Positions 1 through 64,000 of a DNA stretch of 64,000 nucleotides are shown piece after piece; positions within the stretch are counted from its first letter, which is position 1; every line of letters starts with the position of its first letter. The position numbers and the translations under genes were made by a program. The stretch covers positions 1 to 64,000 of the forward strand of contig NZ_JACJSA010000027.1 in the NCBI RefSeq assembly GCF_014697545.1, in the 5' to 3' direction. The notes below the pieces were generated by a model that was given only the letters and a program-made list of their open reading frames with translations, was not told the DNA's origin and searched no databases. Source of the DNA: Oscillatoria sp. FACHB-1407. GTDB taxonomy: Bacteria; Cyanobacteriota; Cyanobacteriia; Elainellales; Elainellaceae.

Positions 1-143
1 CGGCTTTCGGTCTGCCAGGTTGGAGTCTCACCCGGAGCGGCATGGGGTGCAAAGATGTAATCAAAGCGGTGGGGAAACAGTTCCAGAAATGTATCATTCC
101 ACTCGCGCACACTTTCAAAGCGAATGGTGCTCGTTTCTTTCAT
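1..143 (-). CDS. Partial gene, N-terminal 47 residues, function unknown
   Basis: Reading the minus strand from an ATG at 143 gives an open frame that runs off the window edge, beginning MKETSTIRFESVREWNDTF and continuing with LELFPHRFDYIFAPH. The composition looks like real protein and no stop occurs. I do not recognise the family. It is transcribed away from the TGTCAA repeat array and the large helix-turn-helix gene, so the array lies between divergent genes. A TGTCAA hexamer overlaps its start codon (142-147). The product cannot be named without the rest of the gene. Confidence 0.6.
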   Translation of the reverse strand, partial: MKETSTIRFESVREWNDTFLELFPHRFDYIFAPHAAPGETPTWQTES

Positions 144-330
144 GTCAAACTTTAATCAAGCAACAAAACTTCTCACACGGTTTGTCTGTAAGCATGGGTC
201 TGTCAGTGTTTTATGAGAGGCTGACACCCTTACAGAATTGAGGTTGAGATTATTCTTCCTGATCATTAAACAACCTGTTTTAACGCACAGTGAGTCAGTC
301 AACTGAATCAGTTGAAGTTCTCTTTAGAGT

Positions 331-1224
331 TGTCAACACTGGCTGAAAAGGTTCAGATATTTGGGTTGTTGAGATTGCTTTGTTAGCCAATTCTAGGCTC
401 TAAAATCTTGCAATTATTTTTTTCGTTGCATCATCCTAGAGTGTCAATCCGGTTCTCAGCCCATTTTGTTATGGAACTCTAGAGAGTCTGGCAATCTTGT
501 CAACATTAGCAATAGTTCAAACCCTGATTCTGGGGGAGCTTTCTGACTCACCTTCACCCCATCGAATGTGGCTACAGCTATATCAGGGGGTTCAAAACTT
601 TTGTCACTCAACCTGGGAGTTGCCCCGATCTAGATCTGATTGTCAAATGTGTGAATGTTTCAACATACTAGGCAACCCGTCAACTTTGTCAATTAAGGCT
701 ATCCTTAACCCTGGGCTAACGCTAAATTGTTGCTGAATTCTAGAGCGACGTGTCAATTTGTCAACTTGTTGGGGTGGCTCACCCAAGCGAGGCTTTATGA
801 CTCGGAAGGCTCAGGCTATGTTGCTTTAATCTAGAATAGCCTGTCAATTTGTCAATTGTGACCACAATTAGAGGCTTCATTGGGTAGTGTTTCAGATCTA
901 TTGCTACTAACCCCCGGCTGTCGCCGTCCCCCTTACCAAGGGGAACTACAGGGAGTCTTACAGAGGTTATCAACAGGTTTGGAACACCACCGCTTCATTG
1001 ATCAGGGGACGCAAAAAGTTGTGAGATTCTAGAGAAGCCTGTCAATTTGTCAATCTGCGATCGCCCCTCTGCTTTGTTTCTTAAAACTAGTGCAGCTGTC
1101 AATTCTGTCAACGCTGAGATGAGCTGATCCCAATGTCTCCGCTTACGCTTCACTGGCGTCACAGGAGAATGGCAAGAAGGTTGACAATGTAGCCTGATCC
1201 TAGATTAGTTGTCAATTTTGTCAA
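331..1224. repeat. Dispersed array of TCTAGA-N-TGTCAATTTGTCAA repeats (iteron-like)
   Basis: About ten copies of a compound repeat lie in this otherwise non-coding stretch. The core is TGTCAATTTGTCAA (two TGTCAA hexamers), seen exactly at 751-764, 842-855 and 1040-1053. Variants are at 678-693, 1097-1111 and 1210-1224, and single hexamers at 331, 442, 498 and 641. Most copies are preceded, 5-7 bases upstream, by a TCTAGA-like hexamer (CTAGA, TCCTAGA, ACTAGT). All full copies face the same way and are separated by roughly 55-200 bases. A TTATCAACA sequence resembling a DnaA box is at 967-975. The array sits just upstream of a large helix-turn-helix protein. Iterons of a plasmid-type origin or a regulator's operator array are both possible; the function is inferred. 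Confidence 0.7.
511..582 (+). repeat. Interspersed repeat family B, copy 1 (partial)
   Basis: This stretch matches the repeat at 35499-35590 and 49227-49322: TCAAACCCTGATTCTGGG, then the CTTTCTGACTC segment, then CCCCATCGAATGTGGCTAC. The left part of the element (AAAGCTTAAGGCAA) is missing. It lies inside the TGTCAA array region, between two of the repeats. Confidence 0.7.
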
Positions 1225-1631
1225 TTGTTAAATTATTTAAAGCTTTTGAGGCAACCATTGTCTTTTGAAGGTTACGGCTATGATTGCAAACGCTTTACGT
1301 TCAACGCTTTCTGACGATGGGCAGTTCTTTGTCATCGCTCACACTGGAGGGGCGATCGCTTTGATGTTAGTCGATCCTAGAGTCAAAGTTCCGCGATCCT
1401 AGTGGGATAGTAGAGGTGTAGATAGGAGGGGCGATCGCCACACTCCTGATATCAGAAGCCGTTGCCGACTTCACTAAAAAAACTCATTGCCTTAATCAAC
1501 GTATCGTGTTGACAGATTTGCTCCAGTGACTTTTGATCACTTGTGCTCAACGGTATACTAAGCCGATAATAGTTCGCCTTAATGTATTGCCTGTGACTCA
1601 GTTAAATGACCTTGCTCTCAGTGCAACCTCC

Positions 1632-3509
1632 ATGCTGAATGAGTCTCTCTCTGTTGATCCTGCTGCTGTTGTTTTAGATCAAAAGCAGGTGCAGGATTAT
1701 GTTGCAAAGCTAAAAGCAGGGAAATCATTTCTGAATTTAGTGCTGATTCATGTTGCCACTGGAATTAATCAATTTCGGTTGCGGTTAGCAAACACACGAC
1801 TTAAAAATGAACCAGATGTCATCAATCTCTACGACGAGACAGAGAAGATTGGTGCATTGCAAAAACAAACCATGATGCATCTTGAGCGACGATTTCGCTC
1901 GGTGTTGAAGACCGATGAGTTTTGGGAGCAGGCAGCAACCTGGATCTTAGGACGGTTGGATCAGTGGCAACGGGAAGGATTGATGCCATCTGATTGCGCT
2001 GTTGTGGGTGTGTTGTCGCTGGAGTCGGGGGCTGATTTAACAGACAGTGATGAGTGGCGCGAATCACTGGTGATAGGAGCTTGCGCGTTTCACACTGCGA
2101 GTCAATGGTTACGTCATCTCGATTTGTCGGGGCATAGTGCTGCCGAGATCGATAAATTGTTGGGAATTCAATCTAACGATACGCCTACGACACGGGAAGC
2201 TTTATTTCAAGATACGGATGTCGAACGAGTGGCTACAGGGTATCCCATCCTGACTGGAGCACAAGCTCTGATCAATTCCCAATGGGAGGATGGCGAATAT
2301 CCCTACTGGAAAAAACTGGTTGGGGAAGGCTTCATTCAACATCAAATTGTCCGTCAGAGTCCGTCTAGCCAGCAGATTGAGTTGGTTCCCAGTAAGGCAG
2401 CATGGGAGATCATTAACCAATTCGGTCCTGAAGCTGCTTATGTCTTTTTAATTTTTTCCTCCTATGCCACTGATTCAGAAGAACCGTGGGCAGAGCAGAT
2501 TCGCTTAAAGGGAACGGATTTAATTCGGTTGTTTGGCTGGGATAAGCGCACAGATATTACGATCGCCCAAAAACTCAAGAAGATTGGCAACCTGGTAGAA
2601 CTGGTTTGTAGCCTCTCGGTCCTGGTAAAAAACATCAATATTGGCGCAAAGCGATACGACGTTGAACGGGGTGCGATGTGGATTTTAGAAGGGTTAGGTT
2701 ATTCTGGTCAGTTGGCTCTGACGATGGATGCTAACCAACCTGATTCCCCAACTTATGAGGCGGGCGAGCCGGATGAGTTGTATATCAAAGTGCGCCCTGG
2801 GGTATGGACTGAGAAATTTTTAAACGCCAAAGATGCCAATGCAAAAGAGTCTCTGTTTCAATACGGTTATTTAGCGAAAAGTACGCTTCAGATCAATCCT
2901 TATCGTCAGCGATTAGCGTCAAAACTAGCGATTTTTCTGACGATTATGAGTCGCATTCGTGATGATGGGCGATATGAAGTACAAACCTTATTAGAGCGGT
3001 TAGAACCCAAGGAACTGCTGCAAGCGATTCGAGAAGATCGTTTGCGTCGCGTTAAATTGATCAATCAATGGGATAGTGCTCTGTTAACGCTCAAAGAATT
3101 GGGATGGGAGATTGATTTTGATTCTGCAACGTATCCAGAAAGCATCAGACCTGCCTGGTCTTTGAGTGATGATTTTGATTCTGGATATCGCCCCCGAAAT
3201 TGGTTAGCTACCTGGCTGAAGGCGATCGTCATCATCAAGCCATCTGTTAAGATTCAGGAAAAGCTTGGTGCTCATGGACCCATTACGCTAAAACCAGCTC
3301 GCCCAGTTGCTCAGTCTACTCCACTGACAGGTGAAGCGATCCAGATGGCGTTGAATGCCAAAGGAATGACCAAAGCCCAGTTGGCAGATGCGTTACAAGT
3401 CGATCGCTCCCTCGTGACGCGCTGGCTTAAAGGGCAACGTACCATCCAACCCAAACATCGCGAACAGATCAAAGCCTTGCTTGGAGATGTGGTGACTCAG
3501 CAAGCGTAA
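1632..3509 (+). CDS. Large DNA-binding protein with C-terminal Xre-type HTH; replication-initiator-like (tentative)
   Basis: A protein of about 625 residues. The last 60 residues form a clear Xre/Cro-type helix-turn-helix (MTKAQLADALQVDRSLVTRW followed by LKGQRTIQP). The middle contains segments reminiscent of winged-helix plasmid initiators: LKGTDLIRLFGWDKRTD with a following helical region, and NPYRQRLASKLAIFLTIMSR. These resemblances come from memory of such proteins, not a search. The frame is open from a TTG at 1533; the first ATG is at 1632, and neither has a good ribosome site. The repeat array at 331-1224 lies directly upstream, as expected for an initiator and its iterons or a self-regulated DNA-binding protein. 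A transcriptional regulator of unknown target is the main alternative. Confidence 0.6.
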   Translation: MLNESLSVDPAAVVLDQKQVQDYVAKLKAGKSFLNLVLIHVATGINQFRLRLANTRLKNEPDVINLYDETEKIGALQKQTMMHLERRFRSVLKTDEFWEQAATWILGRLDQWQREGLMPSDCAVVGVLSLESGADLTDSDEWRESLVIGACAFHTASQWLRHLDLSGHSAAEIDKLLGIQSNDTPTTREALFQDTDVERVATGYPILTGAQALINSQWEDGEYPYWKKLVGEGFIQHQIVRQSPSSQQIELVPSKAAWEIINQFGPEAAYVFLIFSSYATDSEEPWAEQIRLKGTDLIRLFGWDKRTDITIAQKLKKIGNLVELVCSLSVLVKNINIGAKRYDVERGAMWILEGLGYSGQLALTMDANQPDSPTYEAGEPDELYIKVRPGVWTEKFLNAKDANAKESLFQYGYLAKSTLQINPYRQRLASKLAIFLTIMSRIRDDGRYEVQTLLERLEPKELLQAIREDRLRRVKLINQWDSALLTLKELGWEIDFDSATYPESIRPAWSLSDDFDSGYRPRNWLATWLKAIVIIKPSVKIQEKLGAHGPITLKPARPVAQSTPLTGEAIQMALNAKGMTKAQLADALQVDRSLVTRWLKGQRTIQPKHREQIKALLGDVVTQQA

Positions 3510-4004
3510 TATTTCTCTTTGCAGGAACTTGGAAACAAGATTTGTTTGGGATTGTTTTAGAGAGAGTAACAGAAGAGGGATATTCAGTCACAAATCCTCC
3601 GTCCTGACTCAGACCCAAGACGTACCCTTAAGGGTACTGCGATCGCTTCACAGAAGTTGGAAGATATACACACAGCATTTGAGTAGTAGGGATTATTTAG
3701 AGCCATAGTTACTGGGATGAGAATGGGGTGTAGAGGTATTCTGGGCTGGGGGCACTGTCCATACCTCCTATCTGTTCTAACTTAGATAGCGATCGCAATA
3801 CTCTTCATCTTTTTTGCTGTGTAGAAAGCGTCTATTCACGTTCAGTTGCTCTGAACACCGCTACGGCAGGTAATAGATCGCTGACAGAAACAGGTTTGAT
3901 AAGGGCTGCGTGAATCCCGCCTGGCAGTAGTGATTCGCGTGCAAATTTATACATCATGGAGACTCATCAGTAAATAGGCACTGAAAATCAACTCCCACCA
4001 GCGT
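3510..4004. other. Intergenic region with a perfect palindrome and a possible receiver-domain remnant
   Basis: No intact gene is visible. The 16-base perfect palindrome GTACCCTTAAGGGTAC is at 3622-3637. On the minus strand, 3957-3838 reads without stops as a short peptide ending in ALIKPVSVSDLLPAVAVF, which resembles the lysine-proline end of a response-regulator receiver domain, so it may be a gene remnant. The rest shows nothing I can name. Confidence 0.4.
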
Positions 4005-4426
4005 TCCATGCATTCACACTGACGACTCCATTGGCAGTTTTGCCCAGATTACCCAATGTATTGTTTGGCAGCATAGTCAGTTGTGTTGCCCTTCTTGACA
4101 TCCCCTGTCTCATCAATACATAAGCTAATCGGTCGAGTTGCGATCTGTTGTCGAATTAGATGTAACCGAATCGCTCTGACTTGTTCAACCCGGACTTGTT
4201 CAACCCGCCACACCCCATCGCGTAGAAGGTGATGTAAACTTTGCCCATCTTTGAGTCCGGTGAGTTTGGCAATCTCCAGTAGCGTCTTGCGCGGCAGCGG
4301 ACTGAGAATGCCGACATGCAAGTACTTGAAGCATTCATACAACCGAATATCTGCAAAAACTGAGCGGTATAGCAGGCAGTAGTCATCAATGAATCTAATG
4401 GTTGCAACAGATTGTCGTGACTCCAT
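4005..4426 (-). pseudogene. IS701-family transposase, N-terminal fragment, frameshifted
   Basis: The minus-strand frame contains hallmark IS701-type segments in order: FIDDYCLLYRSVFADIR, ECFKYLHVGILSPLPRKTL, SLHHLLRDGVWRVEQ, and the catalytic-region motif CIDETGDVKKGNTTDYAAKQ. The frame ends after YIG at 4049, but the next frame continues the family sequence (GNLGKTANGVVSVNAW), which shows a one-base deletion. The similarity then stops, so most of the roughly 400-residue transposase is gone. A 15-base tandem duplication within 4179-4210 inserts a repeated RVEQV. This is a dead remnant with no visible terminal repeats. Confidence 0.8.
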
Positions 4427-4479
4427 CCAATTTTCAGGTAGAACGCAGCTTCTTCCAGCTTAATCTGCTCCTATTGAAG

Positions 4480-4570
4480 TAACAAAAGAGGGATTAGGAT
4501 TGGGTGGAAACCCTGGCTGGGGCGCAGCCCCTACACCCCCTTTTATTAACTGTTTCGACAGTTGCTATAT
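4480..4570. repeat. MITE-like family A, copy 1
   Basis: The right end reads AACTGTTTCGACAGTTGCTATA, matching the family A end (consensus inverse TATAGCAACTGTCGAGACAG). The interior carries the conserved CCCTGGCTGGGGCGCAGCCC segment. The left end is degraded. It lies between the transposase remnant and the DUF4278 gene's terminator. Confidence 0.65.
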
Positions 4571-4590
4571 ACCTGCATTCAGCAACGCCT

Positions 4591-4622
4591 AAAAAAAGAC
4601 CCGGCACGCAAGCCAGGTCTTG
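4591..4622 (-). terminator. Rho-independent terminator of the DUF4278 gene
   Basis: Read on the minus strand, AAGACCTGGC, a short loop and GCCGGGTCTT form a strong stem with one mismatch, followed directly by a run of seven T. It lies about 75 bases past the stop of the minus-strand gene at 4697-4888. Confidence 0.75.
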
Positions 4623-4696
4623 AAGTCATAACTCTCTCAATGTCTCATACTCAAATGGGTTGATGTCGTAGAGGGGATGATCACCCCTGAAGGCGA

Positions 4697-4888
4697 CTAC
4701 AATGCGATCGCTTCGTCAAACGCAACGCCACGGTAAACCAGATGCAGCACTCGTTGCATCATGGACAGTTTGGCTGCGTTGTGAAATTGGAGAGTTGCTC
4801 CCCGATATTGCCCGGTGATAGGAGCATCAACCACTGCAACGGGTGCAATATTTGCATCGTAACGAACACCACGGTAAACCAGTTTCAT
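4697..4888 (-). CDS. DUF4278-type small protein
   Basis: A 63-residue protein beginning MKLVYRGVRYDANIAP, with a second copy of the same motif near its end (LHLVYRGVAFDEAIAL). The M-x-L-x-YRG signature repeated at both ends is that of the cyanobacterial DUF4278 family, whose role is unknown. The ATG follows an AGAGG ribosome site by 8 bases. It stands alone, with its own terminator at 4591-4622. No membrane segment or signal peptide is visible, so it is likely cytoplasmic. Confidence 0.75.
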   Translation of the reverse strand: MKLVYRGVRYDANIAPVAVVDAPITGQYRGATLQFHNAAKLSMMQRVLHLVYRGVAFDEAIAL

Positions 4889-5081
4889 ATGTTTCGCCTC
4901 TTGTTTGTAGCGTTAGTTGGAGGCGCGTTCCTTCAGGACTTCTTCCTTACTTCCGTCTTCAACCTTTGTTTGTAGGGGGTTGAAGATGAACGATTTCTAT
5001 ACTTTTCATAGTATCGAACTCATTTATCCTGCCCATCCTACAATCGGGTGATTCGATCGGGTGAACGGCCCATTTCACGAG

Positions 5082-8000
5082 TCAGCGCAAGCTCTCACAG
5101 GTTGTCGAGAGAGCAACTGGAGCCGATGCTAACAACTCGATGGTTCCATTGGCACTGGTTCTCCAGGTTTGCGCCTCAATGAGGACTGGGGGTTCACTTG
5201 AAGACGCGACAGATGCGTTGGAAGTACCTGAATCATTAACACTCACCCAACCTGTTAACAAATTGCTGCCGCTGAGCAGCTCGCCTGGGTTCGGTGGCAA
5301 TCCACCCCGACCTGTCACCACAAACTCCCCGTTCAGTACTTCATTGCGTCCACAGTGTTGGGCGATTTGCTGGGATGCGTCTATGACGGTGGTGGGTAGC
5401 TCGACTAAGCCCTGACTCGGATCGGTCGAGAGGAGGTCAAAGGCGATCGCCCCTGAAGCCCCAAACTCAGAACTGGCACTGATATCGCTGGTGGAGTTGC
5501 GCCTGAGTTGAGCGAAGCTAAAACGAGTGCTGGTTTGATCCTGCAATCCAAACAAACGATTTGCCTGGATGCGAATGTTGCCTCCGGTGCCTCGTTCAGC
5601 GGTGGCAATCAAGTCATTGTTTTCGTTGGGCAGAGCCAGGATGAACCCACTGGGTGCATTGATGCTGAGATTGCCCCCATCCGCATCATCAAAGGCTCTG
5701 GCGGAAATCAGGCTACTGTTTCGCATCAGCAATTGCTCTAACCCTAAAAGTTGTAGGTTTGCTCCTTCTCGATTGCTCGACGTGAAACCTGTTTCTGCGG
5801 TCAGTTGTCCGTTGTTGAGTTGCAAATCGCGAGTCGTGATGGATAGTGTTCCGGCTTGCCCTGCTGTGCTGCTGACGGTGATTACAGAGTTTCCCTCGAC
5901 TCGGAGGCGATTGCTCCGAATGGTGAGGTTTCCAGCGACAGGGACGCTCTGATCCGTAATGGTTCCCGTTGCCTCAGCAGCAAGCCGACTGCGATCGCTC
6001 ATCACAACTGATCCGCCTTCTTGCAGAGTGATACTCAAATTGCCTGCCCGCCCCTGCATGGTCGAGGTTGAAATGTCGCTATTCCCACTGAGTTCCAGAC
6101 TATTGGCTGCTTCAATCACGATATCCCCTCCACGACCTGCGGCTGTATCAGCCGTGATACGGGAGCGATCGCCCAGACGAATATTACCCGCACGGATTCT
6201 CAAGTCTCCAGCCGACCCTTGCCCCGTACTGCTGACGGTGATTTGGGCGCGATCGCCTAACGTCAAGCGATCGGCATTCCAGATCTCTACACTTCCAGCT
6301 TGTCCACCACCCGTTGCAGCGGAGGTGAGACGACTTCTATTGAGGGCAATATCGCCCCCCGGTTGCATCTCAACGCTGAGATTGCCAGAGCGCCCAGTTT
6401 CGGTGGAGGCTGAGATCGTCCCATTCAAGACTTGCAAAGCCTGTAATCCACTCAATTGGATATTGCCTCCAGTGCTGACACGGGATGAGGCGGAAATCGT
6501 GGCTTCATCTCGCAGCGTCAGTTGTCGTGTCTGAACCTGTAGATTGCCTGCGTTTCCAGTGGCTGTGGATCGGGCTGATAGAATGCCATCACCCCAAAAG
6601 GCGATCGCTTGTGGAGCAGTGACCTGCAACGTTCCTCCCTGCCCTGTGCCAGATGTGGATGCAGAGATTTGAGCACCTCCTTGCAGATGGATGGTCATGC
6701 TCTCCCGGTTGTAAGGCTGCAACACCAGATTTCCAGCCCTGGCTGCTCCGGTGGTTTCAGCAAAAATGCCACTGGTTGCGCCCGATACGTTGAGGCGATC
6801 GCTGCTGACGGTAATATTACCCCCCTGGGTTTGAGCTGTTGCGGTTGTGGTTGCGGTGGCTGAGATACGTGCCCCCTCCTGGAGTGTCAATGTAGGAGCC
6901 GCCAACCTAATATTTCCAGCCTGCCCAGCCCCACGAGTCTCTACGGTCAATTCCCCATTGCCCCTGATCTGCACAGCGTCCGGTGCTATGACGGTTAAGC
7001 TGCCGCCCTGACCCCGGTCTGTAGTTGCAGCGGAGATGCGGCTGTTCTCACTCAAGGCAATAGTCAACTGATTGTTGTAGTTCGGTTGGAGAGCGATGCT
7101 TCCTGCCTGACCTGTTCCCTGGGTCTCCGCTAACAGGCTACTGGTATCGGAAAGATTGACGCGATCGCTTCTGACAAAAATATTGCCACCCTGAGCCTGG
7201 GGTTGGGCGGTTTCAGCAGCGGTCGCAGATACCTGAATGTTACCCCGCACATCGAGTAAACCCGTGTCAATTTCCACATTGCCTGCCTGTCCAAGGGCTG
7301 TCGTCTCCACAGTCAATTGCCCATCACCCTGCAGAGTCAGGCTGTTTGGTGATGTTAAGCGTAAATTTCCACCCTGCCCAGCCCCACGAGTAGAACCAGA
7401 AATTTGACTATTTTGCAAAGTAACCGTGAGGGATTGCCCCTGGTTAAACGGTTGTAGCGTAATATCACCAGCATTACCCCCCCTGAAAGTATCGGCTGAG
7501 ATTTGCCCACCGTTTTGCAGGGTAATCAAGGGGCTAGACAGAGTGATGTCACCCGCCTGTCCCAATGCTCTTGTTTGCGTTGAAATCCCGCTACTCACTA
7601 AAAAATTATCAATGAGCGATGTTTGTAGGGTGTACGTTCCCTGACTAGCAATTTGAATTTCATAGCCATAGATAGTGCTGAATTCACTGACACGAAGATA
7701 GTAAGTTCCTGGTTTGTTAAAGATATAAGTCAGATACGCATCGTTTGGACTGGTACTACCACCGGCTCCAAGAGTAATAGGAGCGTTATTATTTGAGGCG
7801 ATTTCATTACCCCCGCTATCATACAAACGCAGCAGAGTATTAATATCTCCTTGAGCATTTGCGTTGTCGATGTCAAAGATGGCTTGAGTGCCAACGGCAT
7901 CAACGTTGAAGGCATAATAGTCGAAATTGTTACTTTCAAACGTGTCGCCGCCTCCAACCCCTGCGATCGACACATAGGGAATCTGATCAGACAGTAAAAC

Positions 8001-11000
8001 ATCTGGATTAGCGGTTGCATTCACAGTCAGGGAAGGATCAATGACTTGAGCGAGTGGAAAATCAGCCAGCACTCCCCTATCAAAGAAATCCTCGTTAGTT
8101 GCATTGTTGGGTTCAATCTCAGGTAAGGTGGCTGATGTTCTGAAATTCACATTGGGTTGACGGGTTCCCACTCCGGTTATAAACACCCCTTCAGCTGCCC
8201 CAATGGAAATGTCTCCTCCTGCCCCAGTCTCACTCAAGATGGCACTTGTATTAATGACACTGTTTCCTTCCAGGCGAACAGCCCCTCCAGCTTGCAGGTT
8301 GATTGATCCTGCTCGTCCACGTCCAGCCGTTAAGCTAAAAATACTACTATCCCTCAACTGAATATCACGATTGGCTGTGAGGAAGACATTCCCTGCATCT
8401 CCCACACCAAACGTGGCAGTGTTGAGTAGAGAGAAATTGCTGAACTGAATTGTATCCGCAGCAATTTGAACCGCACCTCCCTGCCCGGTTGATTCGGCTC
8501 CAGGCTCAAGCCCCGTCACTAAGCGGCTACCATCAATCGAAACGGCTCCTGTTGCGAGAATAGTGATATCCCCTGCTCTGCCCTGTCCATTGACCGTTGT
8601 GGTGAGTAAGTTGTTAGTGAAGGAAACGGAATTTCCCCTTACTCCAATGTCTCCACCATTGCCACCATCCCCGCTAGCCGCATTGACATTGCTGCGAAGG
8701 GTGCTGCCATCATTTAATCGAACCTCCCCAGACTGACTGAGCAGGGAAATGGTGCCTCCCCTGGCCGTTAGTTGTCCATTCTCCAGGATCTCTCCTGCCA
8801 CGATAGGCAAAGAATTGCCATCATTGATGGATGAATCCAGACTAGCTGTGGTGATGTCCTGATTGGCTTGCAGTTGAATCCTGCCGCCTTCTGCAGCAAG
8901 GGTTACTTGTCCTGCTGCACGAATCTGTGATACTGCATCCAGATCGACGCCTGCGGTTAATTCCTCAACGGCCAAATGACCACGAGTTTGCAAAGCAATG
9001 TCTCCACCCTGGAGATGAGCCTGGATACCTCCGCTACTGCCTGCTCCCAAAATGATGTCACGTGGGGAAAAGGGTGGGTTGGTTTCTATGGCTGTGTTGA
9101 TCCTGCCCGTTGTCAATGCTGCATTTGCCTGTAAGGAGACATCTCCACCTCTGGCTACCACTGTTACATTTTGGATTGTACCTGTATCTAAAAAAGGCTC
9201 TGGTTGCCTTGAAATGGCTTGTGCAGCCACACTGACATTGGCTCTGGCATAGGTAGAAAGGTTCTCTGTGGTTGTGAAGCCGGATGACTCTATGGCGATC
9301 GCCCCACTTTCAGCAATGGTGGTTGAGTTGCCAGCATTACCTGGCAGGATGGGAATGTTGGCATCTGTTCTGGCGAATGCGTTGGCATTTAAAAACGCTT
9401 CTGCAGAGGTTAATACCTCGCGCGTAGTCACATCATCAGTCGTACTGAGATTGACGTTTCCACTCCTGGCGATCGCAGTTGTATTGCCAATCTCTCCAGC
9501 AACCGCTGATCCTCGCCCAAAGGCCAATACTGATGCATTGGCACGGGCAGAGGTGCGAGTGTAAATCTCTTCAGCAGAAATCAATCCGCCTGCGACCATA
9601 GCAACATCTCCTCCAGTTACAATAGCGCTGACATCGCCAACCTGCCCTGCGGTAGCTGCTGCCCTGGCGAAGGTGACTCCCTCAGCGTCAGCGTTTGCCT
9701 GGGCTTCTGCTGCACTATTAATGAAACCAGTGCGAATGGTATCAGTAGCCGTTAACCCGATTCTTCCTCCAGTTGCAGTTGTTTGAATGGTGCCGATTTC
9801 TCCAGCATCAATGATGGGGGCAAGGGGATCGGTCGCATTGATCAGCACATCAGCATACACAGTTGAATTTAAATTGGCAGTTGCGATCGCTCCCCCCGCA
9901 TCCAGGGTAATCCGCCCTGCGGTAGCCGACAGTTGAGCATTGGTAACAATCCCGTCATTCAAGACTGCATCACGAGTAAACACAAGCCGACGCACAGAGG
10001 AATCCAGGACTTGAGTTGTAATGTTTTCGTTAGCAAGGAGTAAAATGTCACCTCCGATAGCAGTCTGGTTGATATCTCCTGATGTGACAATCACCTGCTC
10101 AGTCACTGCCGTATCTACATTACCCATCAGGTCAATACTGCCGCGAGCATCGATTGTGATGTTTCCTCCTCTGACAGAATCTCCCGCAAGGTTGCCAATT
10201 CCGGTACTGATACCTCCGGTTTGAATATTTCCTCCCGGCAACGCCCGATTTGGTTGATACTGATTGGTTAGAAAAATAGTGCCGCCAGGGTTGATAATGC
10301 TGCCAATCGCAATCTCTGCGCTCGTTCCTATGACACTGGTGATGGCAGGATTGGGATCCCGTGCGAGGGGTGGGTTTGCCGCAGTAAAGGCAGTGGTTCC
10401 GGCACGGATGTCCAACGTGGGCTGAGTTCGCCCATTAATGGGCAGCGTTGAACCGTCGGAAAGGGTGACGGTTTCGACCCATCCATTCGCAGGATCGGCT
10501 CCGGTAATGGTGATGTTGCCCGGAATGGTGACCCTCCCTCCTGCAAAGATGTGCAGTGAGGCTCCGGTGTAGCTCTCGAACTCGACATCCCCACTGGTGC
10601 GAATGATGGGATCGTTGGGACTGACCAGATCCCCCAATCCCCCATTCAACTGCTCCACGCGAAACCCACCACCGCTCCAATAGTGGGCATCCCCGATGAC
10701 AGGGTTGGGCGATCGCAACACCATGTCACCCCCTGAAAATAGACCGCTACTAGGGTGATTTAGCGCGAAGATATCTACTGTGCGATCGCCCTGTATGGTC
10801 AGACGGCCATGGGCACTGGCAATAAAAGGTTGGAGGGTCGTATCTCGAATCAAAACGGTATCCGCCGCTTGTAGGGTTAAGTTCTGTCCTGCCCGGAGTT
10901 GCCCTTGCAGGTCAAGATTGCCTGCGGCGAGAGTCAGCCCTCCTCCCGTCGTCAAATTGCCCCGGTTAATGATGCTGCCCCTGCCGGGTTGCAACCCAAT

Positions 11001-11522
11001 CGGTACGTTGATAGATAGTAGGGGGGGAGTCTGGGGATTAGTTGCGCTGAACTCGCTGCCATCTGAGAAGGAGAAGCGATCGCCCGTACTGGCAACAAAC
11101 GCTCCCCGAATGTCTAACTGAGCATTGGCACCTAAAACAATGCCACTTGGATTTAACAGAAATAAGTTTGCGGCACCATCGACACCGAGCGTTCCCAAAA
11201 TATTGGAGACAGTGCCACCCGTGACGCGAGTCAGGATATTTTGCACCCCAGAGGGGTTAGAAAAATAGACCCGTTGACCCTCGCCAACATTGAATTGAGA
11301 AAAGCTGTGAAATAGGTTGGCTCCCCGCAGTGCGCCACCTTCAATCCGATTTCCCTGCCCTCCCTGTCCGGTTGGATCAGGTCTGATCATTGACCGCTCG
11401 GTGCCAAGGGTATTATCAGGAAGGATTTGTGCCTGTACATTCTGTGCTGTTGCTAGACTGAGCAACCCCCAAACCGTTACACCACCGCTAAACAATCTTA
11501 TCCAGGCAGGAAATCCCAGCAT
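5082..11522 (-). CDS. Giant two-partner-secretion adhesin (filamentous-haemagglutinin type)
   Basis: A 2146-residue exported protein. Residues 1-31 form a signal peptide ending near VQAQ. The next 150 residues are a TpsA secretion domain: FSQFNVGEGQRVYFSNPSG, then SNILGTLGVDGAANLFLLNP. The body is a long beta-helix of short glycine-rich repeats (GGNI, GQAGN, GAGQ). Around residues 1170-1290 a separate domain interrupts it, with SNNFDYYAFNVDAVGTQA, a DINTLLRLYDSGGNEIASN segment and TYYLRVSEF, resembling a PPC/DVUA0089-type calcium or sugar-binding fold. The C-terminus carries QHCGRNEV and VVTGRGGLPPNP, which I know from other cyanobacterial members. It is expected at the cell surface or secreted through a TpsB pore, but no TpsB gene is in the window. 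Confidence 0.9.
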   Translation of the reverse strand: MLGFPAWIRLFSGGVTVWGLLSLATAQNVQAQILPDNTLGTERSMIRPDPTGQGGQGNRIEGGALRGANLFHSFSQFNVGEGQRVYFSNPSGVQNILTRVTGGTVSNILGTLGVDGAANLFLLNPSGIVLGANAQLDIRGAFVASTGDRFSFSDGSEFSATNPQTPPLLSINVPIGLQPGRGSIINRGNLTTGGGLTLAAGNLDLQGQLRAGQNLTLQAADTVLIRDTTLQPFIASAHGRLTIQGDRTVDIFALNHPSSGLFSGGDMVLRSPNPVIGDAHYWSGGGFRVEQLNGGLGDLVSPNDPIIRTSGDVEFESYTGASLHIFAGGRVTIPGNITITGADPANGWVETVTLSDGSTLPINGRTQPTLDIRAGTTAFTAANPPLARDPNPAITSVIGTSAEIAIGSIINPGGTIFLTNQYQPNRALPGGNIQTGGISTGIGNLAGDSVRGGNITIDARGSIDLMGNVDTAVTEQVIVTSGDINQTAIGGDILLLANENITTQVLDSSVRRLVFTRDAVLNDGIVTNAQLSATAGRITLDAGGAIATANLNSTVYADVLINATDPLAPIIDAGEIGTIQTTATGGRIGLTATDTIRTGFINSAAEAQANADAEGVTFARAAATAGQVGDVSAIVTGGDVAMVAGGLISAEEIYTRTSARANASVLAFGRGSAVAGEIGNTTAIARSGNVNLSTTDDVTTREVLTSAEAFLNANAFARTDANIPILPGNAGNSTTIAESGAIAIESSGFTTTENLSTYARANVSVAAQAISRQPEPFLDTGTIQNVTVVARGGDVSLQANAALTTGRINTAIETNPPFSPRDIILGAGSSGGIQAHLQGGDIALQTRGHLAVEELTAGVDLDAVSQIRAAGQVTLAAEGGRIQLQANQDITTASLDSSINDGNSLPIVAGEILENGQLTARGGTISLLSQSGEVRLNDGSTLRSNVNAASGDGGNGGDIGVRGNSVSFTNNLLTTTVNGQGRAGDITILATGAVSIDGSRLVTGLEPGAESTGQGGAVQIAADTIQFSNFSLLNTATFGVGDAGNVFLTANRDIQLRDSSIFSLTAGRGRAGSINLQAGGAVRLEGNSVINTSAILSETGAGGDISIGAAEGVFITGVGTRQPNVNFRTSATLPEIEPNNATNEDFFDRGVLADFPLAQVIDPSLTVNATANPDVLLSDQIPYVSIAGVGGGDTFESNNFDYYAFNVDAVGTQAIFDIDNANAQGDINTLLRLYDSGGNEIASNNNAPITLGAGGSTSPNDAYLTYIFNKPGTYYLRVSEFSTIYGYEIQIASQGTYTLQTSLIDNFLVSSGISTQTRALGQAGDITLSSPLITLQNGGQISADTFRGGNAGDITLQPFNQGQSLTVTLQNSQISGSTRGAGQGGNLRLTSPNSLTLQGDGQLTVETTALGQAGNVEIDTGLLDVRGNIQVSATAAETAQPQAQGGNIFVRSDRVNLSDTSSLLAETQGTGQAGSIALQPNYNNQLTIALSENSRISAATTDRGQGGSLTVIAPDAVQIRGNGELTVETRGAGQAGNIRLAAPTLTLQEGARISATATTTATAQTQGGNITVSSDRLNVSGATSGIFAETTGAARAGNLVLQPYNRESMTIHLQGGAQISASTSGTGQGGTLQVTAPQAIAFWGDGILSARSTATGNAGNLQVQTRQLTLRDEATISASSRVSTGGNIQLSGLQALQVLNGTISASTETGRSGNLSVEMQPGGDIALNRSRLTSAATGGGQAGSVEIWNADRLTLGDRAQITVSSTGQGSAGDLRIRAGNIRLGDRSRITADTAAGRGGDIVIEAANSLELSGNSDISTSTMQGRAGNLSITLQEGGSVVMSDRSRLAAEATGTITDQSVPVAGNLTIRSNRLRVEGNSVITVSSTAGQAGTLSITTRDLQLNNGQLTAETGFTSSNREGANLQLLGLEQLLMRNSSLISARAFDDADGGNLSINAPSGFILALPNENNDLIATAERGTGGNIRIQANRLFGLQDQTSTRFSFAQLRRNSTSDISASSEFGASGAIAFDLLSTDPSQGLVELPTTVIDASQQIAQHCGRNEVLNGEFVVTGRGGLPPNPGELLSGSNLLTGWVSVNDSGTSNASVASSSEPPVLIEAQTWRTSANGTIELLASAPVALSTTCESLR

Positions 11523-12329
11523 GATGTCTGCAATAAACGAGTATGGAGCAATAATAATGGCTAGCGGCTAAGTGTAAGTATCTCGTGTGGGCAGCGATTC
11601 TGCTAATTTTCGATATCTTCAAATTTGTAAAAAGATTGTTTTGGACAGAGAAGATCTGGAATAGCAGGGATAGCCGTAGCCCCATTCGATGGGGCGGAGG
11701 CAAGTCAGGAAGCTTTCCCAGCATCGAGGTTTGAGCCATTGCCTTTGCCTTAAGCTTTCTGACCAAAGCTCTACTTTTTGGGGTAAGGCAAGCTCATTGT
11801 TCTGGAAAGGATCGCAATCCTCAACACACATCTGAATTCGCTGGGGGGCGGGTTGCTCGATTATCGGGGTAGTGTTTTGCCAGTTTGCTACGCTTGATTG
11901 TGACGAATGATTGTGATTGATAGCCTATTGCCCTCTATGACGTTGGCGTTGCTCTAAAAAAGTTAGCTATAGTAGGTGTAGAACTGTTCAGCGCGCTACA
12001 GAAAAACAAAACAAATCTCAGAGTTCACAAGCTCATTGCTTGAAGTTGATTTAATCAAATATCTGCGGTTGGCTGGGTAGGATTTCTCTGCAACCCTATT
12101 GCAGCTATGGGTTAGATCTGGAGCGATGACTGAGCGATCGCCTCGTTTTCAGAGTGCCCACACTCAGGATCATAGATTCAATAAAATGCAATTTGGTGGA
12201 AGGGTTTAGCATTACTAAACCCGTACAGCCAGGAAGTTGCTCACGCTATTGAACTCATCTTCCTTGACTTGTGTTGTCTCTCAACATTGCTTGTTGAATG
12301 TCTGGAGATTTTTTAGATGAGAAACAAGT
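11523..12329. other. Intergenic region upstream of the adhesin gene
   Basis: This 0.8 kb gap separates the divergent adhesin and oxygenase genes, so promoters for both should lie here. The only structure I can define is a family B repeat at 11670-11769. The rest has no convincing coding frame, tRNA or strong hairpin. Confidence 0.5.
11670..11769 (-). repeat. Interspersed repeat family B, copy 2
   Basis: On the minus strand it reads TCAGAAAGCTTAAGGCAAAG, then ATGGCTCAAACC and GGAAAGCTTCCTGACTTG, then CCCCATCGAATGGGGCTACG. It aligns along its full length with the copies at 35499 and 49227. The ATGGCTCAA codon run is kept and is open as MAQTSMLGKLPDLPPPHRM. Confidence 0.8.
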
Positions 12330-13016
12330 ATGTTAACCCTCTCTCAAGATCAAAATTTAAACTGCACGATCAGCTATGTTCTTGAGCGTCTTAGCTCATT
12401 TGATGTGGCTCAATTTCTTCCTTCTTTTGATAATCTTCCACGTGATCCCTATTTAGATGGAAATTATCGATTCAGACGGTTCTCTCACTTCAAAATTTCT
12501 AATCATCATCTAGTGCAGTTACCCCATATCGCATTTCTGCAAAGCAAAACATACAACCCTCTGTTAGGGGATGTTACTCGTGAATATCTCGAATTGGATG
12601 ATGCACTGATTCATCTGCCAGCATTTCAGACGCTGGTATTAGAGTTTTTTGAGTTCTGTCAGCGATGCTCAACCTTTGATGAGGTCGGTGTGCATCAAAT
12701 TCGCATTACAGCTAATGAAAACGCAGGCAATCCAGCCCCAGAGGGAATCCATCGAGATGGTGTAGATTTGATCGGGATTGCCTGTATCCATCGGGAGCAC
12801 ATTGATGGGGGAGAAACGCACCTCTACCCCTCCAAACATCACACTCCAGATCAAAAACCAGCGTTTACTAAAATTCTTGAACCCGGTGAGTTGCTCGTAG
12901 TAGACGATCGCCAGTTTTTTCACTTCACAACCCCAGTCAAAGCACAATCACCACAGGGCGGATTTCGAGATGTATTTGTGTTTACCTGCCCTGGCTTACC
13001 GCACAATCAACGTTAA
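12330..13016 (+). CDS. 2-oxoglutarate/Fe(II) dioxygenase family protein (PF10014-like), probable amino-acid hydroxylase
   Basis: A 228-residue protein. The iron-binding facial triad can be placed as His141 and Asp143 (EGIHRDGVDLIG) and His198 (RQFFHFTTPV). Arg213 (GGFRDVFVFT) is the likely 2-oxoglutarate anchor. Layout and length match the 2OG-Fe_Oxy_2 family, whose characterised members hydroxylate free amino acids such as isoleucine; the substrate here is inferred only. There is no signal peptide, so it should act in the cytoplasm. The gene is followed 43 bases later, on the same strand, by a PLP-dependent class V enzyme, suggesting a two-gene unit acting on an amino-acid substrate. Confidence 0.8.
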   Translation: MLTLSQDQNLNCTISYVLERLSSFDVAQFLPSFDNLPRDPYLDGNYRFRRFSHFKISNHHLVQLPHIAFLQSKTYNPLLGDVTREYLELDDALIHLPAFQTLVLEFFEFCQRCSTFDEVGVHQIRITANENAGNPAPEGIHRDGVDLIGIACIHREHIDGGETHLYPSKHHTPDQKPAFTKILEPGELLVVDDRQFFHFTTPVKAQSPQGGFRDVFVFTCPGLPHNQR

Positions 13017-13059
13017 CCTTGTTGAATGGTAAGAACACGCTCGACAGAAGGAATGCGCT

Positions 13060-14304
13060 ATGGTGGCTCTCGATTTGGATTTCATTCGTGGTCAGTTTCC
13101 TGCCCTTTCACAGGAAGTAAATGGTCAGCCCGTTGTCTTTTTTGATGGGCCGGGTGGCACACAGGTTCCTCAATCGGTCATGGATGCGATCGCCAATTAC
13201 CTGACAACCTCCAACGCCAACACGCACGGTGCGTTTGTCACCAGTGTCCGTACAGATGATGTGATCACCGCCGCTCGAACAGCTATGGCTGTTTTTTTAG
13301 GCTGTGATGCGGATGAGGTCGTCTTTGGCGCAAATATGACGACATTGACGTTTGCCGTTAGTCGGGCAATCGGTCGTGAGTTGCAGGCGGGAGATGAAAT
13401 TGTCGTTACCCGCCTTGACCATGACGCCAATGTCACTCCCTGGACAGTGCTGGAGGAACAGGGTGCGGTGATTCGCGTGGTCGATATCCATCCTGAAGAC
13501 TGCACGTTAGATATGGCTGACCTGGAGCGACAGATCAGCGATCGCACCAAAATGGTTGCAGTTGGGTATGCCTCGAATGCAGTGGGCACCATCAACGATG
13601 TCAAAGCGATCGCGCAACTTGCCCATGCCGTTGGTGCACTGGTGTTTGTCGATGCAGTCCACTACGCACCCCATGGACCCATTGATGTACGGGCGATCGA
13701 CTGTGATTTTTTAGCCTGTTCTGCCTATAAATTCTTTGGACCACATGTTGGCATTCTCTATGGCAAACGGGATCATTTAGCCCGACTTCGCCCCTACAAG
13801 GTGCGCCCCGCATCGGAGGAGGGACCATCCCGTTGGGAATCGGGAACCCAGAACTTTGAGGGATTTGCAGGAGTAGTGGCGACTATCGCTTACCTGACAG
13901 AATTGGGCTATCACATCTCACCGACTGCTCCCAATCGCCGCACCGCCCTGTTAGCCGCGATGTCTGCCACTCAAGACTATGAGCGAGAATTATTTAAGCA
14001 ACTCGTGCCTCGCCTCCTGGAGATTCCGGGGTTAACGTTTTACGGCATCGCTGATCCGGCTCGTTTTGAATGGCGAACCCCAACAGCAGCTATTCGACTG
14101 GAGGGGCATACCCCTCGCTCGGTTGCACAAGCCCTGGGCGATCGCGGCATCTTTGTCTGGAATGGCAACTTTTACGCACTCAACCTCACTCAACGCTTAG
14201 ATCTTGAGTCGAGTGGCGGTTTGGTGAGAATCGGTCTGGCACACTACACCACGTCAGACGAAATCGATCGCCTGCTCAAGGCACTAGACGACATTGTCTC
14301 CTAA
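13060..14304 (+). CDS. Cysteine-desulfurase-like PLP enzyme (aminotransferase class V) lacking the catalytic Cys
   Basis: A 414-residue fold-type I PLP protein. Lys224 in ACSAYKFFGPHVG should bind PLP, with Asp198 (VFVDAVHYAPH) as the pyridine-nitrogen partner. The overall form matches the cysteine-desulfurase-like TIGR01976 group. True desulfurases carry an active-site Cys in a C-terminal loop. Here the matching stretch (GNFYALNLTQRLDLESSGGL) has none, so persulfide chemistry is unlikely and a lyase or other amino-acid reaction is more plausible. An AAGGA ribosome site precedes the ATG. It follows the 2OG-Fe oxygenase closely. Its stop codon overlaps that of the convergent hupW by a few bases. 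Confidence 0.85.
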   Translation: MVALDLDFIRGQFPALSQEVNGQPVVFFDGPGGTQVPQSVMDAIANYLTTSNANTHGAFVTSVRTDDVITAARTAMAVFLGCDADEVVFGANMTTLTFAVSRAIGRELQAGDEIVVTRLDHDANVTPWTVLEEQGAVIRVVDIHPEDCTLDMADLERQISDRTKMVAVGYASNAVGTINDVKAIAQLAHAVGALVFVDAVHYAPHGPIDVRAIDCDFLACSAYKFFGPHVGILYGKRDHLARLRPYKVRPASEEGPSRWESGTQNFEGFAGVVATIAYLTELGYHISPTAPNRRTALLAAMSATQDYERELFKQLVPRLLEIPGLTFYGIADPARFEWRTPTAAIRLEGHTPRSVAQALGDRGIFVWNGNFYALNLTQRLDLESSGGLVRIGLAHYTTSDEIDRLLKALDDIVS

Positions 14305-14756
14305 CATAACGTTTCAAGAATCTTAGAAAAGACGAGGTTGCTGCTTTGTTCCACAGAAGGGCTGAGGTCTACGCTAAAGCCCAAATTCTCGGCTTCAATT
14401 AAGTAGACCGTGACATCGGTCGGGAACTCTGAGAAGATTTTGCGTCCGGCAGCAAGGGCATGATCCCAACGAAAATCGTGCAGATTGTAGCTGGGACTGG
14501 GCAACGCCTCCAGTTCCGATCCGGGGACTTCAAACACGGCTCCGGGGGGTGATCCGGTGGAACTGGCATCGATAATGATCAGGCGATCGCTTCCCTTGGC
14601 GCGAAACATCACTTCAATTCCGGCAGTGCCACAGTCAAACACTTGCACATCGGGAATGGGATGAGCGGTGAGGTGAGCTTGCAGGCGTTGGGCGATCGCC
14701 ACTCCAACCCCATCATCACCTCGATTAGGATTACCACAGCCAATGATAGTGAGCAT
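14301..14756 (-). CDS. hupW: Hydrogenase maturation endopeptidase for HupL
   Basis: A 151-residue protein of the M52 hydrogenase-processing family. It starts MLTIIGCGNPNRGDDGVGVA, the typical N-terminal motif. Nickel-sensing ligands are expected at the acidic residue of RGDDGVG, at an Asp near IIIDAS, and at the conserved histidine of NLHDFRWDHAL. The enzyme removes the C-terminal tail of the hydrogenase large subunit after nickel insertion. It lies downstream of hupL on the same strand, past a 258-base gap filled with heptamer repeats. That position and its similarity to cyanobacterial HupW make HupL the expected substrate. It is cytoplasmic. Confidence 0.92.
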   Translation of the reverse strand: MLTIIGCGNPNRGDDGVGVAIAQRLQAHLTAHPIPDVQVFDCGTAGIEVMFRAKGSDRLIIIDASSTGSPPGAVFEVPGSELEALPSPSYNLHDFRWDHALAAGRKIFSEFPTDVTVYLIEAENLGFSVDLSPSVEQSSNLVFSKILETLC

Positions 14757-14792
14757 AAGCGGAAGTAAGGGAGGGAGGGAGGGGGTGAGGGG

Positions 14793-14996
14793 GTGGGACT
14801 AATGATTAATGACTAATGACCATTAACTACTGACCACTGACCATTAACTACTGACCACTGACCATTAACTACTGACCATTGACCATTGACCATTGACCAT
14901 TGACCATTGACCATTAACCATTGACCACTGACCATTAACCACTGACCATTGACCATTGACCATTAACCACTGACCATTAACCATTGACCATTTGAC
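14793..14996. repeat. Short tandemly repeated heptamers between hupL and hupW
   Basis: About 200 bases are built almost entirely of 7-base units TGACCAT, TGACCAC and TAACCAT/TAACTAC in tandem. This is a short tandemly repeated repetitive (STRR) array of the kind well known from cyanobacteria. The units mutate mainly at positions 2 and 7, giving higher-order blocks. It is non-coding and separates hupL from hupW, so the length may vary by slippage between strains. Confidence 0.95.
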
Positions 14997-15014
14997 CCCC
15001 GCCCCCTAACCCAA

Positions 15015-16610
15015 TTAAGCCGTTCTAAACCGAGCCAATTCTTCACCTGTTTTGGCATCATGTGCGTGAACAGTGCAAACCAGGCAAGAATCGAACGATC
15101 GCGCTACGTGCCCTACCTCGATCGGGTCTGTTGGATCTTGAATCGGTGTTCCCACCAGGGCAGACTCAATCGGACCCAGTTGCCCATCACCATCGCGAGG
15201 ACCCACATTCCAGGTGGTGGGTGCAATCATTTGATAGTTCTTAATCTTGCCACCTTCGATTTCAACCCAGTGACACAGCGCACCCCGTGCGGCTTCCGTT
15301 GCGCCCCAACCGCGTCCATCTTTCTCAGTGGGCTTAATGTAGAAAGGCTCATTCAAGTGGAATTCGCGCAGGCAATGTTCCGCTTGACGGTAAAGTTTCA
15401 CCAACTCGTGGACTCGTGCCATTTGTCGCACATGAATATTGGCACCACCCATTGCCTTAAACATACTCAGGATAAAACCATCGTAGTGTTGCCACGACTC
15501 GCCATGTCTGCCACCTGCAACCAGTTGTCGCGCTAATGCTCCGGCTTCTAACCGTCCCGATTGAATATGGCGAACAGCACTTGACCAGGAGTATGCCCCG
15601 TTGAAGTCATGTTCATTCTTTTGAATCGGTGTCGTGGTGCGATCGAACGGATGCACATCGGCATTCCCTTCGTTATACCAGGAGTGGCTCGTGTTCTCCC
15701 GCGCCAGAGCGTGATTCATCAAGGTGTGCGTATCCGTAAAGCTGTCGTACACACCACTCTTCATGATCAACGCTGCATTGCGTCCTTCAATGGTCGGTTT
15801 CTGATACTTGTCTTCGTGTGGCAGGTAACCCCAGGTGACGTATTTACCGACACCCGCCCCGTACTTGTCCAACCCGATATCCAATCCCATCCGCCAGTAG
15901 AAGCCCAAGTCAGAATTCGCGTGTTTGGGGTCTTCATCTAACCAGATCAGGAAGTCCTCATAGGTTTGGATCTCTTCGTAACGTTCCAGAGAACAACCGA
16001 GCCATACGGGTTCTAACCAGTTCTTGCGGAAGTATTCGAGAATCGACCAGGCGCGGGTAATGTCCGTTAGCGTCGGCGCACACATCACACCACCGGGAAC
16101 CATGTAGCTAGAGTGAGGCCACTGTCCGCCGAGCAGGGCGTAGATTTCGACGGGCTTCCCGGAGATCGTGACACCCAACTCATAAGAAGTTCCGGTATAG
16201 GCAGCAAAACGGCGGCAGGCTTCTTCGTAAAAGGGACTGTGCTGATATTTCTTGTGGGTCAGGTCGATCGCAAACAACCCATAAAAGTAACGAGGAATGC
16301 TTTGAATCGATTCGGCAAGCTGTCCTAAATTTCGCGCCAGAATGGCGTTACGCGGAACTTCTGTCCCCCAGGCGGTATCGAGTGCCCAGGAGGCGCAGGT
16401 AAGGTGAGAACCACCACAGATACCACAGGCGCGGGGGGTCACAATCAGTCCTGCTTGCGGATCTTTGCCTTTGAGAATAATTTCAAAACCGCGAAACAGT
16501 TCGGCGTGAGTCCAGGCGTTGACGACCTGACCATCTTCAATTTCCACGCGAACATCTAAATCGCCTTCTACCCGTCCGACCGGGGAGATGTCTAACGTTT
16601 GAACTGGCAT
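15015..16610 (-). CDS. hupL: Uptake [NiFe]-hydrogenase large subunit
   Basis: A 531-residue NiFe catalytic subunit. The N-terminal metal motif is RACGICGGSH (Cys62, Cys65). The C-terminal one is DSCLVCTVH (Cys509, Cys512, His515), with Ser where many hydrogenases have Pro. After His515 there are 16 further residues starting AHDAKTG, the tail expected to be cut by HupW. With HupS it oxidises H2, typically recycling hydrogen released by nitrogenase, and passes electrons to the membrane chain. The gene is uninterrupted: no excision element is present, unlike hupL of some heterocystous strains. It follows hupS after 138 bases containing heptamer repeats. Confidence 0.97.
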   Translation of the reverse strand: MPVQTLDISPVGRVEGDLDVRVEIEDGQVVNAWTHAELFRGFEIILKGKDPQAGLIVTPRACGICGGSHLTCASWALDTAWGTEVPRNAILARNLGQLAESIQSIPRYFYGLFAIDLTHKKYQHSPFYEEACRRFAAYTGTSYELGVTISGKPVEIYALLGGQWPHSSYMVPGGVMCAPTLTDITRAWSILEYFRKNWLEPVWLGCSLERYEEIQTYEDFLIWLDEDPKHANSDLGFYWRMGLDIGLDKYGAGVGKYVTWGYLPHEDKYQKPTIEGRNAALIMKSGVYDSFTDTHTLMNHALARENTSHSWYNEGNADVHPFDRTTTPIQKNEHDFNGAYSWSSAVRHIQSGRLEAGALARQLVAGGRHGESWQHYDGFILSMFKAMGGANIHVRQMARVHELVKLYRQAEHCLREFHLNEPFYIKPTEKDGRGWGATEAARGALCHWVEIEGGKIKNYQMIAPTTWNVGPRDGDGQLGPIESALVGTPIQDPTDPIEVGHVARSFDSCLVCTVHAHDAKTGEELARFRTA

Positions 16611-16689
16611 AGTGTTTGGGATGAGTAGCTAGTTGGGAAATGGGGAGTGGGGAATAGCCGTTTGTCGGTTATCATTTGTCATTTGCAAT

Positions 16690-16746
16690 AGCAACAACTA
16701 ATCAACCAATGACTAATGACCACTGACTAATGACTAATGACCAATG
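16690..16746. repeat. Short heptamer repeats in the hupS-hupL gap
   Basis: The gap between hupS and hupL contains tandem TGACTAA, TGACCAC and TGACCAA units, a shorter relative of the array at 14793-14996. Repeats of this type in hupS-hupL gaps are known from heterocystous cyanobacteria, where a hairpin has been proposed to influence the transcript. No strong hairpin is obvious by eye here. Confidence 0.8.
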
Positions 16747-16748
16747 AC

Positions 16749-17711
16749 TTAAACCGTGAAAATATCTTCTTCTGCCCACCGGGGAGTAGCATCTTTGGCA
16801 ACGATACTGAGCAGGGCGTAGTCCTTCTTGTTAACTCCGGTGGGAAGTTCTTTAGGTACACCCATCACTGTTTGCGTTTTGAAGACAGTGCCCGGTTTGA
16901 GATCGTGGAAAGGAAATTCAGGTTCAGTGCAACCCATACAGGGCATTCCAGCGCGGGTTTTAGAGGAAACGCGATTCCACAGAATGCGGTTGCAGGAGGA
17001 GTGGGTCATGGGTCCACGACAGCCAAGATCATAGTAGAGACAGCCACGCCGTTGACCAAATTCGTGAGTTCCAGCTTTGTAAGCGAAGTGAACGTTGCGG
17101 GTACAACCCGTTTGAGTGAAGCTCTTGAAGAAGGTTTGAGGACGGTTGAGTTCGTCGAGGGTAACATCGCCCAGGCGATTAGTGGCGATCGCCACCAATA
17201 TTTGCGTAATCCAATCCGGGTGTGCCGGACAACCGGGAATGTTGATGACTGGAAGCCCTGCTTTAGAGCGATAGTCTTTGCCAAGAAAACCGCCTTCTTG
17301 ACGTTTGAGGAACTGCAACCCTTGAGATTCGCTGGGATTAGGAGCCATCGCAGGAATACCGCCCCACGTCGCACAATCGCCCACGGCTACAACAAAGCCA
17401 GCAACGGCTGACAAATCGGCTAGCCAATCCTTCATCGGACGTGCCGCAAAGCGATTCCAGGTGCCAGTGCCATTGGGGGCATTAACGACGCTGCCTTCAA
17501 ATACGAGAATGTCGAGCGCAATTTTGCCGCTGACACAATCCCACAAGAGTTGCTGCAACTGTTCGCCGAGTTCCAAGCCCAGCGATGGATGCCACAACAC
17601 GTTGATTCCGAAGTCGGTGATCAAGTCACAAACACTCGGTTCTTCTGCATTCAAAAACGACATGGTGTTGCCCGAACAGGCACCACCCTGAAGCCAAAGG
17701 ACGTTTACCAT
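16749..17711 (-). CDS. hupS: Uptake [NiFe]-hydrogenase small subunit
   Basis: A 320-residue iron-sulfur subunit that carries electrons from HupL. Cluster-binding cysteines are visible in LQGGACSGNT (Cys12), VGDCATWGG, NIPGCPAHPDW, TGCTRNVH, RRGCLYYDLGCRGP, SSCNRILWN and MPCMGCTEPEF. There is no N-terminal twin-arginine signal and no C-terminal membrane anchor, as in other cyanobacterial HupS proteins, so it stays on the cytoplasmic side. It is the first gene of the hupS-hupL-hupW unit. Divergent to it is the extended hyp run. I saw no exact NtcA site (GTA-N8-TAC) upstream. Confidence 0.97.
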   Translation of the reverse strand: MVNVLWLQGGACSGNTMSFLNAEEPSVCDLITDFGINVLWHPSLGLELGEQLQQLLWDCVSGKIALDILVFEGSVVNAPNGTGTWNRFAARPMKDWLADLSAVAGFVVAVGDCATWGGIPAMAPNPSESQGLQFLKRQEGGFLGKDYRSKAGLPVINIPGCPAHPDWITQILVAIATNRLGDVTLDELNRPQTFFKSFTQTGCTRNVHFAYKAGTHEFGQRRGCLYYDLGCRGPMTHSSCNRILWNRVSSKTRAGMPCMGCTEPEFPFHDLKPGTVFKTQTVMGVPKELPTGVNKKDYALLSIVAKDATPRWAEEDIFTV

Positions 17712-18540
17712 ACTGAACCTTAGCTAGCCTTAGCGATGTGTAAATTGTGTAGAAGTTGCTGAAAGATTCACGCAGTGGATTCAGGTTATGGGTTCGTCGC
17801 CTTGTAGTGAATCAGTGAAATGAGCACTGTAACTCAACTCAATGCAATGCATTGCAGAGATCCAAATAAAACGCGATCGCACCAGCAACAACCGAAATCA
17901 TTCAAGCCGTAAAAATCATCCTCCACTACTTTCTCGATTTTGATTCCTTCTCTTAATAAAGATTTTGGTTTTGAATCAATCCAAAATCAAAATCTCACAG
18001 TAAACACTTCTCAAAACCATCAGGATTAAAGGAATGTACTCAAATGCGATCGCTCTCAACAAAATTTCAAAACTCTTATTCAGTAAGCGTTTCGCCTATT
18101 TCAAGCTATTGAAAATAGGGGAGGGGTTCAGGTATTTTTTAGGGGAGATTCTGAAGTGTTATCTGATTATTTCCATATGTTTAAACTGTTTAGCAAAGGA
18201 GTTAATATTGCGAATTAAACAATTAAAGTGTTGTTTATTGCAGTTGATTATTTGTTTGATAAAGGTTATCGCCAAGCTATCTTTGTATCGTTTTGTAGAT
18301 GTTTTTCGGTCAATTCTGTTTTTTTGCTTAAGCTCTTATCTGAAGCGAATAATCTTTAGTATTTGTGGATTATCAGTCTTTGAATCGTTGGTAACTTTAG
18401 TAACTGGTACAGCGTCCAGCAAGTTCGCTGCTCGTTGCTGATGACCTTCCCAATTGGATTGTTGTGTGCGCAAAGCCTGTGCAACAACAGTAATAATCTC
18501 AACTCGTGTAATTAAAACCTCGATTCGCAGGAGAATGTTT
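17712..18540. other. Divergent intergenic region between hupS and the extended hyp operon
   Basis: About 830 bases, AT-rich, with the promoters of two divergent hydrogenase-related units expected inside. An open frame at 18034-18441 exists but looks non-coding (poor composition, no family resemblance). No exact NtcA, FNR or LexA consensus was recognised. Nothing else can be named. Confidence 0.5.
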
Positions 18541-19497
18541 GTGGCATCTAGTATGACGGATGCGGCTGTAAAAGCGGCGATCGCGGCGGTAGAGTCAGAA
18601 TCTGCCACGCTGGTTGAAAAAATTGAAATGTTGATTGAATTGGCAACCGAGTTTCAAAAGAAGCCAAAGGACGTAGAACCCCTCTGGCAAGCCGTGGAAC
18701 TGTATCGGTCTGCAATCACCTTAAGTTCCGATCATCCGCTGCTATGGGCGCGGGCACAAGCAGGCATGGGGACTGCTCTGCGAAGCATTCCCGACGATGG
18801 GACTGATTTGCTGTTACAGGCGAGAGATTGTTACCAGACGGCGTTGCCCGTATTGCAAGAACACGCTTCTTCAGAAGAAATTGCCGAAGCTGAAATGAAT
18901 TTGGGTCTGGTGTTGCAGTCGTTGGTGTCGTTTCATCAAGCCCGACTCGTGGATGCCATTCAAGCCTATCAACGGGCGTTGCGCGTCTTTACAGGAGATG
19001 CCTATCCACAAGAGTTTGCAATTTTGCAGAACAACATTGCGATCGCTTACCTGTCGATGCCGCTCTCGGCTGAAGGAGACGATATGCGACAGGCAATGGC
19101 AGTGCAATCTTTTCGGCAGGCGTTGGAGTGGGTTACGCTGATTGACCATCCCAGTGAATATGCAATGCTACAGAACAATTTAGGGAATGCATTGCAGTAT
19201 TTACCCAGTACTCATCCCGTTGAGAATAATGTGCAAGCCTTGTTGGCATACGATGAAGCTCTGAAAGTGAGAACGGTTCACGATACGCCATTAGAATACG
19301 CCAATACGATTGCTAATAAAGCAAATGTTTTGTTGAATCTACCAGATGATCTAGAACATCCAGAAGCCGGAAATCCGAACTGTTTGAGTCAGGCAAAAGC
19401 ATTGTTTCAAGAAGCGGCAGTGATTTTTGAGCGGTATGGACGTTTCGATCAAATGCGGACCATTCAACAAACGTTGGAAGAGATTTCAATCTCGTAA
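18541..19497 (+). CDS. TPR-repeat protein, first gene of the extended hyp operon
   Basis: A helical-repeat protein of 319 residues. TPR-like units can be followed by eye: VEPLWQAVELYRSAITLS, then LLLQARDCYQTALPV, then VDAIQAYQRALRVF, then QSFRQALEWV, then ALLAYDEALKVR. The GTG at 18541 is the best start because an AGGAG box ends 7 bases before it; upstream frames lack a site. Such proteins scaffold other proteins, and here the partner is unknown. It opens the plus-strand run leading to hypF. A similar block of extra genes is known to be co-transcribed with hyp genes in Nostoc PCC 7120, so a role in hydrogenase assembly is a fair inference. Confidence 0.8.
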   Translation: MASSMTDAAVKAAIAAVESESATLVEKIEMLIELATEFQKKPKDVEPLWQAVELYRSAITLSSDHPLLWARAQAGMGTALRSIPDDGTDLLLQARDCYQTALPVLQEHASSEEIAEAEMNLGLVLQSLVSFHQARLVDAIQAYQRALRVFTGDAYPQEFAILQNNIAIAYLSMPLSAEGDDMRQAMAVQSFRQALEWVTLIDHPSEYAMLQNNLGNALQYLPSTHPVENNVQALLAYDEALKVRTVHDTPLEYANTIANKANVLLNLPDDLEHPEAGNPNCLSQAKALFQEAAVIFERYGRFDQMRTIQQTLEEISIS

Positions 19498-19518
19498 AAC
19501 TACAACATAGGAGATTCT

Positions 19519-19788
19519 ATGAATCAGATCATTCAAGAGTTTTGGCACGATCCACTCGTTCAGGATTTGGTGTCCAGTTTTCTCAATGGGGAGATCAATA
19601 TTGCAACCGGGTTGCTCTGGTTGGCGATCGCCATTCCCTTTGCGATTGCAGGTGGGGCGATCGGTGGAGTTTTGTTAGCAGGCAAAGATTTAGGGTTTCG
19701 CTTAGCGGCAATGATTGGTGGTTTGTTTGGTCCGGCAGCAGTTATTCCGGCAACAGTATTAGGGCTGTTGGCATTGCGGATTGGTTAG
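19519..19788 (+). CDS. Small glycine-rich membrane protein of the extended hyp operon
   Basis: An 89-residue protein with a hydrophilic N-terminus (about 30 residues), then two hydrophobic segments: TGLLWLAIAIPFAIAGGAIG and a later stretch around GPAAVIPATVLGLLALRIG. It is probably an integral membrane protein with two helices. The ATG follows a GGAG site (ATAGGAGATTCT). It lies 21 bases after the TPR gene. Function is unknown; its fixed position next to Nfu-Rieske and hyp genes suggests a membrane partner for the hydrogenase. Confidence 0.75.
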   Translation: MNQIIQEFWHDPLVQDLVSSFLNGEINIATGLLWLAIAIPFAIAGGAIGGVLLAGKDLGFRLAAMIGGLFGPAAVIPATVLGLLALRIG

Positions 19789-19899
19789 GGGTAGTGGCAG
19801 GTTTTGCAACAAACGTGTTGCCGAGTTTGATTTGATCCTAATTCAATCTGCCAATACAACATTTCTCAAATTTAACTCGTTTGTATTTCTGGAGAAGTC

Positions 19900-20124
19900 A
19901 TGCTAGAAGTTGGTTGGTTTTCAACAAAGTTACTCCTTAAGGGCAAGCTGTTACAAAATCCCTGGTATTTCACGCGAGAAATGGCGATTGGGATTATGGT
20001 CAGCTTTGTGTTAATCATTGGGTTGGATAAACTGGGCGCAAATTTGTGGGTGACGATTTCACTGGCGGCATTTATCACTGGATTGATCATGCCGTTCTTA
20101 CTGAAGGATGTGAAGATGCAATAG
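19900..20124 (+). CDS. Small membrane protein of the extended hyp operon
   Basis: A 74-residue protein with two strongly hydrophobic segments, MAIGIMVSFVLIIGLDKLG and LWVTISLAAFITGLIMPFLL, ending with a short basic tail (KDVKMQ). A GGAG ribosome site precedes the ATG. It is the second of two small membrane proteins placed between the TPR and Nfu-Rieske genes. No family name is known to me. Together the pair could anchor the soluble HupSL dimer to the membrane, which lacks any other visible anchor; that is inference only. Confidence 0.75.
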   Translation: MLEVGWFSTKLLLKGKLLQNPWYFTREMAIGIMVSFVLIIGLDKLGANLWVTISLAAFITGLIMPFLLKDVKMQ

Positions 20125-20229
20125 CGATCGCACCTCTAGCCTATCAACAAGCATCAGTAACCGGGGAGTCGGGGGTTTTCAAAATCTCCGACTTCTGTAA
20201 TCCAATCAAAATTTTTTTAGGAGATGGTA

Positions 20230-21150
20230 ATGGTTCAGGCTCCAGCCTCTCAATCCATTCATCAACATACATATCAGAATACAAATCAAAATACTGAAAA
20301 CACAATAACTGAGCCGCAACTCGAAGCACTGGTGAATGACATTCATCATTACGAGACGATTATTAGTGCGTGGGATGAATCTCAACAAGCAACGATATCA
20401 GGATACAAACGGGCGATCGAAGCCTTACATCGAGAAGCATTCGTGCGGTTAATTCGCAGTGTAAAACAAGAATCGATGTCTGCGCTGCGTCATGCCGTTG
20501 AAGATGAAGTAGTGTATGGATTGTTGCGTTACCACAACTTAATTAAACCGCCTGCACCACCGTTAGAACAACGAATTGAATTGGCATTAGCGGAGGTTCG
20601 TCCCGGTTTGAAAGGTCACAATGGTGATGTAGAACTGGTGGCAATTCATCCCCCTGACACCGTTGAGGTGCGGTTGATTGGAGCCTGTAGCCATTGCCCA
20701 GCATCTAGCCTGACGCTGACCCAGGGGGTTGAAGAGGTGATCAAACGCTATTGCCCCGAAATCAATCGAGTGATCGCAACAGAGACAACTCAACTCTCAG
20801 CGCATACTGCTTCTCAAATCAGCCCCTTTGTCAGTCACCATCCCGGTTGGTTGGAAGTCACCGCTCTGGCAGAAGTGCCACAGGGCAGAGTGTTGGCAAT
20901 GAAGCTGGAAGGCAAATCCTTATTGCTTACTCGCATCGGTTCAGAAGTGGTGTGTTATCACAACGCCTGTAGCCATTTGGGAGTGCCACTCGATGGCGGA
21001 GAGATTGAACAGCAAATTTTGACTTGTCCTGATCACGGGTTTCAATATCGCCTTGCCACAGGGGAATGTCTTACCTCGCCGCAAACACCGCTTCAATCCT
21101 ATCCGGTTGAAGTAAGGGACGGGCAGGTTTTTGTACAGCTTGGTTTGTGA
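20230..21150 (+). CDS. Nfu domain fused to a Rieske [2Fe-2S] domain
   Basis: A 306-residue fusion. Residues 1-105 are helical and unrecognised. Next comes a NifU C-terminal (Nfu) domain with GACSHCPASSLTLTQGVEEV (Cys153, Cys156), which in relatives carries a transferable Fe-S cluster. From about 205 a Rieske-type domain follows: HNACSHLGVPLDGG (Cys247, His249) and LTCPDHGFQY (Cys266, His269). The ATG at 20230 is preferred since AGGAG lies 6 bases before it; the in-frame ATG at 20224 abuts the box. A protein combining Fe-S delivery and electron transfer next to hyp genes suggests a HupS cluster-assembly or electron-acceptor role, as proposed for its counterpart in Nostoc. Confidence 0.88.
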   Translation: MVQAPASQSIHQHTYQNTNQNTENTITEPQLEALVNDIHHYETIISAWDESQQATISGYKRAIEALHREAFVRLIRSVKQESMSALRHAVEDEVVYGLLRYHNLIKPPAPPLEQRIELALAEVRPGLKGHNGDVELVAIHPPDTVEVRLIGACSHCPASSLTLTQGVEEVIKRYCPEINRVIATETTQLSAHTASQISPFVSHHPGWLEVTALAEVPQGRVLAMKLEGKSLLLTRIGSEVVCYHNACSHLGVPLDGGEIEQQILTCPDHGFQYRLATGECLTSPQTPLQSYPVEVRDGQVFVQLGL

Positions 21151-21165
21151 GTGGGGAGCGTGATC

Positions 21166-22362
21166 ATGCAAGTTCGTTTATCGATGACCGTTCCAACCGA
21201 TCGCCCTTTGTTGGAATCTGCTTCAACCCCTTTAGCGGCTGAGGCTGAGGTGATTTTGGGGCGATCGCTCTCTGATTCGATTTTGCCGATTCCCCTTGCG
21301 CCCAGTGCCTCTAGCATGTTTGGCCCCCGTGGGGTGTGTCTGGTTGCAGAAGCAGGTCCACTGTGGGTGGCAGATACAGGACATCATCGGCTGTTGGGTT
21401 GGCGATCGCGCCCTACTTCTGATAATCAAGCGGCGGACTGGGTAATTGGACAACCGGACTTTGCTCAGGAAGGGCAAAACGGGAAAGGGGCGATCGGTGC
21501 AGCAACGGTCAGTGTGCCAACGGGGATCTGTGCGACGGAGCGAGGCTTAATTGTTGCCGATGCCTGGAATCATCGGGTGCTGATTTGGCATACGCGCCCA
21601 GAGGCACATAACGTTCCGGCGGATGTGGTGTTGGGGCAGACCGATTTCTGGCATGGGGAGCCAAATCGCGGCGATTCAGAAACTGCTGGCGATCGCCTCC
21701 ACTGGTGTTATGGCGTGTTCTACTATCAAGGCAAATTGTTTGTCGCCGATACGGGCAATCGGCGGGTGCTGGTGTGGAATCAACTGCCGCAAGAAAACGG
21801 GCAACCTGCGGATCTGGTCTTGGGGCAACCGAATTTCACGAGTCGTAATGAGAATGGGGGTGGCAGTCCGACCGCAGCGAGTTTGCGCTGGGCACACGGC
21901 ATCACGGTGTGGAATGGCAATCTGGTGGTCGCGGATGCGGGCAACAACCGCATGATGATCTGGCAGGGTATTCCCACTGATAACAACACTCCCTGTGTTG
22001 CTGTGTTGGGACAGGAAAACTTCCAGGATGCAGAACTGAATCGGGGTGTGTATGCTCCTACGGCTGCTAGCCTCAATATGCCCTATGGCGTTACCGCAAC
22101 GGAGGATTGGCTTCTGGTAGCAGACACCGCCAATTCGCGGTTATTGGGCTGGAAGTATCGCGCTGACTTGCGATCGCTCCACGGTACACCCGCCGATGCG
22201 CTGGTCGGTCAATTTAATTTTCATAGCAAAGGCGAAAATCGGTCTTACGGAATGCCCTTGCGGGATAGCGTTTGCTGGTCTTATGACATTCAAGCCTGTG
22301 GGAACACGGTGGCGATCGCTGATTCCGGTAACAATCGCGTTTTACTCTGGAGGCTGAAATGA
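21166..22362 (+). CDS. NHL-repeat beta-propeller protein of the extended hyp operon
   Basis: About 398 residues with six or so repeats carrying the NHL-type signature: LWVADTGHHRLLGW, LIVADAWNHRVLIW, LFVADTGNRRVLVW, LVVADAGNNRMMIW, LLVADTANSRLLGW and VAIADSGNNRVLLW. Each is followed by a VLGQ-x-x-F segment, giving a regular propeller. The ATG at 21166 has a GGGGAG box 7 bases upstream; earlier GTG codons abut the previous stop. No signal peptide is seen. It overlaps hypF (ATGA), so the two are translated together. Propellers of this type bind proteins or RNA; a scaffold for hydrogenase maturation is inferred from position. Confidence 0.88.
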   Translation: MQVRLSMTVPTDRPLLESASTPLAAEAEVILGRSLSDSILPIPLAPSASSMFGPRGVCLVAEAGPLWVADTGHHRLLGWRSRPTSDNQAADWVIGQPDFAQEGQNGKGAIGAATVSVPTGICATERGLIVADAWNHRVLIWHTRPEAHNVPADVVLGQTDFWHGEPNRGDSETAGDRLHWCYGVFYYQGKLFVADTGNRRVLVWNQLPQENGQPADLVLGQPNFTSRNENGGGSPTAASLRWAHGITVWNGNLVVADAGNNRMMIWQGIPTDNNTPCVAVLGQENFQDAELNRGVYAPTAASLNMPYGVTATEDWLLVADTANSRLLGWKYRADLRSLHGTPADALVGQFNFHSKGENRSYGMPLRDSVCWSYDIQACGNTVAIADSGNNRVLLWRLK

Positions 22363-24794
22363 CGCTCAGTCTCAATCGCCTGTCTGCATCGTTGCAAGCG
22401 GTTTCTGAAGAAGTTGCAGAGACTATTCGCATCACTGGAACCGTTCAGGGAGTTGGGTTTCGTCCAACCGTGTATCGCTTGGCGAATCAGTATGGCTTGC
22501 GTGGTGAAGTTCTGAACGATGGCGCGGGGGTCTTGATTCGAGCCATTGGTACGGAAACCGCATTGGATCACTTCGTACAACAACTCCAGGTTGAATGCCC
22601 ACCGTTAGCGAAAATTACGGCGATCGCTCGTTCTCCTCTAAGCGCAGCATCCTTCACGGACTTTCAGATTGTCGAAAGTGTTGCCACTTCTATCTCTACG
22701 GAGGTTGCACCGGATGCAGCAACCTGTCCCAATTGCGTTTCTGACACACTCGATCCCTTTAGTCGTTGGTATCGCTATCCGTTTACCAATTGCACTCATT
22801 GCGGACCTCGCCTCAGCATCATTCACACGATTCCCTACGATCGCCCCAACACCAGCATGGCACCCTTTCCCATGTGTGTGGAGTGTGCCGAAGCGTATCA
22901 TGACGTGAGCGATCGCCGCTTTCATGCTCAACCTGTTGCCTGTCACAAATGTGGACCCAATGCCTGGTTAGAGCGGACAGATGGAAAGGCGATCGTGGCA
23001 GATATGTTTTCCATGATGGATGATGTGGATGCAGCCTGTACTCTGATCCAACGCGGTGAGATTGTTGCCATCAAGGGCATCGGCGGCATTCATCTGGCCT
23101 GTGATGCGACCAACGAAGTGGCAGTGCAGAAACTCCGCCAGCGCAAACGTCGCTACGATAAGCCTTTTGCACTCATGGCGCGGGATCTCACCATTATCGA
23201 GCAATACTGTGACATTAGCCCCGTAGAACGAGAACTGCTGCAAAGCCCTGCTGCTCCCATTGTGCTATTGAAGGTAAAGCAGGAATCGACCCCGACTCCC
23301 CACTCCCTACCCCCTATTGCCCCACTGGCTCCCTCCCTGGCTCCTGGACTCTCTACCCTCGGCTTCATGCTGCCTTATACGCCTCTGCATCATTTGATGT
23401 TGCGGCGGATGAAACGTCCGATTGTTCTTACCAGTGGCAATTTGAGCGATGAGCCGCAATGTATTACCAACGATGAGGCACGGCAAAGGTTAGGGGCGAT
23501 CGCTGATTTTCTGCTGCTTCACAATCGGGATATTGTGAATCGAGTTGATGATTCGGTGGTGCGAGTGGTCAATCATCAACCGCAGATTTTGCGACGGGCA
23601 CGCGGGTATGCACCTGCTCCAATCCCCTTACCTGCCGGATTTGAGCAGGCTCCCGACCTGTTAGCCATGGGTAGCGAGTTAAAGAGCACTTTTTGTTTAC
23701 TTAGCAATGGACGAGCCGTTCTCTCGCAACATTTAGGCGATCTGGAAAATGCCACGGCGTTTGCAGCGTATCAGGACACCTTAAATTTGTATCTTGACCT
23801 GTTTCAGCATTCACCGGAGGCGATCGCGATTGATCAGCATCCTGAGTATCTTTCCACCAAACTGGGACGAGAGTTTGCTGAGGAAAAGTCGCTACCGATT
23901 CACTTGATCCAGCACCATCACGCCCATGTTGCCGCTTGCATGGCAGAGAATAGCATTTCCTTAGAAAGTCCTCCTGTGTTGGGAATCGCCCTGGATGGCT
24001 TAGGGTTTGGTGAGGATGGAACCCTCTGGGGCGGTGAGTTTTTGTTAGCAGATTATCGACAATTCCAACGTGTGGCACGCTTAAAACCTGTGGCAATGTT
24101 GGGTGGGAGTCAAGCGATCTACCAACCCTGGCGCAATACCTACGCTCATCTCATGTCTGCTTCAAGTTGGGAAGAATTGCACGCAACGTATAGCGATCTG
24201 GAGATTATTCAATTTCTGGAACAACAACCGCGATCGCTCCTGGATCAAATGCTGCAAAAAGGGATTCATTCACCCTTAGCTTCCTCTGCCGGACGGTTGT
24301 TTGATGCGGTTGCAGCGGCGATTGGTTTAAGTCGAGAAAAGGTTAGTTATGAAGGTCAGGCAGCGATTCAATTAGAAGCCTTGATTCAATCCCATGATCT
24401 GGAGTTGGCAAAGATTTCACCCTATTCATTCGATCTGCAAACTGTTCAATTAAACGATCAAACGTTGCTTGAATTAGATTCGCGATCGCTCTGGTCTGCG
24501 TTACTTCAGGATCTACAACAATCTACACCTTCAGGACTCATATCAGCGAAGTTTCATCTTGGTTTTGCGAATGCGATCGCTCAACTGGTTCAACACCTCA
24601 GTCACTCGTATGGATTCACTCATATTGCACTGACAGGAGGTGTTTTTCAAAACGAAATTCTCACTCATGCCGTTCAACAGCAACTCTCAATAATGAACTT
24701 CACCGTCCTGACGCATCATCGTGTTCCTCCTAATGATGGGGGTCTATCTCTTGGACAGGGGGCGATCGCCGCTGCCCGTTCTCTATTAACTTAA
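22359..24794 (+). CDS. hypF: Hydrogenase maturation carbamoyltransferase HypF
   Basis: An 811-residue protein that makes the thiocarbamate precursor of the cyanide ligands from carbamoyl phosphate. Domains in order: acylphosphatase (TGTVQGVGFRPTVYRLA, near residue 25), two zinc-finger pairs (CPNCVSD and NCTHCGPR; CVECAEAYHD and CHKCGP), a YrdC-like domain (around KRRYDKPFALMARDL), and a Kae1-like domain (HHHAHVAACMAEN, LGIALDGLGFGEDGTLWGGE). The length is normal. Its ATG overlaps the preceding stop by four bases. It is followed at 80 bases by hypC. Confidence 0.97.
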   Translation: MTLSLNRLSASLQAVSEEVAETIRITGTVQGVGFRPTVYRLANQYGLRGEVLNDGAGVLIRAIGTETALDHFVQQLQVECPPLAKITAIARSPLSAASFTDFQIVESVATSISTEVAPDAATCPNCVSDTLDPFSRWYRYPFTNCTHCGPRLSIIHTIPYDRPNTSMAPFPMCVECAEAYHDVSDRRFHAQPVACHKCGPNAWLERTDGKAIVADMFSMMDDVDAACTLIQRGEIVAIKGIGGIHLACDATNEVAVQKLRQRKRRYDKPFALMARDLTIIEQYCDISPVERELLQSPAAPIVLLKVKQESTPTPHSLPPIAPLAPSLAPGLSTLGFMLPYTPLHHLMLRRMKRPIVLTSGNLSDEPQCITNDEARQRLGAIADFLLLHNRDIVNRVDDSVVRVVNHQPQILRRARGYAPAPIPLPAGFEQAPDLLAMGSELKSTFCLLSNGRAVLSQHLGDLENATAFAAYQDTLNLYLDLFQHSPEAIAIDQHPEYLSTKLGREFAEEKSLPIHLIQHHHAHVAACMAENSISLESPPVLGIALDGLGFGEDGTLWGGEFLLADYRQFQRVARLKPVAMLGGSQAIYQPWRNTYAHLMSASSWEELHATYSDLEIIQFLEQQPRSLLDQMLQKGIHSPLASSAGRLFDAVAAAIGLSREKVSYEGQAAIQLEALIQSHDLELAKISPYSFDLQTVQLNDQTLLELDSRSLWSALLQDLQQSTPSGLISAKFHLGFANAIAQLVQHLSHSYGFTHIALTGGVFQNEILTHAVQQQLSIMNFTVLTHHRVPPNDGGLSLGQGAIAAARSLLT

Positions 24795-24874
24795 ATCGAT
24801 TCCCGTTTCAAGCCATATCACAAATCGCCCCTACCTCACTCCCTACTCCCTATCTTTCACAAAAGGTTATTAAC

Positions 24875-25147
24875 ATGTGTTTAGGAATTCCCGGTCAAAT
24901 TGTCGAAATTACGAGTGCTGAACAGAAGTTGGCGATCATCGATGTGGGGGGTGTGAAACGACAGGTGAATATTGCCTGTATTGTGGACACCGATCATCCC
25001 GTTGAATCCTGTGTCGGAGATTGGGTGTTAGTGCATGTGGGATTTGCCATGAGTCGAGTCGATCCCACAGAGGCAGCAGAGACGTTGAGTCTGTTAGAAG
25101 AACTTGCCGAAGTGCATCAAGCGATGGCAGCGAGTGGATTAAATTAA
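24875..25147 (+). CDS. hypC: Hydrogenase maturation chaperone HypC
   Basis: A 90-residue chaperone starting MCLGIPGQIVEI, the diagnostic HypC N-terminus whose Cys2 (after Met removal) contacts the Fe centre and the large subunit precursor. It works with HypD as the scaffold on which Fe(CN)2CO is built and delivers it to HupL. The stop lies 15 bases before the hypD ATG, so the two are surely co-translated. Confidence 0.96.
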   Translation: MCLGIPGQIVEITSAEQKLAIIDVGGVKRQVNIACIVDTDHPVESCVGDWVLVHVGFAMSRVDPTEAAETLSLLEELAEVHQAMAASGLN

Positions 25148-25162
25148 TTGGGAAGACACATC

Positions 25163-26329
25163 ATGAAGTATGTCAGTGAGTATCGCGATCCTCAAAAAGT
25201 AGATGGCGTATTACAAGAAATTAGACAATTGGGAGAAGCTTTAACAGCCAAGAAAGAACGACCCATTAAGTTGATGGAAATTTGTGGCGGACATACTCAT
25301 GCTATTTTTAAGTATGGGTTAGAAGACTTACTTCCGCCCACCATTGAGATGATTCATGGTCCCGGTTGTCCTGTCTGCATCATGCCTAAAGGACGATTGG
25401 ATGATGCGATCGCCATTGCCGAAAATCCCAATGTCATCTTTACCACCTTTGGCGATGCCATGCGGGTTCCCGGTTCCAAACATAGCTTGTTACAGGCAAA
25501 GGCAAAAGGGGCAGATATTCGCATGGTGTATTCGCCGTTGGATGCACTGCAAATTGCTAAAGTGAATTGCGATCGCCCCGTTGTCTTTTTTGCAATCGGC
25601 TTTGAAACAACGGCTCCCAGTACGGCATTAACGGTTCTGCAAGCAGCAGCGGAAGGCATTGAAAACTTTAGCTTGTTTTGCAATCACGTTCTGGTTGTGC
25701 CTGCGTTAGAAGCCCTGCTGAGTAACCCTGATTTGCAGTTGGATGGCTTTATCGGTCCGGGGCATGTCAGCATGGTGATTGGCACAGAACCGTATCGGGT
25801 GATTGCTGAACGATACCGCAAACCGCTTGTCGTATCTGGGTTTGAGCCTTTAGATCTATTGCAATCAATCTGGATGGTGTTGCAGCAGTTGGTAGAACAA
25901 CGCTGTGAAGTGGAGAATCAATACGCCCGATTTGTGCAATCCGAGGGAAACCCTGTCGGGTTGGATGCTATGCGGCAAGTATTTCAGGTACGAGAAGCGT
26001 TTGAGTGGCGAGGCTTGGGTGACATTCCCCAATCTGGGTTGAAGATGCGCCCCGAATACGCTCAATTTGATGCAGAGGTAAAATTCACCTTGCCCCATCG
26101 TCAGGTTGCCGACCATAAAGCCTGTGCCTGTGGCGAAATTCTCAAAGGGGTGAAGAAGCCCTGGGAATGTAAAGTATTTGGCACTGGATGCACACCAGAA
26201 CACCCGATTGGAGCTTGTATGGTGTCTTCGGAAGGAGCCTGTGCGGCGTATTACAAGTATGGTCGATTATCGTTAGAATCTCCTGCTAAAAAGCAGCCTT
26301 TGCGTCAGGAATTGGAGATGAGCACGTAG
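25163..26329 (+). CDS. hypD: Hydrogenase maturation iron-sulfur protein HypD
   Basis: A 388-residue protein. Conserved blocks are visible: EICGGHTHAIFKYGL, IHGPGCPVC, and the C-terminal cluster region with ACACGEILKG, ECKVFGTGCTPEHPIGACMV and SSEGACAAYYKYG. These bind a 4Fe-4S cluster and the Fe(CN)2CO intermediate together with HypC. The ATG at 25163 has GGGAAGA seven bases before it; an upstream TTG in the same frame is not needed. A 180-base gap containing a degenerate family A repeat separates it from hypE. Confidence 0.96.
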   Translation: MKYVSEYRDPQKVDGVLQEIRQLGEALTAKKERPIKLMEICGGHTHAIFKYGLEDLLPPTIEMIHGPGCPVCIMPKGRLDDAIAIAENPNVIFTTFGDAMRVPGSKHSLLQAKAKGADIRMVYSPLDALQIAKVNCDRPVVFFAIGFETTAPSTALTVLQAAAEGIENFSLFCNHVLVVPALEALLSNPDLQLDGFIGPGHVSMVIGTEPYRVIAERYRKPLVVSGFEPLDLLQSIWMVLQQLVEQRCEVENQYARFVQSEGNPVGLDAMRQVFQVREAFEWRGLGDIPQSGLKMRPEYAQFDAEVKFTLPHRQVADHKACACGEILKGVKKPWECKVFGTGCTPEHPIGACMVSSEGACAAYYKYGRLSLESPAKKQPLRQELEMST

Positions 26330-26344
26330 GGTTAAGTTGCTTAG

Positions 26345-26465
26345 TACTGCTATTCGCAAGTAGGGTTTGGAAATAAAACCAGGGGGGTGTGGGGCTGCGC
26401 CCCAGCCAGGGGTTCCACCCCTGCACCCCAAATTCCCACCCCTATTTACGACGAGTTGTACTCAG
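26345..26465. repeat. MITE-like family A, degenerate copy between hypD and hypE
   Basis: The interior GGTGTGGGGCTGCGCCCC, with AGCCAGGGGTTCCACCCCTG and CACCCC, matches family A at 41872 and 4480. The ends are no longer clear (CTGCTATTCGC, GTTGTACTC). The insertion sits inside the hyp operon, so the GC-rich stem may affect read-through into hypE. Confidence 0.6.
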
Positions 26466-26508
26466 GCAGACGGGTAAAGAGACGATCGCTATCACAAATC
26501 ACTGAATT

Positions 26509-27609
26509 ATGACCTTAACGACAAATTCATTAAAGACAGATCCATTTCACATCAAACAATCGCGCCCCTGCCGTTCTCCCAAAGTGCGCGATACTGAAAT
26601 CACGCTATCTCATGGCAGTGGCGGGAAAGCGATGCGCGACTTAATCGAAGATATTTTTGTAGGAAGTTTTGCTAACCCTGCCCTAACGCCGCTCGAAGAC
26701 CAGGCACGGTTTAATTTGGCGGATCTGATGCAACTGGGCGATCGCCTCGCATTTACTACCGATTCCTATGTCATTGACCCGCTGTTTTTTCCGGGTGGAG
26801 ATATCGGCAGTCTGGCGATTAACGGCACGGTGAACGACTTAGCGGTCAGTGGGGCAACTCCGCTATACCTGACCTGTAGCGTCATTCTAGAGGAAGGGCT
26901 ACCCGTTGAGACGCTGCGGCAGGTAACCCATTCGATGAAGAATGCGGCGATCGCGGCGGGGGTACAAATCGTCACAGGTGACACGAAAGTAGTGCAACGC
27001 GGTGCAGCGGATAAGCTTTTCATCAACACCGCAGGAATTGGGGTAATTCGCACCAACGTTTCGATCTCAGCCAGTCAACTCCAACCGGGGGATGTGGTTC
27101 TGGTGAATGGCAACCTGGGCGATCATGGGGCTACGATTTTGTTGGCACGCGGTGAACTGGCGTTGTCCACGACCCTTCAGAGTGACTGCCAACCGTTGAA
27201 TGGTTTGATTAACGCAGTTTTAGAAGTATGTCCTCAGGTGCGAGCTATGCGAGATGCCACACGCGGCGGATTAGCCACCGTGCTCAATGAGTTCGCCACC
27301 AGTTCTCAAGTTGGCATTCGGATTCATGAGGAAAATCTACCGATTCATCCAGAAGTCAATGGAGTGTGTGAACTGCTGGGACTCGATCCGCTGTACCTTG
27401 CCAATGAAGGTAAATTGCTTATTGTTGTGCCGCGATCGCACGCTAAAACCGTCCTCAATGCCATGCAAAACCATCCTGCTGGGCGGGAGAGCCGCATCCT
27501 TGGCGAAGTTGTAGAAGCCCCTACGGGAACCGTTTTACTGAAAACAACCTTTGGTACTGAACGAGTAGTGGATATGTTAGTCGGGGATCAATTGCCCCGT
27601 ATTTGCTGA
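26509..27609 (+). CDS. hypE: Hydrogenase maturation thiocyanate-forming protein HypE
   Basis: A 366-residue AIR-synthase/PurM-fold protein that dehydrates the HypF-supplied thiocarboxamide to thiocyanate using ATP. Visible motifs: LSHGSGGKAMRDLI near the N-terminus, FTTDSYVIDPLFFPGGDIG, the VTGDTKVVQRG loop, and the invariant C-terminal PRIC whose last Cys carries the substrate. The start shown gives about 25 residues more than the conserved core. It is followed by hypA after 10 bases. Confidence 0.96.
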   Translation: MTLTTNSLKTDPFHIKQSRPCRSPKVRDTEITLSHGSGGKAMRDLIEDIFVGSFANPALTPLEDQARFNLADLMQLGDRLAFTTDSYVIDPLFFPGGDIGSLAINGTVNDLAVSGATPLYLTCSVILEEGLPVETLRQVTHSMKNAAIAAGVQIVTGDTKVVQRGAADKLFINTAGIGVIRTNVSISASQLQPGDVVLVNGNLGDHGATILLARGELALSTTLQSDCQPLNGLINAVLEVCPQVRAMRDATRGGLATVLNEFATSSQVGIRIHEENLPIHPEVNGVCELLGLDPLYLANEGKLLIVVPRSHAKTVLNAMQNHPAGRESRILGEVVEAPTGTVLLKTTFGTERVVDMLVGDQLPRIC

Positions 27610-27619
27610 GGAATGCAGA

Positions 27620-27961
27620 ATGCACGAACTGGGAATTACACAAAATATTGTGGCGATCGCGGCGGAATACGCTAATGGTGTTCCTGTGAAGCGAGTCACC
27701 TTAGAAGTGGGTAAACTTACCGCCATTCTGCCGGATGCCATTCGATTTTGTTTTGATGTCTGCTGTCAGGGAACGATCTTAGAGGGTGCAGAGTTAGAGA
27801 TCCTCGAAAAACCAGGTCTAGCGCGTTGCCGTCAATGTGGCTCAGAAGTCGCGTTAGAGTTGCCCTTTGGGGTGTGTCATTGTGGCTGTCAAGATCTGCA
27901 AATTATTCAAGGGGAAGAACTCTCCATTAAAGAATTAGAAACGGAGGATGTATGTGTGTAA
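27620..27961 (+). CDS. hypA: Hydrogenase nickel-insertion protein HypA
   Basis: A 113-residue metallochaperone. It begins [11 protein letters not shown], whose His2 and Glu3 form the nickel site, and contains a zinc site from CRQCGSE and CHCGCQD. It works with HypB to load nickel into HupL. The gene overlaps the hypB start by 10 bases, showing tight coupling of the pair. Confidence 0.96.
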
Positions 27962-28911
27962 CGTGTGGTTGTTCCGATGATAGTCAGCCGACGATGACCA
28001 ATCTTCAAACAGGTGTGGTAGACATCCTGACTTCTTCTCAAACTCACCCGAATGAACATTCACATGTGCTTGAAGATGGCACTGTTGTGACTCATACTCA
28101 TGCTCATACCGATTCTAAATCTGATCACTTAAGTAGCGATCATAAACATAGCGATCGCTCTCATTTCTATCATCACTACCACACTGATGATCATCATTCT
28201 GATCATCATCATTCCTCATCCAGCACGGTTGCTCAACTTCATGCCACCATGCATGGAAATACGATCGCTCTTGAACATAAGATCCTAGCCAAGAATGATT
28301 TGATTGCGGCTCAAAATCGCAGTTGGCTTAAGGAACGCAACATTCTTGCACTCAACTTAGTCAGTTCTCCTGGCTCAGGGAAAACAACATTACTGACCCG
28401 CACAATCACAGATTTACAACATCAACTACCGATTTCTGTCATTGAAGGCGATCAGGAAACAGCAAACGATGCCCAACGGATTCAGGCAACGGGATGCCCG
28501 GTGATTCAAGTGAATACTGGGACGGGATGCCACTTAGAAGCCACCATGATTGAGCGAGGCTTGCAAGCCCTCAACCCCCCGATGAACTCCCTGCTAATGA
28601 TTGAAAATGTGGGGAATTTAGTGTGTCCAGCGTTGTTTGATTTGGGGGAATACGCGAAAGTTGCAATTCTTTCTGTCACTGAAGGCGAGGATAAACCGCT
28701 CAAGTATCCTCATATGTTCAAAGCCAGTCAGGTGATGATTCTCACCAAAATCGACCTGTTACCCTACGTCAGCTTTGATGTCGATCGCTGCCTTGCCTAT
28801 GCCCGTCAGGTCAATCCGGCGATCGCGATTTTTCAAGTCTCTTCCACCACTGGAGATGGTCTAGAAGACTGGTATTCCTGGCTGCGAAACTTTAGCATGG
28901 CAAAGTGCTGA
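27952..28911 (+). CDS. hypB: Hydrogenase nickel-insertion GTPase HypB, histidine-rich
   Basis: A 319-residue SIMIBI GTPase. The N-terminus [10 protein letters not shown] holds the high-affinity CxxCGC nickel motif. Residues of about 30-90 are extremely rich in His and Asp (for example [19 protein letters not shown] and [15 protein letters not shown]), suited to storing nickel. The GTPase core begins with the P-loop [11 protein letters not shown], followed by [14 protein letters not shown] and [10 protein letters not shown]. It closes the hyp run. The long His tract exceeds the minimum needed for insertion and suggests a nickel-buffering function, which is inferred. Confidence 0.96.
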
Positions 28912-29296
28912 GGGTCGTGGATTTAATAAATCTGCAAACTGTACGGGCGGGTTTAGCAGACCCATCTGTGCCCTGTTATAGATTTGACAGCAAAACCCGC
29001 CCTTACCAACTATCGAGCTTATTTAATTTCCATTCCTAAAAATGCTCACGTCTCAGCATTGGCTGCTATCGTGCTCTAATACTTTGGGTGATGTGGCAAA
29101 AATAGGTTGATGGTAAGGTAGACAAGTTTAAGCTCTTGGGCTTAGTTTTCTCTTGCCCACCTAATTCTCATTCGATGGTCTAGCCGTGGCCACACGCGAA
29201 GGGTGGAGGTGAGGCAGGAAGCTTTCCAGCGTAAGGCTTGAGCCATTGCCTCTGCCTGAAGCTTTCTGACCAAAGCTTATTTTTTTGGGATTTGCC
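28912..29296. other. Intergenic region after hypB with two repeats
   Basis: Contains a hairpin element (GGGCGGGTTT at 28946 paired with AAACCCGCCC ending near 29003), related to the family C repeats and possibly acting as a terminator for the hyp operon. A family B copy at 29181-29279 follows, directly ahead of the ABC transporter. The remaining bases show nothing recognisable. Confidence 0.55.
29181..29279 (-). repeat. Interspersed repeat family B, copy 3
   Basis: Minus-strand reading gives GTCAGAAAGCTTCAGGCAG, then ATGGCTCAAGCC and GGAAAGCTTCCTGCCTCAC, aligning with the other family B copies. It has diverged more than most, with a frame change after ATGGCTCAA. It ends about 18 bases before the ATG of the ABC transporter gene. 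Confidence 0.75.
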
Positions 29297-30220
29297 ATGA
29301 TTGTTCTTGAAGCCCACAACCTGAAGAAGTCTTACATCGAGAAAGGACGGACGATCGCTGCTGTCCGTCAGGTGTCTTTGAGTATCTCAGCAGGAGAAGT
29401 GCTGGCATTTCTGGGTCCCAATGGAGCAGGCAAGACCACGAGCATCAAAATGATTGCTGGGCTGATCCGACCGGATGAGGGTTGGGTGAGAATCGTCGGT
29501 CGCGATCCACATCACAATCCGCAGGCGTTGCGATCGCTAGGTGCGGTTCTGGAAGGAAATCGTAACGTGTATTGGCGGCTGACAGCAGAGGAGAATCTGG
29601 AATACTTTGGGGTGCTGCGTGGGCTTGACCAGCGAACTGCCCGTCGGCGGGGACGAGAACTGTTGGAGCGGTTTAGCCTCCTGGATAAGCGACAAACCGT
29701 TGTGCAATCGCTCTCGCGAGGAATGCAACAAAAGCTTGCCATTTCGGTTGCCCTCATGCATCAACCCCAACTGTTGCTGTTAGATGAACCGACATTGGGA
29801 CTGGACGTTGAGGCAACTGAGGATGTTAAACGCTTAGTGCGGGAAATTGCGGCTGAAGGGTGTGCTATTCTGCTGACGACGCATCAACTGGCGATCGCCG
29901 AGGAGCTTTCCGATCGGGTCGCCATTATCAATCGCGGAGAAATTGTCGCGGAAGAGGCAACGGCAGATCTGATCCAACAGTTTTCGGGCAGTGCGTATTT
30001 GATTGAAACAGAGGGGGCGATCGACGCAGACCGCGTTCATAAATTACAAACCATCGGTGTGACATTAACTGAGGATAGGGTGATTCACGTCGCAGAACCT
30101 ACGCAACTCTACGCTGTACTGGAGATCTTGAACCCTCTGCCACTGCTCCATGTGCAGAAAGATCAGGCAAATTTGACGGACGTGTTTTTGAAACTGGTGC
30201 GAGAAACCCGCGATGTTTAA
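29297..30220 (+). CDS. ABC transporter ATP-binding protein (ABC-2 type)
   Basis: A 307-residue ATPase. Walker A is FLGPNGAGKTTSIKMIAG, the signature LSRGMQQKLAIS, Walker B LLLLDEPTLGLD, and the switch region LLTTHQ. The extended C-terminus (about 85 residues) is typical of ABC-2 exporter ATPases. The ATG at 29297 is chosen over a TTG twelve bases upstream. Its last bases overlap the permease gene by 8, so they form one transporter. The substrate cannot be told from sequence. Confidence 0.92.
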   Translation: MIVLEAHNLKKSYIEKGRTIAAVRQVSLSISAGEVLAFLGPNGAGKTTSIKMIAGLIRPDEGWVRIVGRDPHHNPQALRSLGAVLEGNRNVYWRLTAEENLEYFGVLRGLDQRTARRRGRELLERFSLLDKRQTVVQSLSRGMQQKLAISVALMHQPQLLLLDEPTLGLDVEATEDVKRLVREIAAEGCAILLTTHQLAIAEELSDRVAIINRGEIVAEEATADLIQQFSGSAYLIETEGAIDADRVHKLQTIGVTLTEDRVIHVAEPTQLYAVLEILNPLPLLHVQKDQANLTDVFLKLVRETRDV

Positions 30221-30986
30221 ACTCTTTCTAGCCGAACTGAAGCGCAATTGGATCACGCTCAAACGCTATTCAGCAGAGGCGATCAGTGGCGTGATTGGAA
30301 TTACGATTGTTTTTTACGGGCTGTTTCTCAGCTTTCAGTATGTGGGAGGTCCCAGTGCTCAATTTGGCGATCGCTTAGATTCTGTGATTGTTGGCTATGT
30401 TCTGTGGTCACTCACGCTGTTCATCATCAGTGATATCGCTCAAGGCTTGCAGCGAGAGGCACAGACGGGCACTTTAGAGCAAATTTTTCTCTCTCCTTTT
30501 GGTGCGACACGGGTATTTCTGATCCGTGCCCTTGCCAGTCTGATGACTCAACTCACCCTTAACGTCAGCATTCTCTTGTTGATCATGCTGCTGACAGGTA
30601 GCCGTCTGTCGTTCCCTCCAGTGTTGTTACTGCCGCTTGCGAGCCTGCTTCTGGGTGCATATGGTCTGGCTCTGGGGATGGGATCGCTGGCACTACTGCT
30701 GAAGCAAGTCCAACAATTGCTGGGCATTTTTCAATTCATGCTGTTTTTCTTGCTGTTGGTGCCGATCGAAAGTTGGGCTGGTGGATACAGACTGTTAGGA
30801 TTGCTTTTACCAATGGCACCGGGAGCCGGATTACTCCGCGAATTGATGGCGCGTGGGCAAGCCCTGGACGTTGCCCAGTTTTTAGTGGCACTCCTCAATG
30901 GAGTAGTCTACTTTGGGCTGGGGTTGGTTGCTTTTCGCTGGGCAGAACGCGAAGCGAAACGCCGAGGTAAATTGGCTGGATATTAA
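30213..30986 (+). CDS. ABC-2 type transporter permease
   Basis: A 257-residue protein with about six hydrophobic segments: VIGITIVFYGLFLSFQYV, VIVGYVLWSLTLFIISDIA, LTLNVSILLLIMLLTG, VLLLPLASLLLGAYGLALG, FMLFFLLLVPI, and a final one near VVYFGLGLVAF. The QTGTLEQIFLSPFGA stretch is typical of ABC-2 permeases. It pairs with the preceding ATPase. The export substrate is unknown. Confidence 0.88.
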   Translation: MFKLFLAELKRNWITLKRYSAEAISGVIGITIVFYGLFLSFQYVGGPSAQFGDRLDSVIVGYVLWSLTLFIISDIAQGLQREAQTGTLEQIFLSPFGATRVFLIRALASLMTQLTLNVSILLLIMLLTGSRLSFPPVLLLPLASLLLGAYGLALGMGSLALLLKQVQQLLGIFQFMLFFLLLVPIESWAGGYRLLGLLLPMAPGAGLLRELMARGQALDVAQFLVALLNGVVYFGLGLVAFRWAEREAKRRGKLAGY

Positions 30987-31051
30987 ACAGGGATGGGTCA
31001 GGATAGGCGTGAGCGACGACAAGTTGTAAAGCTACGGCTATGCAGAAGTGT

Positions 31052-31215
31052 TATAGCAACCGAGGGATTGGTTATACCGATTTAAGAGAGTTTTATGGGC
31101 AAATTAGCATTGGGGGGAGGTTTGGCACTGCAAACCTGTACAAGCATTCGTCGCCTTCACAATTCAAATTGGTCTTAGGACGGGGTGCAGGGGTTCCACC
31201 CTTGGCTGCTGCTGT
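31052..31215. repeat. MITE-like family A copy interrupted by a nested element
   Basis: The left end TATAGCAACCGAGGGATTGG matches family A at 46926. After GGTTA the family sequence is broken by the element at 31075-31175 and resumes with TAGGACGGGGTGCAG. Removing the insert and one TA restores GGTTAGGACGG, the sequence seen in the uninterrupted copy. Confidence 0.8.
31075..31175. repeat. TA-inserted MITE (family C/D), nested in family A
   Basis: A 101-base element starting TACCGATTTAAG and ending AATTCAAATTGGTCT, partly inverted-repeat ends. It is flanked on both sides by TA, giving a TA target duplication typical of Tc1/mariner-IS630 related elements. Confidence 0.75.
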
Positions 31216-31598
31216 GTATCCAGTCCTCTGCTTCTTTCCAGATCAGGTGCTAGGTTGATTCAGGTATTTGAAAACCAGGCATTGGGAGGAGTCTCCCCCA
31301 ACCCCTCTAGCAGAAGGTGTTTCAGTTTACCCATAGGCGCGCTTCGCATCGGCTCCAAGTACGGGTACTTCTGATCGGGTCAAGACCTTTGGCAAGGCTC
31401 AAAGTCCCCCCTTTAAAGAGGGATTTAGCAGGGTGGTTTCGTACAAGTGAAGAATTTTTGCTTCGCCCCCCTTAGCCCCCCAAAATTGGGAGGAAAATTG
31501 GTCTGAAGTCCCCCAGAGTTGGGGGATGTAGGGGGCAGATTAAGGCAATTAAACTCCAATTCACTTTTCTTTGTGTATATGAAACCACCCTGCTTCTA

Positions 31599-31698
31599 AT
31601 ACCAATTTGAATTGGCTTCGCTGCACATGATTCCGTAAGGGCGTTTCGCGAAACGCCCCTACCCAGTGATCTGCCACAATCAAACATTAAATCGGTAT
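31599..31698 (-). repeat. MITE-like family D, copy 1 (inverted to copy at 34708)
   Basis: About 99 bases starting TACCAATTTGAATTGGCTTC and ending ATTAAATCGGTATAA, with a central perfect palindrome GGGCGTTTCGCGAAACGCCC. It matches the reverse complement of 34708-34806 with about three mismatches, so the two copies flank the sensor kinase gene in inverted orientation. Confidence 0.9.
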
Positions 31699-31762
31699 AA
31701 AAAGGAATTCAGGGGGATCGTGCAGAAAGTTGTCATCTCAACTGAGATCTGTGTACACGGTA

Positions 31763-31825
31763 GCCCTCGGCTTGGGGGCGCAAGCCTGCACATCCCCTTA
31801 TATTAACGGTCTCAACAGTTGCTAT
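31763..31825. repeat. MITE-like family A, right-end fragment
   Basis: The segment ends ATTAACGGTCTCAACAGTTGCTAT, matching the family A terminus, with CCTGCACATCCCC upstream. Its end abuts the surviving part of the LuxR-type relic, suggesting that insertion truncated that gene. Confidence 0.65.
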
Positions 31826-31826
31826 C

Positions 31827-31960
31827 AGTGTGACTGCCAGCATCGTTAAGATTCATATCAGTAACGTTTTGTATAAATTGGGGTAAGCGATCGCACACAA
31901 GCCGTTCTGGTTACCATCCAGTGTGGAGTAGCAAACCTGCAATTCGACGCGCTCTCTTGA
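31827..31960 (+). pseudogene. C-terminal relic of a LuxR/NarL-type response regulator
   Basis: The plus strand reads SVTASIVKIHISNVLYKLG and then hits a stop. Moving back one base at the G run (31880-31883) the frame continues GVSDRTQAVLVTIQCGVA, ending at a TGA at 31958. The joined sequence is the recognition helix and tail of a NarL/FixJ-type HTH (compare STVKTHVSNILNKLGVSDR). So one G has been lost, and everything upstream is replaced by a family A repeat end. It lies 64 bases before a NarL-type kinase gene and may be the remains of that kinase's regulator. Confidence 0.8.
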
Positions 31961-32023
31961 CAAGCCTGATGAGGGTAGGGTAGACACTTGCTACAGGTAA
32001 CTGAATACATTGAGTAGGTGAGT

Positions 32024-34552
32024 ATGTTGGAGCTATCTTCTGAAGACGATGCATTAATGCAGCTAAATGCAGCGATCGCTGAGCTTCAGCAGCAAATCAC
32101 CTATTTACAGCAAGAAAATATGTTGCTGACATCAAAGTTAGAGACTCAAGAGAGCCAACTAAAAGAATCTCAAAATCACGTTATAGAACTACAAGAAGCA
32201 TTGGAACGGCTAGCAGCGTCAGAAGAACAGTTCCGAACGCTATTTGAAATCAGTGGCGAAGGGCTTTTCTACACAGAGGTTGATCCCCCCTGCCCAATTG
32301 ATTTGCCTATCGATGAGCAATGTGAATGGCTTTATCAAAATATTCGAGTTGCAAAGGCAAATCCAGCATTTGCCGCAATGTATGGCGTTGAGAATCCAGA
32401 TGAGTTGATTGGCTTAAAGAATTCGGATGTTCATGTCGAGGGTTCAGAGAAAAATACAGCCTTTATTCGCACTCAGATCGAGAACGGCTATCGCATTCGC
32501 AATTACGAAACTGAAGAAATCGATCGTCAGGGTCGCCGCCGATACTTCCTTAACAACGGGGTTGGTATTATCAAAGAGGGTTATGCGATTGGTGCTTGGG
32601 CGAGTCAGATTGACATCACCGAGCTACGAGAAACTCAGCATGCTCTCCTTGAGACTGAACAAAAACGTACTACAGAACTAGAGCAAATTAACCTGGAACT
32701 CCGGCAAACCCTCGAACAATTAGCTGAATCAGAAGAACGGTTTCGGATGTTATTTGAGTTGAGTGGAGAAGGATTCTATTACATAGAAATCGACCCTCCC
32801 TGCCCAATTGATCTTCCGATCGAAGAACAATGTAAACGGTTATATCGTGATATTCGGGTGACGAAGGCAAATGCTGCATTTGCTGCAATGTATGGTGTGG
32901 ATGACCCAGAAGAAATGGTTGGTACCAGAAATGGTGACGTTCATGTTCCTGACTCAGACAAGAATGCTGCTTTCATTCGGGAAACTATCAAAGATGGGTA
33001 TAGTGCTAAAAATTTAGAAACTGAGGAGATAGATAGACAGGGACGATTACATTACTTCCTCAACAATGGTGCTTACACGATTAAAGATGGTTACTTAGTA
33101 GGTGGTTGGGGAACGCAAGTTGATATTACAGAGTTAAAAGAAACGCAACAAGCTCTCCTGGCAACTGAACAAAAGCGAGTTGCAGAATTAGCCAAAATCA
33201 ATGCAGAAATTCTAGAACGAGAACGTGAAAAGGCAGTTCTATTGTCCATTAGTCAAACCATTGCCACGGTTCGTGATAGGTATGACTTACTTCAGTTAAT
33301 CATTAAACAAATCAAGCCCCTATTTAACTTCTACGACTGTGCTATTCCCTTAATTAAAGATGGGAAATACTTCTGTCGCTTATCTGATTTGACCCTCAAC
33401 ATGAGCAATCCGACTGCAAGGAATTATTTGTATGAAGTGGGATTCAATTCAGAAGCTGGAACTTCACTTCGTAGCTCAGGCCTTCAACGGTTGATCAATG
33501 AAACTGAAGCAACAGGGCGTCCCCTGATCGTGGAATATGAGCAGGATTGGACGGGCTATTCTGATGCTCATCTGCTAGAGGCTTATCAACATTTGGGGTA
33601 TAAGGAAGGACTGTTCGCAGTTTTGAAAGCCAGTGGTGAGGTGCTGGGGTGTTTTGTGATTAATTCTCTAGAAAAATCCTTCTTCCCACCTGAGCAATTC
33701 ACCCTATTTCAAGCAGTTGCCGATCAAGTTGCTGTGGCGATCGCCAATATGCAGGCAAACGAAGCTGTTTTAGCTCATGAAAAAGCATTACAGCGGATTG
33801 AGCAAGAACGGGCTGATGAACTGGAGCAGCGAGTTCAAGAACGAACAGCTGAACTAGAGCAACTCTCTGCTGAATTAGAAGAGCGAGTGCAAGAGCGAAC
33901 ACTCCAGCTAGCGCAAACTGTTGCCCGACTGAATGAGGAAATTACGACCCGACAACAAATAGCGGGTGAAATTCATGACACGCTTGCCCAAACGTTTACT
34001 GGAATTTCTGTTCAGCTAGAACTCGCTCAATTTCTGATGCACCAAAATTTAGCGGAGGTTGAAACAATCCTCGGTCGCATTAGCGAACTAACTCAAATTG
34101 GACTGACAGAAGCGCGGCGTTCTGTTTGGGCATTGCATTCTACCTCTGACGATTATGCTGACTTAGAGCAAAACCTTTCGCGTAGTGTTGAGAGAATGAC
34201 TCAAGGAACATCGATTGATGCTGAAATCACTATCTCTGGAACGCCTTATCTTCTCCCTTCCTTTATTGGTAAGAACTTGCTACGCATTGGACAAGAAGCA
34301 ATCACCAATGTTCTAAAGCACGCTCAAGCAACTCGTCTATGGGTTGATGTAACCTACCTGGATAACGATGTCGTTCTCTGTATTAGAGACAATGGTTATG
34401 GCTTCTTGCCTCAGGGCACGACCAATGGGTTTGGTCTAATCGGGATGTCTGAACGTGCTGACCGTATCAATGGACAACTAACGATTACAAGCCAACCCGG
34501 TAATGGAACAGAAATTTTAGTGCGGGCTTCTGCAAGAGGGAACCAATCCTAG
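32024..34552 (+). CDS. PAS-PAS-GAF histidine kinase of the NarL/HisKA_3 type
   Basis: An 842-residue soluble kinase without membrane segments. An N-terminal coiled coil (residues 10-65) precedes two near-duplicate PAS domains (about 66-205 and 236-375), each with the unusual stretch DPPCPIDLPI-x-EQC before the core FAAMYGV. A GAF domain lies at about 420-590, then a coiled coil with VQERTAELEQL repeats. The phosphoacceptor helix carries AGEIHDTLAQTFTGISVQLE, diagnostic of HisKA_3, and the ATPase ends with IRDNGYGF and GFGLIGMSERA. NarL-type kinases phosphorylate LuxR-type regulators. The nearest one upstream is broken. Signal and partner are unknown. Confidence 0.92.
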   Translation: MLELSSEDDALMQLNAAIAELQQQITYLQQENMLLTSKLETQESQLKESQNHVIELQEALERLAASEEQFRTLFEISGEGLFYTEVDPPCPIDLPIDEQCEWLYQNIRVAKANPAFAAMYGVENPDELIGLKNSDVHVEGSEKNTAFIRTQIENGYRIRNYETEEIDRQGRRRYFLNNGVGIIKEGYAIGAWASQIDITELRETQHALLETEQKRTTELEQINLELRQTLEQLAESEERFRMLFELSGEGFYYIEIDPPCPIDLPIEEQCKRLYRDIRVTKANAAFAAMYGVDDPEEMVGTRNGDVHVPDSDKNAAFIRETIKDGYSAKNLETEEIDRQGRLHYFLNNGAYTIKDGYLVGGWGTQVDITELKETQQALLATEQKRVAELAKINAEILEREREKAVLLSISQTIATVRDRYDLLQLIIKQIKPLFNFYDCAIPLIKDGKYFCRLSDLTLNMSNPTARNYLYEVGFNSEAGTSLRSSGLQRLINETEATGRPLIVEYEQDWTGYSDAHLLEAYQHLGYKEGLFAVLKASGEVLGCFVINSLEKSFFPPEQFTLFQAVADQVAVAIANMQANEAVLAHEKALQRIEQERADELEQRVQERTAELEQLSAELEERVQERTLQLAQTVARLNEEITTRQQIAGEIHDTLAQTFTGISVQLELAQFLMHQNLAEVETILGRISELTQIGLTEARRSVWALHSTSDDYADLEQNLSRSVERMTQGTSIDAEITISGTPYLLPSFIGKNLLRIGQEAITNVLKHAQATRLWVDVTYLDNDVVLCIRDNGYGFLPQGTTNGFGLIGMSERADRINGQLTITSQPGNGTEILVRASARGNQS

Positions 34553-35008
34553 CCTGAGTTTGGGGTAAGAATTTTGGCAGTTAAACTCGCTGAGTTCAAG
34601 GGTTGCCTGCTAAACCTACCGTATGCGATCGCGATCATTCAAATTGGATATAACCTGCCCTCAAATCAATTCGGATAATCCTTAAAGATGGGTTAAAGCC
34701 TTTGTGATACCGATCTAATGTTTGATTGTGGCAGATCACTGGGTAGGGGTGTTTCGCGAAACGCCCTTACGGAGTCATGTGCAGCGAAGCCAATTCAAAT
34801 TGGTATGGTGAAGGGTTATACCGTTGCAATGGGATCAAGTCCATTGCCTGCAATTGAATTGCGCGTGATGGTTGCCAGAGGGACAAGGTCTGAGATAACG
34901 AAAATCACAAGAATTGGACAGATAAAGCAAATGTGTGCAAGACAGTAAATTCTTGTTTCTTCAAACTATAGAGACAGTTTTATAGCAGCTCAATGGCAGG
35001 GAGGACTC
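34553..35008. other. Intergenic region with family D repeat
   Basis: Apart from the family D repeat at 34708-34806 nothing coding is visible. The stretch from 34810 to 35008 leads into the small secreted protein gene and probably holds its promoter. Confidence 0.5.
34708..34806 (+). repeat. MITE-like family D, copy 2
   Basis: Starts TACCGATCTAATGTTTGATTG and ends CAATTCAAATTGGTA, with the near-palindrome GGTGTTTCGCGAAACGCCC in the middle. It is the inverted partner of 31599-31698. The two copies bracket the kinase gene and could allow inversion by recombination. Confidence 0.9.
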
Positions 35009-35317
35009 ATGATGAAATGGCTATTGTTTGCTACAGCGTCTGCAATTCTGCTTGTAATAGGTCTTTCAACTAAGACGTATGCAAACGAGACGACTGCAAA
35101 TGAGATCTTTAATCTCGCTCGCAATGGTTACTTTGAGGATGAGGGAATCCCTAGTCATGGTGGACTGACGAATGCCTATCGATTGGGCAATGTCACGGCT
35201 GAAGATTTGGTCAATGCAGCCATTCAACAGAATCGCTTATCTCCTGAAATGTTGGAGAATGAACGTTTTCTTCGGGCAATCAACCAGTATTTACTGGACG
35301 ATGCCAATGGCGATTAG
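35009..35317 (+). CDS. Small secreted protein of unknown function
   Basis: A 102-residue protein with a clear signal peptide (MKWLLFATASAILLVIGLST, cleavage probably after TYA). The mature part is about 75 residues, acidic and helical, with NEIFNLARNGYFEDEG and GNVTAEDLVNAAIQ. A GGGAGG ribosome site precedes the ATG. I do not recognise the family. Periplasmic or thylakoid-lumen location is expected. Confidence 0.75.
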   Translation: MMKWLLFATASAILLVIGLSTKTYANETTANEIFNLARNGYFEDEGIPSHGGLTNAYRLGNVTAEDLVNAAIQQNRLSPEMLENERFLRAINQYLLDDANGD

Positions 35318-35677
35318 ACAAAAATTACAGCAGTTTTTTACCAATTCACATTTTGTACGCTACAGATCAAAATCCCTCTGCCTTTAGCATTCCCCTTGAT
35401 AAGCTACGGTGTGCACGGATCTTAAATGAGAGTTCAAAACGTGACTCGATCCCTTAAAAAGGGGACTTCCGCTCGGATCTCCTCGTCAAGAAAGGTTATG
35501 AAAGCTTAAGGCAAAGACAATGGCTCAAACACTGATTCTGGGAAGGCTTCCTGACGCACCTCCGCCGCATTCAATGTGGCTACGGCTATACACGATCGCC
35601 TTAAAAAAGTTGCTGTAAACCAGTGAACTAACCCAACAGAATGCTGATAACAGTTGAAGAAATGGAAAAACCAGATT
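35318..35677. other. Intergenic region with family B repeat
   Basis: The family B copy at 35499-35590 occupies the middle. The flanks carry no recognisable gene or RNA. A promoter for the pentapeptide gene is expected after the repeat. Confidence 0.5.
35499..35590 (+). repeat. Interspersed repeat family B, copy 4
   Basis: Reads GAAAGCTTAAGGCAAAGACA, then ATGGCTCAAACACTGATTCTG, ending TGTGGCTACGGCTATA. The internal ATG opens a frame MAQTLILGRLPDAPPPHSM that stays open past the repeat end. Confidence 0.8.
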
Positions 35678-36214
35678 ATGAATTCGACTGAATTGTTAGA
35701 ACGTTATGCAGCAGGAGAGAGAAACTTTAAGAGTGTAGATCTCACCGGAGCAAAACTTGAACGAGCCTATTTGAGAGGCGTTGATTTGCAGAGTGCGAAC
35801 TTGCGTGAAACTCACTTTTACAATACAGATTTGATTGATGCCAATCTCAGTCAAACCAATTTACTAACTGCAAGTTTATACAAAGCAGATCTCACAAATG
35901 CCAATTTAGAAGGCACCAACTTATACAATGCCGACCTGAGAGAAGCCAAGTTGCATCGAGCTAACCTGCGTCAAGCTGACCTGAGAAGATCTAATTTGTT
36001 TCAGGCTGAGCTGAATGAAGCTGATCTGAGAGCCGTAATTTTGTGTGATGCCGATCTCTATCGAGCCAGGCTCCAGAATGTGGATTTAAGAGGGGCTGAT
36101 TTAAGGGGAGCCGACCTGTTTGGAGCCAACTTAAAGGGTGCTTATTACAACGAGAGTACACAATTTGATCCGGGTTTTGACCCCGTCAACATAGGAATGC
36201 AAATTCTATCTTAA
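35678..36214 (+). CDS. Pentapeptide-repeat protein
   Basis: A 178-residue protein made almost entirely of A(D/N)LXX units from residue 20 onward, for example ADLTNANLEGTNLYNADL and LRGADLRGADLFGANL. These build a right-handed quadrilateral beta-helix. There is no signal peptide or membrane segment. The ATG at 35678 is preferred to an upstream TTG. Cyanobacteria carry many such proteins and few have known functions; nothing in the neighbourhood narrows it. Confidence 0.88.
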   Translation: MNSTELLERYAAGERNFKSVDLTGAKLERAYLRGVDLQSANLRETHFYNTDLIDANLSQTNLLTASLYKADLTNANLEGTNLYNADLREAKLHRANLRQADLRRSNLFQAELNEADLRAVILCDADLYRARLQNVDLRGADLRGADLFGANLKGAYYNESTQFDPGFDPVNIGMQILS

Positions 36215-36249
36215 AGCGATCGCCCCTTGTCATTATCTCTGTAGCCATC

Positions 36250-37506
36250 ATGAAACGCCCTCAACCTTGCTCCAATCTGTATTCTCTGCCGTTACTTTTC
36301 ATATGCCTGGGCTTATTAAACAGTTGTCGCTCTGGTGAGCCATCTGCCGTTGCCCAACAACCAGAAGGCATTGCAGTCCAACTTGAAATGATCGAAACTA
36401 GTTTGGTTTCCGATAGTTCAAACTATATCGCAACCTTAGAATCCCGTCAGTCTGTGACGTTGCAACCCCGTGTTGAGGGGTTAGTCTCTCGCATTTTGGT
36501 CAATCCAGGTGACACGGTTGCGGCTGGAACCCCACTGATTCAGATTGATCCGGCTCGTCAGCAAGCCGCTGTCGTTAGTTCTGCGGCAGGAATTGAATCT
36601 GCCCGCGCCGATGTTGAGAATGCCAGAGCGACGTTGGCATCCTATCAGGCTGAGAAGTTGGAACGACAGGCCGATCTCGCCTTTATGCAACAGCAATATA
36701 ACCGTTATGTGGCATTGCAAGAGGAAGGTGCCGTTAGCCAGGAAGTTAGAGATGAGTATGGCAACAGTTTAGCGATCGCCCAGGCTAGTTTAGAAGCGAT
36801 GAACGCCCAGATTGAAGCACAACGAGCCGCGATCGCTCGTGCCCAAAGAGTGTTGCAACAGGCGCAAGCCAGCACCCAAGAGCAACAGGTGCAGCTTCAG
36901 TACTACACCATTACGGCTCCTTTTTCGGGTACGGTGGGAGATATTCCTCCCAGGGTTGGAGACTTTGTCAACACCTCAACTCCACTGGTAACCATTACGC
37001 AGAACGAGTCGCTAGAAGTGAATCTCTCCGTTCCGGCAGAGGAAGCCGCCCGGTTGTCTTTGGGGACTCCTATTGAGTTGCTCAACGATGCAGGGGCATC
37101 TGTTGGTACAAGCCGTGTCTCCTTTATCGCACCCAACACCAATAACAGTACGCAATCGGTGTTAGTGAAGGCAATATTTGATAACGCGAGTGGGCAACTG
37201 CGAGCGGACCAACAGGTACGGGGGCGAGTCATCTGGAGTCAAAATTCGGGTGTGATGATCCCCACGACGGCAGTGACCCGCATTGCAGGTGAAAGTTTTG
37301 TCTATGTTGCAGAACCCGCAGAAGATAACTCTGGGTTAGTTGTCCGCCAGCAGCAAGTCGAGTTAGGACAGATTGACGGCAATCAGTATCACGTGATTGA
37401 GGGACTAGAACAGGGCGATCGCATTGCCGTTACAGGGTTATTGCAGTTATCGGATGGAGCCGCCATTCTCTCGGAGACAACAGAACCGAGTAATCCTGAA
37501 ACGTAA
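36250..37506 (+). CDS. RND efflux periplasmic adaptor, lipoprotein
   Basis: A 418-residue membrane-fusion protein of the AcrA/MexA type. The N-terminus has a lipobox (LLNSC, Cys near residue 26), so it is lipid-anchored. Biotinyl-lipoyl halves appear as VEGLVSRILVNPGDTVAAGT and YTITAPFSGTVGDIPPRVGD, separated by a long helical hairpin rich in Ala, Gln and Glu. A beta-barrel and the membrane-proximal domain (GLEQGDRIAVTGLLQL) complete it. The RND pump follows 133 bases later on the same strand. No outer-membrane channel gene is nearby, so a TolC-like protein from elsewhere is expected. Confidence 0.93.
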   Translation: MKRPQPCSNLYSLPLLFICLGLLNSCRSGEPSAVAQQPEGIAVQLEMIETSLVSDSSNYIATLESRQSVTLQPRVEGLVSRILVNPGDTVAAGTPLIQIDPARQQAAVVSSAAGIESARADVENARATLASYQAEKLERQADLAFMQQQYNRYVALQEEGAVSQEVRDEYGNSLAIAQASLEAMNAQIEAQRAAIARAQRVLQQAQASTQEQQVQLQYYTITAPFSGTVGDIPPRVGDFVNTSTPLVTITQNESLEVNLSVPAEEAARLSLGTPIELLNDAGASVGTSRVSFIAPNTNNSTQSVLVKAIFDNASGQLRADQQVRGRVIWSQNSGVMIPTTAVTRIAGESFVYVAEPAEDNSGLVVRQQQVELGQIDGNQYHVIEGLEQGDRIAVTGLLQLSDGAAILSETTEPSNPET

Positions 37507-37639
37507 CTTTGCCAGATGGTAAAGCCCGCTATCGCGTTGTTTTAGCCAACTGAACGGTTGCTTTTAAACATCACTATTAGGCTGTAAGCTTTGCGTTTTG
37601 AGTTTCGTTGCAATTGCCCTCCCTTGCTCTTTTTCACCT

Positions 37640-40600
37640 ATGTTTTCCGACCTCTTCATCAAACGCCCCGTTCTCTCAGCCGTCTTTGCGATCATCATTA
37701 CATTGGTGGGGGCGATCGCCATTCCAACCCTGCCTGTAGAGCAGTATCCCGACATCAGCCCGGTTCAAGTTGTGGTGACGAGTAATTACATTGGAGCCAG
37801 TGCTCAAGTGGTAGAAGAGACCGTTACTACCGTATTAGAGCGGCAGATCAATGGGGTAAAGGGAATGCGCTACATGTCGTCTAGTAGCGCAAACGATGGC
37901 ACCAGTACGATCACTGTCACCTTTGAGCAGGGCTATGACCAGGATATTGCGGCAGTAGATGTACAAAACCGAGTCTCGATCGCCGAACCCCAGCTTCCAG
38001 AAGAGGTGCGGCGAGTAGGCGTCACCGTTCGCAAACAGTCGGCTTCAACCGTTGTTGGGATGGCAATTTTTAGTGATGACGGTCGCTACGACAGCGAATT
38101 TATTAGCAACTACGCCGACCTGTATGTGATTGACGAACTCAAACGTATCCCAGGCGTAGGGGATATTTTTGTGAACGGAGAACGACGTTATGCCATGCGG
38201 TTGTGGCTCGATCCCAATAAGCTAGCGACGCGAGGAATCACCGCTCAAGATGTGGCAACTGCCATTCGGGAACAAAACTTGCAGGTCGGAATTGGGCGTA
38301 TTGGTCAGTCGCCTTCGGTGGACGGGCAACTGTATCAGATTGACTTGCAGGCAAGGGGTAGATTGCGTGAGGTGAGCGAGTTTGAGGAGTTGATCCTGAA
38401 AGCTGAGCAGGATGGCACGCTGGTGAAGCTTAAGGATGTAGGACGAGTTGAATTAGGTGCTGAGAATTACAATACCTTTGCTCGTTGGAGCCGTCAGGAT
38501 GCCCTGGGCTACCGAATTGTGCAGCTTCCTGGCAGTAATGCCCTGGCAACTGCTAACGCCGTTAAAGCAGAAATGGCACGATTGTCAGAAAACTTTCCGC
38601 CTGGGTTAGCCTACGAGATTCCCTACGACCCGACGCTGTTTGTGGTGGAGTCGCGCCAAGAGGTGTTGAAAACGCTGTATGAGGCGATCGCTCTGGTCAT
38701 TCTGGTCATCTTTGTCTTTCTGCAAGACTGGCGTGCCACTCTGATTCCGATTGTCACGATTCCGATTTCTCTGATTGGCACCTTTGCTTTTATCAAAGTC
38801 TTTGGCTTTTCTATGAACAGTTTGACGCTGTTTGGGATTACGCTGGCGACGGGTCTGGTTGTGGATGACGCGATTATTGTAGTGGAAGATATTGCCCGTT
38901 TGATTCAAGAGGAGGGGGTGTCGGCGCGGCGGGCGGCTTCTGAAGCGATGCGAGAGCTATTTGGGGCGGTGATTGCCACTTCTCTTGTATTGATGGCGGT
39001 GTTTGTTCCGGTTGCCTTCTTTCCCGGAACCACGGGTCAACTTTATCAACAATTTGCCTTAACGATCGCCTTTTCCATCGCCCTTTCAACCTTCCTGGCA
39101 TTGACCTTAGCTCCGGCAATGTCGGCTCTGTTACTGCGACAAACCCCCTCCAGTTCGGGTTTTCTCGGTCGAGTCTTTGCTCAAATCAACCGCTTGATTG
39201 ATTGGACGCGACGGAGTTATCGGCGATCGCTAGAGTTTCTCAACCGCGTTAAGTATGTCGTATTAGCCCTTTTTGTGGCATCGCTGGGGCTAACTGCCTG
39301 GATGTATACGGTGGTGCCCACTGGATTTCTCCCCGAAGAAGATCAGGGATTGCTCATCAACATCGTGCAGGGGCCAGACGGCACATCGCTCAATTACACC
39401 AGCGACGTGATTGAGCAAGTTGAAGATGCCATGTTACAGATTCCTGAGATTGCCGGAACTTTTACCCTGGGGGGAGTGGGGGCGATCGGTAATACTTCTA
39501 ATAGTGCTTTTTCTTACATGCCACTGTTGCCCTGGGAGGAACGTGAAGGGCATGAACATTCTGCGCTGGCGTTGTTAGAGCGCATCCGTGAACCATTGTC
39601 TAAGATCACAATGGCTAATATTTTGTCGGTTAACCTTCCTACCATTCAGGGTTTGGGGAGCATTGGTGGTTTCACCTTTGAGTTACAGGATCAGGGCAAC
39701 AACGATATTGATACGTTAGTGCAAGTCAAAAATGACTTAATTCAACAGGCAAACGCTGCACCAGAACTCCAAAATGTTTTCAGCACTTACACCGCTAATG
39801 CACCACAACTGGTCGTTGAGGTGCAACGGGATCAAGCCAGAGCATTGCAGGTTCCGATTGATGATATTTTCTCTACATTGCAGATCTTCCTGGGGTCACA
39901 ATACGTCAACGACTTCAATGCTTTCGCTCGAACCTATCGTGTTTATGTGCAGGCCGACAGCCAGTTCCGCTCTAACCCTGATGACATCAATGAACTCTAT
40001 GTGCGCTCAACCACGGGAGACATGATCCCGATGAGCAAACTGGTGACGATTAGCTCCATCACAGGCCCTCAGGTAGTAAGCCACTACAATCTCTATCGCT
40101 CGATTGAGATTAACGGTTCTCAAGCTCCGGGTTACAGTTCAGGGCAGGCGATCGCCGCAATGGAGCGGATCGCTTCAGAAGTATTGCCCGCCAGCATGAG
40201 TTTTGAATGGTCGGGTTTGTCCTTGGAGGAGATCTCGTCGGGAGGGCAAGCCCCGTTAATTTTTGCCCTGGGGTTAATCTTCGTCTTCTTGGTGCTGGCG
40301 GGTCAGTATGAGAACTTCATTGATCCGGTCATCATTATGTTGACTGTACCGCTTGCCGTTTTGGGTGCATTGTTGGCGCAGGCGATGCGAGGCTTGCCTA
40401 ATGATGTCTACTGCCAGGTAGGACTGGTTATGTTAATTGGTTTAGCGAGCAAAAATGCCATTCTGATTGTCGAATTTGCCAATCAATTAAAAGAACAGGG
40501 CTTATCCGTGACCAAGGCAGCGATCGAAGCGTCAGAATCGCGTCTTCGCCCCATTTTGATGACTGCCCTCTCCTTTATCTTTGGCATCATCCCCCTCGTA

Positions 40601-40831
40601 TACGCGGAAGGAGCAGGGTCAGGCAGTCGCATCTCGCTGGGAACGGCCGTCATGGGTGGCATGATTGTCTCTACATTTTTGAGCTTATTTGTTGTTCCGG
40701 TGCTCTACATCATCATCGGCAACTTGCGCGATCGCTTCACAGATTTCTTCAACAAAAAACCACCTGAACCCCCCATTCCCGAACCTACTGTACAACCGAT
40801 TCAACCGGAGCCTCTCAATGAGCAAGTTTAA
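37640..40831 (+). CDS. RND multidrug efflux pump, HAE1/AcrB type
   Basis: A 1063-residue inner-membrane transporter. It begins MFSDLFIKRPVLSAVFAIII, the standard RND start. Motifs include the porter PVEQYPDISPVQVVV, the TM4 proton-relay region GLVVDDAIIVVEDIAR, and GLASKNAILIVEFANQLKEQ in the second half. Twelve membrane helices and two large periplasmic loops are apparent. The ATG at 37640 is chosen since upstream residues do not fit. It works with the preceding adaptor. Substrates are probably amphiphilic compounds, not determinable here. Confidence 0.95.
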   Translation: MFSDLFIKRPVLSAVFAIIITLVGAIAIPTLPVEQYPDISPVQVVVTSNYIGASAQVVEETVTTVLERQINGVKGMRYMSSSSANDGTSTITVTFEQGYDQDIAAVDVQNRVSIAEPQLPEEVRRVGVTVRKQSASTVVGMAIFSDDGRYDSEFISNYADLYVIDELKRIPGVGDIFVNGERRYAMRLWLDPNKLATRGITAQDVATAIREQNLQVGIGRIGQSPSVDGQLYQIDLQARGRLREVSEFEELILKAEQDGTLVKLKDVGRVELGAENYNTFARWSRQDALGYRIVQLPGSNALATANAVKAEMARLSENFPPGLAYEIPYDPTLFVVESRQEVLKTLYEAIALVILVIFVFLQDWRATLIPIVTIPISLIGTFAFIKVFGFSMNSLTLFGITLATGLVVDDAIIVVEDIARLIQEEGVSARRAASEAMRELFGAVIATSLVLMAVFVPVAFFPGTTGQLYQQFALTIAFSIALSTFLALTLAPAMSALLLRQTPSSSGFLGRVFAQINRLIDWTRRSYRRSLEFLNRVKYVVLALFVASLGLTAWMYTVVPTGFLPEEDQGLLINIVQGPDGTSLNYTSDVIEQVEDAMLQIPEIAGTFTLGGVGAIGNTSNSAFSYMPLLPWEEREGHEHSALALLERIREPLSKITMANILSVNLPTIQGLGSIGGFTFELQDQGNNDIDTLVQVKNDLIQQANAAPELQNVFSTYTANAPQLVVEVQRDQARALQVPIDDIFSTLQIFLGSQYVNDFNAFARTYRVYVQADSQFRSNPDDINELYVRSTTGDMIPMSKLVTISSITGPQVVSHYNLYRSIEINGSQAPGYSSGQAIAAMERIASEVLPASMSFEWSGLSLEEISSGGQAPLIFALGLIFVFLVLAGQYENFIDPVIIMLTVPLAVLGALLAQAMRGLPNDVYCQVGLVMLIGLASKNAILIVEFANQLKEQGLSVTKAAIEASESRLRPILMTALSFIFGIIPLVYAEGAGSGSRISLGTAVMGGMIVSTFLSLFVVPVLYIIIGNLRDRFTDFFNKKPPEPPIPEPTVQPIQPEPLNEQV

Positions 40832-41351
40832 AGACCTCTGCCAGATTTATAATCAATCCCATTCAGAAATGTCGGAATACCTGGAGTCTTGTGTTCAGTT
40901 TGCCGAAACACTGATGAAGGGATTAGAAGTTTATCTCGATGCACCTGCAAAGCGCATTACGTATCGCGATCGCCAGGGTGAAGAAAAATCCTTGAGGGAA
41001 GCTTTGTGTTTAAGAGATGGGGTATGGCACGTTGATGTTGCTTTGACCATGTGTCCTGAAAGTGCCTATCGATTGAGGGCGGCAGAGTTTGCCCGATGTT
41101 ACTATCCCCGTCAAACGGTTCTGCTCTCGTTTGTGATCAAAAAAATCACAGTTGATACATTTCTCGTGGGGTTGGAGAACTACCCGACTCAGTTTACAGT
41201 TGATGCAAAAGAACAGAATAGTCTCACTAAACTATATGAATTTGTAGTCAATGTGCTCGAAGCTTACTACAAACACATCCTGCAAATTATCCTGAAACAG
41301 GATGAATCTCCTCGAAAAGTTGAGTTTGAACATATAGAAAACTATCTCTAA
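40818..41351 (+). CDS. Protein of unknown function overlapping the RND pump gene
   Basis: A 177-residue soluble protein starting MSKFKDLCQIYNQSHSEM. The ATG at 40818 lies 14 bases inside the end of the pump gene in another frame, so translation is probably coupled. The sequence is helical at both ends, with a beta-rich middle (KRITYRDRQGEEKSLREAL, RDGVWHVDVALTMC). No signal peptide or membrane segment. I know no family for it. The overlap suggests a cytoplasmic factor linked to the efflux pump. Longer upstream starts would run against the pump coding sequence. Confidence 0.75.
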   Translation: MSKFKDLCQIYNQSHSEMSEYLESCVQFAETLMKGLEVYLDAPAKRITYRDRQGEEKSLREALCLRDGVWHVDVALTMCPESAYRLRAAEFARCYYPRQTVLLSFVIKKITVDTFLVGLENYPTQFTVDAKEQNSLTKLYEFVVNVLEAYYKHILQIILKQDESPRKVEFEHIENYL

Positions 41352-41502
41352 GAATATTTCTGGATCTATGGCTTCTCTCAATCATGCATGAAGTTCAGAG
41401 AGCAGTTTAGGAGCTTTTTCCCAACTAGAAATAGAACTCCTGAACCTCGTCTTAACCAGCCCTTCAGTTGCTATGTAGAAAATTAAATGTAGGTGTAGAG
41501 TA

Positions 41503-41799
41503 ATGATTGCGTCAACCATATTTAAAATACTGATGCAAGAAGTAGTGATGCAGGAAGCAGTGATGCAAGAAGTAGAAGATCATGACTCAAACTCTGTAAA
41601 ACCAACTCCCGACCTCTCGGCTCGTGAATTGGAAGTATTGCAATTATTGGTTGAAGGGCTGAGCAATCCTGAAATTGCTGCTCACCTATACCTCAGTCCA
41701 AACACTGTTAAAACCCATGTCAGGGGAATTCTCAACAAACTGGGTGTTCAGCACCGTTTGCAAGCGGCTGTAGCTGCCCTGCGTTTGGGGTTGGTTTAA
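41503..41799 (+). CDS. Free-standing LuxR-type DNA-binding protein (no receiver domain)
   Basis: Only 98 residues: an N-terminal stretch with a tandem five-residue repeat (MQEVVMQEAVMQEVE) and then a complete LuxR/GerE HTH, LSARELEVLQLLVEGLSNPE, HLYLSPNTVKTHVRGILNKL and GVQHRLQAAVAALRLGLV. No receiver or ligand domain exists. It lies 150 bases after the RND operon on the same strand. Its HTH closely matches the 75-residue protein in the DevBCA locus (55031-55258). Local control of the exporter is the natural inference. Confidence 0.88.
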   Translation: MIASTIFKILMQEVVMQEAVMQEVEDHDSNSVKPTPDLSARELEVLQLLVEGLSNPEIAAHLYLSPNTVKTHVRGILNKLGVQHRLQAAVAALRLGLV

Positions 41800-41871
41800 A
41801 TCCAGTACCTCATACAAGATCGCAAAATGATTGACAGAATTTTGCTGACTCATCAGTCAATTGTTAATCTA

Positions 41872-41971
41872 TAGCAACTGCCGAGACAGTTAATTTGAGG
41901 GGGTGTGGGGCTGTGCTCCCAACCAAAGGTTCCATCCCTGCACCCCATCCTAACCAACCCCTCGGTTGCTT
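41872..41971. repeat. MITE-like family A copy
   Basis: Left end TATAGCAACTGCCGAGACAG, interior GGGGGTGTGGGGCTGTGCTC, right end AACCAACCCCTCGGTTGCTT. This is one of the most complete copies and defines the family: about 100 bases, inverted TATAGCAAC termini, GC-rich interior. Confidence 0.85.
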
Positions 41972-42348
41972 AAAAACAGACCTGGCGATCGCTCTTAGGA
42001 GTAATCTTGAAGGCGATCGCTAACGTAACAAAACATGAATACTATTCGTCTGTGAGCTCATCTTCCAATAACGTTATTGAAATTGGCAAAAATTGTGAGA
42101 TCCAATTGCAAAATTCTTCCTGTACTTCATTCTTTCTGATAGGTGCAGTGAGTTGATCTTCTGGACTCTTGCTTCAAGGGTTGCTCTGTATCCAAACCTG
42201 ACCTTAAGACCAGGTTCTAGCTCTATCATTTTACCTAGTAAAAGATTAGTAGTATCGTCATAGGCTGAATAGAGCTTCACCCATAGACTAAAGATCATTA
42301 ACACCTGGGTATCGAAACCAAAGCTGTTTGCAGCTAAGGGATGGCTAC

Positions 42349-42437
42349 CGTCGAGACAGTTAGAACAAAGGAGGCGTTACTCTCGCTAGAGTTTTACCTC
42401 TATATGCCAATCTAACCAATCGTTCGACTGCTATAGG
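42349..42437. repeat. MITE-like family A, diverged copy
   Basis: Left part ACCGTCGAGACAGTTAG, right part AATCTAACCAATCGTTCGACTG then CTATAGG. The ends match family A; the interior (GGAGGCGTTACTCTCGC) differs. Confidence 0.6.
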
Positions 42438-42477
42438 ATGAGCATTACCTGGATAAATTAGTCCTGGGGACATCACT

Positions 42478-43008
42478 GTGATACAGCTTGCAGTTCCGGT
42501 TGGAGAATGCGATCACATTCAAGGAGCAGAAAATGCAGCTGTCGTGCTCCTGGAATATGGAGACTATGAATGTTTGCGCTGTAAGGAAATGCACCGCATT
42601 ATCAAAACAATTCAAAAACAGCGTGATCAATCACTTCGCTTTGTATTTCGCCACTTTCCTCTAGTAGCCATTCATCCCATGGCTCAACATCTTGCTGAAA
42701 CTGTGGAAGCAGCAGCTGCACAGGGATATTTTTGGGAGGTCCATGATTATTTATTTGAGCAGCTCCATTTTGCCGGTAATGGCAATTTGCACCGATATGT
42801 CACAACTCTTGGCTTAGATGTAGACCGTTTTGAGCGCGAGATTGCAGAACATCTTTATGTTGATCGAGTCAGGGTAGATTTGCAAAGTGGCTTAGCCAGT
42901 GGAGTAAACGGGATTCCTACGCTTTTTATCAATAATATTCGCCACGATGGCTCATGGGATTTGAACAGTGTGCAGGCTGCTGTAACCACCGCTTACAAAA
43001 CATCGTGA
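42478..43008 (+). CDS. DsbA/thioredoxin-fold protein with CLRC active site
   Basis: A 176-residue thioredoxin-fold protein starting with GTG. The active-site motif is YECLRCKEMH (Cys32, Cys35), where DsbA relatives usually have CPxC. The cis-proline is in NGIPTLFINNIRHDG. The helical insertion between them is typical of DsbA-like proteins. There is no signal peptide, so it is cytoplasmic rather than periplasmic. An AraC-type regulator follows 48 bases later. Its reductase or oxidase partner is unknown. Confidence 0.85.
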   Translation: MIQLAVPVGECDHIQGAENAAVVLLEYGDYECLRCKEMHRIIKTIQKQRDQSLRFVFRHFPLVAIHPMAQHLAETVEAAAAQGYFWEVHDYLFEQLHFAGNGNLHRYVTTLGLDVDRFEREIAEHLYVDRVRVDLQSGLASGVNGIPTLFINNIRHDGSWDLNSVQAAVTTAYKTS

Positions 43009-43056
43009 TACCAGATTAGTCGTCAGTCCAAAACGTTTCCTTCAGAGGCATTATCC

Positions 43057-43512
43057 ATGATAGTTAGCAGCTTGACTTATTCTTCTATTGATCTACAATC
43101 CACTGTTCAAGAAACCCAATCCCTTCAAACCGCCAACCCTCTGGATGGATTGCCTCTGTACAAATTGCAGCGAGTCATTGACTACATGCATCAACATCTT
43201 CATCAAGAGATTCAGTTAGCTGATTTAGCTAAAGTTGCAAAGATGAGTCAGTTTTACTTCTGTCATTTGTTTAAACAGTCTATGGGAACTTCTCCCTATC
43301 AATTTCTGATTCAACAAAGGGTAGAGCGCGCCAAACAGTTGTTGCAGGATGAAGAAATGACGATTAGTGAAATTGCATTAGAATGTGGATTTTCGAATCA
43401 AAGTCATTTCACCCGACGCTTTCGACAATTGACGGGCATTACACCAAAAGTCTATCGAAATCAACAGAAGATGTTGGCTTATGGCTGTAAAGATTCCGCA
43501 TCTGTTGTATAA
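43057..43512 (+). CDS. AraC-family transcriptional regulator
   Basis: A 151-residue regulator that consists of a short unrecognised N-terminus (about 45 residues) and the double-HTH AraC domain: LADLAKVAKMSQFYFCHLFK, GTSPYQFLIQQRVERAKQLL, SEIALECGFSNQSHFTRRFR, LTGITPKVYR. No sensory domain is present. It may regulate the DsbA-like gene just ahead on the same strand. Effector unknown. Confidence 0.92.
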   Translation: MIVSSLTYSSIDLQSTVQETQSLQTANPLDGLPLYKLQRVIDYMHQHLHQEIQLADLAKVAKMSQFYFCHLFKQSMGTSPYQFLIQQRVERAKQLLQDEEMTISEIALECGFSNQSHFTRRFRQLTGITPKVYRNQQKMLAYGCKDSASVV

Positions 43513-43741
43513 GAAATACCCACTGTACTTGTCACTCAACTGAGAACTTTGTGCTTGAGAAAATCATGTAATTCACCCTTCAATTTACTCTCAAGCTGGT
43601 TTCACCCTGTACTTCAGTCTAGGCAGAAATTGCACTAATACACAGACAATCACTCATCTGGAAGAGAGTAACTTTTGGTTGCTATTCCTGTAAAGTTATA
43701 TTGACTTAGGTGTAAGTCAGCGTCAATAGTATGCAAAAGAC

Positions 43742-44662
43742 ATGAAGCCTAGCGGCAACATTGATGAATCAAATTCAGCTAATCATTCACCTATCATTGT
43801 TTCGGTTCGCCAAATTTATCTACCTGCTATACAACCCCGTCGATATTTTAATTCACAATCCAATCAGAGATTAATTCAGTCCATCAAGACTCACGGCATT
43901 CTTCAACCGCTATTGGTGCGTCCAAGAGCGGTAGGAGGTTATGAACTCGTAGCTGGAGAACGTCGTTACCGGGCTGCGATCGCGGCTGAGTTGGAGCGTG
44001 TGCCCGTTCTCATTCGAGAGCTAACTGATGCAGAGGCAGCAGAGATAGGCTTGATGGAGAACCTGCTGAGGGAGGATCTGAATCCCTTAGAGGAGACAGA
44101 GGGTATCCTGCATCTGTTAGCAATGCGGCTCAATCGGTCTATTGAAGAAATTCCACGGTTGTTACACCAGTTACAACATCAGTACAAAAAACGGATAGGT
44201 GAAACGTCCAAGCATAGTCTTGAACAGGAAGAACACCATGGAGACAATCAGGACAGTTTAACACTCATCACCGTGGAAGCTGTGTTTGCGAGTTTGCAGC
44301 GGATGAGTTGGGTTTCATTTGTCAATAATCGCTTGCCACTTCTCAATCTACCGGGTGATATATTGGGGGCATTACGGCTTGGAAGAATTGAATACACCAA
44401 AGCTAAAGTGATTGCACAGTTGAAGAATGTTGAGCAACGCCAGCAACTATTAGAACAGGCGATCGCACATAATTGGTCATTGAATCGAATTAAGGAAGAG
44501 GTAAAAGCGTTGCAACTTCAAACCTCTACAGTATCCCTTAAACAGCGTGTTGACAGAGCCTATCGTCAACTCAAACAGGTTAAGCCGTGGGAACATCCCC
44601 AAAAACAGAACAAATTGGAGACATTGTTAACAGAGCTAGAAACTCTATTACAGGATGAATAA
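43742..44662 (+). CDS. ParB-like protein without adjacent ParA
   Basis: A 306-residue protein with the ParB/Spo0J core. Motif box I is IQPRRYFNSQSNQRLIQSIK, the CTPase motif is AGERRYRAAIAAE, and box II is LMENLLREDLNPLEETEG. A helix-turn-helix-like region and a C-terminal helical part (around LKQRVDRAYRQLKQ) follow. Neither parA nor parS-like repeats are nearby, so a chromosome-segregation role is not supported by context. It could be a plasmid-derived partition protein, a ParB-like regulator or a nuclease-type homologue. Confidence 0.88.
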   Translation: MKPSGNIDESNSANHSPIIVSVRQIYLPAIQPRRYFNSQSNQRLIQSIKTHGILQPLLVRPRAVGGYELVAGERRYRAAIAAELERVPVLIRELTDAEAAEIGLMENLLREDLNPLEETEGILHLLAMRLNRSIEEIPRLLHQLQHQYKKRIGETSKHSLEQEEHHGDNQDSLTLITVEAVFASLQRMSWVSFVNNRLPLLNLPGDILGALRLGRIEYTKAKVIAQLKNVEQRQQLLEQAIAHNWSLNRIKEEVKALQLQTSTVSLKQRVDRAYRQLKQVKPWEHPQKQNKLETLLTELETLLQDE

Positions 44663-44731
44663 CGGATGCGTTTAGTGATTGGGAGATCTATGAGCTTGGT
44701 TAGGCTACCAGCAATACTGGCGGTCAGGCTA

Positions 44732-45151
44732 TTAGACACTAGGAATGACAGCTACTGCATCGATCTCAAATAACATGCCATCTACCGCTAGTCGTGATAC
44801 TGGAATAAGGGTGCTAGCAGGCTGGCGATCGCGGCTCCACATAGCGTTTCTTGCTGCTGAAATGAGTTTTAATTTCTCCATTGTGTGATCGACGGAAAGG
44901 ATAGTAATTTTTACAACTTGCTCTGGGGATGCTCCAACAGCGGCTAATGCGTTGCGTAAGTTGTTAAAGGACTGCTTTAACTGCTCTGCAAAGTCTTCGG
45001 AAATGAGATTGTCATTTGTATCAGCACCATATTGACCTGCAATATGAACCAGTTTCACTCCAGGAGGGACAACTGTAATTTGTGAGAACCCATAGGTAGA
45101 GGAATCGGGTAGCTCCGGTGGGTTCAGACGCTTGATGAAGTGATCATGCAT
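44732..45151 (-). CDS. RidA-family (YjgF/YER057c) protein
   Basis: A 139-residue protein of the imine-deaminase family. Recognisable parts are IAGQYGADTNDNLI, EQLKQSFNNLRNALAAVGAS, VKITILSVD and SRLAVDGMLFEIDAVAV. An AGGAGA site precedes the ATG at 45151. RidA hydrolyses reactive 2-aminoacrylate-type enamines. The arginine normally needed near the end (R of PAR or EIE motifs) is not obvious here, so activity may differ. It is the first of several small minus-strand enzyme genes. Confidence 0.88.
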   Translation of the reverse strand: MHDHFIKRLNPPELPDSSTYGFSQITVVPPGVKLVHIAGQYGADTNDNLISEDFAEQLKQSFNNLRNALAAVGASPEQVVKITILSVDHTMEKLKLISAARNAMWSRDRQPASTLIPVSRLAVDGMLFEIDAVAVIPSV

Positions 45152-45176
45152 GATCAAATTTCTCCTAGTTTAAAAA

Positions 45177-45202
45177 TTAACTGTCTCGACAGTTGCTATA
45201 AA
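45177..45202. repeat. MITE-like family A terminus fragment
   Basis: TTAACTGTCTCGACAGTTGCTATA is the standard family A right end. Only this end is visible upstream of the RidA gene. Confidence 0.7.
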
Positions 45203-45295
45203 TGCTAAAGATCACACCCCAATGACCAAGCTTTGCCAGTGGGCTAATGCTACATTGGCTCGGATCTTTCGACTCGTGGTTGACAAGATAAAAAC

Positions 45296-46276
45296 TTAAA
45301 CGGAAGTGGATTGCCAGGAACCTGTATCTTTGAGAAATGGAGAAAATTGGGGCTCTGACCAGTGTAACGGGAGGCTGCTTTGTACCCGATAGCCCCTTTC
45401 CAGATGGAAGCGCAACAACCGTTCTGCACCAGCATAGGTGTTAATTTCGGCTCCCTCCCAAATCACCTCAGCGGTGCCCGTTAAATAGAGAATATCACCG
45501 CGATCGAAGTCAATGAACAACAAGCCTGCATGAGGGTTGAGTTCTAAATTGCCGAAGGTGTTGAAGTGACAATTGCCCGAAAAATCAGGAATGGTTAGGG
45601 TTTGATTATCCTCATCAATTCGGACAAAACCGGGGTTGCCGCCTCGATGAGAAACATCTACGCCACTTGCCTCTCCTGCGGATTCATCTTGATAGGCTGT
45701 GGCAATGAAGAAAGTATCAGAAGACGCGATCGCCTCTCGTTCTGGCTCCGACAATAGTGTAAACTCATTAATTGGTTTAGGAGTAGTTGGGTCAAACTCA
45801 CCTAACTCATACATCCGGGCTTGGATATATTGAGGACAATTGCCAAAGCTTTGTCCTACTCGCACCTCAAACCCATTGGCATCGGTTGCAGTTACTACTC
45901 CATTCATCCGATTACGACGACGGGTATGCAGTTCAATGCCCAGGAACCCGATATCAATACCCTCTGTGAGGATGGTAGTTAAGGGATCTCCAAATAGGGG
46001 TTTGGCTTTGACTTGTAAGGTGCGATCGTCGGGTGAAGACATAAAGCCCGGTTCACCTACCAGGATCGATGCCCAGGGATGACCTGCTTGATCGACAGTT
46101 CCCACAATCACATAGGGTAATTGTGCATAGAACTGGCGATGCTGTTCTGGCAAGAACTCTCGAATGACTCGTCGTCCTTGTTTATCCATTCGCTCCAGAG
46201 CACCTAATCGTGTCTGAATTGCCAACTCACCCGCATGAAATGGAGATTCGCTGCGAGTCCAACCTGGAATTGCCAT
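45296..46276 (-). CDS. Pyridoxamine 5'-phosphate oxidase-family (FMN split-barrel) protein
   Basis: A 326-residue protein with two split-barrel halves. The first includes LPYVIVGTVDQAGHPWASIL and DIGFLGIELHTRRRNRMNGV. The second includes DTFFIATAYQDES, NPGFVRIDEDNQTLTIPDF, FNTFGNLELNPHAGLLFIDF and DILYLTGTAEV. This duplicated layout is known from uncharacterised flavin oxidoreductases. The likely cofactor is FMN or F420; the substrate is unknown. No signal peptide. It lies between RidA and VOC genes on the same strand. Confidence 0.85.
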   Translation of the reverse strand: MAIPGWTRSESPFHAGELAIQTRLGALERMDKQGRRVIREFLPEQHRQFYAQLPYVIVGTVDQAGHPWASILVGEPGFMSSPDDRTLQVKAKPLFGDPLTTILTEGIDIGFLGIELHTRRRNRMNGVVTATDANGFEVRVGQSFGNCPQYIQARMYELGEFDPTTPKPINEFTLLSEPEREAIASSDTFFIATAYQDESAGEASGVDVSHRGGNPGFVRIDEDNQTLTIPDFSGNCHFNTFGNLELNPHAGLLFIDFDRGDILYLTGTAEVIWEGAEINTYAGAERLLRFHLERGYRVQSSLPLHWSEPQFSPFLKDTGSWQSTSV

Positions 46277-46406
46277 ATGCTACTACCACTGATTGACGTT
46301 AAACGTTGCCTGTCAATGTTCATTGATGGGCTTTTGAGGCGATCGCACTCTAACCGTTGAGTAAAGCTCTACAGATATGTCTGGTAGATGCTAAAAGCAC
46401 CCTCCC

Positions 46407-46808
46407 CTAAGCGGCTGGAGCAATGAGTTCCATGCGAATGCCACCGGGCATATAGAACATCATGTGGTGAGTGGGACCCCCACCAAGAGGTTCAGGGGCA
46501 AATTCGATTTGCACTCCCTCTGTAGTTGCCAAGGTTTGATGTAGAGATTTGAGTGTCTCTAAACTATTTACCTTCAAAGCAAAGTGATGCAGCCCAATAT
46601 TGTTTTTTCGATCAAATGGAACAGCACTCGCAGGATTGGCAGCTTGCCAAAGAGTCAGTAGAGTGGTGCCATCTGATAAGAAGAAGGCTGGATAACTTGG
46701 AACTTCACCTACTTGTTTAAAATCCAGGACATTAATAAAGAAGTCACGGGTTGCGGTGAGGTTTGGAACGGTCAGCCCAATGTGATGAGCACCTTGAGTA
46801 ATTGCCAT
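46407..46808 (-). CDS. VOC-family (glyoxalase/dioxygenase) protein
   Basis: A 133-residue vicinal-oxygen-chelate protein with the usual two beta-alpha-beta modules. Metal ligands are suggested by AHHIGLTVPNL (His) and by IGLHHFALKV and IRMELIAP (His, Glu). Typical sequence VLDFKQVGEVPSYPAFFLSD is present. Members include glyoxalase I and fosfomycin-resistance enzymes; the substrate is unknown here. Confidence 0.88.
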   Translation of the reverse strand: MAITQGAHHIGLTVPNLTATRDFFINVLDFKQVGEVPSYPAFFLSDGTTLLTLWQAANPASAVPFDRKNNIGLHHFALKVNSLETLKSLHQTLATTEGVQIEFAPEPLGGGPTHHMMFYMPGGIRMELIAPAA

Positions 46809-47503
46809 AGAACAAATCTCCGTAAAGAACTAGATTGGTTGGTTGATATGGATATGTTAGTGATGCATTAGTCGTTTGAGTCGAAATCCAGAATAGAGTT
46901 AGGTTTCCTTTGGTTAAACTCCCTGATATAGCAACCGAGGGGTTGGTTAGGACGGAGTGCAGCCCCACATCCCCTTCTATGAATTGTCTCGACAGTTGCT
47001 ATATACCTGTGAAACGCTGTCAAACCTGACGATACACGTCGAGCCTGTAACATCAAATATTCTGGAATATTCAATAGAGTAAAAGCTTTTCGGGGTTGAG
47101 CCATCTTTGCTGAAAATGGCACTTCTTCTTCTGGCTTAAGACTTCTTGCAATTCCAGTAGGACAGTTGAAGTGGGAATGTAGCAAGCGATTCTACACTAA
47201 CCAAATTTACTCTACTAGATAAATACTCAATCAATCTCTGCTGTTGTTGCGAATTTTAGTCTAGTTTTGCGATCTTGCTACTTTAGCCAGCGAGACTGAA
47301 AACCGTTATAGGAAAGGCAGTCTATTGGTGGGGGATCACGAACAGGTTTGGTCATGGGGCTGTATGTTGGGTGAAACAACTCAATCGTAAGTGTGAATAT
47401 TTTCTTGGACGGATGACTGGAATCAAGTTTGCAAATGTTAGTTGAAACTCTTGGTTCAACGTTATTACTTGTGATACTTCGTAATATTCAACATGGTAAT
47501 CAC
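46809..47503. other. Intergenic region with one complete family A repeat
   Basis: Nearly 0.7 kb. The family A copy at 46926-47003 is the only defined structure. A minus-strand frame at 46868-47185 crosses this repeat and is not credible as a whole. The rest shows no recognisable gene or RNA. Confidence 0.5.
46926..47003. repeat. MITE-like family A, intact short copy
   Basis: Begins TATAGCAACCGAGGGGTTGG and ends AATTGTCTCGACAGTTGCTATA, 78 bases long. It serves as the uninterrupted reference for the nested insertion at 31075: here GGTTAGGACGGAGTG is continuous. Confidence 0.88.
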
Positions 47504-48109
47504 TTACGACCTTAACCATGCTTCGTTGAAGAGAACGCTTCCTTTTTTGCGACTTAAAACCTCTTCTGATTCCAACTGAGCAAAAGTTCGAGATAATACT
47601 TCTGGAGACAATCCCAGTTCGATCGCTAGAGTTTTAAGAGGTTGCGTTAGGGGAACTGTAAGTTGTCCGGGTTGACGTTGTTGGTAGAGATAATGCAGTA
47701 GACGCTCCCGGGCTGAACGGATGCTACGTAGTTCTAAGAGGCGTTTCACAGTAGCAAATCGATGGGTCAAATGTGCCAGATATTGTTCAGATAAACTGGG
47801 TGATTGGCGTAATGTTTCTAGAAACATCTGCTTGGGAATTGCCATGATGCGTGAAGGTTGCTCAGCGATCGCAGTACACGCATAAGTCTCAAAATACAAT
47901 GATGCTTCCGCAAAACTTTCCCCTACATTCACTAAATAGTGAGTGATGATTTGCTGATCTGTGAAGCTGAGAAGTTTGATACGACCAGACTCTACCCAGA
48001 AAATGGCTTGGGCTGGTTCCCCTTGTTGAAACAAGAGTTGGTTTTTGGATAGGTTGTGATACGTCAATGCACGCCTCAAAACAGGTGGCAATTCGTTAAT
48101 CATCAACAT
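47504..48109 (-). CDS. Crp/Fnr-family transcriptional regulator
   Basis: A 201-residue regulator. The cyclic-nucleotide-binding fold is visible in NQLLFQQGEPAQAIFWVESGRIKL and VNVGESFAEASLYF. The C-terminal HTH is LKTLAIELGLSPEVLSRTFAQL. No cysteine set for an FNR iron-sulfur cluster is present. The start at 48109 (MLMINEL) follows a GGGGG run 3 bases away and avoids most of the overlap with the reductase gene, whose stop lies 8 bases before it. The pair is therefore probably one operon, with the regulator second. Confidence 0.88.
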   Translation of the reverse strand: MLMINELPPVLRRALTYHNLSKNQLLFQQGEPAQAIFWVESGRIKLLSFTDQQIITHYLVNVGESFAEASLYFETYACTAIAEQPSRIMAIPKQMFLETLRQSPSLSEQYLAHLTHRFATVKRLLELRSIRSARERLLHYLYQQRQPGQLTVPLTQPLKTLAIELGLSPEVLSRTFAQLESEEVLSRKKGSVLFNEAWLRS

Positions 48110-48116
48110 TCGCCCC

Positions 48117-49109
48117 CTACGCGGCGTTAACTGAGATGGGCGATCGCCGGGTTCCTTCAGCACGACGAATGTCGCGCCAAATTTGAGTAGCCGCTAATGC
48201 ACCATCCGCTGCCGCAATAACAACTTGATTCATACCAACTTTTAGATCACCGACCGCAAAGATCCGGGGGTGGGAGGTACGGTTCATTTTGTCGGTAATC
48301 AAATTGCCACCCTGGTATTCCAGATCGATGTTTTTCAGATAGCCCGCGTGATACTTTGATCCCATTGAAACCAAGCCTGCATCCAATTTCACAATGGAAC
48401 CATCGGCAAGTTCTACCCCTGTCATTTGATGGTTTTCACCGAGGAATTGTTTAATGGGTTGTTCAATTAAAGTGAAACCGTTGCTAGTGAGGCGATCGCG
48501 CAGTTCTGCCCCTACCTCAAATTCACCATTGGTAAACAGGGTGATGTGTGGAGTAAACCAACTCAGTGAGAATGCGACCTCTAAGCTCGACTCATGGCTA
48601 CCAAACACACCAACTCGTTGGTCACGCATTTCGTAGCCATCACAGATCAAACAAACGTGCAGATTGTGCCCCGCATAGTCAAATACATTTTGCATATCTG
48701 CCAACTTGGGAAGGTGATCGATAATGCCACTGGCAGCAATTAGATAACGACTGCGAAACACAGCATACGTAGGGTTTGTGCGCCCAATCCGCACACGCAC
48801 AGCAAAGGTTTCACCCTCATCCATGACCTCTTCTACATAAGCGTTGAGATAGTCACCATCGAGAGACAGGTAATGAGCTTTTCCCTGCTTCAGGACATCC
48901 CGACCGGGCGTATCAGGAGGCAAGCCCAGGTAATTGTGCAATTCTTGCATCCAGTGCGATCGCGCTTTGCCTTTGTCGATGATGAGTGTCGAGAGGAGAT
49001 AGCGTTGTAGATAAATTCCAGCGGATAATCCAGCGGCTCCACCTCCGACCACCAAGACATCATAAATCTGGTCAGTACGTTGATTTAAAGTTTGTTTGGT
49101 GAGTTGCAT
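48117..49109 (-). CDS. Thioredoxin-reductase-like FAD/NAD(P) oxidoreductase
   Basis: A 330-residue flavoprotein. The FAD-binding motif is VLVVGGGAAGLSAGIYL, the redox pair is CLICDGYE (Cys153, Cys156; classical enzymes have CATCDG), and the second FAD motif is RIFAVGDLKVGMNQVV. The NADPH motif GSHESSLEVAFSL differs from the classical GGGDSA. The electron acceptor may not be thioredoxin. It is followed by the Crp/Fnr gene. Two palindromic operator-like sites lie just upstream. Confidence 0.88.
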   Translation of the reverse strand: MQLTKQTLNQRTDQIYDVLVVGGGAAGLSAGIYLQRYLLSTLIIDKGKARSHWMQELHNYLGLPPDTPGRDVLKQGKAHYLSLDGDYLNAYVEEVMDEGETFAVRVRIGRTNPTYAVFRSRYLIAASGIIDHLPKLADMQNVFDYAGHNLHVCLICDGYEMRDQRVGVFGSHESSLEVAFSLSWFTPHITLFTNGEFEVGAELRDRLTSNGFTLIEQPIKQFLGENHQMTGVELADGSIVKLDAGLVSMGSKYHAGYLKNIDLEYQGGNLITDKMNRTSHPRIFAVGDLKVGMNQVVIAAADGALAATQIWRDIRRAEGTRRSPISVNAA

Positions 49110-49151
49110 AAATACCTCTGGGAATGCTTCAGACGAGAAGCTTAAAAGATG

Positions 49152-49195
49152 TACCGTTCGTTCGGTATATCTTTACTGTACCGTTCGTTCGGTAC
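49152..49195. promoter_or_regulatory. Two tandem palindromic operators (TetR-type)
   Basis: TACCGTTCGTTCGGTA is present at 49152-49167 and again inside GTACCGTTCGTTCGGTAC at 49178-49195. Their centres are about 27 bases apart. Each is a near-perfect palindrome (TACCG-N6-CGGTA), a form common for TetR-family operators. They lie about 45 bases upstream of the thioredoxin-reductase-like start, so they most likely control that unit. The binding protein is not identified. Confidence 0.7.
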
Positions 49196-49226
49196 AATGT
49201 CAACTAATTTGTTTGATATAGAGCTG

Positions 49227-49322
49227 TGGTCAGAAAGCTTAAGGCAACGACAATGGCTCAAACCCTGACTCTGGGGAGGCTTTCTGACTCGTCTCCGCCC
49301 CATCGAATGCGGCTACGGCTAC
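49227..49322 (+). repeat. Interspersed repeat family B, copy 5
   Basis: Reads GTCAGAAAGCTTAAGGCAAC, ATGGCTCAAACCCTGACTCTG, then CCCCATCGAATGCGGCTACG. It carries the open frame MAQTLTLGRLSDSSPPHRM. Its end abuts a family A copy at 49321. Confidence 0.85.
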
Positions 49323-49540
49323 AGCAACTGTCGAGACAGTTGAGACAAGGGAGTTTGGGCAAACCCTGTCCTGATACGCTTTAAGTGGTTTCCAGTGCAA
49401 ATGCGGACGCTAGTAGGGGCGGGTTTAGTGGTTTACTAACGGCAAACCCAGGAACTGATCTGCCAAACCCGCCCCTAACGACATCTGTCTTGATCTCCAT
49501 TTGATTTGGTATAACTAACCCCTCGGTTGCTATACACTTT
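49321..49540. repeat. MITE-like family A copy with nested family C element
   Basis: Left end CAGCAACTGTCGAGACAGTT and right end AACTAACCCCTCGGTTGCTATA are family A. A family C element with TACGCTTTAAGTGG and TTTGATTTGGTA ends lies between about 49378 and 49511, including a GGGCGGGTTT / AAACCCGCCC hairpin. TG on the left and TA on the right of it fit a TA target-site duplication with one changed base. Confidence 0.7.
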
Positions 49541-49739
49541 CTTCTGTCACGTTCTCCATGAACCAATCCCATACAGCCCGCGTTTCCAGGTTCCTACTTG
49601 AAACTGGAGTGACAGAGGCAGAGCCTCTGTGTGTGCATTCCTGTCTGGAAGCAGAAAAATTGCGGCAAAATACCGTCTACCGCAGGGATTAAAGAAGGAT
49701 CGACGTAATTCAATAGCTTGTAACTGAACTGATTTCGTT

Positions 49740-50504
49740 TTAACGACAACCAACAGCCCTTGCTCTGATCACTCTATCTAAATTGGGAGTGAACTCGATG
49801 GTGTAAGGGTAGGGCGACGCACTGTTGCAGGACATTCTGGCGTGGTTTGCGCGACGCGGATACGACCAGGAACTAGCCCCAACGATTAAATTACCGTTTA
49901 ATCGCAGCGCAAGGCTATTCACTTGCATCGAGTTTGTTCTACCATTCGTCAGCACGGAGGATAGAAATGTTGCGGCTCGGATGTTGCCATTGGCAGGGTT
50001 AATTCTCGTGAGAATGGCAACTTTTGCTCCACCACCACTACCATAATTGGTTAGCCATCCATTGGTCGCAAATCGCCGGAAATCTTGAGAAGGTCTGCCT
50101 TGCGTGCCAGTAGCGGTAAACACGGCATAGATATTACCGCCATTCCATACCAGTCCATAACCTGTGCTATCGTCACCTGTCACTTCGTAGTTGGTTTTGC
50201 ACCAGACTCGTCTACCTGCATCAAAACGAATTAGCCGAGGATCTTTGTTGTTGGCTGAGACTTGTTGATAGCCAATATAGATGGTGCTTTGCCCGACTGT
50301 GACGGAGGCACCACCTCTGGCACGAATAGTTGCTTCAGACTCATTGCAATTGAAGGCGATCGCCTCATTTCGGACTGATGAGGCTGCCAAAGCATGGCTC
50401 TGTAATTCACTCAGGCTAATCGCTGTACTCAAACCTAAAAGAGCCATGATCCGTACACAAGCTGTTGTTAACCGAGATAGCTTGAACCGTTGTTTAGCTT
50501 GCAT
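49740..50504 (-). CDS. Secreted protein of unknown function
   Basis: A 254-residue protein. The ATG at 50504 starts MQAKQRFKLSRLTTACVRIM, a signal peptide with likely cleavage after HALA; a longer frame upstream does not help. The mature part has a possible disulfide pair (FNCNESEATIRARGG, RVWCKTNYEV) and repeated GYGLVWNGGNIYAVFTATGT-type strands that suggest a beta-sheet fold. I do not recognise the family. It stands alone on the minus strand. Confidence 0.75.
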   Translation of the reverse strand: MQAKQRFKLSRLTTACVRIMALLGLSTAISLSELQSHALAASSVRNEAIAFNCNESEATIRARGGASVTVGQSTIYIGYQQVSANNKDPRLIRFDAGRRVWCKTNYEVTGDDSTGYGLVWNGGNIYAVFTATGTQGRPSQDFRRFATNGWLTNYGSGGGAKVAILTRINPANGNIRAATFLSSVLTNGRTNSMQVNSLALRLNGNLIVGASSWSYPRRANHARMSCNSASPYPYTIEFTPNLDRVIRARAVGCR

Positions 50505-50718
50505 AATAGTTTTTCCCAGCAGAAACAATTGATGAATTGACTGGTAACGTGTGAGAAGCATCAACAAGAGCGATCGCTCACTATCACGACTAGCCTGATC
50601 CTCACCTAGTATTCCCTTGGTGAACCGACTCAATTACAGTTCATGAGGACGTAGCGCAACAGATTATGTACCTGTGCCCGTCTTTCGCTTTTTGGAGTGG
50701 CTTAGTGTAATGGTGTGC

Positions 50719-51135
50719 TCAGTGTTCGTTCTTGTTGTTTGTTTGTAAAAGCCAGACGATAAACATAACGCTAAAGAGAAGATCACAGCACCCGACTAGA
50801 AATGAAATGAGGGGTAGATCACCTGTGAAATAGAAAATGAAAAAGAAGAGAGCGATCGTAAACTTACAGGCTGCGGCTGCGGCGATAAAGAGGTTTTCTG
50901 GTGTGCGGTTAATAAAAAGCCAAGCATATCCCAGTCCAAAAATCAGAATCCACGAAGCAATAACCCAGAGACTAAAAGGGGATACATTTGTCGGCAGTCC
51001 AAACGAATCAGCCGTGGAGTAATAGACTGGAGGTGCAAAACTAATGGCTCCAAAGACATTAAAAATGGCTGTGAGTAACAAACAGTATCGAAACCAGGGT
51101 GCGATAGGGGGATGAGGTTTTGGAGAGGCAGTCAT
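50719..51135 (-). CDS. Small four-helix membrane protein, unknown function
   Basis: A 138-residue protein with four hydrophobic segments: YCLLLTAIFNVFGAISF, LWVIASWILIFGLGYAWLF, FIAAAAACKFTIALFFFIFY and LISFLVGCCDLLFSVMFIVW. Short charged ends (MTASPKPHPP and NNKNEH). This resembles uncharacterised membrane proteins of similar size; I cannot assign a function. Confidence 0.75.
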   Translation of the reverse strand: MTASPKPHPPIAPWFRYCLLLTAIFNVFGAISFAPPVYYSTADSFGLPTNVSPFSLWVIASWILIFGLGYAWLFINRTPENLFIAAAAACKFTIALFFFIFYFTGDLPLISFLVGCCDLLFSVMFIVWLLQTNNKNEH

Positions 51136-51329
51136 AGTCTATAAAAATGATGGTCGTCCCACCACAATAGTTCCCAAGGAGTAATGCTTCAGCACGCAGA
51201 AGAGACGGAGAGGCGTTGTGTAAACACCCTCAGAGAGATCGGCTAAAACCTGACCACAGCATCAAGAAACGGGTTGCTTATGTTGGGAGCGATCGCCTGG
51301 AAGCGATTTTGATAGATTTTGGGATGGGC

Positions 51330-51878
51330 TTACTGCCCTCCAGTGAGATCAATGTTGAATGTTTGAGCGAGGATAAGGGGATTGAAATATTCTCGGATTG
51401 TGCCTATCTTGCCGTCTCTCATCTCAAACACAACAATGTAAACGTTTTGATAGGATGCTCCATTTTCAGCAATCACAAAGTTTCCTTGTCCTTCTACCGT
51501 GACGGTTTGCTCATCCGCAGAAACGATCACGCGTAAATTTTCAAACTGAATTCTGCTGAAGGTTTGATTGATGCGTTGAAAGAAACCCTGCACGGCTGCT
51601 TTACCTTCAAAACGGTTGGGTGCTCCGGGTAACTGGTAGGGTTGCTCTAGCACAACGTTCTCCGCCAGGAGATCCCCAAGTCCCTGCAAATTCTCGGCTT
51701 CAATCTGTTGAATGAAGGTTCGGATCGTCTGTTCTGACGTGGATGAGGTCGGCATGGTTTGGGCGAGCAACGGCACTGCTTCTGCGTTTGCGGCAGAAGT
51801 CAGGGGAATAGAAGTTAAGGCGATCGCAGGTAATATGCCAACAACGGTACAGAGAATGCCTGGAAATGACCGATTCAT
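51330..51878 (-). CDS. Exported SnoaL/NTF2-like protein
   Basis: A 182-residue protein with a signal peptide (MNRSFPGILCTVVGILPAIA, cleavage around ANAEA). The mature part has the cone-shaped NTF2-like fold: SEQTIRTFIQQIEAENLQGL, LLAENVVLEQPYQLPGAPN, KAAVQGFFQRI, TVEGQGNFVI, DGKIGTIREYFNPLI. SnoaL-like members bind or convert small hydrophobic molecules, or act as ketosteroid isomerase relatives. Substrate unknown; export to periplasm is expected. Confidence 0.85.
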   Translation of the reverse strand: MNRSFPGILCTVVGILPAIALTSIPLTSAANAEAVPLLAQTMPTSSTSEQTIRTFIQQIEAENLQGLGDLLAENVVLEQPYQLPGAPNRFEGKAAVQGFFQRINQTFSRIQFENLRVIVSADEQTVTVEGQGNFVIAENGASYQNVYIVVFEMRDGKIGTIREYFNPLILAQTFNIDLTGGQ

Positions 51879-52453
51879 AGTTTCGCAATCCTCAGGATAT
51901 GAATAAGTTATTTTTCTTTACTCTAGCCAGTATATAGCTGTCCTAAACCAGTTATGAGATGAGTAGGCTGTAAGAGGTGCGTCCCTCCGAGGTGAACCTC
52001 TTACAACCCGTTTGGGATTGATATGTACTGCGATCAATTTGGATTTTGGTCTGGTGAAGAGCTTTGCGTTGATTGATGAGATTCTTGAGAAAGGATCTAC
52101 CCATCGGTTTTCGGTAGGAGCGTTTCGCGAAACTCCCCTACGGTTATTTTGTTTCCTGGAAATCTTCTAAAGGTTCTATAGCCGTAGTCATCTCAATTAA
52201 GAGGATAAAGTACTCAACAGGACAGACGCGACGAATCGCGTCTCTCTCAGCAGGACTCAAATTCAATGTCCTAATGGTTTTGGCGATCGCTATATTTCAC
52301 GAAACGATGCAGAATTGTTATGTGGAGTTCTCACCTGTACCAAGTTTCACTCCCCATTCGTCTTATTTTCTTAAGCAAAAAGGTTTTATTCACGAAAATC
52401 TAAGGGTTAGTGATTGAATATTCTTTAGAAATTGATCGGCAGGATTCATCACC
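51879..52453. other. Intergenic region with short hairpins
   Basis: A hairpin GTAAGAGGT...ACCTCTTAC spans 51970-52004. AGACGCGACGAATCGCGTCT (52224-52243) is a perfect 8-base stem with a CGAA loop. The GCGTTTCGCGAAAC core of the family D repeat occurs near 52110. No gene is evident. Confidence 0.6.
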
Positions 52454-52807
52454 ATGAGCAAATTATTCAACCGTTCCGAATTAAAAGATATTGCTCAATC
52501 TCATCGGTTAGTGTTGTGGTCTCTTTTAGCAGGAATTGTGATTAGCCTGTTGCGCTTTTCAGGAATTGATCCACAGCTTGGTAATTTACTGTATATTGCA
52601 GCAGCACTGTTTCAAATTTTTTCGTTATTTCGATTAGGAACAGCACTCAAACTGTCGGCTGTCCTGTTAGTTTTATTAATCATTGGCTTATTTATCCCCA
52701 TCGTCAGCTTGTTTATTCTGCTGTATATGCACAGTGAGGCGATGAGAGTTCTCAAACAAGGGGGTGTAAATGTGGGTTTTATGGGGGCTGATCCAAACTC
52801 AATTTAA
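52454..52807 (+). CDS. Small membrane protein, unknown function
   Basis: A 117-residue protein with three hydrophobic segments (LVLWSLLAGIVISLLRFSGI, LGNLLYIAAALFQIFSLFRL, AVLLVLLIIGLFIPIVSLFI) and a short C-terminal tail. The ATG follows CAGGA by about 8 bases. The pattern resembles uncharacterised small membrane proteins. Its position gives no clue to function. Confidence 0.75.
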   Translation: MSKLFNRSELKDIAQSHRLVLWSLLAGIVISLLRFSGIDPQLGNLLYIAAALFQIFSLFRLGTALKLSAVLLVLLIIGLFIPIVSLFILLYMHSEAMRVLKQGGVNVGFMGADPNSI

Positions 52808-52944
52808 AGCTCCTCAAACGCTTAGGCAGGTGTGTACAGCAAAGTGCTGAGTGTTGAGGCTTGAGTGCTTAGGACTGAGTGTTGAGGCTGAAAGGTAGCA
52901 CGTTACGTTCAAAATTTAGAGGTGTCCTGACAAACCGTTCATTT

Positions 52945-53036
52945 GGATAGCAACTGTCGAGATAGATGAGACAAAGAGGTGTAGGGGATTGCGTCTCCAG
53001 CCAAGGATTCCATCCCCTCTCTACAAATTGGTAGCG
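52945..53036. repeat. MITE-like family A, diverged copy
   Basis: GGATAGCAACTGTCGAGATAG at the left, GGTGTAGGGGATTGCG and CCAGCCAAGGATTCCATCCC inside. The right end is degraded next to the devA stop. Confidence 0.6.
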
Positions 53037-53037
53037 A

Positions 53038-53781
53038 TTAATGTACCAATGCGGCTGGATCGGGATGATCAGCTAATCGGCCATCCTCCATGTAGATAAT
53101 GCGATCGGCAATGTCGAGAATCCGGTTGTCGTGAGTCACCAGGAGAATGGTGCAATGCTGTTCCTTGGCAAGTTTTTGCATCAGACTGACCACTTCTCGA
53201 CCCGATTTTTTGTCGAGCGCGGCGGTAGGTTCGTCAGCAAGAATGATGCGGGGTTGGCTGACCAGGGCACGGGCGATCGCCACTCGTTGTTTTTGTCCAC
53301 CTGACAAACTATCTGCGTAATAGTCGATGCGTTGTTCCAAGCCGACTGATTTGAGAATATCAGTGGCGATCGCATCCATGTCTTGATTGAGATATTGCGG
53401 ATGTAGTTCTAGAGACATGCGAACGTTCTGTTTTGCAGTCAAAAAAGTCATCAAGTTGTGAGCTTGAAAGATGTAACCAATTTGTTTTCGTAACAGTAAA
53501 AGTTGTTGTTTTGTTGCTCCACAAATTTCCTGATCGAGAATCTTGAGACTTCCTTCTTGAGCCGATCGCAAGCCTCCCATCAGGGTTAAGAGTGTTGTTT
53601 TACCAGAACCGGATGGACCTGTCATGATAATGATCTCTCCGGCGTAAATGTCGAGATTGATATCAAACAATGCCTGCTTACGGAGGTCACCCTGCCCAAA
53701 GTAATGATTCAAATGGCGGGCGGAAATGACTGGAGTGGTTGCTTGTTCAGGAGACTGGGAGGGAGAGATGAGAGTTTGCAT
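53038..53781 (-). CDS. devA: DevA-type ABC exporter ATPase
   Basis: A 247-residue ATPase of the LolD/MacB group. Walker [18 protein letters not shown], signature YADSLSGGQKQRVAIARAL, Walker B IILADEPTAALD and LLVTHDNRI. It is the last gene of tetR-devB-luxR-devC-devA. With DevC and DevB it forms a DevBCA/MacAB-like exporter that works with TolC; DevBCA in heterocystous cyanobacteria exports glycolipids, but the cargo here is unknown. Confidence 0.92.
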   Translation of the reverse strand: MQTLISPSQSPEQATTPVISARHLNHYFGQGDLRKQALFDINLDIYAGEIIIMTGPSGSGKTTLLTLMGGLRSAQEGSLKILDQEICGATKQQLLLLRKQIGYIFQAHNLMTFLTAKQNVRMSLELHPQYLNQDMDAIATDILKSVGLEQRIDYYADSLSGGQKQRVAIARALVSQPRIILADEPTAALDKKSGREVVSLMQKLAKEQHCTILLVTHDNRILDIADRIIYMEDGRLADHPDPAALVH

Positions 53782-53847
53782 AGAGGGAGTGAAGGAGTAA
53801 GGAATGGCAGGAACGCAATTAATCGCGTTTGTACAAAGGGATAAAGC

Positions 53848-55014
53848 TTAAAAAATATCGGCAGGGTCGGCACTCCGCAGTTTTCGCATGGCGACTGCAC
53901 CGGAGGCAACGCACATGATGATGGTGAGGAGGAGGACAGCGATCGCCCGATCAACTTTCATGCCAATGGGGAGGAGTGTTGCGCCGTAGACAATTTGGTA
54001 AAGTCCGGTAGCCAGAAAAAGACTGGGAACAAAGCCAATCAGAGCGAGGATGAGGGACTCTTGCATCAACACAATGAGGAGGTAGCGATCGCTATATCCC
54101 ATTGCCTTCAAAGTAGCGAACTCAGGCAGGTGATCGGACACATCGGAATAGAGAATTTGGTACACGATGACGATGCCAACGATGAAGCCAATCACCGTTC
54201 CCAACCCAAAGATGAAACCGATGCCCGTACCATTTGCCCAGTAGCCTTTTTCAATATCAGCAAATCCGTCGGGAGTCAGCACCATCACATCGTCGGGGAG
54301 GATGGCGTCGATCTGCTGACGTACGGCTTCCACATCGGCTCCGGGCTCCAGGCGGATCAGTCCCACTTCGATCTGGTCAGGCGTACGTTCGGGGAACAGG
54401 TTGAGGAAGGTCGAATCGCTGACGACAACATTACCATCGGCAGCAAAGGATGACCCCATCGTAAATACTCCGCTGACCTGCACCTGCTTGTTGTTGAGTT
54501 GAGCCTCAAAGGAACCACTTTGCTCAAACCGTTGGGCGATCGCCCCATATTCCGGTCGTCCTGCGCGGTCAAACAACACCTGATTCAGCGGTTTAATCTG
54601 ATCTAACCTTTGATTAATTTCTGCGGATTGAAACACCGGGCTACCGGGATCAAATCCCCACACCAAAATGGTGCGACTCTGCAAGGTTTCAGGGTTACGC
54701 CATTGAGCCGATCCGATATAGAGCGGATTAACAGACGCAACTTCATCGACCCCTGCTGCCTGATAGAGCCGCTCACGGGGAGAACTGCGAACGGCAAACA
54801 GCGTTTGAAATTGGGGATTGGCAATCACCAGGTCTGCATCCAGTTCTCGGTAGGGCTTAGTCGCTGCATCAAACAACGCTCCTTGAAAGCCCATCTGCAC
54901 AAACATGAGGATGTCTGCAAAGGCAATTCCGGCGATCGCCACTGTCAGTCGTGCTTTTTGCTTGGTCAGCAGAAGCCACGCTAGCGGTGTTTTCTTGGTC
55001 AAAGTTTGCAACAT
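53848..55014 (-). CDS. devC: DevC-type exporter permease (FtsX/MacB-like)
   Basis: A 388-residue permease, counting from the ATG at 55014 (MLQTLTKKTPLAWLLLTKQK). The N-terminal helix VAIAGIAFADILMFVQMGF is followed by a large periplasmic domain and three C-terminal helices (IGFIFGLGTVIGFIVGIVIV, ILALIGFVPSLFLATGLYQI, AIAVLLLTIIMCVASGAVAM). The LATLKAMGYSDRYLL-like stretch (FATLKAMGYSDRYLLIV) is typical. It starts 16 bases after the stop of the tiny luxR gene and precedes devA. Confidence 0.92.
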   Translation of the reverse strand: MLQTLTKKTPLAWLLLTKQKARLTVAIAGIAFADILMFVQMGFQGALFDAATKPYRELDADLVIANPQFQTLFAVRSSPRERLYQAAGVDEVASVNPLYIGSAQWRNPETLQSRTILVWGFDPGSPVFQSAEINQRLDQIKPLNQVLFDRAGRPEYGAIAQRFEQSGSFEAQLNNKQVQVSGVFTMGSSFAADGNVVVSDSTFLNLFPERTPDQIEVGLIRLEPGADVEAVRQQIDAILPDDVMVLTPDGFADIEKGYWANGTGIGFIFGLGTVIGFIVGIVIVYQILYSDVSDHLPEFATLKAMGYSDRYLLIVLMQESLILALIGFVPSLFLATGLYQIVYGATLLPIGMKVDRAIAVLLLTIIMCVASGAVAMRKLRSADPADIF

Positions 55015-55030
55015 AAATTGAACTCCTGGG

Positions 55031-55258
55031 TTAAACCAACCCGTGTCGTAGTGCCACGACAGCAGCTTGCAGTCGGTGCTCAACTCCCAGCTTGTTTAGA
55101 ATGCTGCGAACGTGGGTCTTAATGGTGTTAGGGCTGAGATAAAGGCGACGGGCAATTTCTGGGTTACTGGCTCCTTCCGTAATCAGCTTGAGCACCTCTC
55201 GCTCACGGCTTGACAGAGGCATGAAGTGGGATTGTGATTGAACGGTAGTGGGTTGCAT
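55031..55258 (-). CDS. Free-standing LuxR-type DNA-binding protein inside the devBCA operon
   Basis: A 75-residue protein consisting of little more than a LuxR HTH: LSSREREVLKLITEGASNPE, RRLYLSPNTIKTHVRSILNK, LGVEHRLQAAVVALRHGLV. The receiver domain is absent. It lies between devB and devC. Its HTH is nearly the same as in the 98-residue protein at 41503-41799, including the shared tail HRLQAAV-x-ALR-x-GLV. It could bind DNA as a dimer without phosphorylation. Confidence 0.9.
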   Translation of the reverse strand: MQPTTVQSQSHFMPLSSREREVLKLITEGASNPEIARRLYLSPNTIKTHVRSILNKLGVEHRLQAAVVALRHGLV

Positions 55259-55286
55259 AGAATTCTCCAGAGAAAAGGGGACGTTT

Positions 55287-55306
55287 TATATCGAACATTC
55301 GTTATC
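55287..55306. promoter_or_regulatory. Palindromic operator, TetR-type, ahead of the luxR-devC-devA part
   Basis: TATATCGAACATTCGTTATCA, with inverted core CGAA-CA-TTCG. A matching site is at 57244-57265 upstream of the tetR gene, so both are candidate binding sites of that TetR. Between devB and luxR it may drive an internal promoter. Confidence 0.65.
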
Positions 55307-55323
55307 ATTCAGGACAGGTGAAA

Positions 55324-56496
55324 TCACGGTTGAATCTTGACCTGCACCTGCATATTGGTCAGTTGTGCCACCTGACGACTAGCCGCAGGCGTAAGGGCAA
55401 TGCGAACTTCTACCACGCGGCGATCGAGGTTCTCTCCGGGTTGGTTGCTAAAGGTGTTTTGACGGCTCACCTGCCAACCCACCTGAGATACAGTGCCCTG
55501 CAATTCACCTGAAAAGCCCTGCCCGGTCACAATCGCAGTTTGTCCGGGTTGGATGTTACCGATGTCAGATTGATACACTTCAGCAACGACTTCCATCTGA
55601 TCTGTTTGTCCCAAATCAGCGATACCGCTCTCGCTCAGCTTCTCACCGGGGCGAGTGTGGATTTTCAGAACTTGTCCGGCAATGGGGGCACGAATATAGG
55701 CTTGCTCTAAATCGGTTTGCGCCTGAGTAAGAGCCGCGATCGCCCCATCTACTTCGGTCTGCGCTACCTGTACATCTACCGGGCGCACTTCGGCAATGCG
55801 ATCCAGGGTTGCAGTAGCTTCCTGGAGTTGGGCTTCCAGGGTTTCTAGCGTGCGGTTCTGATTTTCCTGCGCTTCTCGCAATTGCTTCTCGGCAGTCACA
55901 GCCGTCAAACGACGACTGTCTAACGTAGACTGTGACACAGCCCCTTCCTGATACAACTGTTGATATCGGTTGTACTCAACTTGAGCGTTTTGATATTCCG
56001 CTTCTAATCGAGCCAGAGTTGCAGCCTGTACTCCGCGTGCTCCGTTCAGTTCTGCCCGGAGACGTACAATCGCGGCCTGTTGTGCTTGTACCTCCCCGGT
56101 TTTGGCTCCAGCCCGTACCTGTGCCAACCGCGCCTGTGCTTGCCGTACCTCTTCCTGCGCCTGTTGCACTGCATTTTGGAGGCGATCGCGTGAACTCAAG
56201 ACGGCAATAATCTGCCCTGTTTCGACGCGATCGCCCTCTTTCACCCGCAGTTCTGCAAGGCGATCGCCATCTAGCGTCATTGGTGCAGCTAATTGGATGA
56301 CTTCAGTGGCAGGTTCTAACCGCCCTAAAGCACTGATAGAGCGACTGTCTGGAGTGACTTCAACGGATTGCGCCGTACTCTCCTTTGCCTGGTTGATGGC
56401 TGAGATGCCGTAGACTGTGATACCTCCGGTAATCGTCGTAGCCATGAATAGCAGGGTCATCAGCCGACGATTTGGTAGTTTTAGGGTGTGTTGCAT
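55324..56496 (-). CDS. devB: DevB-type membrane-fusion protein
   Basis: A 390-residue HlyD-family adaptor. An N-terminal membrane helix (LMTLLFMATTITGGITVYGI) precedes a barrel-sandwich domain (ELRVKEGDRVETGQIIAVL and AYIRAPIAGQVLKIHTRPGE) interrupted by a long coiled-coil hairpin rich in Ala, Gln and Glu (residues about 105-240). The C-terminal barrel contains GDIGNIQPGQ-like sequence. It follows tetR after 21 bases and should link the inner-membrane ABC unit to a TolC pore. Confidence 0.92.
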   Translation of the reverse strand: MQHTLKLPNRRLMTLLFMATTITGGITVYGISAINQAKESTAQSVEVTPDSRSISALGRLEPATEVIQLAAPMTLDGDRLAELRVKEGDRVETGQIIAVLSSRDRLQNAVQQAQEEVRQAQARLAQVRAGAKTGEVQAQQAAIVRLRAELNGARGVQAATLARLEAEYQNAQVEYNRYQQLYQEGAVSQSTLDSRRLTAVTAEKQLREAQENQNRTLETLEAQLQEATATLDRIAEVRPVDVQVAQTEVDGAIAALTQAQTDLEQAYIRAPIAGQVLKIHTRPGEKLSESGIADLGQTDQMEVVAEVYQSDIGNIQPGQTAIVTGQGFSGELQGTVSQVGWQVSRQNTFSNQPGENLDRRVVEVRIALTPAASRQVAQLTNMQVQVKIQP

Positions 56497-56517
56497 AAGG
56501 GCGTCTCCTAAAGTTGC

Positions 56518-57099
56518 TTAGACCGATTCAGGATGCTGGTCTAGATAAAGTTTCAGCATGGTCATGATGAGTTGAACGGGTTTTTGAAAGGTGAATTCCT
56601 CAGGGTCAAACATTCGGTGTAATAACAAGCCGTCAATGAAGCACCCCAGCAGTTCCAGCAGGTTTCTATCTTTGATGGCTACCAGGTCACTAATCTCCTG
56701 TTCATGGTCTTTCCAAATTTGGGAGAAGAGAGAGAGGCGATCGCTGCCATCTCGCTTTTGCTGCTGGTAAAACTCCACCATCAGCAGGTTCTGTTTAATG
56801 AAATAGTCTTCGTGCCTCTCGATGAACTGGAAGATGGCACTGATGCGCTCTAATGTTGATGTCTTCTGGTGAGTTTCGATGACTGCACTGCGAATATCTC
56901 GTAGCGTCATTTCTCGAACCATCTGCTCAAATAACACTTCCTTACTGGGAAAGTAGTGGTAAAGCGTTCCTGTAGACACCTTTAACCCCTGAGCAATCTG
57001 CCGCATGGTAATAGCGGCGTATCCTTTCTCGGCAAACAGGTCAAAGCATTGGCTCAATAACTCCTTGCGATATTGGTCGTGGTCAATGATTTTGGGCAT
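56518..57099 (-). CDS. TetR-family repressor of the devBCA operon
   Basis: A 193-residue TetR regulator. N-terminal HTH: GYAAITMRQIAQGLKVSTGT then LYHYFPSKEVLFEQMV. The ligand domain is helical. It opens the operon tetR-devB-luxR-devC-devA. Two palindromic sites (57244-57265 and 55287-55306) with core CGAANNTTCG or CGAANNTTTG fit TetR operators, so it likely represses its own operon until an inducer binds. Confidence 0.92.
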   Translation of the reverse strand: MPKIIDHDQYRKELLSQCFDLFAEKGYAAITMRQIAQGLKVSTGTLYHYFPSKEVLFEQMVREMTLRDIRSAVIETHQKTSTLERISAIFQFIERHEDYFIKQNLLMVEFYQQQKRDGSDRLSLFSQIWKDHEQEISDLVAIKDRNLLELLGCFIDGLLLHRMFDPEEFTFQKPVQLIMTMLKLYLDQHPESV

Positions 57100-57243
57100 G
57101 GGACGAAAGCAAGCGACGATCTCAGGGAATCACAATCTGTCCAAAGGGACAAGGTGAGGGGCGATCGCTGAGGATTCAAATTCGAGGACGGGTTACTGGA
57201 GAAGGCGCAAGATGTCAGAGAGTTCCTCCAGACAAAACGGTTT

Positions 57244-57265
57244 TATATCGAACGTTTGTTATATA
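57244..57265. promoter_or_regulatory. Palindromic TetR-type operator upstream of tetR-devBCA
   Basis: TATATCGAACGTTTGTTATATA is an inverted repeat related to the site at 55287-55306. It lies about 150 bases upstream of the tetR start in the expected promoter region. Confidence 0.65.
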
Positions 57266-57309
57266 TTAACCGCACAAGCTCGGCTTTGTAAAGGGTCTGT
57301 TACTTCAAA

Positions 57310-57434
57310 GGCGTTGCTGAATAAGAATATGAGATCGCGAGCAAGATGCTCGCACTCCCTTGTGATGATCGCGATAGGGTGAGCGTCTCGCTCACGTTGG
57401 GAATTTACGGATCATTTGTCATTTCAGCAACGCC
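57310..57434. mobile_element. MITE with GGCGTTGCTGAA inverted ends and 8-base target duplication
   Basis: A 125-base element starts GGCGTTGCTGAATAAG and ends CATTTCAGCAACGCC. The flanks ACTTCAAA (57302-57309) and ACTTCAAA (57435-57442) are identical direct repeats, which is clear evidence of transposition. There is no coding capacity, so it needs a transposase from elsewhere. A lone GCATTCAGCAACGCC end also occurs at 4575-4590. Confidence 0.85.
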
Positions 57435-57451
57435 ACTTCAAAGTAGGTCGG

Positions 57452-57925
57452 TTAACCAAATTCCGCCCTTTGTCGCTGTTTCTTCTCCAAATATTGCTGA
57501 TGTTCCTCCGTGGCTAACCAATACTGGGAGGCTGCTTGAATTTGCGTGACGATTGGTTTGTCATACTTTCCAGAGCGATCGAGCCACTCTTTAGATCGTC
57601 TTGCTCTCTCGGCTTGTTCGGTTGTGTGATAGAAGATGACGGAGCGGTATTGCTCTCCCCGGTCTGCGCCCTGGCGATTGAGGCTAGTTGGGTCATGAAT
57701 GCTCCAAAAAAGTATGAGCAACTCGTCGTAACTGACCAAAGATGGGTCGTAGGTGACCTGGCAGACTTCAGCATGTCCTGTGATGCGCGATAACACATCC
57801 AGGTAGCAGGGATTGTCAAAATGTCCGCCCATATAACCGACTGATGTGGATACAACCCCTTTCATTTTCCGAAAGGCAGCTTCCACTCCCCAAAAACATC
57901 CGGCTCCAAATGTCGCTATCTCCAT
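57452..57925 (-). CDS. msrA: Peptide-methionine (S)-S-oxide reductase MsrA
   Basis: A 157-residue enzyme. The active-site motif is FGAGCFWGVEAAFR, and GYMGGHFDNPCYLDVLSRIT, GHAEVCQVTYDP and FWSIHDPTSLNRQGADRGEQYRS follow, all typical. It reduces methionine sulfoxide in proteins. There is no signal peptide, so it is cytoplasmic. It stands next to a MITE insertion at its 3' end. Confidence 0.95.
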   Translation of the reverse strand: MEIATFGAGCFWGVEAAFRKMKGVVSTSVGYMGGHFDNPCYLDVLSRITGHAEVCQVTYDPSLVSYDELLILFWSIHDPTSLNRQGADRGEQYRSVIFYHTTEQAERARRSKEWLDRSGKYDKPIVTQIQAASQYWLATEEHQQYLEKKQRQRAEFG

Positions 57926-58251
57926 TGGATCTGTTGCAAATCAAAGACTCAATGTAGTAACTCTACCGGGAAGTGGGAAAAATTTCCCGTCTCAGCGATC
58001 GCCAATGCTATTTAGGATCGCGAATTTATGAAGGTGTAATTCCTGGCGTAGGGGCGTGACATTCGGTCAAAAGCTCTTGCCATTGTTTCAGAACCCTCTG
58101 CCGAATGCCGCGCCCGTACATGGGGTTGCCGTTTTTCAGGTTATTTAATTCACGGTCCTTAAGTGATGGGGGTTAGGGTAGAATCCCCGTAAAAGGCACT
58201 ACTCCCTTTACCCCCGTTGTTTATTGAAGGTCGCGATCAGTTCACGACCAA
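57926..58251. other. Intergenic region with a possible gene remnant
   Basis: On the minus strand, from about 58164 to a stop at 58026, a frame reads DRELNNLKNGNPMYGRG then IRQRVLKQWQELLTE, convincing protein-like sequence but without a start (a stop lies just upstream). It may be the end of a degraded gene. Nothing else is seen. Confidence 0.4.
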
Positions 58252-58515
58252 TTATCGATCGGGCTGTGGATTGATGATCTCGCTGGTATCCACTGTGCTG
58301 TTATAGAGATCGCTTGGATTAGCATCTCCAGAAGGGGGTTTAGCACTGCTCTTTTCTGCGGTGTTTGCCTGTCCCAGATCGCGAGTGTCAAAGGTGGTGG
58401 TGTATTGCTCAGGAAGATTTGACTTACTGTCAACTACCTCAAAGGCAAAAGCGACTGGAACCAGGATTGAATTGAGCATAAGAGCAGACAGACCAGCAAA
58501 AGCAAAGCGTTTCAT
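58252..58515 (-). CDS. Small secreted protein, unknown function
   Basis: An 87-residue precursor with a signal peptide (MKRFAFAGLSALMLNSILVP, cleavage about AFAF). The mature peptide, about 63 residues, is polar and unstructured looking, with two related segments TTFDTRDLGQ and NSTVDTSEIIN. An AGGAGG ribosome site (reverse of CCTCCT) precedes the ATG. Family unknown. Confidence 0.75.
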   Translation of the reverse strand: MKRFAFAGLSALMLNSILVPVAFAFEVVDSKSNLPEQYTTTFDTRDLGQANTAEKSSAKPPSGDANPSDLYNSTVDTSEIINPQPDR

Positions 58516-58740
58516 AGACTACCTCCTAAAGGTTTAAGGAATGATTGAGGGAAGAGATGGTTGTCTGAACCGCTCTCTTAACCTCATGTTTTGTAGTCTC
58601 TCTGGTGAACTTAAATAGTTCATAAGATAAACGTGAAAGAATCTTTATAAACGCTATGATCGTGACATTATCACTACCGATTGCTATCCTGTTTGAGATT
58701 TCAGTTCAGACCTTAATTCCTCCATTAGGGGAAGCTAACC

Positions 58741-59133
58741 ATGAATCGTATATGGATTTCTCAAACTCAAAAATGGTTCATTCCGATCGCTACTGGTACG
58801 GGTTTGATGCTGAGTTTATTGTTGGCTGTTAGCCCCAACGCTGATTCTCAACAAACCCATTCTCCTGCTGAAGTGGATTCCGATAATATCTACCACGAAG
58901 ATGACAATTTGCCAGATGATGCTGATGTTTTTCCCCGTATGGGTAGACTGCTTGGCTCATCTAGCGATCGCAACAATTGTCGAATAAGACCCTGGGGGCA
59001 AGTCGTTAATACAATTCCCGGTGGCGCGTTTGTGGAAATTGATCATCGTAGAGTTGATCAAAATAATGAATCCTGGTTTCATGCTCCCAATCAGAATTGT
59101 TGGGTTCACGATAGTCGTATTGATTTACTCTAA
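58741..59133 (+). CDS. Secreted SH3-like protein, unknown function
   Basis: A 130-residue exported protein. The signal peptide includes FIPIATGTGLMLSLLLAV. An acidic linker (HEDDNLPDDADVF) follows, then an SH3-like beta domain: CRIRPWGQVVNTIPGGAFVE and a final WFHAPNQNCWVHDSRIDLL, with Cys residues that may pair. Bacterial SH3-like domains often bind peptides or cell wall. The partner is unknown. Confidence 0.75.
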   Translation: MNRIWISQTQKWFIPIATGTGLMLSLLLAVSPNADSQQTHSPAEVDSDNIYHEDDNLPDDADVFPRMGRLLGSSSDRNNCRIRPWGQVVNTIPGGAFVEIDHRRVDQNNESWFHAPNQNCWVHDSRIDLL

Positions 59134-59211
59134 TCAACGCTAAAGTCCTGATCTCGAACTCAGATTAATTGTGACTGACAATGGCACTTGTGCCCAGTGA
59201 TGTGATATCTA

Positions 59212-59424
59212 TTATTTCCCAAACAGATCGGCTGCTCCGTGAAAATCACACCACTTTTTACCTTCAGGGATGGGTGTTCCACATGTTAAACAATGATCAG
59301 GGAGGTAGGGAGGATCGGGAATCTCTCCTGATCCTTCACAGGTAGGACAACCTACTGCTACGGCAGAAGCATCTTCTCTGTAAACAAGAACAATTTTTGA
59401 ACCGTTACATTCAGGACATTGCAT
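59212..59424 (-). CDS. Small zinc-ribbon (DnaJ-type) protein
   Basis: A 70-residue protein with four CxxC-like pairs: CPECNGSK, CPTCEGSGE, CLTCGTP and a terminal CDFH. The first two resemble the DnaJ zinc-finger repeat CxxCxGxG. It probably binds one or two zinc ions. No J-domain is present, and no function can be assigned. Confidence 0.8.
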   Translation of the reverse strand: MQCPECNGSKIVLVYREDASAVAVGCPTCEGSGEIPDPPYLPDHCLTCGTPIPEGKKWCDFHGAADLFGK

Positions 59425-59512
59425 AGACTTTTGAACATACGACTAAAGGGCTTGAAGGCACCTTCTAGAGTAATTTTACAGCGGTTCTCACACGGGTAAA
59501 CCACAAATGTTC

Positions 59513-59622
59513 GGTAGGAGCGGGTTTTGCAATAAGTTCTTGGGTTTGCCGTTAGTAAACAGTCAAACCTGCCCTAACGAACGCCCGCAGTTGCACTGGA
59601 AACCATTTCAATCGGTATGAGA
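59513..59622 (-). repeat. MITE-like family C copy
   Basis: Minus-strand reading ATACCGATTGAAATGG, then TTTCCAGTGCAACTGCGG and a hairpin of GGGCAGGTTT with AAACCCGCTCC. It shares the TGGTTTCCAGTGCAA block with the nested element near 49390. Confidence 0.7.
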
Positions 59623-59627
59623 ATGGT

Positions 59628-62600
59628 CTAAGTGGTTTTGGTGCAGGTGGAAAACGCCAACGTAAAGCACGTTCCCCGATCACGGTTGACCTCCAGGATG
59701 CCTCCGAGTTGTCGAGTCAAGATCTGAACTAACTTTAACCCTAGCGATCGCGTCGTATAGATATCCAAATCTTCTGGCAAGCCAATGCCATTATCAGCCA
59801 CAGTCAAACAATATTGACTGGAAGTATTACAGTGAAATTGGATGGAAATGATACCAGTTTGTTGATTGGGAAAAGCGTACTTTAAAGCATTTGTCAGTAG
59901 CTCATTCAAGATCAATCCAATCGGGTTGGCAATATGAATATCAATCTCAATTGAATCGACTGTGATGTGGGGGCGAATAGAGTTAGCGTTAGTTAGATAA
60001 GTACTAAACAGATATTGAGTTAACTCACGAATATACTCAGCGACATTAATTCGTGCGAAGTTTGGAGATTGATAAAGCTTTTCATGAATTAAAGCCATAG
60101 ACTGCACCCGGCTCTGGCTCTCTTTGAGTAACTCTAAGACCATTGGATCGCTGATTGTGTTAGCTTGTAACCGCAGAAGACTGGATATGGTTTGCAGATT
60201 ATTTTTCACTCGATGGTGAATCTCTTGCAATAAAACATTTTTTTCCTCCAGAGAGGCTCGAAGTTGTTCTTCACTTTGTCGTAATGCGATCTCAATTTGT
60301 TGGCGATCGCTAATATCTGTGGCAACTCCCAAAACTTCCTTGAAATGTCCATTTGCAGACTGAATTGGAGTTTTAATCGTCTGAAAGTATCGTTGTTGAC
60401 CGTCAGCCGTTGTGAAGGTTTCTTCTAAAACTTTGAGAGTCATGGTAGTCATCACTTCTCGATCGACTGCCAGAGATTGTTCGATTTCTACTTCGTTTGG
60501 GTTGAAATCGGCATCAGTTTTACCAATCAAGTTTTGAATTGAAGTGTTGTAGAGGTTGGCGGTTGCCTGATTCACCAGTGTAAATCGTCCCTCCCAATCC
60601 TTCACAAAAATCAGATTGGGAACGGTATCAATCAGGCGACGGAGAAACTCCTGCTGGGCTTTTAACAACATTTCGGATTGTTTGCGCTCAGTGATGTCCT
60701 CAATCATTGCCATACTATAAAGCGGATGTCCGTCTGAATCACGAATGAGTGCTACAGTCATATCACTCAAAATCACATTTCCACTTTTCGTGATGAATCG
60801 CTTCTCCATTTGAAAGCCAGCGATCTCGCCTCGAACCATTCGCTCAACTTGAGCAACGTCTTTTTCTAAATCATCTGGATGAGACAAATCTGCGAGGAAC
60901 ATGGTTGCCAACTCAGCCTCGCTGTACCCAAAAATTTGACGATGAGCCGCATTTACCCTAAACACTTCATAGGTGTCTATCTTGACCAGGCTGATGGCAA
61001 TCGGTGCACAGTCAAAAACTGTGCGAAACCGCTCCTCACTCTGCTGTAACGATTCTTCTGCTCGTTTGCGATCGCTGATATCCTCCACGACCCCAATCGA
61101 GTAATCAAGTTCGCTAGTCGGCTGACCCACCAGAGAAGCTGTCAAATTAACCCAGACGATACGACCATTTTTGTGCAAACAACGCTTTTCAATTGAAAAA
61201 GAATCGATAGCTCTAGTGCGGAGTTGTTGCCATCCTTCTTCGCCCTTGTTGACATCTTCTGGGTGACAAAGATCTTTAAATGTCTTGGTCAACAACTCCT
61301 GCTGGGTATAACCCAAAATATCACACAGCTTTTGATTGACCTTGAGATATTGTCCATCAGGTGTTGCGAGGCTAATGCCAACAGCAGCCTGATTAAAAAT
61401 TGCACTCAGTTCTGCTTCACTTTGACGTAGAGCAGCAGTACGTTCTTCTACATGGGCTTCTAGCTCCTGGTTCAACTGTTCTAAGGCTTCAGTGGCTTGT
61501 TGTCGCTCTAGTTCTGCGGCTGCTCTTGTTGCAAAGATGCGTAAAAATGCTTCTGCTAATTGGATATCGTGCATTGGTTTGTTGTCCATGATGCAGATAT
61601 TACCGAGCTTTTGATTACTTGTGCTGACTAACGGAATACCCAGATAGCTATCGACTTGAAGAGCCTGCGCGAGAGAGTAATTAGAAAAATGTTGTTGAAA
61701 ATCCTTTGGGCAGTAGAGGCGTTCATGCTCCGTAACGGCATCACAACCGGGTATATCAGTTATGGCAAAGATCATATCAGCTTGAGGTTTGCCATCTTTC
61801 CAATACGCCAGAGTTTGCAAGTGATCACCGCCGACCTTGGTGATGAGAACGTATTGCACCTTGAGTGCCAACATCAATTGCTGTGCCAGAGTTGAGAAGA
61901 AGTCTTTCCCCGTGACCGCAGCCGTACTTTCCACCAACCTTTTCAGAGCTGTTTCTGCTTGTTTGCGATCAGTGATATCTCGAATCATGACTAGAACTTC
62001 CTGCTCGTTGAGTGGAGCAATCCGGACTTCCTCGTAGCGTTCCTCACCGTTCGTATTAAAAATTTGTTCGTAGATCTGCAAACTGCTACTCTCAATGGCT
62101 TGATTCGCGTAATAGAGCCGTTGTTCAGCCAGTTCGGGAGATAAAACACTGTATACGGTTGGCTCACTTGATGATTTCGGTGGATATTGGACACGCACCT
62201 TTCCGCCCCCCGACATGGAACTGTAGTAACCCCTGCGATCCATCTGAATCAGTAGATCGGGAATGGTTTCCATGATGGTGCGGTTTGTCTGCTCACTCTG
62301 ATGGAGGGCAAATTCAGTTTGTTTGCGATCGCTAATATCCAAATCCATTCCAATCATTCGTAGAGGACGTCCATCTGGGTCACGTTCCACTACAGCGTGA
62401 GATTCAATATAACGAATTGTGCCATCCGGCAAAACAGCGCGAAATTCTGTCTGATACTTGGCTTCACCAGCCAGGGCTTGCTGAGTCAATATGTGACAAG
62501 GGATGACATCATCTGGATGAATTCTCGCTTCCCACGTGGCGTAGGTTTCCCGAACATTCGAATGTTGGACACCATAGAGTTCATACGCTCGCTCATCCCA

Positions 62601-63791
62601 AAGTAAGTGATCGTTAACCACATCCCAATCCCAAATCGCTCCTCTGACGGATTGCACTGCCAGATTGAGCCGATCTGATATGTCTCGCAAACGCTCTTCT
62701 GCTTGTTTGCGATCGCTAATATCTTGCACTAAGGCGAGAACTTCGTCCTCTCCATAGGGAACAATCCGAACTTCTTCGATTTGAGTGATGCCATCAATCA
62801 ACAGGGTTTGTTCATAAACTTGAACCGATTTGGTGTCGAGGGCTTCCTGGATAGAATCCATGTATTTTTGGGCAAGATCAGGCGGTAGAACATCAAAAAT
62901 ATGGCTTCCTACCATCGTGGAAATCGTGCCCACTATCCGAAAATTAGGAGAAGCTACAAATTCGAGATAAAGCCCTGTTCGGTTGATTCGCATGATCAGA
63001 TCTGGAATTGCCTTAATTAAGGCTCGTTGGTGGGCTTCACTTTGTCGTAAGGCTTCTTCGGTTTGTTTACGCTGGTCGATTGCCATGATCGTTCCACTCA
63101 TGCGCACGGGTTGCCCCTCGTCGTTGTAGAAGGCACGTCCCCGTCCCTCAACCCAGTGGATGCTGCCATCTGCCCAGATAATTCGATATTCGTGGTGGTA
63201 AGCAACGTTATGTTGAAGGGAGTAGGTGACGGCGTCACCGATTCCGCCGAGATCGTCTGGATGAACACAACGAGCAAAGGTTTCATACTTGCCGTCAAAC
63301 GACCCTGGAGATAGACCGAACAACTGCTCATGCTCTGGTGACCAAATAATTTCTCCTGTGAGCAAATCCCAATCCCACATGCCCATCTGAGCAGCATTGA
63401 GAACCGTTCGCAGGCGATCGCTACTTTCCTCAATTAATTTACGGCTGAGTCGCTCAACTTTTTGTCGGCTCTGCCGCAGGTTACTGCTTAACAGCGTAAT
63501 GATCACGGATACCAATGCGACTAACAGCAGACGGAGGGCATGATGGGCACTCTCAGAGGGGAACTGATGGAGCGGTGAAAAAAAATAATAGTGAATAGCA
63601 AGCAGAGAGAGGACGGACGCAACGATTCCGGGTTTAAGTCCGCCATACCAGGTACTAATGGCGATCGCAACGTAAAAGAGTGCGCCAACCGTGCGGAAAA
63701 TAATATCGTCTAGCCAAAGACTTAAGAACAGAGCAACGGCTGTAGACGCGATCGACACAATATAAGGAAAAAATTGTTGGTATACGCTCAT
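59628..63791 (-). CDS. Membrane-bound multi-PAS/GAF histidine kinase
   Basis: A 1387-residue sensor from the ATG at 63791 (MSVYQQFFPYIVSIASTAVA). Four N-terminal helices of DUF4118/KdpD type (FYVAIAISTWYGGLKPGIVA and LLLVALVSVIITLLSSNLRQ) anchor it. A chain of about seven PAS domains follows, several with EVLALVQDISDRKQAE-type PAC ends, and a GAF domain near residue 650-770 (LMLALKVQYVLITKVG). The C-terminus is a HisKA_2-type kinase with LLQEIHHRVKNNLQTISSLL, and the ATPase motifs LNELLTNALKYAFP and VADNGIGLP. No response regulator is adjacent. A TTG at 63881 gives a longer frame but the ATG suits the membrane start. Confidence 0.92.
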   Translation of the reverse strand: MSVYQQFFPYIVSIASTAVALFLSLWLDDIIFRTVGALFYVAIAISTWYGGLKPGIVASVLSLLAIHYYFFSPLHQFPSESAHHALRLLLVALVSVIITLLSSNLRQSRQKVERLSRKLIEESSDRLRTVLNAAQMGMWDWDLLTGEIIWSPEHEQLFGLSPGSFDGKYETFARCVHPDDLGGIGDAVTYSLQHNVAYHHEYRIIWADGSIHWVEGRGRAFYNDEGQPVRMSGTIMAIDQRKQTEEALRQSEAHQRALIKAIPDLIMRINRTGLYLEFVASPNFRIVGTISTMVGSHIFDVLPPDLAQKYMDSIQEALDTKSVQVYEQTLLIDGITQIEEVRIVPYGEDEVLALVQDISDRKQAEERLRDISDRLNLAVQSVRGAIWDWDVVNDHLLWDERAYELYGVQHSNVRETYATWEARIHPDDVIPCHILTQQALAGEAKYQTEFRAVLPDGTIRYIESHAVVERDPDGRPLRMIGMDLDISDRKQTEFALHQSEQTNRTIMETIPDLLIQMDRRGYYSSMSGGGKVRVQYPPKSSSEPTVYSVLSPELAEQRLYYANQAIESSSLQIYEQIFNTNGEERYEEVRIAPLNEQEVLVMIRDITDRKQAETALKRLVESTAAVTGKDFFSTLAQQLMLALKVQYVLITKVGGDHLQTLAYWKDGKPQADMIFAITDIPGCDAVTEHERLYCPKDFQQHFSNYSLAQALQVDSYLGIPLVSTSNQKLGNICIMDNKPMHDIQLAEAFLRIFATRAAAELERQQATEALEQLNQELEAHVEERTAALRQSEAELSAIFNQAAVGISLATPDGQYLKVNQKLCDILGYTQQELLTKTFKDLCHPEDVNKGEEGWQQLRTRAIDSFSIEKRCLHKNGRIVWVNLTASLVGQPTSELDYSIGVVEDISDRKRAEESLQQSEERFRTVFDCAPIAISLVKIDTYEVFRVNAAHRQIFGYSEAELATMFLADLSHPDDLEKDVAQVERMVRGEIAGFQMEKRFITKSGNVILSDMTVALIRDSDGHPLYSMAMIEDITERKQSEMLLKAQQEFLRRLIDTVPNLIFVKDWEGRFTLVNQATANLYNTSIQNLIGKTDADFNPNEVEIEQSLAVDREVMTTMTLKVLEETFTTADGQQRYFQTIKTPIQSANGHFKEVLGVATDISDRQQIEIALRQSEEQLRASLEEKNVLLQEIHHRVKNNLQTISSLLRLQANTISDPMVLELLKESQSRVQSMALIHEKLYQSPNFARINVAEYIRELTQYLFSTYLTNANSIRPHITVDSIEIDIHIANPIGLILNELLTNALKYAFPNQQTGIISIQFHCNTSSQYCLTVADNGIGLPEDLDIYTTRSLGLKLVQILTRQLGGILEVNRDRGTCFTLAFSTCTKTT

Positions 63792-63870
63792 TGCTGCTTG
63801 TCTTTTGGGGTTATACCATTGCTTATGCCCTAGTATGCCCAAACTTCTGGCATAAGCGAGTTTGTTTTGC

Positions 63871-64000
63871 TTACCCTTCAAGCGGTTTTGGCAATTTTAT
63901 TCGCTGCAATCGTTGGGTAATAGCCGTCTTTGTCTGAGTCACGATTTGTTCATTATTCAGTAGTTGCAGCAGTCCGTTCGCCCCCCACAATGTTGTGTGC
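63871..64000 (-). CDS. Partial gene, C-terminal 42 residues, function unknown
   Basis: From the window edge the minus strand is open as HTTLWGANGLLQLLNNEQIV, then QTKTAITQRLQRIKLPKPLEG, ending with a TAA at 63871-63873. It looks coding but is too short to name. Its end lies 79 bases ahead of the multi-PAS kinase start on the same strand, so the two may be co-transcribed. Confidence 0.55.
   Translation of the reverse strand, partial: HTTLWGANGLLQLLNNEQIVTQTKTAITQRLQRIKLPKPLEG

Follow-up and report, generated by a model that had tools for sequence, protein, structure and literature searches.

The non-coding repeat array at the start of contig C27 and the helix-turn-helix (HTH) protein gene that follows it very probably make up an iteron-type plasmid (or plasmid-derived) replication origin, in which the HTH protein would act as the specificity factor. 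The window (the whole stretch of DNA analysed) is the first 64,000 bases of C27 (95,342 bp), one of 66 contigs of an 8.13-Mb cyanobacterial genome, and window base 1 is the contig end. The window ORFs confirmed the initial annotation: the array occupies non-coding DNA immediately ahead of the HTH gene, and a divergent gene flanks it on the opposite side. Two hallmarks of an iteron origin were found here: same-direction repeats in non-coding DNA, and an adjoining gene, conserved together with the repeats, whose product is the candidate initiator.

The array unit is a 41-bp three-part element, GT(T/C)-N8-CTAG-N6/7-[T]GTCAA-N3/4-GTCAA. Seven strong units and one degenerate unit, all on the + strand, span 466-1227. 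The unit matrix was trained leave-one-locus-out, i.e., without the window, and the seven units scored 32-44 bits with it: unit 1 at 466-506 (44.3 bits), unit 2 at 655-695 (32.8 bits), unit 3 at 727-767 (39.7 bits), unit 4 at 818-858 (35.7 bits), unit 5 at 1016-1056 (36.0 bits), unit 6 at 1074-1114 (37.4 bits), and unit 7 at 1187-1227, the HTH-proximal one, which has a GTAGC-type box 1 and enters AT-rich DNA. The degenerate unit at 617-657 scored 11.8 bits, and no other site in the 64 kb exceeded 12.5 bits. The compound pattern generated 0 matches in dinucleotide shuffles of the intergenic region, against 7 in the real sequence. Exact copies of TGTCAATTTGTCAA were found only at 751, 842, and 1040, within units 3, 4, and 5. 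The same-direction array originally described is real, but the "about ten" copies reported for it are reached only by counting degenerate ones.

Anchoring on the copies aligned 56 units from the window and 15 relatives, 16 loci in all. A third box, GT, located 11 bp before CTAG, was invariant in 56/56 units, though it lay outside the search pattern; the two-box unit of TCTAGA and TGTCAA proposed earlier contained two genuine boxes and missed this one. In unit coordinates, GT is at -30/-29, A at -22, and CTAG at -19, followed by the two GTCAA half-sites. The distance from CTAG to the second GTCAA is fixed across the 56 units, while the first half-site precedes the second by 9 bp (47 units) or 8 bp (9 units), and the gap between CTAG and the first half-site shifts by one to compensate. 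Spacing between units in the window is irregular, as had been noted (55-200 bp), and measures 58-198 bp, or 38 bp at the shortest when the degenerate unit at 617 is included. The 198-bp gap contains a ~92-bp interspersed repeat (901-991) with at least 40 genomic copies that are 91-98% identical.

The system does not end at 1224, where the array had been delimited, and runs on to a tandem pair of GT(T/C)-N8-CTAG boxes 22 bp apart at 1366-1405 (+ strand). Two or three such boxes exactly 22 bp apart were present in 16/16 array-bearing loci, with three in L064. This pair is a candidate for the core iterons or for an autoregulatory operator. With respect to the contiguous arrangement and ~22-bp period of iterons, the main array has units 58-198 bp apart, while the pair and the distant three-copy loci described below have the 22-bp period. 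The contrast initially drawn with 22-bp iterons holds for the irregular main array and is partly wrong overall, because 22-bp spacing occurs at this locus and is the norm across the wider family. A stretch of 50 bp at 1201-1250 (no strand) adjoining the array is 78% AT, the intergenic maximum, and is a candidate DNA unwinding element; the corresponding stretch is weak in several relatives. DnaA boxes were not enriched (0.32 per kb in array-locus regions versus 0.50 in the window); a DnaA box is not needed in every iteron plasmid. Further downstream, the -10-like hexamer in GGTATACT at 1552-1559 (+ strand), kept in 4/8 loci checked, may be a promoter element of the HTH gene.

The HTH gene (1593-3509, + strand) encodes 638 aa from GTG 1593 or 625 aa from ATG 1632. 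The initial annotation began the gene at 1632; its ~625-aa product with a C-terminal HTH was correctly recognised, but the start is probably GTG 1593, because GTGACTCA is conserved in 5/8 loci. The C-terminal HTH, of Xre/Cro type, is encoded at ~3339-3452 (+ strand). The ~350-residue central region generated no hit to any Pfam family listed or, by sequence, to a solved structure. No Rep-type Pfam family was among the 25 families listed for 21 HTH family members, and the PDB profile matches of the family were to HTH domains. The structural model of the protein was poor (pLDDT 46, built with 11 close sequences), and only an Xre HTH was matched by it in Foldseek. The suggested likeness to winged-helix initiators of the RepA/TrfA type was not borne out: no Rep_3/RepA domain was detected, and Xre/Cro HTH is the only recognisable part in Pfam, PDB, and Foldseek. 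Chromosomal HTH relatives (L010, on G000:C1, - strand, 1072-2694, and L052-L054) carry an N-terminal 4Fe-4S ferredoxin-like domain preceding the same central region and HTH, and could be a redox-sensing paralogue of the replication factor.

The divergent gene (3-143, - strand, ORF P0001), truncated by the contig end at codon 47, is a member of the PrimPol (archaeo-eukaryotic primase) superfamily. The 47-codon fragment matched the profile of ~580-aa divergent homologues (E 2.3e-16), and the class was assigned on full-length homologues, of which the window shows the first 47 codons alone. Family matches of the full-length homologues were weak but consistent; the DxD, sGxH, and third acidic motifs are present in a PrimPol fold, and D76, D78, H119, and E154 were invariant across 16 diverse homologues. 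CRISPR-associated Prim-Pol (CAPP) was the best match in the PDB profile search (E 0.015), with the motifs aligned. In Foldseek, the AlphaFold model of a homologue (pLDDT 63.7, higher in the core) generated 7nqe as the top hit (E 4.7e-5, probability 1.00), followed by LigD polymerase. Four full-length homologues showed no match above cut-off to NF042913 (CyRepA1), to which L006 and the C34 gene do match. PrimPol matches of two relatives contained stop codons.

In each of the 15 other array-bearing loci, the array had one orientation, and it lay directly upstream of the HTH gene and only there. The initial annotation had tied its reading to conservation of the repeats upstream of homologous genes, and this expectation was borne out, because the repeats are kept upstream of every array-bearing orthologue examined. 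The gene at the far flank was PrimPol in 12 of these loci and CyRepA1 in three (Leptolyngbya boryana pLBX, L020, and L065), so that CyRepA1 replaces PrimPol as the divergent partner while the array is kept. The HTH orthologue on the G029 chromosome has neither an array nor an adjoining primase, so the HTH protein can exist apart from an origin, and in G025 a 4.26-Mb contig that also has dnaA (G025:C6) carries the module. The function of the module may be lost or different in these two genomes, because of the chromosome-sized contig in G025 and the solitary HTH gene in G029.

Box 1 of the units is of either GTT/GTA or GTC type. A single change accounts for this split on the HTH tree (98/100 support), whereas the PrimPol tree requires four changes. 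A single box-1 clade on the PrimPol tree was rejected (AU p 0.0013, an indicative value as the groups were named after the motifs had been seen). The L021 PrimPol clusters (100/100) with the PrimPols of two plasmids whose repeats, like their HTH proteins, are quite different. A Mantel-type test of motif versus protein distance was weak, in a set that included one mis-framed sequence (L073). Array variants are thus co-inherited with the HTH protein and not with the primase, and the simplest reading of the two trees is that the HTH protein would set repeat specificity, while the priming enzyme is exchanged.

Beyond the close relatives, the analysis covered ten more plasmid loci, whose HTH homologues are more distant (30-43% identity over the matched part). 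In 9/10 a large gene follows the HTH gene within ~1.3 kb (two of these loci have a small intervening ORF); these large genes are DUF3854/CyRepA1-like, PriCT-2, or PrimPol, or no family was called (L125 and L126, whose proteins did not match the PrimPol profile). The L132 record stops after the HTH gene, and its PrimPol match lies just past the record start. The genes of the distant members are collinear, with the 22-bp iterons in the gap between the 3′ end of the HTH gene and the start of the Rep gene. Three tandem 22-bp repeats occupy this gap in seven loci (L123-L128 and L130, among which L127 and L128 are near-identical), several with TCTAGA; the L131 gap contains three 22-bp repeats and dispersed 78-bp compound repeats, and the L129 gap contains other repeats. 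Compound repeats and 22-23-bp TCTAGA iterons also occur in the same position on the Leptolyngbya NIES-3755 PrimPol plasmids (L022 and L023). The family thus repeatedly shows two kinds of site, short ones in tandem and long dispersed ones. The initial annotation had offered an undescribed cyanobacterial replicon module as one option, and repeat conservation, the PrimPol/CyRepA1 flank, and the distant plasmid loci support it. The HTH protein was found on 46 plasmid records and PrimPol on 66. It is reasonably probable that the HTH proteins are phylum-wide, undescribed iteron-binding initiators of large plasmids, working with CTAG iterons and interchangeable PrimPol, CyRepA1/DUF3854, or PriCT-2 partners. 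In the viral contigs searched, no HTH relative and one PrimPol relative were found.

The iteron array is not universal for PrimPol plasmids, as some PrimPol genes have no adjoining repeats. At the settings used, the PrimPol genes of a 13,170-bp L. boryana plasmid, pSYSG, and C36 had no repeats next to them, and C29 and C40 generated single two-copy repeat matches only. The 13,170-bp plasmid carries, besides the PrimPol homologue, just parAB, transposition genes, and one small unknown ORF. Two adjacent PrimPol homologues (6001-7254 and 8430-9449) are located near parAB in L025, i.e., Synechocystis PCC 6803 pSYSG.

C27 itself looks like a plasmid-like replicon, because it carries accessory genes (including a large TPS-secreted adhesin and a [NiFe] hydrogenase with HypF) and a ParB gene at 43,742 in the window, and no tRNA genes. 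The "integrated" origin suggested earlier was not borne out for this contig. A KGGVGKT-type ParA motif was not found on C27. In a comparison of backbone synteny, the module was essentially the sole part shared by C27 and related contigs. C27 and C39 of the same genome start identically over ~101 bp inside the divergent gene (77 shared 25-mers), as is usual where an assembly breaks at a gene carried by two replicons. The proposed GC-skew check was carried out and gave no coherent origin signal along C27, nor any coherent signal in 20 samples of the G025 chromosome contig. The idea of the module as a DnaA replacement was dropped, dnaA being present away from the module in 13/13 genomes checked.

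In the mechanism that we propose, the HTH protein would bind CTAG-centred boxes, both in the 22-bp pair upstream of its own gene and in the dispersed 41-bp units, which carry an extra GTCAA direct repeat. Binding would open the adjoining AT-rich stretch, and the bound protein would recruit the divergently encoded PrimPol for primers. As titration or handcuffing sites, the dispersed units may also set copy number and incompatibility; the promoter-proximal pair may be an autoregulatory site for the HTH gene. Such autoregulation is compatible with an origin. In an alternative reading, the array is an operator, the HTH protein regulating its own promoter and the divergent promoter of the replication gene, with the origin elsewhere. 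An Xre/Cro-type HTH, the divergent gene order in this clade, and a conserved -10-like hexamer preceded by the 22-bp CTAG pair would suit an operator; however, seven units over 760 bp far exceed what a simple promoter needs, the collinear distant members have their iterons between the HTH and Rep genes, and the array outlasts the switch from PrimPol to CyRepA1. We regard this alternative as unlikely.

Separate parA/parB genes in some of these loci (L013 and L016, from their ORFs, and L023), the ParB gene already present in the window, and the usual neighbour being a primase-type Rep rather than an ATPase make it very unlikely that the array is a centromere bound by a ParB/ParR-like HTH protein, although a plasmid location and one-oriented repeats adjoining a DNA-binding protein gene are what a partition site would show. 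A decayed remnant of an integrated plasmid without present function would be in line with the dnaA-bearing 4.26-Mb contig and with the stop codons in two relatives, but it is highly improbable for the window, where an intact HTH gene and seven intact, sharp units lie on a contig with accessory genes and ParB and without tRNA. Tn7-like ends consist of irregularly spaced compound repeats, which the array resembles; yet no second, inverted array was found in the window and no Tns genes beside the array, and placement between two replication-type genes is kept in unrelated contexts, so that TnsB-like sites at the end of a Tn7-like or CAST element are scarcely credible.

As a probable iteron origin, the locus can be compared with known systems. 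Classical iteron origins (RK2, R6K, and pPS10 type) have same-direction repeats of ~22-bp period adjoining the gene of a DNA-binding protein. The locus shares the one-oriented repeats, the DNA-binding gene, and, in the proximal pair and the distant members, the 22-bp period, but differs in that the main array in the window is dispersed and compound, no RepA/TrfA/Rep_3 domain was detected, and a primase is attached. The divergent protein shares its fold and catalytic motifs with CAPP (7nqd/7nqe) and other PrimPols, whereas the gene context of the window type is plasmid replication and not CRISPR. V. cholerae ori2 has a multi-domain initiator, RctB, with 12-mer iterons, 39-mers/29-mer, and an AT-rich element, and an RctB site overlies the initiator's own promoter (PMC6090056). 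A multi-domain candidate initiator, short and long site types, a candidate AT-rich element, and a site near the promoter of the candidate initiator also occur here, but the short site lies within the long one, the spacing is different, and a primase gene is coupled. No sequence relation of the HTH family to RctB was detected in family or PDB scans, and the likeness of the two site types is one of analogy, not homology. Replication activity has been demonstrated for the CyRepA1 family (PMC9978351, PMC10899382), whose members are divergent from the array in pLBX, L020, and L065, whereas the window partner is PrimPol. The published control of pSYSA is ssr7036/asRNA1, and the words "iteron" and "helix-turn-helix" are absent from the main texts of both papers (PMC9978351, PMC10899382). 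No description of the HTH family or its repeats was found in the open-access literature searched, and both seem to be undescribed.

According to PMC10899382, few replication proteins of large cyanobacterial plasmids are known, and that paper identifies no Rep for pSYSM or pSYSG. The module provides a testable candidate origin together with its likely specificity protein and a candidate Rep of PrimPol type, all of which recur on numerous plasmid records. Compatible shuttle vectors could draw parts from it, and it allows a direct test of how one cell maintains several large plasmids. For replicon evolution more broadly, the evidence that priming enzymes are exchanged while the specificity module stays constant is of interest. 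If the phylum-wide initiator family is real, it could explain the coexistence of many large plasmids per cell and would point to candidate replication genes for Rep-less plasmids, e.g., pSYSG with its two PrimPol homologues.

Ten copies of TACGCCGGAGTGATAGAACA, mostly 24-34 bp apart, were found at 818-1130 of L066 (G000:C39). These iterons, a different set from those of the window, lie between the cut PrimPol gene and the gene of a 364-aa protein without a Pfam match, and are probably a second origin in the same cell. Elsewhere in the window, a DDE-type transposase fragment is located at 4049-4426, just 3′ of the HTH gene, and GGTCAAT-type short tandem repeats ~7 bp apart lie at 14890-14996 (- strand). 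The [NiFe] hydrogenase region extends over 14301-17711 and 22359-28911, with the large and small subunits confirmed by Pfam; HypD/E/B-like genes, called from ORF reading alone, accompany HypF in this region.
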